Assembly: GCA_947501265.1 (NCBI GenBank)
Contig: CANMVY010000017.1
Coordinates: forward strand, 1-35,817
Reading direction: 5' to 3'
DNA: 35,817 nucleotides
From: Bacteroidota bacterium
Lineage (GTDB): Bacteria > Bacteroidota > Bacteroidia > UBA7662 > CANHCV01
The notes beneath the pieces were generated by a model. The model did not search any database. It was not told the origin of the DNA and saw only the letters and a list, made by a program, of their open reading frames with translations. Positions 1-35,817 of this stretch are shown here, in pieces; within the stretch, counting starts at the first letter, position 1, and each line of letters begins with the position of its first letter. Both the position numbers and the translations under genes were made by a program.

Positions 1-2046
1 ATTCTAATTCCTTCTACCAACTTTACTTTAGCTGCGAACGTTCGTGGTGCTGGTGATGGAGATGTAACCAACAACCAATTGTTGAAGAACATGACGATTA
101 AGGCAAATTCTACGACTTCTTTGCCTTACGTTGAAAACTTCAATGCTCAACCATTGCACACTTCCAATCCTGCGACGATTCAATTTGCTTTGGTAAATGG
201 TTTACACAACGAGAACAATGGTTCTGCTGATCAGGTTGACTTCCGCGTATTCAACAAACAAACGCCTACAGCCTTCACAGGTCCTTTAACCGATCGTTCT
301 GGAAAAGGAAATTACGCCTACTTGGAAGCTGATCAAGCGAATGGTAAAACTGCGATTTTAACGACTCCTTGTTTCAATTTGGCTGCTACTCAAACGCCCA
401 TGGCAGAATTCTATGCTCACATGAATGGAGCGAACATGGGCGAATTGCACTTGGATGCTGTGATCGACGGACGTTTGGTTAAAGACATTGCAACTCCTAT
501 CATCGGGTCACAAGGAAATGATTGGGTGAAAATCAGCGCTAATCTTGCAGCCTACAAAAACAACACCTTGGTTTTGGCCATTCGCGCCACAGTCGGAAGC
601 GGAAACGCCAGCGACATCGCCATTGATGATATCCGCGTATACGACGCACAAACAGCTCCGGTTGCTGGTTTTATTTCTTCTACATCATCAGCTTGCACAG
701 GAAAAGCCATTCAATTGAAAGGACAAGCAGTGAATGCAACAGCTCATGCCTGGAACATTACCCCAGCACAAGTAACCTTTGTTAACGGAACCTCTGCAAC
801 TTCAGAATCTCCAGAATTAGAGTTTTCAGCCAATGGAATCTACACCCTAACTTACACCGTTACGAATGTTTACGGAACCGATGTTGCAACTCAAACCATT
901 GAGGTGAGCAACGGAAAAGCACTTCCAACCCTTCAAAATTTAAGCGATGGAGTGAACAACGATTGGAATGTTCTGAACGCCGATGATGCTGAAACCTTTG
1001 AATTGGAAACAACCATTGGATCGGCTGGATACGCTACTCCGGTTATCCGCGTAGACAACACCAACAATGCTACACGCACTTCTGAAGATATTTTCGAATC
1101 TCCTGCCATTGATTTAACTGCGACGAACAATGGCAAGTTCAGCTTCGATTACAGCTACCGATTCAATCAAGTGAACGCCGATTCTTTGATCGTGATGATT
1201 TCTTCCAACTGTGGTACAACGTGGTGGCCAGTTTGGGCGAACGGTGGACAATCGTTGAATACCTCATCCCAAGGAAACGGACGTTTCATTCCTGGTACTG
1301 CTGGAGAATGGCGCCGCGCAACCATCGATTTGAGTGCCTATGTAGGTTCTTCCATCAAGGTGAGAATGGTGAATGTGAATTACAACGGTCAGCCCATCTA
1401 CTTGGATAACTTGTACTTCGGAACAACCACCTTCGCTTATGCCAACGACCTTTCAGTAACTGGTTTGATAGGAATTCGCAACAACGACGTGATCAACCAA
1501 AACGACAAGTTTGTAACCATGGTGATCAAGAACAACGGAAACGTAACCATTGGAGCTGGATTTCAAGTGGCTTATGCGATTGACGGAGCTATCATCGCTA
1601 CCGAAACAGTGAACCGCAACGTGAACGAAGGAGATACCATTCATTACACCTTCCGCACTGCCGTAAATGCAAGCAACGTAACCGGTCGTTTGGCTCCTTC
1701 CATGACAGCTTCGTTCTTTACTTTGGTGAACAACGACGTGAATACCGCCAACGATTCTTCTAGTGTTATTCTTCGCGCTTCGTTGAGTAGCAGCCAGATT
1801 CCTGCCGATCAAATGGGTGTAACCATCTATCCTAATCCATCGAATGGAGTGATCTCCATCAAAAACAATGGATTCCAATCTCTTCAAATTCATGTGTTGG
1901 ATGTTTCTGGTAAATTGGTTCGTCAGTTCAACCAAATGGGCAATGAAACCCGCACATTGGATTTGAGCAGCGAAGCGAAAGGAATTTACTTCATTCAAAT
2001 GAGCAATGGAACAACTTCTTCAACCGAAAAAGTATTGATCTACTAA
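1..2046 (+). CDS. Secreted T9SS type A sorting-domain protein, 5'-truncated by the window edge
   Basis: The frame is open from base 1 without a stop, so the true start lies upstream and only the C-terminal ~680 residues are visible. A TTG at 79 is merely an internal codon. The visible part has two related jelly-roll-like segments with the acidic/aromatic pattern of choice-of-anchor J or MAM-like domains (one near the start, one around bases 930-1430), separated by a PKD-like domain (about bases 655-905; GIYTLTYTVTN core). A CARDB-like stretch follows (about 1440-1780). The last ~75 residues are a type A T9SS sorting domain (IYPNPSNG, then GKLVR, GIYFIQM, KVLIY). The protein is therefore probably exported by T9SS and anchored at or released from the cell surface. 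The missing N-terminus may carry an enzyme such as a protease, but that cannot be seen. Confidence 0.88.
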   Translation: MLIPSTNFTLAANVRGAGDGDVTNNQLLKNMTIKANSTTSLPYVENFNAQPLHTSNPATIQFALVNGLHNENNGSADQVDFRVFNKQTPTAFTGPLTDRSGKGNYAYLEADQANGKTAILTTPCFNLAATQTPMAEFYAHMNGANMGELHLDAVIDGRLVKDIATPIIGSQGNDWVKISANLAAYKNNTLVLAIRATVGSGNASDIAIDDIRVYDAQTAPVAGFISSTSSACTGKAIQLKGQAVNATAHAWNITPAQVTFVNGTSATSESPELEFSANGIYTLTYTVTNVYGTDVATQTIEVSNGKALPTLQNLSDGVNNDWNVLNADDAETFELETTIGSAGYATPVIRVDNTNNATRTSEDIFESPAIDLTATNNGKFSFDYSYRFNQVNADSLIVMISSNCGTTWWPVWANGGQSLNTSSQGNGRFIPGTAGEWRRATIDLSAYVGSSIKVRMVNVNYNGQPIYLDNLYFGTTTFAYANDLSVTGLIGIRNNDVINQNDKFVTMVIKNNGNVTIGAGFQVAYAIDGAIIATETVNRNVNEGDTIHYTFRTAVNASNVTGRLAPSMTASFFTLVNNDVNTANDSSSVILRASLSSSQIPADQMGVTIYPNPSNGVISIKNNGFQSLQIHVLDVSGKLVRQFNQMGNETRTLDLSSEAKGIYFIQMSNGTTSSTEKVLIY

Positions 2047-2052
2047 AAAATA

Positions 2053-2167
2053 GAGAGCCTGCTCTCGAAAATAGCACCCCTCACTGCGACGTTTTCCGAG
2101 GGGAAATGCTGAACCTAACAAACTGCGAACCGGACTAACTTGGGCAACTGCGACGATTTCGCCCAGG
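2053..2167 (+). other. 3' region with three hairpins, two sharing a loop sequence
   Basis: Just after the stop of the secreted protein lie a short hairpin (GAGAGC/GCTCTC, 2053-2066) and two larger ones. Hairpin A has stem CCCCTC/GAGGGG (2077-2082 with 2098-2103) and a 15-nt loop. Hairpin B has stem CTTGGGC/GCCCAGG (2139-2145 with 2161-2167, one G-T pair) and also a 15-nt loop. Both loops contain ACTGCGACG followed by a T-rich end. A third partial copy (ACTGCGA) lies unpaired at 2122-2128. Neither hairpin is followed by a T run, so these are not simple terminators. Role unknown. Confidence 0.5.
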
Positions 2168-2181
2168 GAAAAATCCAAAAG

Positions 2182-2212
2182 AAAAGCCCCTCCGATTTTC
2201 GGAGGGGCTTTT
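2182..2212. terminator. Bidirectional intrinsic terminator between convergent genes
   Basis: A perfect 13-bp stem (AAAAGCCCCTCCG with its complement at 2200-2212) is extended by one A-T pair around a TTT loop, with A and T runs on opposite sides. It can serve the secreted protein on the plus strand and the barrel gene (stop at 2236) on the minus strand. Confidence 0.9.
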
Positions 2213-2235
2213 CTTTATGCTGTAAGGTTAAGGAA

Positions 2236-2823
2236 TTAATTCCTGATGTTTAACAAGGGTTTGTAAACCACCCCGAATTGAAGGTAGCCGTGTCCGGCTC
2301 CAAATTCAGCAAAGGCGCCGAGGTCTGGAGTGATGTAGGTTCGGATTCCAAGAGATGCTTCTAAAGAAATAGGAATCACCCCAAGTGAATTGTTTGGGTT
2401 AAACGCTGGATCTGTGCTTTTAAAACGGTACTCACCTGTTTTATAGCCAATTCCACCTCCGATATACATATCAACCACTTTCTTACGCAAGAAATGGATA
2501 TTCAATCGAGGGGTGATGGACAATTTTTTGTAGGATGATTCATAGGAATACGTGTTGTCTTCCCATCTTGCTGTTGCGGCAGAATAGACCGTACTGAATC
2601 CTAAACCAATTTCATCGGTGATGGCGTATTCGGCCTTGAGGGTAATGGGCTGCAAAAAGGTGGAACGAAATCCAGGAACGGTTTGATACGTATTCCAACT
2701 TGCAGTTGAAAAAATGGAACGACCCAAACCTCCTGAGAGGACCAGATCATTTTTCTGGAAAGACTGTGCCTGAGAACCAATGCTTAGGAGCCCGATGGCG
2801 GTAGCAAGGATTAAATTTTTCAT
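2236..2823 (-). CDS. Small outer-membrane beta-barrel protein
   Basis: A 195-residue protein beginning MKNLILATAIGLLSIGSQAQ, a clear Sec signal peptide cleaved after AQA/AQ. The frame extends 11 codons upstream, but that part overlaps the preceding terminator and lacks signal-peptide character, so the ATG at 2823 is chosen. The mature part has alternating hydrophobic/aromatic strands (LKAEYAITDEIGLGFSTVY, LSITPRLNIHFL, MYIGGGIGYKTG, EASLGIRTYI, GAFAEFGAGHGYLQFGV), typical of 8-stranded OmpA/OmpX- or PorT-like barrels. It is transcribed alone or by read-through from the SHxxGG gene behind it, from which it is separated by a terminator. The specific function is not evident. Confidence 0.82.
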   Translation of the reverse strand: MKNLILATAIGLLSIGSQAQSFQKNDLVLSGGLGRSIFSTASWNTYQTVPGFRSTFLQPITLKAEYAITDEIGLGFSTVYSAATARWEDNTYSYESSYKKLSITPRLNIHFLRKKVVDMYIGGGIGYKTGEYRFKSTDPAFNPNNSLGVIPISLEASLGIRTYITPDLGAFAEFGAGHGYLQFGVVYKPLLNIRN

Positions 2824-2856
2824 TGTTTTGGTATAGGGGTTTTTGTGTAGAAACAA

Positions 2857-2888
2857 AAAAAGCCAATCCTCGAAAGGATCGGCTTTTT
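2857..2888 (-). terminator. Intrinsic terminator of the SHxxGG-domain gene
   Basis: The stem is AAAAAGCC-A-ATCCT paired with AGGAT-C-GGCTTTTT around CGAA. Read on the minus strand, the single A/C mismatch becomes a G-U pair and the loop becomes UUCG, so the hairpin is complete only in minus-strand RNA, in line with its position 16 nt after the stop at 2904. Confidence 0.88.
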
Positions 2889-2903
2889 ACAACTTATATT
2901 CTT

Positions 2904-4295
2904 TTACTGAATAACAATTTTTTTGACCAAAGTCTTTCCAGATTGTTGCATCTTCAATACATAAGTTCCAGGTTGGAATGGAGATTGAATCATGTAACTC
3001 ATTGTTCCTGAATAATTTGAATTCACATTTTTGCTCCAAACTTTTTTACCTTGAAGGTCAAACATTTCCATGGTAATGTTTCCGGCCTGTAGGTCATATA
3101 AATTAACCATGATCGGTTGGCCGGCACTTGGATTGGGGTAAACTTCAGAGCTAAATCCAGCGTTTTCTTGAACTGAAGTAGCATTTTGAAGCGTATATAA
3201 AACCGTGAAATCTTGGTTGTAATAAGGGGATCCGTTGCGGTATTCGGTAACGGTGATGGCCGTTAAATAAGGACGAGTACGCGCCATTCCAAGTGTAGTT
3301 TGCCAATTCATGGTGGTTTGGGTACGACCGCGGGAAGCACGTACATGGGTAATGGATGGAATATTGTTAACCAAACGGAAAGGTTCACCCACGATACGGA
3401 CATCTACGCTATCCTCATTGGGGTCGATGGTTTCAAAAAGCAAATTGTAGCGAGCTCCAGGCGATACGCGAACCACATAGGCCGAACCTACGCGAGGTCC
3501 GAATTGTCCTGACGTAATGTTTGGAATCCCAGTTTGGTTGGAATCTACTAAAAATTGGTAATCACGTCGAGTTGCTCCAATTTGAACACCACCACGGAAT
3601 TCTTTTACCAATACGGATGCGATGTAACGAGAGCGAAGCGTTGGTTGCCAGCTGATAACTCCGGTGTAGGAATCCATAGCAAAGGGGAAACCAGGGTCAG
3701 AATCGGGGTGAAAATAACTGGGAACGTTGTTAACAACACCAGCAAAGTATTCTTTCGGAGTATCTAATGACCAAGCCAATGAATCGCCATCCACATCGTA
3801 GGGAATTGGATTGTGGAACCATTGAACATTTTGAAGTGCCAATGCGAAAGGACGGTTTAAAAACGTTGGAGAAGAGTTCAAGGAACTATCCACCAAAATG
3901 GTCGTTTCCAAATAGGAACCGGGCGTGCTCGTGGTGTTTCGAATTCCTGCATTTCGGCAACAGTTTTGGTAATAAATTTTGTAAGTACCTGCCGTTGGAA
4001 AGGTGAAGTTAGCTTGAAAAACGTATTCTTCAATTCCATTGGTGGAAGTTCCCCAAATCAACGTTGGATTTGGCTTAACAATAGGAACATTGATGGTTAA
4101 TCCATTTCCTACCACGACCAATGTTTCAGTATTGTACATTTGAATTCCGGTGTTATCCCGATAAAGGGTCAATTCCAAGCTGTACAATCGTTGGTTATTT
4201 AGGGCTGTAGCAGTAATTTGCCCCCCAACAAGGTGTGAGGCTTGGGCAGTGCCCAAGGTGAAGAGGGCTGCAATCGCCCCTAAAAGTTTTTTCAT
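2904..4295 (-). CDS. SHxxGG-type surface protein with T9SS type A sorting domain
   Basis: A 463-residue protein. Residues 1-19 form a signal peptide (MKKLLGAIAALFTLGTAQA), followed at once by SHLVGGQI and then LELTLYRDNTG. This is the same N-terminal signature as the 1268-aa protein at 20434 (SHVFGGEI, then MTVYRDCSG), a module common in Bacteroidota surface proteins. The middle contains a Cys-containing QNCCRNAGI segment also echoed in the larger protein (PCCRNAND), and a PYDVDGDSLAWSL cadherin-like calcium-binding stretch. The last ~75 residues are a type A T9SS sorting domain (YPNPSAGQ, MFDLQGKKVW, GTYVLKMQ, KKIVIQ). It is probably a secreted, surface-attached protein; its ligand is unknown. 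A TAnnTTTG box precedes it. Confidence 0.86.
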   Translation of the reverse strand: MKKLLGAIAALFTLGTAQASHLVGGQITATALNNQRLYSLELTLYRDNTGIQMYNTETLVVVGNGLTINVPIVKPNPTLIWGTSTNGIEEYVFQANFTFPTAGTYKIYYQNCCRNAGIRNTTSTPGSYLETTILVDSSLNSSPTFLNRPFALALQNVQWFHNPIPYDVDGDSLAWSLDTPKEYFAGVVNNVPSYFHPDSDPGFPFAMDSYTGVISWQPTLRSRYIASVLVKEFRGGVQIGATRRDYQFLVDSNQTGIPNITSGQFGPRVGSAYVVRVSPGARYNLLFETIDPNEDSVDVRIVGEPFRLVNNIPSITHVRASRGRTQTTMNWQTTLGMARTRPYLTAITVTEYRNGSPYYNQDFTVLYTLQNATSVQENAGFSSEVYPNPSAGQPIMVNLYDLQAGNITMEMFDLQGKKVWSKNVNSNYSGTMSYMIQSPFQPGTYVLKMQQSGKTLVKKIVIQ

Positions 4296-4316
4296 GTTTT
4301 TTAAGTTGGTTATATC

Positions 4317-4324
4317 AAAAGTAA
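4317..4324 (-). promoter_or_regulatory. Bacteroidota-type -7 box (TACTTTTG)
   Basis: Reading the minus strand, TACTTTTG matches TAnnTTTG and lies 21 nt upstream of the ATG at 4295. No convincing TTG sits at the usual -33 spacing, so the call rests on the -7 element alone. Confidence 0.5.
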
Positions 4325-4387
4325 GAAACAGTTCGAATAAATTTGTTGCTCACCCTTCAACATTTTGACTTATAATTTTTGAATTCA

Positions 4388-4891
4388 ATGCCAAATAAAG
4401 AGTTAATCACCAACAAATTGGGCCTGATTGCCCTATTATTCATCGTTTTTGCTTGTGGTCCAACGCAAGAAAAAAATGACAATAACGAACCCGATTTGGC
4501 ATCTGCTGTGAAGGTTTTGGATGAAGTTCACGCTGCCTTCAACCAAAAAGATACGGGAGCGATGTATCAACATTACACCGTCGCCACCGAGTTTTACGGG
4601 ACCGACTCCTCTGAAAATTGGGACATGCAAGGATTCAAGCAGTACATGTCCAACTACGTGGCATCCAAAAGCCCGGGACCGAACTACCAGGTCAAGTGGA
4701 GAAAATTGGCGCCTTCTTCCGATTCAAAAGTGCTTTGGGGCGTAGAGGAATTGGATTATCCGACGCTAAAAATGCCCGTTCGAAGTACGGTTGTTTTGGA
4801 AAACATCAACGGGAAATGGAAGGTGCAAATGCAACAATGGCACTTCCTCATCAAAAATGAAACGGCCGATGTGGTGGATCAGCTGCAGTGA
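4388..4891 (+). CDS. SnoaL-like/NTF2-fold lipoprotein
   Basis: A 167-residue protein. The ATG at 4388 (MPNKELITNK) is preferred over the in-frame TTG at 4379. The N-terminus is a lipoprotein signal with a lipobox ending FIVFAC, so the mature protein would begin at that Cys and be lipid-anchored. The rest resembles the NTF2-like/SnoaL (DUF4440-type) alpha+beta cone fold: an AVKVLDEVHAAFNQKD helix, GAMYQHYTVATEFYGTD, and terminal strands STVVLENINGKWKVQMQQWH. These folds serve in many small-molecule binding or enzymatic roles, so no substrate can be named. The stop codon is directly adjacent to the stop of the convergent receptor gene. Confidence 0.78.
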   Translation: MPNKELITNKLGLIALLFIVFACGPTQEKNDNNEPDLASAVKVLDEVHAAFNQKDTGAMYQHYTVATEFYGTDSSENWDMQGFKQYMSNYVASKSPGPNYQVKWRKLAPSSDSKVLWGVEELDYPTLKMPVRSTVVLENINGKWKVQMQQWHFLIKNETADVVDQLQ

Positions 4892-7126
4892 TTACCAAAA
4901 ATAACGCACCTGAATTCCATAACTACGGGGCGCCGATAGATTTCCAGGAATGGGCATGAATTTCGTATTCCAAATGTTTCGAACAAATAGGCTGGTTTCC
5001 CATCCGTCGCCTTGTCCCAATCGGGTTTCCGATTTCCCGTGGTAACTCAATTGAACATCGCTCCAAAGGTTTCCCATTTTTTGTTCGGCCCTCATTTCCT
5101 TTATCCCGGGAACAAACCGTTCCAACTCTCCATCGATGTGCTGAATTTGGCTGGTATACCGGGTGCTCCAGAATAATTTCCAATGTTGACGAATTTCTGC
5201 TTGAACATTGAAATGGACCAAATGTTGAATGCGGTACTTCAGAATTCGCTGAACAGAATCGTTTAATTTGTTCAGATTGAGCGGCAAAACATACGTATAA
5301 TCGGCAAAAAACTCCAAGGAAGATTTCCCCGTTTGGAACACCCGCCAACGACCTTCCGCAAGAAGGCCGCTGATGCGGGCCGATGCGATGTTTTCGTTCC
5401 TGGCGCCCACAAAATCGGCCAAACTATAGGTTTTTGTACTATCGAAATTGGCGGGGAAAAAGATGCCGTATTGCAAATCAATCAAGTTGTTGTACGAGCA
5501 AACAAATTGAGAAATTGCGAAGTTGCCGAGGCCGGAATACGGTGATGCAATCTTCAGGTCGTACCCCGCAGCCGACTCAGGACGCAAATACGGATTGGGG
5601 AAAAGTCCGAAATTTCCTCCCACCGTGGTGATATCGGTTTCAATCAAATTCGGAGCTCTCCAACTTTGACCACCGGCCAACTGCACTTGCCATTTTTGGG
5701 GTGTTTCCCATTGGAATTTTCCACGGAAAATGGTTTTTGAAACCGGCCTCTTCCGCTGATTTTCATAATCTTCCCAACGCACCGAGGCCGAGGCCGTCCA
5801 TTTTCCCCACGGCCCTTTTCGGCTTGCGTCAACTTCTGCCCAAGCTCCTCGGGAACGACCCCAAACCGAATCTACATCGGTGAATTGTTGTAAGATTCCC
5901 GCACTCCAATCGGCCGATTTTTTATCGGATTGAAGGAGTTTGTTTTTGTAGATGAGTTCGTGGTATTTCTGCCAATTTCCCGTGTAGAAAATTCGGTTTC
6001 TCTGCCAGACTTCGTGCTTCTGGTTCGGAGAGGTCCAACGAATTTCCGGGTCGAAATAGTGGGTACGAATCACCGTAGGTTTAAACGAGGTCGGCGGAAC
6101 TTTGTAGGCCGTTGAATCGCTCTCCCAAAAGAAAAACAAGGCCGTGGAGTCACGTAATCCGAAACCACGAAGCGTAAAATCAACGGTGTGTCGATTCCAA
6201 ACCTGGTGGTAATGGGCGTTGAATCCGCCTCGAAAACGGTGACTGAACTCGCTTTCCCGGTACCCTTCGTCCCTCAAAAACTGACCGTACGTGATCAATC
6301 GAAGTCCGTTTTTATTCCAGAGCACGTTTCGAAAGTCGATGCCGGAATTCCACGGGTTTCTTCCCGGCCAAGTTCGTAGAATTCCGGGAGGCGGATTTCC
6401 ATAGATGGAATGGAAGAAACGGATGGAGTTGGATTTCCGAAAATTTTTCGAGAGATCAGAAACGGTAGAAGTGTCGGAAACCGCCGAAACAACACCGTTG
6501 ATAGAGGCAGACGGAATGAATCCTTGGGTGGGCATCCACTGGGCGCCAATGAAGAGGTTTTCGAGAGGAAGCAAATTCCATCGGATATCGCCGGAATAGG
6601 GTTGAAGAAGGGGCATTCCATCGACCAAAAGCGAGGTTCGACTGGCGGCACCCAACGAATAACCGCTTCCGCCTCGAATGCTTACTTGGCGGCCGATCAC
6701 CACCACGCCGGGGGTTCGGTTAAGTACGTCTTCGGCCGATTGGCTTCCGAAATTTTGCAATTGAAGAGGCCCCGTAGGCCATGGAGATAGTACCCGAACG
6801 GAAGACAGCGAAGCGTGAGGAAGGTAAACGGCAAATTTTTGGCTGAAAATGGTATCATTCCGAAAGAACACGCCCTCGGATTCGGCATGAAAACGAATGG
6901 TTTGTTGAATGCCTAAGAAAGAAACGCTGCATTCCGAAACCTTTTGGGGTAAGAAAAAAACACCATTGCTATCGGTAGAAATGGTTTTCCCCACATCTCC
7001 CTGAAGGTAAAAAACAGCAGCATGAGCAATGGGATTTCCCAATTCATTGGTTAGAATCCATCGTTTTTCCTGAGCCCAAAGGAAGATGGGAAAACAGAGA
7101 AGAAACCATGTAATTTTGTAGCGCAT
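4892..7126 (-). CDS. TonB-dependent outer-membrane receptor
   Basis: A 744-residue protein. Residues 1-18 are a signal peptide (MRYKITWFLLCFPIFLWA). Residues ~20-100 resemble a carboxypeptidase-regulatory-like (CarboxypepD_reg) domain (GNPIAHAAVFYLQGD, TDSNGVFFLP). Residues ~115-215 are the plug (AEDVLNRTPGVVV, VSIRGGSG, LLVDGMPLLQP). The rest is a barrel rich in aromatic strands, ending SYGIQVRYFW with a C-terminal aromatic residue. It takes up a siderophore, vitamin or other ligand using energy from a TonB complex; the substrate is not deducible. There is no SusD partner, so it is not a glycan-uptake SusCD pair. A near-match -7 box (TATCTTTA, 7142-7149 complement) may drive it. Only 22 nt separate it from the divergent GNAT gene. 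Confidence 0.9.
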   Translation of the reverse strand: MRYKITWFLLCFPIFLWAQEKRWILTNELGNPIAHAAVFYLQGDVGKTISTDSNGVFFLPQKVSECSVSFLGIQQTIRFHAESEGVFFRNDTIFSQKFAVYLPHASLSSVRVLSPWPTGPLQLQNFGSQSAEDVLNRTPGVVVIGRQVSIRGGSGYSLGAASRTSLLVDGMPLLQPYSGDIRWNLLPLENLFIGAQWMPTQGFIPSASINGVVSAVSDTSTVSDLSKNFRKSNSIRFFHSIYGNPPPGILRTWPGRNPWNSGIDFRNVLWNKNGLRLITYGQFLRDEGYRESEFSHRFRGGFNAHYHQVWNRHTVDFTLRGFGLRDSTALFFFWESDSTAYKVPPTSFKPTVIRTHYFDPEIRWTSPNQKHEVWQRNRIFYTGNWQKYHELIYKNKLLQSDKKSADWSAGILQQFTDVDSVWGRSRGAWAEVDASRKGPWGKWTASASVRWEDYENQRKRPVSKTIFRGKFQWETPQKWQVQLAGGQSWRAPNLIETDITTVGGNFGLFPNPYLRPESAAGYDLKIASPYSGLGNFAISQFVCSYNNLIDLQYGIFFPANFDSTKTYSLADFVGARNENIASARISGLLAEGRWRVFQTGKSSLEFFADYTYVLPLNLNKLNDSVQRILKYRIQHLVHFNVQAEIRQHWKLFWSTRYTSQIQHIDGELERFVPGIKEMRAEQKMGNLWSDVQLSYHGKSETRLGQGDGWETSLFVRNIWNTKFMPIPGNLSAPRSYGIQVRYFW

Positions 7127-7148
7127 CTGCCGATTAAAACTTAAAGAT

Positions 7149-7616
7149 ATGTATCGACTTCTGATGGTTGACTTTTTTCAGCCCGAAATTCCTGCTAAAA
7201 CGGTGTTGGACTCGCCCAAGGCGATGAACGATGTTTTTGAAATTCGCAGAAGAGTATTTGTGATCGAACAACAGGTTGCGGCCGAGGAAGAGTTTGAATA
7301 CGAGGAACAAAGCAACCACCTGATGGTGCACATGGGCGGACAAGGAATGGGTTGTGGACGGTGGAGGCGGACTGAAAATGGAATCAAAATCGAGCGCATG
7401 GCCGTTTTGGAAACCTATCGGGGTAAAGGCGTTGGGGCCATGGTGATGCGTGCTTTGTTGAAAGATATTCCCCATGTTCCCCATCTTCCCATCTATTTGC
7501 ATGCGCAAACCCATGCGCAATCGTTTTACGAAAAATTGGGTTTTGTAGCCGAGGGCGAGTTGTTTTACGAGTGTGAGATTCCGCACTACAAAATGGTTTT
7601 GGCCCAACGGTCGTAA
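7149..7616 (+). CDS. GNAT-family N-acetyltransferase
   Basis: A 155-residue protein of typical single-domain GNAT length. The acetyl-CoA motif A is visible as IERMAVLETYRGKGVGAMVM (R-G-K-G-V-G matching R/Q-x-x-G-x-G/A), followed by the motif B region LYLHAQTHAQSFYEKLGF. The early part FEIRRRVFVIEQQVAAEEEFE resembles the ElaA/YjcF-like subgroup. ATG 7149 is used; ATG 7164 (MVDFFQ) is a possible alternative. It stands first in a tight run with engB (11 nt gap) and the MBL hydrolase, so the three are probably co-transcribed. Acceptor substrate unknown. Confidence 0.85.
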   Translation: MYRLLMVDFFQPEIPAKTVLDSPKAMNDVFEIRRRVFVIEQQVAAEEEFEYEEQSNHLMVHMGGQGMGCGRWRRTENGIKIERMAVLETYRGKGVGAMVMRALLKDIPHVPHLPIYLHAQTHAQSFYEKLGFVAEGELFYECEIPHYKMVLAQRS

Positions 7617-7621
7617 AGGAG
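7617..7621 (+). promoter_or_regulatory. Shine-Dalgarno (AGGAG) deciding the GTG start of engB
   Basis: AGGAG begins immediately after the TAA stop of the GNAT gene and lies 6 nt before GTG 7628. Shine-Dalgarno sites are rare in this window, so this one supports the non-ATG start. Confidence 0.65.
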
Positions 7622-7627
7622 AAGAAC

Positions 7628-8230
7628 GTGGAAATTAAGAAAGCAGAGTTTTTGGTGAGTTCGCCCAATTTAGCGAAATGTCCGGTGGTCGATCGACCCG
7701 AATTTGCGTTCATTGGGCGCTCGAATGTGGGGAAATCATCCCTGATCAATTGTTTGGTGAAGCATAAAAATCTGGCTCAAACCTCGGGAAGGCCGGGGAA
7801 AACCCAGCTGATCAATCATTTCAAAGTGAATAACGATTGGTTCATGGTGGATTTACCTGGATACGGTTATGCTCGAGTGGGGAAAGAACAGCGGTTATCG
7901 TTTGTAAAAATGGTGCGCGATTATTTGGAGAAGCGGGAAAACCTCATGGTGGTTTTTCAATTGATCGATTCCCGTTTGGAACCGCAAAAGATTGATATTG
8001 AGTTTACCAACTATTTGGGTTCGAAAGGTATCCCGTGCACATTGGTCTTTACGAAAGCCGATAAACAAAGCTTGCAAAAAGGTCGAATAACCATGGATGC
8101 CTATCGGAAAGCGTTGTTGAAGACTTGGGATGAAGCGCCCGAAATGTTGCTCACTTCTGCCGAGAGCGGACACGGGCGCGAAGAATTATTGGCATATTTG
8201 GATCAGTGTTTAAAATCGGATTTGGCATGA
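7628..8230 (+). CDS. engB: Ribosome biogenesis GTPase EngB (YihA/YsxC)
   Basis: A 200-residue TRAFAC-class GTPase needed in this family for late assembly of the large ribosomal subunit. All G motifs are present: G1 GRSNVGKS (30-37), G2 around SGRPGKTQ (53-60), G3 DLPG (75-78) in the family-typical VDLPGYGYARV, G4 TKAD (142-145), G5 SAE (177-179). The length is normal for EngB. The start is GTG 7628 supported by the AGGAG upstream; no in-frame ATG gives a complete N-terminal strand. Its stop overlaps the start of the next gene (ATGA), indicating translational coupling. Confidence 0.96.
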   Translation: MEIKKAEFLVSSPNLAKCPVVDRPEFAFIGRSNVGKSSLINCLVKHKNLAQTSGRPGKTQLINHFKVNNDWFMVDLPGYGYARVGKEQRLSFVKMVRDYLEKRENLMVVFQLIDSRLEPQKIDIEFTNYLGSKGIPCTLVFTKADKQSLQKGRITMDAYRKALLKTWDEAPEMLLTSAESGHGREELLAYLDQCLKSDLA

Positions 8231-8871
8231 TCATTCAATCGTTTACCTTCAATCCGTTTCAGGAGAATACCTACGTTTTGTATGACGAAACCAAGGAGGG
8301 GATTTTGGTTGATCCAGGGTGTTATTTCCCTGAAGAAGAGGATCAATTGTTGCATTTCATTCAACAGGAAGGAATTTCCATTGTTTCCTGCGTCTTAACC
8401 CATGCTCACATCGACCATGTGATGGGATGTGCTTGGGCAAGACGGGTTTTGGAAGTAGCACCGGAGTTGCACGAGTTGGAGGTAGAGAATTTGGAGCGGG
8501 CCGCCGAGGTGGGTAAAATGTACGGGATTCCGGTAAAATCGGCTCCAGCCATTGGCAATTACCTCATTCCCGGTCAGCGGGTAGAGTTTGGAAATACCGA
8601 ATTGGAAATATTATTTACGCCGGGGCATTCGGCCGGCAGTGTTTGTTTTTACCACGAGCCCTCGTTGCGGCTGATCGGTGGCGATGTTTTGTTTTACGAC
8701 AGCATTGGCCGCACGGATTTGCCGGGAGGGAATTTCGAAACCTTGGAGAACTCCATTCTTACGCAACTGTACCGTTTGCCCGACCAGGTAGAAGTTTTTC
8801 CCGGGCATGGCCCAAGCACCACGGTAGGGAGGGAGAAGGTATCCAATCCGTTTGTTCGGTTGGGGAAATAA
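8227..8871 (+). CDS. MBL-fold metallo-hydrolase (glyoxalase II-like)
   Basis: A 214-residue metallo-beta-lactamase-fold hydrolase. The metal-binding motif THAHIDH (58-64; HxHxDH) is followed by the third His in TPGHSAGSV (H134), the bridging Asp in GGDVLFYDSIGRTD (D153) and the last His in FPGHG (H194). This set is typical of the YcbL/GloB-like small hydrolases, which may hydrolyse S-lactoylglutathione or other thioesters; the true substrate is uncertain. The ATG at 8227 overlaps the engB stop by 4 nt (ATGA). A longer frame starting at 8206 would run into engB and is not needed. Confidence 0.9.
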   Translation: MIIQSFTFNPFQENTYVLYDETKEGILVDPGCYFPEEEDQLLHFIQQEGISIVSCVLTHAHIDHVMGCAWARRVLEVAPELHELEVENLERAAEVGKMYGIPVKSAPAIGNYLIPGQRVEFGNTELEILFTPGHSAGSVCFYHEPSLRLIGGDVLFYDSIGRTDLPGGNFETLENSILTQLYRLPDQVEVFPGHGPSTTVGREKVSNPFVRLGK

Positions 8872-8883
8872 CGTCAATTGTTG

Positions 8884-8905
8884 AGGCCGACCTACGTGTC
8901 GGCCT
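8884..8905. repeat. Hairpin repeat AGGCCGAC-N6-GTCGGCCT, copy 1
   Basis: Perfect 8-bp arms around CTACGT. The identical 22-bp sequence recurs at 29407-29428, and a diverged inverted copy (20 of 22 positions) lies at 29459-29480. It sits 12 nt after the stop of the MBL gene, where it might act as a terminator-like structure for that operon, but it has no strong T run. Confidence 0.85.
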
Positions 8906-8956
8906 ATTTCTTGCGGCCTATTTCTTGCGGCCTATTCCTTGTGGCCTATTCCTTAT
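8901..8956 (+). repeat. 14-bp tandem repeat, four units
   Basis: Units at 8901-8914, 8915-8928, 8929-8942 and 8943-8956. The first two are identical (GGCCTATTTCTTGC); the third and fourth differ at one and a few positions (GGCCTATTCCTTGT, GGCCTATTCCTTAT). The array grows out of the right arm of the preceding hairpin, whose GGCCTAT forms the start of unit 1. Confidence 0.9.
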
Positions 8957-8972
8957 GTCTTTTGTTTAGGAT

Positions 8973-9096
8973 GGGTAAACTTTTTAGGGCAGGTCAAAAT
9001 GTTAACCCATATTAGGATTGAAAAATGAATGTAAATTTGTTCAAAGACAAAAACTAAAAAGAACAGAAAGAGGGTAAACTTTTTTAGGGCGGGACA
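8973..9096 (+). repeat. Short direct repeat GGGTAAAC-T(5-6)-AGGGC, possible decayed IS end
   Basis: Copies at 8973-8990 and 9072-9090 are spaced about 100 bp and followed by AGGTCAAA and GGGACACGG respectively. The form recalls the termini of an insertion sequence or a small non-autonomous element, but no transposase remains and the copies are direct, not inverted. Identity not established. Confidence 0.4.
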
Positions 9097-9140
9097 CGGT
9101 TCGTAGAATCGATTTCTTAGGGGGCCGCCACAAATTTTAT

Positions 9141-9156
9141 CCCGACAATTGTCGGG
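9141..9156. repeat. 16-bp perfect palindrome CCCGACAATTGTCGGG
   Basis: Perfectly self-complementary. Palindromes of this form are common dispersed intergenic elements in Bacteroidota genomes (general knowledge); no gene-specific role is evident. Confidence 0.6.
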
Positions 9157-9363
9157 ACATCCCCACGCACAAAGCTAAACCTTTCCAATCTCAATGTCAA
9201 TGACTTAACTGTTTATAAACGTTTACGTTACGGCTAGTCGTGAAAAATGCTGTAAATTGCTCTCGGTGGGGGAGGGGGATTTATCCCCCGTAGGACTAGT
9301 TTATTTTTTATAGATGACATTGGTTCCACATTGCGCCTTCATGGTTTTTTAAAACAGTCTGTG

Positions 9364-9430
9364 TGGTCCCTGAGCGATCCCTAAGGAATCTCGAAGGGAG
9401 AAGGGTGGTCCCTGAGTTCAAGCGAAGGGA
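9364..9430 (+). repeat. Two tandem copies of a TGGTCCCTGAG...CGAAGGGA element
   Basis: Copy 1 is 9364-9399 and copy 2 is 9406-9430. Each begins TGGTCCCTGAG and ends CGAAGGGA, with TCCCT pairing with AGGGA to form a hairpin. The internal part differs in length (copy 1 has an extra ATCCCTAAGGAAT). Elements of this shape are widespread intergenic repeats in Bacteroidota (general knowledge). Confidence 0.6.
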
Positions 9431-9453
9431 AAAACATTTAAACAACTTCTAAC

Positions 9454-9521
9454 TCCACAATTAACGTTTGGCAATGGCAAAATTGGCTATTTCAACGTTA
9501 AATTAATTTGAAATTTGTGGA
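9454..9521. repeat. Long interrupted inverted repeat upstream of the arsenic genes
   Basis: The left arm TCCACAA-TTAACGTT is continuous (9454-9468). The right arm is split: AACGTTAA (9494-9501), a 13-nt insert, then TTGTGGA (9515-9521). The central loop is 25 nt. It could be a regulatory leader structure or the trace of a recombination site. Confidence 0.5.
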
Positions 9522-9543
9522 AGTAAAGAATTCATCGTTTTTA

Positions 9544-9560
9544 TATCGTAATATTGCAAT
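9544..9560 (+). promoter_or_regulatory. Candidate ArsR-type operator (imperfect dyad around AATATT)
   Basis: ATATCGTAATATTGCAAT is an AT-rich imperfect dyad 25 nt before the first arsenic gene, with the appearance of ArsR/SmtB-type operators. No arsR gene lies in the window, so the binder would be encoded elsewhere. Based on form only. Confidence 0.35.
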
Positions 9561-9584
9561 CAAAAGTTTAAATAAAAAACAAGG

Positions 9585-10055
9585 ATGATGAAATTATCAG
9601 AATTTAAAGAACAGTTAAAATCCCTGGAAAGCATTGATTTCATACTTCCTCACGGAGATATCGTTCCGCCTCATTTTCATATTACGGAGGTAGGTAAAAT
9701 AACCAAGGAGTTTATCGATTGTGGTGGAACGATTCGAAAGGAAAACTTTGTTGGTTTTCAGCTTTGGAGTTCACACGACTTAGATCATCGGTTATCTCCG
9801 AAGAAATTAATTGAAATCATTGAAATGGCCGAAAATCAATTGACGTTGGAGGATGTTGAAATCGAAGTAGAATATCAAAATGAAACCATTGGAAAATTTG
9901 GCTTGGAATTGATGGAAGATAAATTTTTCCTAATTTCTAAACAAACAGCATGCCTTGCTCCGGATTCCTGCGGAGTTCCAATAGAAAAACCGAAAAAACA
10001 ATTGAAAGATTTAATCAATACATCAGCATGTAATCCTGGTAGTGGATGTTGCTGA
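9585..10055 (+). CDS. DUF6428 family protein (arsenic-cluster associated)
   Basis: A 156-residue soluble protein with the traits of DUF6428: an N-terminal FKEQLKSLESIDFILP segment, VPPHFHITEVGKI, FIDCGGTIRKE, FQLWSSHDLDHRLSP, a QTACLAPDSCGVP Cys-containing turn, and a Cys-rich tail ending GSGCC. The family is regularly found next to arsC and ACR3 in Bacteroidota (established association; biochemical role unknown). The Cys residues at the tail could bind arsenite or a metal (inference). The start is ATG 9585, with ATG 9588 directly behind it equally possible. It is first in an AT-rich three-gene cluster; the next gene is ~110 nt away. Confidence 0.85.
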   Translation: MMKLSEFKEQLKSLESIDFILPHGDIVPPHFHITEVGKITKEFIDCGGTIRKENFVGFQLWSSHDLDHRLSPKKLIEIIEMAENQLTLEDVEIEVEYQNETIGKFGLELMEDKFFLISKQTACLAPDSCGVPIEKPKKQLKDLINTSACNPGSGCC

Positions 10056-10165
10056 TTTTTTTCAGAATTAATGAGTGATAAAGAAGCAGGATGTACATTT
10101 AGAAAAATAAAAATCATTCTATCTTGACTGAAATGAAAGTTTTTTCCCCTTGTAAAATAACAATC

Positions 10166-10771
10166 ATGAAAACAGAGTTCAATTTAACCATTCCAAATCT
10201 CAAGGTCTCTGATTCAAGAAAAGAAATCTTACAACCATTGGTTCAATACCTTCAGGGAAAGGTAGATCGAAATGAAACCATCCGATTAAATTTCATTTGT
10301 ACCCACAATAGTAGAAGAAGTCATCTTGCTCAAATATGGGCTCAAGCGATGGCCCATCAAATTGGAATTAGGAATTTTTTTTCGTACTCAGGTGGAACAG
10401 AATCCACAGCAGTTTTTCCCGTTGTATTGGAGGTTTTAGAAAAACAGGGGTTCCAAATTCAGGCATTATCTCATTCAGAAAATCCAGTGTATTCTATAAA
10501 ATATGCATCCAATGAAATGCCATTGATTTGTTTTTCGAAGGAATACCACCATCCATTCAATCCAAAAGGTGAGTTTGCCGCTGTTTTGACTTGTGATAGT
10601 GCAGATGAAGGTTGCCCTTTGGTATTGGGAGCAGATGCTCGTTTTCCCATCAAGTATCAAGATCCAAAAATTTTTGATGGAACAGACTTGCAAAAAAGGA
10701 AATACACCGAGCGAAGTTTAGAAATTGCAAGTGAAATGTATTGGATTTTCAATTCCATTAAATTCCAATGA
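10166..10771 (+). CDS. Arsenate reductase-like low-molecular-weight phosphatase-fold protein
   Basis: A 201-residue protein with the LMW-PTP/ArsC P-loop C-x5-R: Cys45 to Arg51 in ICTHNSRRSH, followed by a C-x6-C pair (Cys143, Cys150) in LTCDSADEGC, matching the redox relay of thioredoxin-linked ArsC, and an Asp-Pro at 166-167. It would reduce arsenate to arsenite in the cytoplasm. The frame is open further up (TTG 10124, ATG 10133), but ATG 10166 (MKTEFNLTIPNL) fits better. The stop overlaps the next start (ATGA). Arsenite made here needs an exporter, and none is encoded in the cluster. Confidence 0.85.
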   Translation: MKTEFNLTIPNLKVSDSRKEILQPLVQYLQGKVDRNETIRLNFICTHNSRRSHLAQIWAQAMAHQIGIRNFFSYSGGTESTAVFPVVLEVLEKQGFQIQALSHSENPVYSIKYASNEMPLICFSKEYHHPFNPKGEFAAVLTCDSADEGCPLVLGADARFPIKYQDPKIFDGTDLQKRKYTERSLEIASEMYWIFNSIKFQ

Positions 10772-11481
10772 AAAATACAGGATATTTTTTGTTTTTTACT
10801 TTGATATTCAGTTCTTTTCAAAGTATTCATGGACAAAGCAGATCCGTTGTTGGATTATTTCCAACCCTAGATCATTCGGGACCTATTTCACCCAAGTTGG
10901 ATTATAGTTTTTATTTATTTGGGGCCCATCCACTCATGAATGTGGTTCCAAAATTTGAATGGAATAACCAAATTCTTCTGTTTTATACAGAACAGGCTAT
11001 TCATTATCATTGGACGCCCCTTATTGCTTTTTCAGGAGCGTATGTTTTTCAAAAAGAACGAATTAACCGTGAAGTGATGAGTAATGAAAATCGAATCCAC
11101 TTTCAAGCAACTGCAAAGTATCAAATGAATCGTTTTGAAATTAAAAACCGAATTCGTTGGGATCATCGTTGGATAGGTGACCCAAATAGCGATCAGATTT
11201 TTTATTCGCATCGATTTCGTTTTCTTACAGGAATAAAAAGACCTCTTAAAATTGCATCAAAAACGGGTTATTTAAGCTTTTCAGAAGAGTTTTTTTTGAA
11301 TTCATCGAAAAATTCAAGTGCCCTTTTTGGAGAGAATTGGATGAACACAGCACTTGGCATTGAAATAAATGAATTTAATAAAATTGAATCTGGGCCGCTC
11401 TACATAACTTGGAAAACAGCCGATCGTAGTTGGTTGCATCAATATTATTTTCAACTCACCTGGGTATCAAGAATAAAATAA
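10768..11481 (+). CDS. DUF2490-like outer-membrane beta-barrel protein
   Basis: A 237-residue protein with a signal peptide (MKNTGYFLFFTLIFSSFQSIHGQ) and then a strand-rich barrel (FQATAKYQMNRFEIKNRIRWDHRW, YSHRFRFLTGIKRPL, GYLSFSEEFFLN, YYFQLTWVSRI). The middle part RFEIKNRIRWDHR is typical of DUF2490 proteins. Its ATG lies within the stop of the arsenate reductase gene (ATGA), so it belongs to the same transcript. A barrel in an arsenic cluster is unusual; it could be a passenger or a porin for export or uptake (inference). The AT-rich composition matches the two genes before it. Confidence 0.7.
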   Translation: MKNTGYFLFFTLIFSSFQSIHGQSRSVVGLFPTLDHSGPISPKLDYSFYLFGAHPLMNVVPKFEWNNQILLFYTEQAIHYHWTPLIAFSGAYVFQKERINREVMSNENRIHFQATAKYQMNRFEIKNRIRWDHRWIGDPNSDQIFYSHRFRFLTGIKRPLKIASKTGYLSFSEEFFLNSSKNSSALFGENWMNTALGIEINEFNKIESGPLYITWKTADRSWLHQYYFQLTWVSRIK

Positions 11482-11567
11482 TTGACACCAGATCTCAAGG
11501 ACATTTTAGAGCGGTTACGTCGAACTTTTAATGTCGCAAACCACTTAAATTCTGGACCCTATTCAGC

Positions 11568-13292
11568 TCAAGCGTATTTCTTCCGCCTTCTCCAAGAATA
11601 AATCAATCCAAAGCCCAACAACAAAGCAATCGGGCCAAGCATATTGATCACTTGCCACTTCAGTTTTTCCTTTTTTGCTTTCTCCAAATTCAAAAGTCTG
11701 AGGCTAATTTCCTTGCCTCGGATATTGATAAATCCGGTTTCGTCGGTCAAATAATCAACGCAGTTCAAAACAAAACGACGGTTGCCCCACGTCATGTTCG
11801 AAATGCGATCGAATCCCAAAGGCAACACTTTTGTGCCGTCTCTACTCACGTAATTCGCCAAAACATCTCCGTCGGAAATCACGATTTGCTTGGACGGTTT
11901 GATGGCCGATTGGTACAGCTGAAAGTGCAAGGAATCAACCGCTTTTTGAGCAAAATCGTTTAAAATTCTATTCTTGTAAATGCTTTCAAATTTACCTTCC
12001 AACAACACGGCCATGGGTAAAAACGGTTTGTTGTACAAGGCCGGATTCGGCGCATTCGCTGCCAAACTTAAATTCACCCGTGCCGGCGCCGGAAAAGAAC
12101 GGCTGTATCGGGAAGAGGTTAACAAAACGGTTTTTGAAATCCCTGGAGACTCCACCAAATCAATCGATCCGGCAAACTGCATCCAAACCGGATCCACATT
12201 CTTCACAATCGGATGTTTGCCGTCGGAGGTGGTAAGCGGAAAATAAAACCACGGTCTGGGTTGCATGCTGGGCCTTCCACCAACACTGCCCATCACCAAT
12301 GGAATGCGTGCACATTTCAAATCTTGAACCAAATCTTGGTTGATCCGAACGCCGTAACGGAACAATAATTCGTCCAATCCGAGGTTGGTCCCCGATGGAT
12401 TGCTTACATAAGGAGTTGCTAGAAAATACCCAGCTCTACTCATGGAATCCATGGTCGCGTTGATTTGCTCTACGCACCACAAAACATTCCCTCCCCGCAT
12501 CACATAATTGTCCAACTTGAATTTCTTCCAGTCGCTAATTTCTTCCGAAGGTTTAGGAACAACGATGGCCTTGAAATTTCCTGGAATGGGCTCCAAACGA
12601 CCAATATCGTAGAATTCCACTTCATAAAACTTCTTCAAGGAAAGAATGAAATCTTCCATCTGCAAACGCTCTAAACCGCCAATTCCTTCAATAATTCCAA
12701 TGGTTGGCTTGCTCACCATCATGGCGTTTTTAATGCCGTTGATGATTTCAAACTCCAACGCTTCGGATGAAGCATTCAAAATTTCTTGGCCACTCATGCC
12801 CGAATTGGTACCGTTCAATAGGTTAACTGCCGTTTCTCGGTCGCCGCTTCGAATGATCACCCCTGGAAAAAGCGTTTGACGCTCGAGGCTTCCATCTTCT
12901 TTCTTCACTTGCAAATCGGTTGGGGTAAGCCCCGATTTGTACAAGCTGGCCATGAATTCTTTGGTGGCCTTCGGATCGCCACTTTCGGCGGGATTGCGGA
13001 AAACATAATCGAAGTTTCCGTTGGAATAGCTGCGCATTTCACCCAGAACATCTTCAATGGAGTTCCGGAATTTTTTCAAATCGGGACGCAAATCACCTTC
13101 GAGGTAGCATTCCACCACGATCGGTTGCTTCAAATTTCCCAACATTTCTGTGGTGGCATCCGACAAAGAGAAACGTCCTTCGGCGGTTAAATCAAATCGT
13201 TTATAGACCTTTTGTCCTACCAAATTGAGGAGAACTACGGCCAAAACGAACAGGGCAAAACGAATCAGTGCGGTTTGTTTTCTACTTTTCAT
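11568..13292 (-). CDS. gldG: Gliding motility ABC transporter component GldG
   Basis: A 574-residue protein of the usual GldG length. It has an N-terminal membrane anchor (TALIRFALFVLAVVLLNLVG, ~7-26), the family-typical KRFDLTAEGRFSLSDATTEML opening of the ABC-transporter-associated periplasmic domain, and a C-terminal TM (INMLGPIALLLGFGLIYSW) followed by a basic tail RRRKKYA. GldG works with GldF and GldA as an ABC transporter required for gliding and T9SS-related surface protein function in Flavobacterium johnsoniae. It follows gldF by 4 nt and is last in the operon; no clear terminator hairpin was seen after it. Confidence 0.94.
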   Translation of the reverse strand: MKSRKQTALIRFALFVLAVVLLNLVGQKVYKRFDLTAEGRFSLSDATTEMLGNLKQPIVVECYLEGDLRPDLKKFRNSIEDVLGEMRSYSNGNFDYVFRNPAESGDPKATKEFMASLYKSGLTPTDLQVKKEDGSLERQTLFPGVIIRSGDRETAVNLLNGTNSGMSGQEILNASSEALEFEIINGIKNAMMVSKPTIGIIEGIGGLERLQMEDFILSLKKFYEVEFYDIGRLEPIPGNFKAIVVPKPSEEISDWKKFKLDNYVMRGGNVLWCVEQINATMDSMSRAGYFLATPYVSNPSGTNLGLDELLFRYGVRINQDLVQDLKCARIPLVMGSVGGRPSMQPRPWFYFPLTTSDGKHPIVKNVDPVWMQFAGSIDLVESPGISKTVLLTSSRYSRSFPAPARVNLSLAANAPNPALYNKPFLPMAVLLEGKFESIYKNRILNDFAQKAVDSLHFQLYQSAIKPSKQIVISDGDVLANYVSRDGTKVLPLGFDRISNMTWGNRRFVLNCVDYLTDETGFINIRGKEISLRLLNLEKAKKEKLKWQVINMLGPIALLLGFGLIYSWRRRKKYA

Positions 13293-13296
13293 CGGA

Positions 13297-14028
13297 TTAC
13301 CATTTTCTACTTTCCAAAACCACTTTGGTGCCGTTCAAAAACAACAGAATCAGCCCCAAAAAATACAACAAATCACGGGTGTCTAAAACCCCACGGCTCA
13401 TGCTGTTGTAATGTTCATCCATTCCCAATTGCTGAACCAACTCCATCCAGGCATTCTTCCCGTCGAACAACAAGGCCAAGGATGATGGAACCACGTACAA
13501 CAATGCACACAACAACAAAGACAATAAGAAGGCAACCACCTGATTTTCAACCAAGGAGGAACAGAAAATTCCAATGGCGGTGAAGGCAGCACCCAATAAA
13601 AACAATCCGAAATAGGAACCCAAAATGGAGCCCATGTCCAAATTCCAGCGGGGTTCGGCCAGGTATCCGATCGTCCACAAATAAATCAGCGTTGGAAGAA
13701 GGGCCATCAACAAAAGGACCAATCCGGCCAAGTATTTCCCTAAAACCACCTGCATTTCGGTGATGGGTTTGGTGTAAAGTAATTCGATGGTGTTGTTTTT
13801 TCGTTCTTCGGCCAACATGCGCATGGTAAGGGCTGGCAGTAAAAAGAGAAAAACAAAAGGACCCATGGAGAAGAGGGTATCGAGATTTGCATAGCCGTAT
13901 TCCAGAAGAGAATATTCAGGCAAAATCCACGTGAACAGTCCAATTCCCAAAAGGAAAACCGCTAACACTACGTACCCGATGAGGGAGCTGAAGAATCCGG
14001 CAATTTCTTTTTTGAAGATGGTCATCAT
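13297..14028 (-). CDS. gldF: Gliding motility ABC transporter permease GldF
   Basis: A 243-residue permease with about six hydrophobic helices (IGYVVLAVFLLGIGLFTWI; MGPFVFLFLLPALTM; AGLVLLLMALLPTLIYLW; SYFGLFLLGAAFTAIGIF; VVAFLLSLLLCALLYVV; LLYFLGLILLFLNG). The conserved RMLAEERKNNTIELLYTKPI loop is that of ABC-2-type permeases of the GldF group. The start is ATG 14028, overlapping the gldA stop by 4 nt (ATGA); ATG 14025 is the alternative. A strong Shine-Dalgarno lies within the end of gldA. Confidence 0.94.
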   Translation of the reverse strand: MMTIFKKEIAGFFSSLIGYVVLAVFLLGIGLFTWILPEYSLLEYGYANLDTLFSMGPFVFLFLLPALTMRMLAEERKNNTIELLYTKPITEMQVVLGKYLAGLVLLLMALLPTLIYLWTIGYLAEPRWNLDMGSILGSYFGLFLLGAAFTAIGIFCSSLVENQVVAFLLSLLLCALLYVVPSSLALLFDGKNAWMELVQQLGMDEHYNSMSRGVLDTRDLLYFLGLILLFLNGTKVVLESRKW

Positions 14029-14936
14029 GCTGCACCTCCTTGTGTTTTTTCGCGGAAGAGATCTTCCAATGAGGTTTTGCGTTCTTCCATTTTCACGACG
14101 GTAAGTTGCTTTTGAACGGCCCATGCGAATAAATTTTGTTGCAATGGCGTTTGGGCCGCCGCCGTTAACAAAAATTCAACCGATTTTTCCAACTCCGTTA
14201 CAGCGATCACGCCGGGAATGGATTTCAATTGATTGATCGAGGTCGTTTCCGCAAATCGAACAGCCAAAAGCAGTTGGTTGTTAGGGAGTTGATCAAGCGT
14301 ACGATCGTCTACCAACTGTCCTTTGTTGATGATCAATACACGCTGGCACATGGCTTCTACTTCTTGCATGATATGGGTAGAAAGGATCACGGTTTTTTTC
14401 TTGCCTACCTCATTGATCAAATGGCGGATGTCTACCAATTGGTTGGGATCTAAACCTGAAGTAGGTTCATCCAAAATCAAAACTTTGGGGTCGTGAATCA
14501 AGGCTTGAGCGAGGCCAACACGTTGTTTGTATCCCTTGGAAAGTTGCCCAATTTTCTTACTTCTTTCGGGCCCCAATCCCACCAAATCAATCATGCGAGC
14601 AACGTGTTGTTGGGGATTGGAGAGTTGGTAGTATCCTGCAGCATACAACAAATATTCCTTCACGTACATATCGTAGTAAAGTGGATTGCTTTCGGGCAGG
14701 TAACCCACTTGCCGACGAACTTCCAACGACTGGGAAGCAACATCGAATCCGCAAACTGTGGCTGTTCCCGATGTTTGGGGAATAAAACAGGTGAGAATTT
14801 TCATGGTGGTGGATTTCCCAGCACCATTCGGACCCAACAATCCTACAACTTCCCCCTCTTCAATAGTGAAAGATAAGTCGTTGACTGCTTTTTGGGTGCC
14901 GTATTCTTTCGTGAGATGTTGTACTTGAACCGACAT
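14025..14936 (-). CDS. gldA: Gliding motility ABC transporter ATP-binding protein GldA
   Basis: A 303-residue ATPase with Walker A GPNGAGKST (35-43), signature LSKGYKQRV (132-140), Walker B VLILDEPTSG (152-161), and the H-loop His in STHIMQEVEAM. The C-terminal ~90 residues form the extra domain seen in GldA/DrrA-like ATPases. With GldF and GldG it forms the gliding ABC transporter. It is first in the gldA-gldF-gldG operon, with a TAnnTTTG box upstream. In F. johnsoniae gldA is away from gldFG, so the contiguous order here helps the assignment. Confidence 0.94.
   Translation of the reverse strand: MSVQVQHLTKEYGTQKAVNDLSFTIEEGEVVGLLGPNGAGKSTTMKILTCFIPQTSGTATVCGFDVASQSLEVRRQVGYLPESNPLYYDMYVKEYLLYAAGYYQLSNPQQHVARMIDLVGLGPERSKKIGQLSKGYKQRVGLAQALIHDPKVLILDEPTSGLDPNQLVDIRHLINEVGKKKTVILSTHIMQEVEAMCQRVLIINKGQLVDDRTLDQLPNNQLLLAVRFAETTSINQLKSIPGVIAVTELEKSVEFLLTAAAQTPLQQNLFAWAVQKQLTVVKMEERKTSLEDLFREKTQGGAA
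14034..14041 (-). promoter_or_regulatory. Strong Shine-Dalgarno (AAGGAGGT) for gldF
   Basis: Read on the minus strand, AAGGAGGT lies 5 nt before ATG 14028 and 8 nt before ATG 14025, inside the last codons of gldA (Gln-Gly-Gly). It is the clearest ribosome binding site in the window and implies coupled but boosted translation of gldF. Confidence 0.7.
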
Positions 14937-14952
14937 AATTTCCTTAGAAGCA

Positions 14953-14960
14953 CAAAGATA
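14953..14960 (-). promoter_or_regulatory. -7 box (TATCTTTG) of the gldAFG operon
   Basis: On the minus strand TATCTTTG matches TAnnTTTG and ends 16 nt before the gldA ATG. Directly upstream lies an inverted repeat AAACCG/CGGTTT (14960-14977), between the -7 and the -33 region, which could be a regulator site. No clean -33 TTG was found. Confidence 0.55.
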
Positions 14961-15020
14961 AACCGAAATAACGGTTTAAAAAGGGATAAGATGGACCGAG
15001 TGATTTTACCGTGATGAAAT

Positions 15021-15052
15021 AAAAAAACCACGATCTTCGAAAAGACCGTGGT
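15021..15052 (-). terminator. Intrinsic terminator of the CxxC-tailed small gene
   Basis: On the minus strand the stem reads ACCACGGTCTT / AAGATCGTGGT, an 11-bp stem with one G-U pair and a UUCG loop, followed by a run of six U. The mismatch is resolved only in minus-strand RNA. It lies 28 nt after the stop at 15081 and closes the small transcript before gldA. Confidence 0.88.
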
Positions 15053-15080
15053 ACGTTCTATGAAACAAAAGTTGGTTCGA

Positions 15081-15266
15081 TTATGATCCGCAACCGAAAC
15101 ATTCAAACTGACTGTGATCGGGACGTTTTGCTAATCCAGCTTGAAGCTTAAGATCCAGAATTTGATCCTCAATTTCAAGGTCGTTCATCATGTTGCCTGT
15201 TTTCTGATTTTCAAGCGCATTTATTTGAGCATCAATGCTTTGGGGGGCCAAGGTAGCGTTGTTCAT
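15081..15266 (-). CDS. Small unrecognised protein (61 aa) with C-terminal CxxC tail
   Basis: A 61-residue acidic/polar protein with no signal peptide or TM. Residues ~10-48 look helical (IDAQINALENQK, MMNDLEIEDQILDLKLQAGL). The end is FECFGCGS, with Cys56 and Cys59 the only cysteines. It is flanked by a textbook promoter (15289-15318) and a dedicated terminator (15021-15052), which shows it is a genuine, separately transcribed gene and not a chance frame. The leader-like helix plus short Cys/Gly tail recalls precursors of modified peptides, but no modifying enzyme or exporter is nearby. A metal-binding or redox tail is equally possible. I do not recognise the family. Confidence 0.75.
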   Translation of the reverse strand: MNNATLAPQSIDAQINALENQKTGNMMNDLEIEDQILDLKLQAGLAKRPDHSQFECFGCGS

Positions 15267-15288
15267 TGTTGTGTGTTTTTGAGGATAA

Positions 15289-15318
15289 CAAAACTATAGA
15301 AAGAAGTTAAATTTTCAA
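15289..15318 (-). promoter_or_regulatory. Promoter TTG-N19-TAGTTTTG of the small gene
   Basis: On the minus strand, -33 TTG (15316-15318) and -7 TAGTTTTG (15289-15296) are spaced 19 nt, an exact fit to the Bacteroidota primary-sigma consensus. The -7 box ends 22 nt before the ATG at 15266, giving a short leader. Confidence 0.8.
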
Positions 15319-15410
15319 CCTCGGTGGAAACGATGTTGATTAAAATCAGGGGGTTTCGGCTAACAAGATGGTTTGTAGGGCATTAAATAGGTTTTCCACA
15401 AGAGGCAACT

Positions 15411-16718
15411 CTAAAAAATTGGACGTTCGGGTAAGGCTTCGGCTACCACAAACGTACTGCCGCCCACGAAAACGTTTTCCTTCGATTTTTTTGCGGCAGA
15501 CAACGCAGCTTGGTAGGCCTCGTTCACCGTATTAAACGTTTTTACGGTTCGGTTTGCCAAGCGAAGGGCTTCGGCTAATTTTTCGGTTTCCAATCCTCTC
15601 GGAATTTGCGGCCTTGACGCATAGAAACATGCGTTTTTGGGGAGCTGTTCCACCATCTTGACCAAGTCTTTATCGTTCACTACACCAATTACGTAATGCC
15701 AAGTGGTAGAGTCGGATTCCAACACCGCCTTGTTTTCCAGCATTCCAGCTTCGTTATGACCCACATCGGCAATGGCCAAGGGGTTTTCGTGAATAACCTC
15801 CCATCGTCCGCGCAACCCGGTATTTTTTCGCACATTCTGAAAGCCGGCCAAGAAGTGCTCGGTTTCCACCGCCCACCCCATTCGTTGCAATTGGTCGAGC
15901 GCTCCAAGCGCGGTAGCGATGTTGTGCTGTTGATAGGAACCTGGAAGATCAATGATGGCCGATTCCACCCACACTTTCTGATTTTTCCAAATGCGGTATT
16001 CAGCCGTAAACAGATTTCGTTGAAGGAGTTCCGCCCTGAAATGAGCATCAGCGAATTTAAGGAAGGCTCTTTTTTCGGAAGCCGTTTCAGAAAAAATGGA
16101 TTGGATTTCGGGTTGGGTTTGTCCAACAATAACGGGTACTCCCGCCTTGATGATTCCGGCTTTTTCTTTAGCGATGAGCGGGAGGGTATCTCCCAGCAAG
16201 TTCATGTGGTCCCAACTGATGTTGGTAATCACACTCAATTCCGGAATGATGATGTTGGTGCTGTCCAGTCTGCCGCCCAAGCCGGTTTCAATTACCGCAA
16301 TATCCAGCGGCAGTTGAGCGAACCACCAAAATGCCAAGGCAACGGTGATTTCGAAAAAAGAAGGTTGGATTTCATCGATCAAAGGTTCGATGTTGTTCAC
16401 AAACTCCACCACTTTATCCTCAGGGATGCAGTTACCGTTCCAACGGATTCGTTCGCGGAAATCGAGCAAATGAGGAGAGGTAAAAAGACCGGTTTGCAAC
16501 CCAGCTTCTTGCAAGGCCGAGGCCAATAGATGGGAAGTGCTACCTTTTCCGTTGGTGCCAGCAACGTGAACGGTTTGGAAAGACTTGTGCGGATTTCCAA
16601 GCGCTTTGCTGAGGGCTTTGATGTTGTTTAAATCGGCCTTGTAAGCGGCGGGACCGATTCGGGTAAACATGGGAAGTTTGGAAAAGATGTAATCAACCGT
16701 TTCGGGGTAGGAGCGCAT
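15411..16718 (-). CDS. folC: Bifunctional folylpolyglutamate synthase/dihydrofolate synthase FolC
   Basis: A 435-residue Mur-ligase-like enzyme that adds glutamate to dihydropteroate and folates. The N-terminal KLPMFTRIGPAAYKADLNNIKAL is the family opening. The ATP loop GTNGKGS is at 54-60, followed by TGLFTSPHLLDFRERI, IAVIETGLGGRLDSTNI, and SWDHMNLLGDTLPLIAKEKAGIIKAGVPVI, all hallmark FolC motifs; the C-terminal domain carries DVGHNEAGM. It follows tonB by 9 nt on the same strand, a gene order seen in other Bacteroidota, so it is probably co-transcribed. Length is normal. Confidence 0.96.
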   Translation of the reverse strand: MRSYPETVDYIFSKLPMFTRIGPAAYKADLNNIKALSKALGNPHKSFQTVHVAGTNGKGSTSHLLASALQEAGLQTGLFTSPHLLDFRERIRWNGNCIPEDKVVEFVNNIEPLIDEIQPSFFEITVALAFWWFAQLPLDIAVIETGLGGRLDSTNIIIPELSVITNISWDHMNLLGDTLPLIAKEKAGIIKAGVPVIVGQTQPEIQSIFSETASEKRAFLKFADAHFRAELLQRNLFTAEYRIWKNQKVWVESAIIDLPGSYQQHNIATALGALDQLQRMGWAVETEHFLAGFQNVRKNTGLRGRWEVIHENPLAIADVGHNEAGMLENKAVLESDSTTWHYVIGVVNDKDLVKMVEQLPKNACFYASRPQIPRGLETEKLAEALRLANRTVKTFNTVNEAYQAALSAAKKSKENVFVGGSTFVVAEALPERPIF

Positions 16719-16727
16719 GAAAAAACG

Positions 16728-17636
16728 TTATTGCAGCTTGAATCGGTAGGTAATGGTTCCTTCTTTTTCAGCTTCATCGTTAGGATTAGCGCTGAAAATA
16801 TGTCGTTTTGCGTTGTTTTCGCAGAGTTTCCAGATGTTGCGGTCGGTAATGGTGGTTAATGGAACGCCGCCTCTTACCCGCAACACCTTACCATCGTTAT
16901 CCACCCAAATTTTTACGGTAACAACGCCTTCCACTTGTACGTTGGTTTCCACGGATGGGCCGCCGCGGTATTGACGGCCAGCCACATTCCCCATTCCTGT
17001 TCCCGCGGCTCCGTTTCCAGAACCATCTCCATTGTAATTGTTTGAATTGGGATTACCGTTGGGGTTTCCTTGGTTTCCCTCGCCTCCGGCAACGCCTTGG
17101 GATCCCGCTGTTCCTTGTCCGCCGGGTCCGTTACCGCCTTGCCCGCCTCTTGAATTTGCTCGGGCAGTTCGAGCTCGATTGCGGGCTTCGTCCATCTGTT
17201 TTTGGCGTTCTTCGGCCAAGAGGCGTTGTCTTTCAGCCTCTTGTTGGGCCAAGCGGTCTTGATCTTGTTTTTGTCGATCCAATTCTTTCTGTCGGCGTTC
17301 AAGGGCTTTTGCTACTATATCGGCTTCTTCTCCATTTTCTTGTTGAAGGTCATTGGAGGGAGCGGCAGCTGCATTTTGAGGCGTTGGAGGTGGAGAATTG
17401 GGGTCAACAGCGGGGAGTTCCGAGGGTTGATCTCCGGCTGCGGGAGCAGCATCGGCCTCGCCTGAACCGGTTTCCTCGAATCCCAAGTTCACTTCCAATC
17501 CTTCCGAAGTGCCTTCCAAGGGCGGTATTCCCGAGAAATGGAATAGGAAAAGAAAAGCAAAAAGCAATCCAATGATGCCCGAAGTGTAGGCTGCGGCGCG
17601 TCGTTGAATTTGTTGTTGACTGAGGACTGGTTTCAT
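16728..17636 (-). CDS. Energy transducer TonB-family protein
   Basis: A 302-residue protein with start ATG 17636 (MKPVLSQQQIQRRAAAYTSG). A longer frame upstream overlaps the divergent sigma gene and has no TonB character. Residues ~17-36 are a single inner-membrane helix. A Pro/Ala-rich linker follows (~50-90), then a charged coiled coil rich in Q/R/E (ERRQKELDRQKQDQDRLAQQ onwards), a Gly/Asn-rich flexible stretch, and a C-terminal TonB-type domain (VTVKIWVDNDGKVLRVRGGV, TITYRFKLQ). It would carry proton-motive energy to outer-membrane receptors such as the one at 4892-7126. ExbB and ExbD, its usual partners, are not beside it. Confidence 0.85.
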   Translation of the reverse strand: MKPVLSQQQIQRRAAAYTSGIIGLLFAFLFLFHFSGIPPLEGTSEGLEVNLGFEETGSGEADAAPAAGDQPSELPAVDPNSPPPTPQNAAAAPSNDLQQENGEEADIVAKALERRQKELDRQKQDQDRLAQQEAERQRLLAEERQKQMDEARNRARTARANSRGGQGGNGPGGQGTAGSQGVAGGEGNQGNPNGNPNSNNYNGDGSGNGAAGTGMGNVAGRQYRGGPSVETNVQVEGVVTVKIWVDNDGKVLRVRGGVPLTTITDRNIWKLCENNAKRHIFSANPNDEAEKEGTITYRFKLQ

Positions 17637-17816
17637 CAAGAGAGTGATGCCTTTAGGGAATATTTTCCACAAAATAACGGAATGCAGCCGAAAGTTATTG
17701 CAGGAATATTTCCACGGCAAAAAAGTTTGTCGGTTTTTTTGGTCAATGGCGCAACAAACGGGCTGTTGTGCCGGTCTTAGGGGCAAACTGCTAAATTTCG
17801 ATAGTAACTTTAACAC

Positions 17817-18338
17817 GTGAAGGAATTTCATCACCTCGTACAAGGCTGTGCGGTTGGCCATCCAGCCAGTCAGAAAGCGTTGTACGATCAATTCAAATCG
17901 ATGGTTTTCTCCATTTGTTGGCGTTACACGGGAAACCGAAGTGAAGCAGAAGATGTATTTCAGGAGGTTTTTATTCGAATTTTTCAACGAATTGGTCAGT
18001 TAAAAGATCCTGCCGCTTTGGAAGGATGGATTCGAAAAATTTCGGTAAATGCCTGTTTGAACGCCATCAAAGAACGAACCAAACTTCGATCCGAATCGTG
18101 GGATGAATCCTTAGAAATTGGAAAAATCGATGATTCGGCACTTCACTATGAAGATTTGATGAATCTGGTTCAAAAACTTCCTCCGCAATACCGATTGGTG
18201 TTCAACTTGTCGGTCATTGAGGGGTACAACTTTGAAGAAATCAGCGATCAGCTGGGAATTTCAGAGTCAACGGTACGATCCAATTTGCATCGTGCTCGAC
18301 ATTGGTTACAAGAAAAACTGGGAAAAAATGGATATTAA
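17817..18338 (+). CDS. ECF-type RNA polymerase sigma factor
   Basis: A 173-residue sigma-70 family protein of ECF size. Region 2 is seen as ALYDQFKSMVFSICWRYTGNRSEAEDVFQEVFIRIF, and region 4 as LPPQYRLVFNLSVIEGYNFEEISDQLGISESTVRSNLHRARHWL (helix-turn-helix). The start is GTG 17817, because MKEFHHLVQGCAVGH is the usual opening of this group and no ATG precedes region 2. The next gene begins inside its end (11-nt overlap), a typical sigma/anti-sigma arrangement. A near -7 box (TAACTTTA, 17805-17812) lies 4 nt before the GTG. It reads away from the divergent tonB gene. Confidence 0.94.
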   Translation: MKEFHHLVQGCAVGHPASQKALYDQFKSMVFSICWRYTGNRSEAEDVFQEVFIRIFQRIGQLKDPAALEGWIRKISVNACLNAIKERTKLRSESWDESLEIGKIDDSALHYEDLMNLVQKLPPQYRLVFNLSVIEGYNFEEISDQLGISESTVRSNLHRARHWLQEKLGKNGY

Positions 18339-19827
18339 CCCAAAAAAGATGGATGAGTTGTTTCAGCGGGCCGCCGATGGTTTTCGGCCGGAGGCCCCCG
18401 AGCACAGCTGGCCCGAAATTGAAAAAAGAATTCGACGTAAAAAGAAAAAAGGCATCGGCTTTTGGTTGAGCATCGCTTCTTTATTCTTCATCGTTGGTGG
18501 CGCCGGAGCATGGATTGGATTATCATCTACCTCCACAACTCCAGCCAAAGCATTGGCCGAGAAGACTTCATCTGCCTCCATCAAAAAAGGAGTTCAAGCC
18601 ACTTCATCTGCAAGTTCAACAGAACCATCCTCCATAAATTCCACCTCAAACAGTCATTCTTCTTTATCAAACAAGTCTTCAGCTACTTTTGAATCAACCA
18701 CTTTCAGCGCTTCAGAAAAAACCGCTATCCCAGCCCAAAAGTTGGGTACAGCAAGGAATTCATCTTCAGAAAGCAGCTTGAAAAAAGCAGGAATTTCCAC
18801 GAGTTTTGGTGGTGAAACCTTGGCAACATCTTCCCCTGCTTCACCCAAAATAGCGAAAAAGAATCGAACTGCCCGACGTTCCAAAACAGCTATTTCAGGA
18901 AGGTTCACCTCTCCTCAGGTTTTGGAAGAAGATTTTTCGAAGAAATTTCAAGATCAGTTATCAAGCCAGGATGTGCAACAAAAACCCTTGTTTTTCGCTT
19001 CATTGAATTCGAAAACGCCACGGTTGAATTTGCTTTGGGACTCGAATCCCATGAAAATCATCATCGATGAAGATCCGATTTCTACTGAAAAGCCTAAAAA
19101 GAATTTGTTTGACCAGATGCCCGGCCCAAGTTGGGGTTTTGTTTTTCAACCCGAATACGTGAACAATTGGGAACAATTGAGAAGTGCGTACCTTCAAAAT
19201 CAAAATGGCAATCCTATCGTAATTCCCGTTGATCCTAATTTCCGTTCTTCCTTGAATAGTTTGAACCACAATGTTGGGTTTTCAATGGCTCTACAATCGC
19301 GTTTTGCAATTGATTTAAAGACCAGTTTTGATTTGGGATTGAGCTATGGATTCCGGAACGATCGCCAAAATTATTTCGAGTGTTTCAATGCTGGTACCGG
19401 TGAAAGTAAGCTCCATTACCAACCGTTAGCGGGATGGAACAGTACGCCACAAACATTTCAAAATAGCTACCATTATGTCTCTTTACCCGTTGGAATGACC
19501 CACGCCTTAACGGGAAATGTGAAATCAACCGGATTCCGATTGCACTGGAATTTGGTTCCTCAGTTTTTGGTGGCCGGAAAATCCATGACGTTTGATTTTG
19601 ATCGAGATGGATTTGTTTCTGGGTCCATATCAAAGAATGATGTTTACCGCAGAACGGGATTAACTGCTGGCCTAGGTTTAGGTTATGCGGTAAAAATGAA
19701 TGCGCGAACTTTATTGGAAACGGGCATTCAATGGAACGGAAATTGGAGCACCCTATTCAACGAATATTACCCGGTTGATAAGCGGTTTGGCGCGATTGGC
19801 GCTCGAATTGGATTGGTTTTTAAGTAA
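18328..19827 (+). CDS. Single-TM anti-sigma-like protein fused to an outer-membrane beta-barrel
   Basis: A 499-residue protein. The frame extends upstream through the sigma gene in another phase, but ATG 18328 (MDINPKKMDELF) is the sensible start. Residues 1-42 are a cytoplasmic stretch (FQRAADGFRPEAPEHSWPEIE, then RIRRKKKKG) of the kind found in Bacteroidota proteins paired with ECF factors. Residues ~43-65 are a TM helix (IGFWLSIASLFFIVGGAGAWIGL). About 200 residues of Ser/Thr/Lys-rich low-complexity linker follow. The C-terminal ~220 residues are a PorT-like barrel (FSMALQSRFAIDLKTSFDLGLSYGF; TGLTAGLGLGYAVKM; GAIGARIGLVFK). It likely controls the sigma factor encoded just before it (inference from position and topology). 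Confidence 0.8.
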   Translation: MDINPKKMDELFQRAADGFRPEAPEHSWPEIEKRIRRKKKKGIGFWLSIASLFFIVGGAGAWIGLSSTSTTPAKALAEKTSSASIKKGVQATSSASSTEPSSINSTSNSHSSLSNKSSATFESTTFSASEKTAIPAQKLGTARNSSSESSLKKAGISTSFGGETLATSSPASPKIAKKNRTARRSKTAISGRFTSPQVLEEDFSKKFQDQLSSQDVQQKPLFFASLNSKTPRLNLLWDSNPMKIIIDEDPISTEKPKKNLFDQMPGPSWGFVFQPEYVNNWEQLRSAYLQNQNGNPIVIPVDPNFRSSLNSLNHNVGFSMALQSRFAIDLKTSFDLGLSYGFRNDRQNYFECFNAGTGESKLHYQPLAGWNSTPQTFQNSYHYVSLPVGMTHALTGNVKSTGFRLHWNLVPQFLVAGKSMTFDFDRDGFVSGSISKNDVYRRTGLTAGLGLGYAVKMNARTLLETGIQWNGNWSTLFNEYYPVDKRFGAIGARIGLVFK

Positions 19828-19834
19828 GAATGAG

Positions 19835-20383
19835 ATGAGTATTGTATTGCCGGTGAAAGGAAAAATGCCACAAATGGGTGAACGGGTTTGGCTCGCTCCA
19901 AACGCAACCGTTGTTGGCGAGGTAACGCTCGGAAACGATTGTACCGTTTGGTTCAATGCCGTTGTTCGTGGAGACGTTCATTTTATTAAGGTAGGCGACC
20001 GAACCAATATCCAAGATGGGGCTGTGATTCATGGTACCTATGAAAAAGCTTCTACCACGATTGGGAATGATGTTTCCATTGGCCATAATGCGTTGGTTCA
20101 CGGATGTACCGTTGGAAATCATGTGTTGATTGGGATGGGAGCGATTGTGATGGATAATGCCGTTTTGGAGGATTATTGCATGATTGCCGCCGGAGCGGTG
20201 GTTTTAGAAAATACCGTTTGCGAATCCGGCTATTTGTACGCTGGAATTCCAGCTAAAAAGATCAAGCCTCTGGATGAACGATTGAGAAATGTGGTAGAAA
20301 TTACCCCTCCACGATACATGGAATACGCTTCTTGGTTCCAAGAAGTTGATTCTAAAAATGAGTTAAAAGTTGAAAAACTGTGA
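19835..20383 (+). CDS. Gamma-class carbonic anhydrase family protein
   Basis: A 182-residue left-handed beta-helix protein built of hexapeptide repeats (VTLGNDCTVWFNAVVRGDVHFIKVGDRTNIQDGAVIH). Three metal-ligand His are present: His66, His84 and His89 (IHG, then IGHNALVHG). The acidic proton-shuttle loop of archaeal Cam is missing, as in the CamH/YrdA group, so activity as carbonic anhydrase is likely but not certain. The ATG at 19835 is chosen; a longer frame upstream runs into the barrel gene. It lies 7 nt after the barrel gene, so it is probably co-transcribed with the sigma factor. The promoter of the next gene lies in its last codons. Confidence 0.9.
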   Translation: MSIVLPVKGKMPQMGERVWLAPNATVVGEVTLGNDCTVWFNAVVRGDVHFIKVGDRTNIQDGAVIHGTYEKASTTIGNDVSIGHNALVHGCTVGNHVLIGMGAIVMDNAVLEDYCMIAAGAVVLENTVCESGYLYAGIPAKKIKPLDERLRNVVEITPPRYMEYASWFQEVDSKNELKVEKL

Positions 20384-20400
20384 AAAATCTGCTAAATTTG
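20370..20400 (+). promoter_or_regulatory. Promoter TTG-N20-TAAATTTG for the giant surface protein
   Basis: -33 TTG (20370-20372) and -7 TAAATTTG (20393-20400) are spaced 20 nt, a full consensus match. The -33 element lies inside the last codons of the carbonic anhydrase gene. Because transcription would begin near 20405, the GTG at 20380 cannot be the start of the next gene on this transcript, which favours ATG 20434. Confidence 0.75.
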
Positions 20401-20433
20401 AAAATTCCAACCACTATGAAAATATCCATTCCT

Positions 20434-23400
20434 ATGAAATTATCTCGGAGTTTCAAGATGTGGGCCCTTGCGGTTCTAGCTATCTTGTCATTGGGAACCC
20501 AGGTCCAAGCATCCCACGTTTTTGGAGGTGAAATTACCTGGAAAGCCGTTCGCGACAACAACGCTCAAAACTTCCGTCGCGATGGTTATGGTTTTATCTT
20601 CATTATGACGGTTTACCGCGATTGCAGTGGTATTCCTTTAAATGGACTAACTCCGAGCATGACGGTTCAAGGTAATCCAGTGGATAAATTTGGTTCGGTG
20701 GTGAACTCCATCACGTTGAATCCAGCACCTGGACGTTTGGGAACTGGATACGAAATTACGCCCATTTGTGGTGGAACAACTAGCATTGTTCGCTGTGGCG
20801 CAAGTAACCCGCTTGGTGGCGGTGGTGGTGCTGCAAGTAGAGGAGCGATTGCAGCGGTTCAATTTTGGTCGGACACGATGTGGTTAACGGGTGTACCACC
20901 AACAAGCGGGTGGTTATTCCAATCATCGGCAGGTGCCATTCCTTGTTGCAGAAATGCCAACGATAATACAAGTTGTGCAGGTGACATGGTTTTGCGTGCT
21001 AGAATGTTGCCTTTTTTCATACAAGGTCCTCTTGGGCAGCAAATTGGATTGAATGTTCAAACCATGGGCGATGGTTCTCCTGAATTCGCGGAACCACCTG
21101 CGTCGACCACCGTTCAGAATCCGTCTACAACCGATACCGTTATTTATAACAACAATGCGGTAGATTTCGATTTGGATTTCACGCGCTATTGGATCGATAA
21201 TCCATTTCAAGCTTTGAATACCCCATGTACCTACAATCGTGGATATACCACTTTAAATCCGATGCCTGGAATCGTAAGGCCTTACGGTCCCGGAATTTCC
21301 GCCATTGATACTTTAACGGGCGAATTGAGATTTTTGCCACAAACACAAGGAAACTTTCTCTTGTGTATTCGTGTAGAAAGCTATCGTGGAACCCAGAAAA
21401 TTGCTGAAGTTTTCCGCGATTTCCAATCGGTAACGATTGCAAATTCTCCAGGATTAGGCTACAACCCGATCCAAAGTCCACCAGTCGTAACAGCTCCATA
21501 CAAAACTCCAACCGGACAGCCTTCCTATTCAGGTTCGTATTTCGTTGGGGATAACATTGAATTCGGAGTTCGTGCCGTTGACTTTGCACCCTTTACCGAC
21601 AGCGTTTATTTGTTCTTCAACAAGAATCCGGTTTTCGGGGCATTCATTCCAGGCCCAGATACTTTGCGTGCTGATTCCGGTTGCGTGCGCCCACCTTGTG
21701 CAGTAATTAAAGCTACGCAAACCGGTTCTGCCATCACTCGTATGTCCTTGAATGGAATTGAGGTAGGTTACGGTTTAGGTCGAAGAAATGCGACTCAAAT
21801 GACCTTTAGTTGGCAAACGGGATGCGGGAACATTCGTACCGTATCCACCCAAGGAAACCAAGCCTTTATCGACAAAGGGAACTACTCGTTCAACCTAACG
21901 GCGAAAGATAATCAGTGTCCTTTCAATGGTAGGGTGGTAAAATCGTTGAACATCGAATTGTTGAACATTCCAAAAATTGCTCCAACCCCTCGTGGATTAA
22001 AATTGGTGTCCAATGGAATTCTCATCAACTTTGGTAGTTTGATCGACGTAATGAATAAAGAGCCGCAAGATTCATTGCTGTTCACTTCCATCAAAAGAAG
22101 AGCTAAAAACTTAAAACAAATCCAGGTATTTAGGAACAGTTGCAATACGGGTTTCACTCGGGTGAATACCATCGTTCCTCCAACAAATTTAAGCGATACC
22201 GCCCTAGTACACTGGTTTTTCAACTTCCGTGAGTGGATTGATACTTTCGCTGTGAACCCGACCTGTAAGCACGAATACTATTTCCGTGTAGTAGCCGGTT
22301 GCGATACCACACCTTCTGATACTTCAGCACACTACACCTTGTTGGAAAATTTTGTGGTGAATCAAAACGGTTCTGCTAACGTAACTTGGAATGGAATTAC
22401 GAAATCTCCCCCAGCTGGTACCGGTGGAAAATACATCATTCAACGCCGCATTGGAAGTAACACCTCTGCACCTTGGGTGAATGTTGACTCAGTTCCTGCG
22501 AATGTTTTCAATTATTTGGAACCCATCATTGTTTGCGATGATACCGTTTTCTACCGAATTCTTTACCGCGAAAATATTCCGTTGTTGAGAGATACATCTT
22601 TCGTTATTGATACTTGCGTGAACCCAACCCTCTTAAATACCATTCTTACTGGAAGATGGGCAATTACACGTCCTGAGTTCTTGAATCCACTCAAATTGGA
22701 TAATTGCCGAAATCAATATTTCATCATTGCTGTTGATACGGTTTCCATTGAGTCCTTCGGAATTCCTCGCGGTGCACGTTTCCAAGATACCCAAGCACCT
22801 GCAACTTTAAATTGGAGATTCGTAAGTGTTGATACCACCAACATTAACCAAGATTTACTCCTCAAAAACGATACTACTTCGTCTTTGGATTTCGATGAAT
22901 ACGAATTTTTCAACGTAAGCGGAGGTTCATTTACTCCAATTGGAAAAGATTTGATTAAAAATCGCGGATTCTTGCGCGATCCTAATCGCAGCGGAGCCAC
23001 GGCTTCCCATACGTATTCGGTTGTTGCTCGCGATAGCTGTAACAATACCAGCCCCATGTCAGATCCATTGGCTTCAAGTTATTTGCAAGGCGTGGTGAAT
23101 ACCTGCGGTGGAAAAATTGAGTTGACGTGGAATATCCCAACCAATTGGGCTGGTGGAATCAAGGAAGTTAAAGTCATGAGGAACGACAACAACGTTTGGG
23201 TTCCTGTGGCAACACTTCCTGCTACCGCAACAACGTATGCCGATAACAATAACTTGGTTGAAGGAAATGTTTACTGTTATTCGATCTGGTTGGTAAACAA
23301 TGTAGATACCAACATCATTGCAAACAGTAACCAAACGTGCATCCGTGCCGATATCATTCGCAAACCTAAAGATTTGTACATCCGTTACGCTTCGGTTGAT

Positions 23401-24240
23401 ACGCTTTCTCAAAAAGTGAAATTGGCCTGGATCATCGATAGTACTGCCGAATTGAAATCGTTCATCATTGAAAGAAACTCAGGTTCTGGCTTCACTCAAA
23501 TTGCAAATATTGCTGCCGTAAATCCAAGTGGAACCGTTCGTCAGTTCTTCGAGTTTACCTATGTCGATTCTTCAGCAGAAGTGAATGCAACCTCGCACGT
23601 GTACCGCGTAAAAAGCATCGATCCTTGCGATTCGATTTTCACATCAGTGAATTCTGCGAAAACCATTTTATTAACCGGACAAGCACTTGGTAATTTCACC
23701 AATTCCATGTCATGGAATGAGTATTTGGATTGGATCAATGGGGTGAAGGAGTATGAAGTGCTTCGAAATGTTCCTGCAAATTCTACCGTTTATTCTTCTG
23801 TGATCGCAAAACCAACCACCGATCGCAGTTTTATCGATGATGTTTTCTTGTTGGAAGACAACGATGGTAATTTCTGCTACATCATCATGGCGGTTGAGAA
23901 CGGCATCAATAAATATGGATTAATCGATACCGCTTTCTCCAATCGTTTGTGCGTAACTCAGGAACCTCGCTTGTTCGTTCCAAACGTAATCGCTCCAGAT
24001 GGATTGAACAACAAGTTTTATCCAAAGGGTACGTACATCAACAAGAAGAGCAATTACCGCATGGAAATCTTCAACCGTTGGGGAGAAAAAATTTATGAAA
24101 CCACCAACTTTGAAGATGGATGGGATGGAACATTCAAAGGTTCTATCGTTCAACACGGAATGTACATTTACATCATCAATTTCCAAGATGCAAATGGAAG
24201 AAACCTCACCAAAAAGGGATATTTCCAAATTATCGATTGA
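20434..24240 (+). CDS. Giant SHxxGG surface protein with gliding-motility C-terminal (T9SS type B) domain
   Basis: A 1268-residue protein from ATG 20434 (MKLSRSFKMWALAVLAILSL, signal peptide to VQA). In-frame GTG 20380 and ATG 20416 are alternatives; the promoter position argues against the GTG. The mature N-terminus SHVFGGEITWKAV, then GFIFIMTVYRDCSG, is the same module as in the 463-aa protein at 2904-4295. The middle has several fibronectin III-like units (NVTWNGITKSPPAGTGGKYI; IELTWNIPTNWAGGIKEVKV; VKLAWIIDSTAELKSFII). The last ~90 residues are the gliding motility-associated C-terminal domain (LFVPNVIAPDGLNNKFYPKG, MEIFNRWGEKIYETTNFEDGWDGT, GMYIYII), a type B T9SS signal. It probably acts as a surface adhesin or structural protein. 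Confidence 0.9.
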   Translation: MKLSRSFKMWALAVLAILSLGTQVQASHVFGGEITWKAVRDNNAQNFRRDGYGFIFIMTVYRDCSGIPLNGLTPSMTVQGNPVDKFGSVVNSITLNPAPGRLGTGYEITPICGGTTSIVRCGASNPLGGGGGAASRGAIAAVQFWSDTMWLTGVPPTSGWLFQSSAGAIPCCRNANDNTSCAGDMVLRARMLPFFIQGPLGQQIGLNVQTMGDGSPEFAEPPASTTVQNPSTTDTVIYNNNAVDFDLDFTRYWIDNPFQALNTPCTYNRGYTTLNPMPGIVRPYGPGISAIDTLTGELRFLPQTQGNFLLCIRVESYRGTQKIAEVFRDFQSVTIANSPGLGYNPIQSPPVVTAPYKTPTGQPSYSGSYFVGDNIEFGVRAVDFAPFTDSVYLFFNKNPVFGAFIPGPDTLRADSGCVRPPCAVIKATQTGSAITRMSLNGIEVGYGLGRRNATQMTFSWQTGCGNIRTVSTQGNQAFIDKGNYSFNLTAKDNQCPFNGRVVKSLNIELLNIPKIAPTPRGLKLVSNGILINFGSLIDVMNKEPQDSLLFTSIKRRAKNLKQIQVFRNSCNTGFTRVNTIVPPTNLSDTALVHWFFNFREWIDTFAVNPTCKHEYYFRVVAGCDTTPSDTSAHYTLLENFVVNQNGSANVTWNGITKSPPAGTGGKYIIQRRIGSNTSAPWVNVDSVPANVFNYLEPIIVCDDTVFYRILYRENIPLLRDTSFVIDTCVNPTLLNTILTGRWAITRPEFLNPLKLDNCRNQYFIIAVDTVSIESFGIPRGARFQDTQAPATLNWRFVSVDTTNINQDLLLKNDTTSSLDFDEYEFFNVSGGSFTPIGKDLIKNRGFLRDPNRSGATASHTYSVVARDSCNNTSPMSDPLASSYLQGVVNTCGGKIELTWNIPTNWAGGIKEVKVMRNDNNVWVPVATLPATATTYADNNNLVEGNVYCYSIWLVNNVDTNIIANSNQTCIRADIIRKPKDLYIRYASVDTLSQKVKLAWIIDSTAELKSFIIERNSGSGFTQIANIAAVNPSGTVRQFFEFTYVDSSAEVNATSHVYRVKSIDPCDSIFTSVNSAKTILLTGQALGNFTNSMSWNEYLDWINGVKEYEVLRNVPANSTVYSSVIAKPTTDRSFIDDVFLLEDNDGNFCYIIMAVENGINKYGLIDTAFSNRLCVTQEPRLFVPNVIAPDGLNNKFYPKGTYINKKSNYRMEIFNRWGEKIYETTNFEDGWDGTFKGSIVQHGMYIYIINFQDANGRNLTKKGYFQIID

Positions 24241-24259
24241 TGATTCACCACTGAAATAG

Positions 24260-24289
24260 AAAAGGGGTTGACCGACGTCAACCCCTTTT
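24260..24289. terminator. Bidirectional intrinsic terminator
   Basis: A perfect 13-bp stem AAAAGGGGTTGAC with its complement (24277-24289), CGAC loop, T run on the plus side and A run on the other. It serves the giant surface gene and, from the other strand, the GNAT gene, whose stop (24291) abuts it. Confidence 0.93.
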
Positions 24290-24290
24290 T

Positions 24291-24797
24291 TTATGCAAAA
24301 GTTTTTTGAACAAGGATGCCATCGAAAAAATGCCCTCGAAGGTTGAGCCAGTTTTTCAAGTGGCCAGCCCTTTGGTATCCGGCTTTTTCAAAGGCGCGGA
24401 GGCTGGCTCCGTTGTCTTCCGAGATGATGGCCCACAAGTTGGAAATGGAGAAGGTTTTAGCCAAGGATTCCGTTTCAAGTAAAATCCGTGTTCCCCATCC
24501 TTGGTTCCGGTGATCGGGGTGGGCGATGATGATTCCAACGCCGGCCCGTTGATGCTGTTGGTGGTAATCGAACAATTCTACCGTGCCAATGGATTTCCCG
24601 TTTAAATCGATGATCCACCGCTGCTGCCCGTGAACCTCCAACGCTCTTGGCCCTTCCAAACAAAAGGCCTGCAGTTCCATTAACGTAGGTGGGGTGTTTG
24701 ATTCTTGCGCATCCCGAAGTTCCGGGGCGTTGTCCCATAGGAACAAGGTCATGGCATCTTCGGGCTCTAAAACCCGCAACCGAATTATCCCTTCCAT
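24291..24797 (-). CDS. GNAT-family N-acetyltransferase (RimJ/RimL-like)
   Basis: A 168-residue protein with start ATG 24797 (MEGIIRLRVLEPEDAM), a standard opening for this group. The longer open frame upstream is out-of-phase dapF sequence. Motif A is visible as VGIIIAHPDHRNQGWGTRIL (Q-G-W-G), followed by NLWAIISEDNGASLRAFEKAGYQRAG and a C-terminal KNWLNLRGHFFDGILVQ typical of RimJ/RimL and SpeG-like enzymes. It starts 13 nt inside the end of dapF, so it is translationally coupled in a fabG-dapF-GNAT operon. The acceptor may be a protein N-terminus or a small amine (unknown). Confidence 0.88.
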   Translation of the reverse strand: MEGIIRLRVLEPEDAMTLFLWDNAPELRDAQESNTPPTLMELQAFCLEGPRALEVHGQQRWIIDLNGKSIGTVELFDYHQQHQRAGVGIIIAHPDHRNQGWGTRILLETESLAKTFSISNLWAIISEDNGASLRAFEKAGYQRAGHLKNWLNLRGHFFDGILVQKTFA

Positions 24798-25582
24798 ATT
24801 CCTTCGAATACGCGGGTTGCGGGACCGATCAATAGGATTTTCGATGTTTTCCCATGAATCCATGTCCATTGCACTTCCAAATTTCCGCCGGGGACTTGAA
24901 TGGAAATGCGGTTGTTTTCTTTTTGAGATGATGTTTTTGCAACATACGCCAAAGCGGCGGCAGTTACTCCAGTTCCACAAGAATAGGTGGGTGCCTCTAC
25001 TCCCCGTTCAAAAGTTCCTACCCAAAGGCTGTTCTCGTTTAACGGGGCAACAAAATTTACGTTGATGCCTTCTTTTTCGTATTCCGGTAAATGCCGGATG
25101 ATGAAGCCTCTTTGTTGGATTTCTTCCAGAGAAATGGGTTGTTCAATCCACTGAACGTAGTGGGGAGATCCGGTATTTCCGATATAATCGCCATTGGGTA
25201 AGGGCTTCATTTCCGCTGATGCGCACATTTCCAATTGAATGAATCCGTTTTTGATCCAAGCTTGGTGTTGCCCATCGATGGCGATGAATTGAGTAGATTC
25301 CCCTGTAAATATCCCGAGTTGTTGGGCGAAATGAACGATGCACCTTCCTCCGTTGCCGCACATGCTGCTTTCATTTCCGTCGGAATTGAAATACACCATG
25401 CGAAAATCGTAAGGAGCTTCGGCGGTTTCAACGAGCATAAGCCCGTCGGCGCCCACCCCGAAACGGCGGTGGCAGAAGGCTGCAACCTCTTCGGGGGTGG
25501 GCTTCCAACCCACGGCTCGGTTATCGATCAAAATAAAATCGTTCCCGGTGCCGTGGTATTTGGTAAAGGGAATGTTGTTCAT
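24785..25582 (-). CDS. dapF: Diaminopimelate epimerase DapF
   Basis: A 265-residue enzyme converting LL- to meso-diaminopimelate for lysine and peptidoglycan synthesis. The two catalytic Cys are in SSMCGNGGRC (Cys75) and YSCGTGVTAAA (Cys202). The family opening FTKYHGTGNDFILID is at 6-20. The start is ATG 25582, whose A overlaps the fabG stop (TGATG junction); an upstream in-frame start would extend into fabG. Length and motifs are normal. Confidence 0.96.
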   Translation of the reverse strand: MNNIPFTKYHGTGNDFILIDNRAVGWKPTPEEVAAFCHRRFGVGADGLMLVETAEAPYDFRMVYFNSDGNESSMCGNGGRCIVHFAQQLGIFTGESTQFIAIDGQHQAWIKNGFIQLEMCASAEMKPLPNGDYIGNTGSPHYVQWIEQPISLEEIQQRGFIIRHLPEYEKEGINVNFVAPLNENSLWVGTFERGVEAPTYSCGTGVTAAALAYVAKTSSQKENNRISIQVPGGNLEVQWTWIHGKTSKILLIGPATRVFEGIWKG

Positions 25583-26334
25583 CAATTGGGGGTGTGCAAT
25601 CCACCGCAAACGTTGATCGTTTGGCCGTTGATGTACCCGCTCATGTCTGATCCCAAGAATACAGCCAAATTGGCAACGTCTTCGGGTGTACCCGGACGCT
25701 TCAACGGAATCATGTCGTTCCAGCCTTTGATCACATCTTCGCTCAATTCACCGGTCATTTCGGTAGCGATGAAGCCGGGAGCAATGGCATTGCAACGAAC
25801 ACCGCGCGAGCCCATTTCTTTGGCAACCACCTGGGTGAAACCGATGACACCGGCCTTGGAAGCCGAATAGTTGGCTTGGCCTGGATTTCCATTTCTTCCA
25901 ACAATGGAGGTAATGTTGATGATGGATCCTTTTCGATTCTTCATCAAGACTTTCATGGCGTTTTTCGTGATATTGAAAACCGATTTCAAATTGGTATCGA
26001 TCACTTGATCCCATTGTTCTTCGGTCATGCGAAGCAATAGGGTGTCGCGGGTGATGCCTGCATTGTTCACCACAATTTCCAAAGTACCAAAGTCGGCCAC
26101 AATGGAATCGATCAAGGCTTCAGCTTGAGCGAAATTGGCAGCGTCGGATTTGTATCCTTTGGCGCGAACACCGAAGGCCTTCAATTCTTCTTCGAGGGCG
26201 CGGGCCTTTTCTTCAGAAGAGAGGTAAGTGAAGGCGACATCAGCACCCATTTCAGCAAATTTTTTCGCAATACCGTTTCCGATTCCGCGACTGGCTCCGG
26301 TAATCAAAGCCACTTTTCCATCAAGTAATTTCAT
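25582..26334 (-). CDS. fabG: 3-oxoacyl-ACP reductase FabG
   Basis: A 250-residue short-chain dehydrogenase. The cofactor loop TGASRGIG (12-19), NNAG (90-93), and the catalytic Ser143, Tyr156, Lys160 (YSASK) are present, with Asn115 in DTNLKS. The C-terminus YINGQTINVCGGL is the classic FabG end. It reduces 3-oxoacyl-ACP with NADPH in fatty acid synthesis. It is first in the fabG-dapF-GNAT operon. A -7 box lies only 4 nt before its ATG, suggesting a very short leader. Confidence 0.94.
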   Translation of the reverse strand: MKLLDGKVALITGASRGIGNGIAKKFAEMGADVAFTYLSSEEKARALEEELKAFGVRAKGYKSDAANFAQAEALIDSIVADFGTLEIVVNNAGITRDTLLLRMTEEQWDQVIDTNLKSVFNITKNAMKVLMKNRKGSIINITSIVGRNGNPGQANYSASKAGVIGFTQVVAKEMGSRGVRCNAIAPGFIATEMTGELSEDVIKGWNDMIPLKRPGTPEDVANLAVFLGSDMSGYINGQTINVCGGLHTPN

Positions 26335-26338
26335 GCAA

Positions 26339-26346
26339 CAAATTTA
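26339..26346 (-). promoter_or_regulatory. -7 box (TAAATTTG) 4 nt before the fabG ATG
   Basis: On the minus strand TAAATTTG fits TAnnTTTG exactly and is separated from the ATG at 26334 by four bases. Transcription would start at or near the start codon. No TTG stands at -33 spacing. Confidence 0.5.
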
Positions 26347-26369
26347 AGCATCAATTTTTAATCTTCCCG

Positions 26370-27590
26370 TTAGGGATTCAATCGGAATTTGGTGGTCGTT
26401 CCTCGTTCATCTTTCATCCAAATGATGAGATCTTTAGGAAGAAATTGGAGCGATTTGGTTTCGTTGGGCAATAGGCGAAACGATCCGCTCCAACGGCCAT
26501 CTACCGTTCCCCAAGCAATGTTGATCGGCCGCGAAGATTGGGATGAAATGAAAGATCCTGCAATCGACCAACTTGAATTTTCCAGCACGGTGCTGCTCAA
26601 AACTACCGAAAACGTTTGGCTGGAAGAATCGGTTTTGCAACCGTTGGAAACGGTTAATCTTGCTCGAAACGGACCCGCCGAATTGTAGCGGTGGATGGGG
26701 TTTCGAGAGGTATCGGTGGTTCCATCCCCAAAATCCCATTGTTGGGAAATATTTCCCGTGGATTGATTGGAGAATTGCACGTGTTGCCCCGTTGTTTGGG
26801 TGGTAAATTGGGATTTTAAGGGAAAATTGGGAGTGATGTTCCACACGGAAAGGGAATCGAACACCACCGAATCCGACATGCTTTGAAGGCGCAAAGCAGT
26901 GGCGTGCCCTAACGTGTACATGAATGGATTGGCTAGAACCCGACTTTGGAAAATGGTGGAATAAAGCACACAAGCCGATAAGTAGGAACCGGTTTGATTG
27001 GGGTGGGAGTTATCGGAATCGTGCAAAACCTCGGTCGAATCATCTCGAATGGATCTTCTCCATGCCCATCCCACGGGAGCACAAAAAGCCTGATGGGTTT
27101 GAGTTAGTTGCAAATACGTTTCTCGAAGTCGCCAGCTCATTCCTTCGTAGGTGCAAATGGGCGGGTAGGAAGCGCAATTGGATTGATCGCCAAAACGCCG
27201 ACCCCAGGTCATGAAAAAAACCACTTTTCCGCAAGGAGAGTATTTTTTGATGGAATCCACCAAACGTTGGGCATAAGGAAAAACTTCTACAGCGGTTTGG
27301 GAGGGAGGAAAGGCGGGGCGTTGACTTTGCTCTTGGAGCACCACGAAATCCCACCCGCCTTGTCGAATTTTAGCCATGGTTGTTGGATCAGTACTGTGGT
27401 TTTGAAACGTATATCCGCCCACCAAGGCAGAATCTACCACCATGCTTTTCCCTCCAATGGTGGCCAAGGATTGAATGAGGGACGGAAGTCCGTTCACGTA
27501 GGTGTACGAGTTACCGATGAACAAAACCCGGGTTTGGGCCCAGCCGATGTTGGCTAAAAGGCCCATCGCAAGAAAAAAAATCCACTTCAT
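26370..27590 (-). CDS. Secreted SGNH-like hydrolase (DUF4886-type) with PKD domain
   Basis: A 406-residue protein. Residues 1-18 are a signal peptide (MKWIFFLAMGLLANIGWA). Then TRVLFIGNSYTYVNGLP (GNS at 26-28 bearing the expected nucleophile Ser), VVLQEQSQRP, VVFFMTWGRRFGD, and a D-x-x-H pair at 193-196 (DSDNSHPNQTGSYLSA) give the SGNH/GDSL pattern seen in DUF4886 proteins. A PKD domain follows (~260-330; WDFGDGTTDTSRNPIHRY). The C-terminal ~70 residues (GTVDGR, LIIWMKDERGTTTKFRL) may be a weak type A-like sorting tail. It is probably a secreted esterase, perhaps acting on a carbohydrate; substrate unknown. Confidence 0.8.
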   Translation of the reverse strand: MKWIFFLAMGLLANIGWAQTRVLFIGNSYTYVNGLPSLIQSLATIGGKSMVVDSALVGGYTFQNHSTDPTTMAKIRQGGWDFVVLQEQSQRPAFPPSQTAVEVFPYAQRLVDSIKKYSPCGKVVFFMTWGRRFGDQSNCASYPPICTYEGMSWRLRETYLQLTQTHQAFCAPVGWAWRRSIRDDSTEVLHDSDNSHPNQTGSYLSACVLYSTIFQSRVLANPFMYTLGHATALRLQSMSDSVVFDSLSVWNITPNFPLKSQFTTQTTGQHVQFSNQSTGNISQQWDFGDGTTDTSRNPIHRYNSAGPFRARLTVSNGCKTDSSSQTFSVVLSSTVLENSSWSIAGSFISSQSSRPINIAWGTVDGRWSGSFRLLPNETKSLQFLPKDLIIWMKDERGTTTKFRLNP

Positions 27591-27735
27591 AAGGGGGAAT
27601 GAAAGCTTGAAAATACACTTTTTTGACGATGAATAGGTAAAAAAAGTTCGAACTGGAGCGACATTTCTGCTGTTAATTTTTTCAAGGTGTAAGAAATGTG
27701 GGAACTACTTTTTGGCAAGTGAGGGGGTTTGTTTG

Positions 27736-27743
27736 CATCTTTG
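27736..27743 (+). promoter_or_regulatory. -7-like box (CATCTTTG) 3 nt before the guaA ATG
   Basis: CATCTTTG differs from TAnnTTTG only at the first base and ends 3 nt before ATG 27747. A TTTTTGG run about 21 nt upstream can act as -33. This implies a leaderless or nearly leaderless mRNA. Confidence 0.4.
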
Positions 27744-27746
27744 CGC

Positions 27747-29270
27747 ATGCAAAAAGTATTGATCATCGATTCGGGTTCCCAATATACCCAGTTGATTGCC
27801 CGTCGGGTACGTGAGCAGCAAGTTTACTGCGAAATTCATCCTTTTCATACCGCCCCTGCCCCCGATGCCGATACCATTGGTGTCATTTTTTCGGGCTCTC
27901 CGGCTTCGGTTCACGATGCCAATGCTCCTCAGCTTACCGTAGATCAATATGTACACCTTCCTATTTTGGGCGTTTGTTACGGAGCCCAATATTTGGCTCA
28001 AGCCAGCGGAGGTACTGTGATCCGTTCCCAAATTCGCGAATACGGACGTGCTCATTTGAAAACGGTTGACTCGAGTTGTCCGCTTTTCAAGCATATTCCA
28101 GCGGGGAGTCAGGTTTGGATGAGCCACGGCGATACCATTGGGACGTTGCCTGCGGGAGCCAAAGTGGTAGCTTCTACCGACCATGTTGAAAATGCTGCCT
28201 ATGTTTTCGAAGGAAAACCACATTATGCCATCCAATTTCACCCTGAAGTAACGCATTCCCTCGATGGAAAGCAGTTGATCGAAAATTTCTTGGTGGAGAT
28301 TTGCGGTGCTCACCGGGATTGGACTTCCGAAAATTACATCGATGCTACCTTGCAGCAATTGAAGGATCAAGTAGGAACCGATACGGTGGTGATGGGTTTG
28401 TCGGGCGGTGTTGATTCTACCGTTGCGGCAACGTTATTGTCGAGAGCCATTGGAAAGCAATTGGTTTGCATTTTTATCGACAATGGTTTATTGAGAAAAG
28501 ACGAGTATGAGGCCGTTTTGGAAAGCTACAAGCACCAAGGTCTCAACATCATTGGAGTAGATGCCAAGCAACGTTTTTATGATGCGTTGACCGGAATTTC
28601 AGATCCAGAACAAAAGCGTAAAACCATCGGCCGCGTTTTCATTGAGGTATTCGATGAAGAAGCGAATAAAATCGATGGAGCTCGTTGGTTGGGTCAGGGA
28701 ACCATCTATCCCGATGTTATTGAATCGATGACGGTTCATGGTCCTTCGGCTACCATTAAATCGCACCACAACGTGGGCGGCCTTCCCGAGGACATGAAGC
28801 TGAAGGTGGTTGAACCGCTTCGCAGTTTATTCAAAGATGAGGTTCGTTTGGTTGGTCGTGCATTGGGTTTACCTAACACGCTTTTGGGCCGACATCCGTT
28901 TCCGGGTCCGGGATTGGCCATTCGTATTTTGGGAGATATCACGGCAGATAAAGTTCGGATTCTTCAGGAGGCCGATGCCATTTTCATTCAGAATTTGAAG
29001 GACAGCAATTGGTACGATAGGGTTTGGCAAGCAGGCGCGATTTTCCTTCCTGTTCAAAGCGTGGGAGTGATGGGCGACGAGCGTACTTACGAGCACGTGA
29101 TTTGTTTGCGAGCTGTTCAATCGGTAGACGGCATGACCGCCGATTGGAGTCATTTGCCCTATGAGCTGCTGGGTAAGATTTCGAACGAAATCATCAATCA
29201 GGTAAAAGGGATTAACCGGGTGGTGTACGATATTTCATCGAAACCGCCGGCAACGATTGAGTGGGAATAA
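27747..29270 (+). CDS. guaA: GMP synthase (glutamine-hydrolysing) GuaA
   Basis: A 507-residue enzyme making GMP from XMP, ATP and glutamine. The amidotransferase domain has Cys77 (GVCYGAQYL), His165 and Glu167 (QFHPEVTHS). The ATP-pyrophosphatase loop SGGVDST is at 219-225. The C-terminal dimerisation domain ends with the family tail [14 protein letters not shown]. The start ATG 27747 ([16 protein letters not shown]) is canonical; the in-frame TTG at 27729 only adds six residues. It is monocistronic and ended by a long hairpin. Confidence 0.97.
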
Positions 29271-29271
29271 G

Positions 29272-29305
29272 AACGATAAAGGGCGCTTTCGCGCCCTTTA
29301 TCGTT
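29272..29305 (+). terminator. Long hairpin (15-bp stem) after guaA
   Basis: AACGATAAAGGGCGC (29272-29286) is followed by a TTTC loop and its perfect complement (29291-29305). There is no long T run after it, so it may work as a weak terminator or as an mRNA stabiliser. Confidence 0.7.
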
Positions 29306-29314
29306 GGATTTGGC

Positions 29315-29402
29315 GTTGCGGCCGACCGATCTCGACGTTGCGGCCGACCGATCTCGACGTTGAGGCCGACCGATTTCGGCGTTGAGGCCGACCGATCTCG
29401 AC
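29315..29402. repeat. 22-bp tandem repeat, four full units
   Basis: Units at 29315-29336, 29337-29358, 29359-29380 and 29381-29402. Units 1 and 2 are identical; 3 and 4 differ at a few positions (GTTGCGG versus GTTGAGG, CTCGAC versus TTCGGC). Each begins GTTG(C/A)GGCCGACCGAT. A fifth unit starts at 29403 and passes into the AGGCCGAC hairpin. There are no spacers between units, so this is not a CRISPR array. Confidence 0.9.
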
Positions 29403-29481
29403 GTTGAGGCCGACCTACGTGTCGGCCTATTTTTTTGGATTTCGGCATTTATTTTTTTCGGCCGACACTTAGGTCGGCCTC
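29403..29481. repeat. Pair of inverted hairpin repeats (copies 2 and 3)
   Basis: Copy 2 at 29407-29428 (AGGCCGAC/GTCGGCCT around CTACGT) is identical to copy 1 at 8884-8905. Copy 3 at 29459-29480 is its inverted complement with two changes. They flank a ~30-bp T-rich segment. Copy 3 forms the last coding codons and the stop of the XRE gene. The region looks like a small palindromic element or two insertions facing each other. Confidence 0.8.
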
Positions 29482-29828
29482 TTCAACAACGCTTTGAGTC
29501 GCGCATTTTCTTCTTCCAACATGGCGATGTATTTTTCGGTATGGGTCAAAACCTGGTTGTGGAAATGGGGTTCATCGGCACCGTCGCCTTGCACCAGGTT
29601 ATTGTTCGAAATATTGAAAACCTTTGATACGTCAAAATTGAGGATTTTAGGCACTTCCACCTCTAAAATTTCGGAAATCTTGAACAGCTTAGAAATGGAA
29701 ATTTCCGATTCTCCCCGCTCGATTTTCGAATAGCCCGATAAGCTCAAGTCCAATTCAGCGGCCATGGATTCCCGGGTAATCCCTTTCAATTCCCTCAAAC
29801 GTTTGATGTTGGCAGCTACTTTTTTCAT
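29469..29828 (-). CDS. XRE-family helix-turn-helix regulator
   Basis: A 119-residue DNA-binding protein. Residues ~5-60 are a HTH_3/XRE domain (IKRLRELKGITRESMAAELDLSLSGYSKIERGESEISISKLFKISEIL). A middle segment with FNISNNNLVQGDG follows, and a C-terminal coiled coil (EKYIAMLEEENARLKALL) probably serves dimerisation. The last residues RPT and the stop are encoded by the hairpin repeat, so the original C-terminus may have been a few residues different. It is divergent from the 816-aa gene across a 101-bp spacer holding an operator-like dyad, so it probably regulates itself and that gene. Confidence 0.9.
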   Translation of the reverse strand: MKKVAANIKRLRELKGITRESMAAELDLSLSGYSKIERGESEISISKLFKISEILEVEVPKILNFDVSKVFNISNNNLVQGDGADEPHFHNQVLTHTEKYIAMLEEENARLKALLKRPT

Positions 29829-29862
29829 ACCGCTAAAGTAGTAATAAAGTTGGATTAGTGGT
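29829..29862. promoter_or_regulatory. Operator-like inverted repeat in the XRE/816-aa divergent region
   Basis: ACCGCTAA (29829-29836) and TTAGTGGT (29855-29862) are inverted with 7 of 8 matches and 18 nt between. It sits directly before the regulator's ATG (29828), where bound regulator would block its own promoter. The rest of the spacer to 29929 is AT-rich with no clear TAnnTTTG box. Confidence 0.45.
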
Positions 29863-29929
29863 ATATTGAATTTTTGCGTTGTAGTGTATGAATTGTAGAT
29901 GATTTATTTTAGCAAAAATTATTTTTATT

Positions 29930-32380
29930 ATGGGCAAATCAAAAAAATCAACTTTTTTGGACTATTCTTTAGAAGATTTATGTTCGAAAGCTACAGAAAA
30001 TGGCATTGTTGAAAAAATAACGAATACTATTCAAATAAATCCAGAAGAAAATCCAGAAGAACTACTTGATTTTTTAGATTTTCAAGAAGAAGAACTCGAG
30101 AAAAGAGCAAAGGGAAAGAAAAAAGACCCTGCATTTAAAATGATTAAACTCTCAAAAAATTCGAAAATATCAACTAAAAATTTTCAGTGGTTAAGGGGCG
30201 ATTTTGTATTAAATTCTGAAGAGTTAATTGGCAAGCCTGTTTTAGACCGGAATGGAAAGTGTAATTCTATCTCCGAAGAATATACGACAGGCCTTATTGA
30301 AGTACCTGAGATTCCAATTTCCGATGTCAATGAAGCCGTTCATCAAAATAACTTTAAAGAAATGGAAACGCTTCGAGCACAAATTCCATTACTTGATTTG
30401 CTGATGAATCTCAATATGGAATACATTACGGGCAAAAAGAATGCTCCAATTGAGAATGCTGATGATTTGAAATGTTACAGAGATTTCATTAATATTTATT
30501 TGACATTACCCAATATTTCGCCTGAATTTGAAGACTATCAAAAACTTAAAAATCAAGAATTATCCCCTCTGCCTTCTTGTTCTATTCCAATACCATCAAA
30601 CGCCAATAACCGACAAGAATTAATACGTTTTCTACTTCAAACCTTTAATCAGCGATATTACCGTTTTATTTCCAATGAAACCTTTCTAAACGAAGAATTA
30701 AACAACCTTTTTTACGGATTTAACTTCCTTTTAATTTCTTATGAATACCACGACATTAATGAAGAACAGCTTAAAGAATTAGGCTCTAAAGTTCAAAATA
30801 TTTTTCCCAAATGGACTGTTAAAGGTGCGTACTCTTTTTCAAAAGCTGTGATTTCAACTTCTCATTTTATCGTCAGATTTTATCGATTTTATGAATTCCT
30901 TTCTTTGAATCAAGAACAACAATTTGAAAAAGTATTTGAGAAGTACGAAGCATATCAATTTTCACCTGAAAAAGACTTTTATATTGATAACAAATTCACT
31001 CCTGAAGCAGCTCTAAATCTGGTAAAATCATTTACGAATCGCTTTCATTCACATGTTAAATTTCAAAATGTGTTTATTGATGATAAAACCAGTTTAGATT
31101 GGTCAATGCAACATCATGCAGATGGGATGGAACTTTTACCTGCATTATCAAAGGAAGAAAAAGCTCATCTTATTTCAAACTATACCTTGGATAATTTCGA
31201 TGAAGACCCTTTTCAAAAAATTAAAATGTTAGGACAATTTTTCGAATTTGGAGATTCAACCGGTGATATTAGAAGGAATATTCAGTTGAATTGCGACTTT
31301 ATCCATAAATATAATATCAAAGAAAAAACATCAGCAAATGTAGATAGAGCGTTCCCTTTCCTTCCCTATTCAATGGAAACACTTATTTACGTATGTTTTG
31401 AGTCATTTTTTAGATATATCAGGTTTTCATCCGAATCACTAATTGTTTATGAGGATGGAACAATTCAGAATGAAAAAGCAGAAGAGAATTTCGATGTTTT
31501 TAATATTCCAGAAATATTAACAACCAGCACAAAGTATGGAGATAATGGCGCAAATGACAAACCATTCCTTATGGGTAAACAAATGTGGCGTAATCTAATG
31601 AAAGAGGAATTCAATTTTCCAACTATCAAATTTGATCTCCACATTAAAAACTTTTTCCAAAAAATAGGTCTTGATATTTATAAAGAGCAAGCACTTTTGC
31701 AAGAATTTCAAACAAATTTTTCCTTATTTGAATTATTCTTTGGCAATAATTTAAGTCGCATTCTTCCAATAATCAATGAACGGGATCGAAATAATAGTGA
31801 ATATTATCCTTTGAATGACGCTACCCTTACACTGAAAGTAAAAGATTTCACCAAATATTTGAAGAAAAATTACAAAACACGATTTCAGAAAAAAGGTTAT
31901 ATTTTTGGAATGGTCAACCTTTTTGGAAATTTCCAAACAGGCCATTCAAAACTGAACGATGAATCAATTTCACTTTTGAATTCATTTAACATGCTAAAAA
32001 ATAAAAATGGAGATTTGTATTTTGAGAGGCGCTTCCATTCTGATTTTAATTCGGCATTGAACCGGAAAAAAATCCAAATAAAAGGGACAAAGTTGTTAAA
32101 TAATCCTGAAGAAGCCGTTTTTTACGAAGATTACTATTTCCCTTCTGAACCATCCGATTTTTCAGTCAATAAAAAAGGGAAAATTCGCGAAAAAAGATCT
32201 CTTTTATCTGTTTTAGATCGTTTAATATGGCTTATTTATAGTCGCAATTTATACGACCAAAGTCCCGAAGGACTTGTACTGAGAGAAAGAGAGAAAAAAA
32301 GTAAACAAGATGGTTTTGATAAAGAATATTCCCTAAAAAGAATCGAAAATGAAGCCTTGGCTACATTGGGAATAAAATAA
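29930..32380 (+). CDS. Unrecognised 816-aa protein in an AT-rich accessory module
   Basis: A large protein I cannot assign to a family. It has no signal peptide and no TM helix, so it is probably cytoplasmic. The N-terminus is basic then acidic (MGKSKKSTF; NPEENPEELLDFLDFQEEELEKRAKGKKK). The body is rich in aromatic and charged residues, with helical stretches (RQELIRFLLQTFNQRYYRFI; FIVRFYRFYEFLSLNQEQQFE). A short R-F-H-S motif occurs twice (371-374 and 701-704). The C-terminus is strongly charged (LVLREREKKSKQDGFDKEYSL). No Walker, nuclease, or HEPN motif could be assured. Base composition is visibly poorer in G+C than guaA and nuoF on either side, a sign of acquisition. Divergent from an XRE regulator. 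A defence or mobile-element role is only an inference from context. Confidence 0.8.
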   Translation: MGKSKKSTFLDYSLEDLCSKATENGIVEKITNTIQINPEENPEELLDFLDFQEEELEKRAKGKKKDPAFKMIKLSKNSKISTKNFQWLRGDFVLNSEELIGKPVLDRNGKCNSISEEYTTGLIEVPEIPISDVNEAVHQNNFKEMETLRAQIPLLDLLMNLNMEYITGKKNAPIENADDLKCYRDFINIYLTLPNISPEFEDYQKLKNQELSPLPSCSIPIPSNANNRQELIRFLLQTFNQRYYRFISNETFLNEELNNLFYGFNFLLISYEYHDINEEQLKELGSKVQNIFPKWTVKGAYSFSKAVISTSHFIVRFYRFYEFLSLNQEQQFEKVFEKYEAYQFSPEKDFYIDNKFTPEAALNLVKSFTNRFHSHVKFQNVFIDDKTSLDWSMQHHADGMELLPALSKEEKAHLISNYTLDNFDEDPFQKIKMLGQFFEFGDSTGDIRRNIQLNCDFIHKYNIKEKTSANVDRAFPFLPYSMETLIYVCFESFFRYIRFSSESLIVYEDGTIQNEKAEENFDVFNIPEILTTSTKYGDNGANDKPFLMGKQMWRNLMKEEFNFPTIKFDLHIKNFFQKIGLDIYKEQALLQEFQTNFSLFELFFGNNLSRILPIINERDRNNSEYYPLNDATLTLKVKDFTKYLKKNYKTRFQKKGYIFGMVNLFGNFQTGHSKLNDESISLLNSFNMLKNKNGDLYFERRFHSDFNSALNRKKIQIKGTKLLNNPEEAVFYEDYYFPSEPSDFSVNKKGKIREKRSLLSVLDRLIWLIYSRNLYDQSPEGLVLREREKKSKQDGFDKEYSLKRIENEALATLGIK

Positions 32381-32390
32381 CCCCCCACCA

Positions 32391-32429
32391 AAAAAAATAC
32401 CCTCCGATTTCTCGGAGGGTATTTTTTTT
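32391..32429. terminator. Strong bidirectional terminator between the 816-aa gene and nuoF
   Basis: The stem AATACCCTCCGA pairs with TCGGAGGGTATT around TTTC, with A and T runs of seven or eight on the outer sides. The T run overlaps the nuoF stop on the other strand. It ends both the 816-aa transcript and the nuo transcript. Confidence 0.93.
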
Positions 32430-33774
32430 ATGCTACCACCTCAGGTCGGTTCTCCCAGTGGGGGTAATTCCCGCGCTGGGCCGCCTCCGGCTCCTGAATA
32501 TGCCATTCAAACTCGTCGCGGAAATGACGAATCGCCGCCGCAACCGGCCAAGCCGCCGCATCGCCCAACGGACAAATCGTATTGCCTTCGATTTTCTTCG
32601 CAACGTCCACTAACAAATCAATGTCGCTCATCTTGCCGTGACCGTTTTCAATGCGGTGCAACACCTTCTCCATCCATCCCGTTCCTTCGCGACACGGACT
32701 GCACTGTCCGCAGCTTTCGTGGTGGTAGAAACGCGCCAACGTATAGGTATTGTGCACAATGCACTGGTCTTCGTCGTAAATGATGAACCCGCCCGAACCC
32801 AACATGGTGCCGGAAATAAATCCGCCGTCGGCCAACGATTCATAGGTCATCAAACGTGGCTCGCCGGCCGCCGTTTTCGTAATCAAATTGTGCGGTAAAA
32901 TGGGTACCGATGAACCGCCGGCAATCATCGCCTTTAGTTTTTTGCCATCGGCAATGCCGCCGCAGTACTCGTCGGAATAAATGAATTCCTCAACGGAAAT
33001 GCCCATTTCAATTTCATAAACACCGGGTTTACGAATATTTCCGCAAGCCGAAATCAACTTGGTACCGGTAGAACGACCCACGCCAATGCCGGCGTACGCA
33101 TCTCCACCCATGTTGATGATGTGCGGAACCGTAGCAATGGTTTCTACGTTGTTCACCACGGTCGGACATCCCCACAATCCTTTGATCGCTGGGAACGGTG
33201 GTTTCATGCGCGGATTTCCACGTTTTCCTTCCAACGATTCGATCAAAGCGGTTTCTTCTCCGCAGATGTACGCTCCGGCTCCCGGAGTCACGTACAAGTC
33301 CAAATCGTAGCCGGAGCCTTGGATGTTTTTACCCAACCAACCGTTTTTGTACGCTTCGGCAATCGCTTCTTCCAAAATGGAAACGATCCACATGTATTCT
33401 CCACGGATGTAGATGTAACTGGTGTTGGCGCCCAAGGCAAAAGACGAAACGATCATGCCTTCCACCAACGAGTGTGGCATGTACTCCATCAAATACCGGT
33501 CTTTAAAGGTTCCGGGCTCCGATTCGTCGGCATTGCACAACAAATAACGGGGCACACCTTCGGGCTTCGCCAAAAAGCTCCATTTCATTCCGGTTGGGAA
33601 ACCGGCACCGCCTCGTCCTCTCAGACCTGATTTTTTCACTTCCTCAACGATATCGTCGGAAGTCATTTTCAAGGCTTTTTCTACCGAGGTGTATCCACCA
33701 TGCTTGCGGTAAGCATCGTAATAACGAATTCCTTCTACGTGGTCATTCGCCAATAAAATCTTTTTTCCGGCCAT
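32428..33774 (-). CDS. nuoF: NADH-quinone oxidoreductase subunit F (NuoF)
   Basis: A 448-residue subunit of the complex I NADH-dehydrogenase module. FMN/NADH glycine-rich segments are [11 protein letters not shown] (52-62) and [22 protein letters not shown]. The N3 [4Fe-4S] ligands are in [15 protein letters not shown] and [10 protein letters not shown]. Start ATG 33774 ([12 protein letters not shown]), 3 nt after nuoE. It is the last nuo gene before a strong terminator; nuoG does not follow. Confidence 0.97.
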
Positions 33775-33777
33775 GGC

Positions 33778-34311
33778 TTAATTTTTTGAAGCGGCTTCTT
33801 TGCGCCAATTTTCAATCAACGTATCAATTTTCTCTTCGTTCAAATGCTCGAAGAAAACATCGCCCACCTGCATCATCGGAGCGTACCCGCATGCGCCGAG
33901 GCACTCTACGGTTTTCAAGGTGAACAATCCGTCGGCGCTGGTGCCTCCCACTTCAATGTTCAACTTATTCTTGATGTAGTCAATGGTTTTTTCTGCTCCA
34001 CGGGTGCAACAAGGCCCCGTTTGGCAAAATTCAAACACGTATTTTCCAACGGGTTTCAAGTGGTACATGGAGTAAAACGTGGCCACTTCGTACACCTCAA
34101 TGGGCTGGATGTTCAACAAAGAAGCGACGTAATCCATCACTTCTACGCTCAACCAACCGAAGTCTTTTTGACCCATGTGCAAAATGCGCAAAATTGCACT
34201 TTTGTGTTTTCCTTCAGGATATTGTTTCATCAAGCGATCTACTTCGGTGAGTCGATCTGCGCTGAAGGTGCAGCCTACGTGGGCTGGGTTATTTTTGATG
34301 CTGGATTCCAT
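33778..34311 (-). CDS. nuoE: NADH-quinone oxidoreductase subunit E (NuoE)
   Basis: A 177-residue thioredoxin-like [2Fe-2S] subunit. The cluster ligands are visible: Cys96 and Cys101 (CQTGPC) and Cys137 and Cys141 (CLGAC). EVYEVATFYSMYH is the family signature. The start ATG 34311 shares one base with the nuoD stop (TAATG), indicating coupling. Confidence 0.96.
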   Translation of the reverse strand: MESSIKNNPAHVGCTFSADRLTEVDRLMKQYPEGKHKSAILRILHMGQKDFGWLSVEVMDYVASLLNIQPIEVYEVATFYSMYHLKPVGKYVFEFCQTGPCCTRGAEKTIDYIKNKLNIEVGGTSADGLFTLKTVECLGACGYAPMMQVGDVFFEHLNEEKIDTLIENWRKEAASKN

Positions 34312-35528
34312 TATGCGTCTAATTCTCCGGCGATTACATTCATTGAACTCATGGTTAAGATAGCGTCGGAAATCAACGCTCCTTTGGCCATTTCAGGATA
34401 GGCTTGGTAATAGATGAAGCAGGGGCGACGGAAGTGCAAACGGTAAGGAGTGCGTCCGCCATCGCTCACGAGGTAAAAGCCCAATTCCCCGTTTCCGCCT
34501 TCCACGCTGTGGTAAACTTCTCCCGCTGGAATGGGAGTTTCGCCCATCACAATTTTGAAGTGGTAGATGAGCGCTTCCATCGAACGGTACACTTCCTCTT
34601 TTTGGGGAAGGTAAAATCCGGGAACATCTACGTAGTGATTTCCTTCGGGCATTCCATCCAGCGCTTGCTGAATGATGCGCAACGATTGACGAATTTCTTC
34701 TTGGCGAACCAAGAAGCGATCGTACGTATCTCCATCTTTTCCGATGGGTACATCGAATTGAAAATCTTGGTAAGAGGAATAAGGATTCATCACGCGAACG
34801 TCGTAATCAACGCCGGCCGCGCGCAAGTTGGGTCCCGAAAATCCGTAAGAGAGAGCGCGGTCTGGAGCAATAGGTCCAGCGCCGATTACGCGATCCATGA
34901 AAATTCTATTGCGTTCCAACAAGCTGTTGAACTCTTCGAAACGAGCGGGGAAACCCTTTAGGAAGGCCTTCAGTTTCGAGTAAAAAATGGAATTGAAATC
35001 GCGCTCGAAACCGCCAACACGACCAATGTTCGTGGTGAGTCGAGCGCCGCAAACTTCTTCAAAAAGCTCATAAATGTACTCTCGCTCCTGGAACATGTAG
35101 GTAAAGCCAGTTAGTGCACCGGTATCTACCCCAATCACCGCGTTGCACACCAAGTGATCGGCAATGCGCGCCAACTCCATGATGATCACACGCATGTAAT
35201 CGATCTTTTTGTTGGTGGTGATTCCGGCCAATTTTTCTACGGTCATTTCCCAACCCATGTTGTTGATGGGGGAAGAACAGTAGTTCAATCGGTCGGTAAT
35301 GGTGGTGATTTGGTTATAATTGCGGCGTTCGGCCAATTTTTCAAAAGCGCGGTGGATGTATCCCACCGTGGGTTCGGCGCTCAAAATGCGCTCCCCATCT
35401 ACTTTCAAGATGTTTTGAAAGATGCCGTGGGTGGCGGGGTGAGTGGGCCCAAGGTTAAGGGTTGCGATCTCCCCGTCGATGGTCTCCAAACTCATGTGGT
35501 TTGGATTGTAGGCTTGTAAATTGCTCAT
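34311..35528 (-). CDS. nuoD: NADH-quinone oxidoreductase subunit D (NuoD)
   Basis: A 405-residue 49-kDa subunit that lines the quinone site. Motifs LNLGPTHPATHGIFQNIL (near 26-43), GYIHRAFEKLAERRNYNQI, ITDRLNYCSSPINNMGWE and the C-terminal ISDAILTMSSMNVIAGELDA (usually ending D-R; here ELDA) are clear. It follows nuoC by 12 nt. The last residues differ slightly from the usual VMGEVDR end, which is common in Bacteroidota. Confidence 0.96.
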   Translation of the reverse strand: MSNLQAYNPNHMSLETIDGEIATLNLGPTHPATHGIFQNILKVDGERILSAEPTVGYIHRAFEKLAERRNYNQITTITDRLNYCSSPINNMGWEMTVEKLAGITTNKKIDYMRVIIMELARIADHLVCNAVIGVDTGALTGFTYMFQEREYIYELFEEVCGARLTTNIGRVGGFERDFNSIFYSKLKAFLKGFPARFEEFNSLLERNRIFMDRVIGAGPIAPDRALSYGFSGPNLRAAGVDYDVRVMNPYSSYQDFQFDVPIGKDGDTYDRFLVRQEEIRQSLRIIQQALDGMPEGNHYVDVPGFYLPQKEEVYRSMEALIYHFKIVMGETPIPAGEVYHSVEGGNGELGFYLVSDGGRTPYRLHFRRPCFIYYQAYPEMAKGALISDAILTMSSMNVIAGELDA

Positions 35529-35540
35529 GGGTTCTGGGGA

Positions 35541-35817
35541 TTAACGGCCAAAGAAACGATCGGCTTTGTCTTCGCGGGTAGAATCCTCTAAAGGATACTC
35601 TTTGCGAAGCGGGTGATACGTCATTTCATCCATGTTGAGAATTCTTCGCAAATCGGGGTGACCATCGAATAGAATTCCGTAAAAATCAAACGTTTCCCTT
35701 TCTTGCCAATTCGCGGAAGCGAATAGGCCCGTGAGGGTAGGAACGTGGGGTTTTTCAATGGGAACGAAAACTTTGATGCGAATGCGGTAGTTGTTTTCCA
35801 ACGAGTGGATGTGGTAA
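35541..35817 (-). CDS. nuoC: NADH-quinone oxidoreductase subunit C (NuoC), 5' part beyond the window
   Basis: The frame is open to the window edge; about 91 C-terminal residues are seen. YHIHSLENNYRIRIKVFVP and WQERETFDFYGILFDGHPDLRRIL are the core of the 30-kDa subunit, and LRKEYPLEDSTREDKADRFFGR is its tail. A TTG at 35801 is an internal Leu codon, not a start. First visible gene of the nuoCDEF run. Confidence 0.94.
   Translation of the reverse strand, partial: YHIHSLENNYRIRIKVFVPIEKPHVPTLTGLFASANWQERETFDFYGILFDGHPDLRRILNMDEMTYHPLRKEYPLEDSTREDKADRFFGR

What the first reader, a model, noticed from the sequence alone, without database searches (positions are those of the whole stretch)
29469..32390. 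XRE regulator divergent from an unrecognised 816-aa protein: candidate undescribed module
Seen: an AT-rich two-gene block between guaA and the nuo genes, bounded by hairpin repeats on one side and a strong bidirectional terminator on the other. The regulator and the large gene are divergent across 101 bp with an operator-like dyad. The large protein has no signal, no TM and no motif I can name. Known: regulator-plus-large-cytoplasmic-protein pairs occur among phage defence and toxin systems. Inference: a single-effector defence or stress module under repression by the XRE protein.
Basis: partly seen in the sequence, partly recalled or inferred. Interest (0 to 1): 0.72.

Follow-up and report, generated by a model that had tools for sequence, protein, structure and literature searches.

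The report
Orphan gene inserted beside resident regulator
A large protein gene with no detectable relatives has been inserted from foreign DNA between two old housekeeping loci of a small Bacteroidota bacterium; a sister genome carries a phage-defence-type gene in the same interval, so it may be a defence gene, but the neighbouring regulator is an older resident and probably not its partner.

Summary
The layout described is real: an XRE gene (29469-29828, -) and an intact 816-aa ORF (29930-32380, +), 101 bp apart, between guaA and nuoF, with hairpins on one side and a strong bidirectional terminator on the other. The "AT-rich two-gene module" reading fails. The XRE gene has native composition (44% GC, GC3 57%). 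Its ortholog (82% aa identity) sits at the same place in a same-genus genome (G396), where the 816-aa gene is absent. DNA homology with G396 stops at 29883 and resumes at 32391, so the foreign segment is the 816-aa gene alone (31% GC, GC3 25%). In G396 the same interval holds a LamG/Fib_succ_major gene and an AT-rich Abi_2/AbiD-like gene flanked by a 300-nt direct repeat of the nuoF 3' end. The 816-aa protein matched nothing in Pfam, NCBIfam, PADLOC, PHROGs, PDB sequences, phages, plasmids or about 1,990 Bacteroidota genomes; single-sequence AlphaFold was uninformative. Best reading: a horizontally acquired orphan in a variable interval that also takes defence cargo, most likely a single-protein defence or conflict effector. 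The insertion is well supported; the function is a guess from location. First-reader interpretation is only partly supported.

The parts
29930..32380 (+). 816-aa orphan protein gene (31% GC), foreign insert cargo
   Evidence: Intact ORF; longer than any open frame in 1,000 Markov-1 sequences; no relative in any search
29884..32390 (.). Segment without counterpart in sister genome G396 (insert or replacement)
   Evidence: blastn of the window against L009: homology ends at 29883 (80% identity) and resumes at 32391 (90% identity)
29469..29828 (-). Resident XRE (HTH_3) regulator, native composition, orthologous next to guaA in G396
   Evidence: HTH_3 E=1.9e-14; 82% identical ortholog at G396:C16:29936-30283; GC 43.9%, GC3 0.567
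29828..29863 (.). Candidate XRE operator dyad TACCGCTAA-N18-TTAGTGGTA, probably autoregulatory
   Evidence: lies inside the DNA shared with G396 and overlaps the start region of the XRE gene; imperfectly kept in G396 by eye (TACCGCTAA / TTAGGTGGTA)
32390..32429 (.). Bidirectional intrinsic terminator shared by nuoF and the 816-aa gene; right edge of the insert
   Evidence: 18/18 complementary arms; -25.1 kcal/mol, z -8.5; homologous terminator in G396
29314..29481 (.). 22-nt tandem array and hairpin between guaA and the XRE gene
   Evidence: same 20-mer hairpin also at 8885-8904
27747..29270 (+). guaA (flank), syntenic in G396
32428..33774 (-). nuoF (flank), last gene of a nuo operon broken after nuoF in this genus
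   Evidence: 98% identical in G396; contiguous nuo operon with nuoG following nuoF in G397; nuoG on other contigs in the genus

Best explanation
The 816-aa gene is a single-gene, horizontally acquired accessory gene. It was inserted, or swapped in, between the promoter of a resident XRE regulator gene and the terminator of nuoF, at a place where this genus has already broken its nuo operon and where DNA is exchanged. SHOWN: the exact edges against a sister genome, the foreign composition, the intact ORF, the absence of detectable relatives, and a different AT-rich insert (Abi_2/AbiD-like) in the same interval in the sister. INFERRED: it encodes a soluble, mainly helical single-protein effector of the phage-defence or genetic-conflict kind, normally silent or low and active on its own when triggered; its transcript ends at the nuoF terminator. 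INFERRED: the XRE protein regulates its own gene through the dyad and affects the orphan at most incidentally, because the orphan happens to start 67 bp beyond the dyad. The catalytic mechanism cannot be read from the sequence.
For: Edges 29884 and 32390 against G396. GC 31% / GC3 0.25 versus 0.44-0.51 / 0.48-0.59 for XRE, guaA and nuo genes. XRE ortholog at the same site without the orphan. The sister interval holds an Abi_2 gene (Pfam E=5e-9; PADLOC PD-T4-5 1.3e-11 and AbiD 1.2e-10) at 35% GC, flanked by a 300-nt, 97% identical direct repeat of the nuoF end. PD-T4-5 is a tested single-gene defence system related to AbiF/D, and hotspots of defence genes also hold many uncharacterised ones (PMC9519451). 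AbiD/AbiF carry predicted HEPN RNase domains (PMC3710099). No TM and no mobile-element motif found in the orphan.
Against: No PADLOC match for the orphan. The defence reading rests on one neighbouring insert in one sister genome. The other gene at that place in G396 (LamG/Fib_succ_major) is not a defence gene. No HEPN R-x4-H, P-loop or PD-(D/E)xK pattern. No integrase or other defence gene nearby in the window. The helical content comes only from a very low-confidence model. Only one informative sister genome, since the other (G395) is broken in guaA; the insertion is therefore polarised by composition, not by phylogeny.
Confidence: 0.45

Rival explanations
1. One reading: XRE and the 816-aa protein form a dedicated regulator-effector (toxin or defence) module in which XRE represses the effector until a trigger relieves it.
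For: Divergent arrangement with 101 bp between the genes; a dyad next to the XRE start.
Against: The XRE gene and its dyad region occur at the same place in G396 without the effector; compositions differ sharply; the closest further XRE homologue in the order (G397, 54%) stands divergent from a TonB-dependent receptor; PADLOC hits of this XRE (control protein, capH, PDC-M69A) are also given by unrelated XRE paralogs and are not diagnostic.
Confidence: 0.12
2. The 816-aa gene is stray cargo of a phage, satellite or other mobile element (for example a phage-encoded protein of unknown role) with no defence function, left behind in the interval.
For: Foreign composition; absence from nearly 2,000 related genomes, as typical for mobile or viral orphans; sister interval shows recent insertion with a flanking direct repeat.
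Against: No PHROG family above chance, no tblastn match in 50,697 phage records even at E=10, none in viral contigs with the patterns used; no integrase, att repeat or structural gene beside it; ORF is intact, which suggests selection or recency.
Confidence: 0.28
3. The gene has another accessory role (for example nucleic-acid metabolism, nutrient use or stress tolerance) unrelated to conflict.
For: Nothing in the sequence excludes it; the G396 gene next to XRE is a surface LamG/Fib_succ_major protein.
Confidence: 0.12
4. Assembly or binning artefact: the AT-rich segment was joined by mistake from another genome.
For: The genome is a 26-contig assembly and the segment differs in composition; reads cannot be inspected.
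Against: Both flanks are in the same contig and syntenic with G396, and each insert edge falls at a biologically sensible place (end of the XRE promoter region, start of the nuoF terminator); the ORF is complete and ends 10 bp before the shared terminator.
Confidence: 0.03

Closest known systems
Abi_2 / AbiD / PD-T4-5 single-gene abortive-infection proteins
   Same: Occupies the same guaA-XRE-nuoF interval in the sister genome as an AT-rich single-gene insert.
   Different: No sequence similarity reported, no R-x4-H motif, two to three times longer.
Genomic defence hotspots (e.g. P2/P4 hotspots and E. coli integration spots; PMC9519451, PMC9122126)
   Same: Conserved flanks with exchangeable foreign genes, some of them known defence genes.
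   Different: Only two informative genomes; no integrase seen; the exchange mechanism is not a demonstrated site-specific integration.
guaA 3'-end integration hotspot of genomic islands (recalled from general knowledge; e.g. a search hit on ICERspD18B, PMC7775301, paper not read)
   Same: Variable DNA lies downstream of guaA.
   Different: No second copy of the guaA 3' end in the window; the insert lies beyond a resident XRE gene, against nuoF.
Class 2 type VI effectors (Cas13-like, roughly 775-1,300 aa HEPN RNases; sizes from general knowledge)
   Same: Large single cytoplasmic protein in Bacteroidota, AT-rich.
   Different: No R-x4-H motif at all, no family match; the 22-nt array beside guaA is a spacerless tandem repeat.

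Membership tests
XRE / HTH_3 regulator (P0002) | HTH_3 domain above the Pfam cut-off | tested here: met
   53.9 bits vs cut-off 23
Regulator-effector two-gene module | Regulator and effector are inherited together | tested here: not met
   XRE ortholog in G396 at the same site without the 816-aa gene; only one informative sister genome
Known anti-phage system (PADLOC 2.0.0) | 816-aa protein matches a model | tested here: not met
   0 families at E<=10
HEPN RNase effector (Abi_2, Cas13 and relatives) | R-x4-H (or R-x4-6-H) catalytic motif | tested here: not met
   no match of R.{4,6}H in the protein
HEPN RNase effector (Abi_2, Cas13 and relatives) | HEPN fold | tested here: inconclusive
   single-sequence AlphaFold2 mean pLDDT 34.5 and 35.5, not interpretable
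P-loop NTPase effectors | Walker A motif | tested here: not met
   no GxxxxGK[ST]; no Pfam hit
Defence hotspot cargo | Conserved flanks with different foreign genes, some known defence genes, in related genomes | tested here: met
   G000 orphan vs G396 Abi_2/AbiD-like in the same interval; n = 2 genomes only
Defence hotspot cargo | Protects against phage | not testable with these tools
   needs a plaquing assay
guaA 3'-end genomic island | Duplicated guaA 3' end and an integrase | tested here: not met
   no second guaA end in the window; no integrase among the ORFs read between guaA and nuoF

The most novel reading that the evidence does not exclude
The 816-aa protein is the first member of an undescribed single-protein anti-phage (or other genetic-conflict) effector family with a fold or mechanism not yet catalogued, carried by a small integrase-less cassette that is exchanged with Abi-type genes beside nuoF.
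Probability: 0.25. Interest if true: 0.6.

Novelty: new member of a known kind. Interest (0 to 1): 0.3.

Why it matters
Orphan genes in defence hotspots are where new immune effectors are being found, so a complete 816-aa gene without detectable relatives at an interval that in a sister genome holds an Abi gene is a reasonable single candidate for cloning. It does not by itself settle any open question. The comparison shows that gene adjacency (XRE plus large gene) can mislead when one of the pair is an old resident.

Tried and rejected
Homologue hunts for the 816-aa protein that found nothing: Pfam, PADLOC, NCBIfam, PHROGs and PDB sequences; tblastn on phages and plasmids at E 0.1 and 10; the own genome and about 1,990 Bacteroidota genomes; genome contigs and viral contigs with exact peptide patterns, and with patterns loosened through mock alignments A1/A2 made of recoded window sequence (these rows are artificial and were used only to loosen patterns). 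Weak hits looked at and rejected as chance: G859 (E 0.004, overlaps an unrelated 545-aa secreted protein), own contig C5/C19, Paraburkholderia plasmid (E 6, an AraC-type regulator), phrog_32376 (E 0.22). Single-sequence AlphaFold of the whole protein and of residues 541-816: pLDDT about 35, so no fold search was run. PDC-M69A/capH matches of the XRE: generic, since XRE paralogs give them too. guaA-island idea: no guaA-end repeat. Cas13-like idea: no R-x4-H.

Full report
WHAT IS THERE. The window is the whole of contig C17 of a 2.33-Mb, 26-contig, 99.99% complete Bacteroidota genome (the phylum is my inference from gene content and the reach of the phylum search). Between guaA and nuoF lie a 119-aa XRE gene (29469-29828, -) and an 816-aa ORF (29930-32380, +), divergent across 101 bp. 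On the guaA side there are a guaA terminator hairpin, a 22-nt tandem array (29314-29423) and a 22-nt inverted repeat (29406-29427/29460-29481). On the nuoF side there is a perfect 18-bp bidirectional terminator at 32390-32429. The large ORF is not a chance frame: in 1,000 Markov-1 sequences of the same segment the longest open frame was 178 codons.

THE TWO GENES HAVE DIFFERENT HISTORIES. The order holds 21 genomes, and two other genomes belong to the genus. In one of them, G396, guaA and nuoF face each other in the same way. BLASTN of the two intervals gives homology for guaA, then 29484-29883 (the XRE gene plus 55 bp upstream, 80% identity), then nothing until 32391, from where nuoF onward is 90% identical. 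The XRE ortholog in G396 is 82% identical. The segment 29884-32390, which is the 816-aa gene with 46 bp of leader and 10 bp of trailer, has no counterpart. Composition agrees: XRE 43.9% GC (GC3 0.567), guaA 48% (0.484), nuoD/E/F 46-51% (0.57-0.59), 816-aa gene 31.0% (GC3 0.252). So the XRE gene is resident and the 816-aa gene is foreign. The block is not one AT-rich module.

THE DYAD. TACCGCTAA-N18-TTAGTGGTA at 29828-29863 (the pattern was written after seeing the sequence, so its chance figure is optimistic) lies in the DNA shared with G396 and is imperfectly kept there by eye. It is most simply the XRE gene's own operator. In G397 (another family) the best XRE homologue (54%) is divergent from a TonB-dependent receptor.

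THE INTERVAL IS VARIABLE. In G396 the interval holds a 715-aa LamG/Ig/Fib_succ_major protein of native composition (48% GC). It also holds an Abi_2 gene (Pfam E=5e-9; PADLOC PD-T4-5 and AbiD) at 35% GC, flanked by two 300-nt copies, 97% identical, of the nuoF 3' end plus terminator and repeat. A single-crossover (Campbell-type) integration of a circular DNA carrying the nuoF end and the Abi_2 gene would leave exactly this; that mechanism is inferred. The 816-aa insert has no such repeat. In G397 the nuo operon is contiguous with nuoG after nuoF. In the genus, nuoG-N lie elsewhere, so nuoF's 3' side is an old rearrangement point.

THE PROTEIN. It has no match in Pfam, PADLOC, NCBIfam, PHROGs or PDB sequences, phages or plasmids, or about 1,990 Bacteroidota genomes (the draws overlap slightly). 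Scans of 85,000 species genomes and of IMG/VR also found none, but they need short near-exact peptides and would miss most relatives below about 50% identity. Weak hits were inspected and are chance. No R-x4-H, Walker A, PD-(D/E)xK or CxxC pattern and no TM segment were found. AlphaFold without relatives gave pLDDT about 35 for the whole protein and for its C-terminal third; no fold claim is made.

INTERPRETATION. Shown: a foreign, intact, single-gene segment of unknown family next to a resident regulator, at an interval where a sister genome has taken up an Abi gene. Inferred, with modest confidence: a single-protein defence or conflict effector. AbiD/AbiF proteins are predicted HEPN RNases (PMC3710099), PD-T4-5 is an experimentally found plasmid-borne single gene related to AbiF/D, and defence hotspots hold many uncharacterised defence candidates (PMC9519451). 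The XRE protein is probably autoregulatory and only an accidental neighbour. Stray mobile-element cargo is the main rival.

LIMITS. One informative sister genome; no homologues; no reads to check the joins; direction of change (insertion rather than loss) rests on composition.

Noticed in passing
L009 (G396:C16:22000-38000) 4128-5676: Abi_2/AbiD-like gene flanked by two 300-nt, 97% identical copies of the nuoF 3' end with its terminator, as a single-crossover integration would leave; no integrase beside it.
   Followed up: partly
window 32428-35801; L032, L033, L034; L026: The nuo operon is split after nuoF in this genus (nuoG-N on another contig in all three genomes), while G397 of the same order has it contiguous.
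   Followed up: partly
L009 4323-4551, 5572-5800, 8339-8567: A 229-nt dispersed intergenic repeat present three times around the G396 interval, absent from the corresponding G000 interval, which has a 22-nt array instead.
   Followed up: no
window 8885-8904, 29408-29427 and 29460-29479: The palindromic hairpin GGCCGACCTACGTGTCGGCC recurs in the window as an intergenic terminator-like element.
   Followed up: partly
window 2175-2221: A 48-nt stretch 85% identical to the nuoF terminator region lies downstream of an unrelated gene; a dispersed terminator-like repeat.
   Followed up: no
window 9500-11500: Second AT-rich stretch (33-38% GC) with DUF6428, an ORF without a Pfam hit that looks like a low-molecular-weight phosphatase/arsenate-reductase type protein, and DUF2490; possibly also acquired.
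   Followed up: partly
L018 (G397:C1) 5289-9568: Three consecutive AAA/DUF4143-type ATPases matching PADLOC candidate PDC-S01, just downstream of the G397 XRE homologue.
   Followed up: partly
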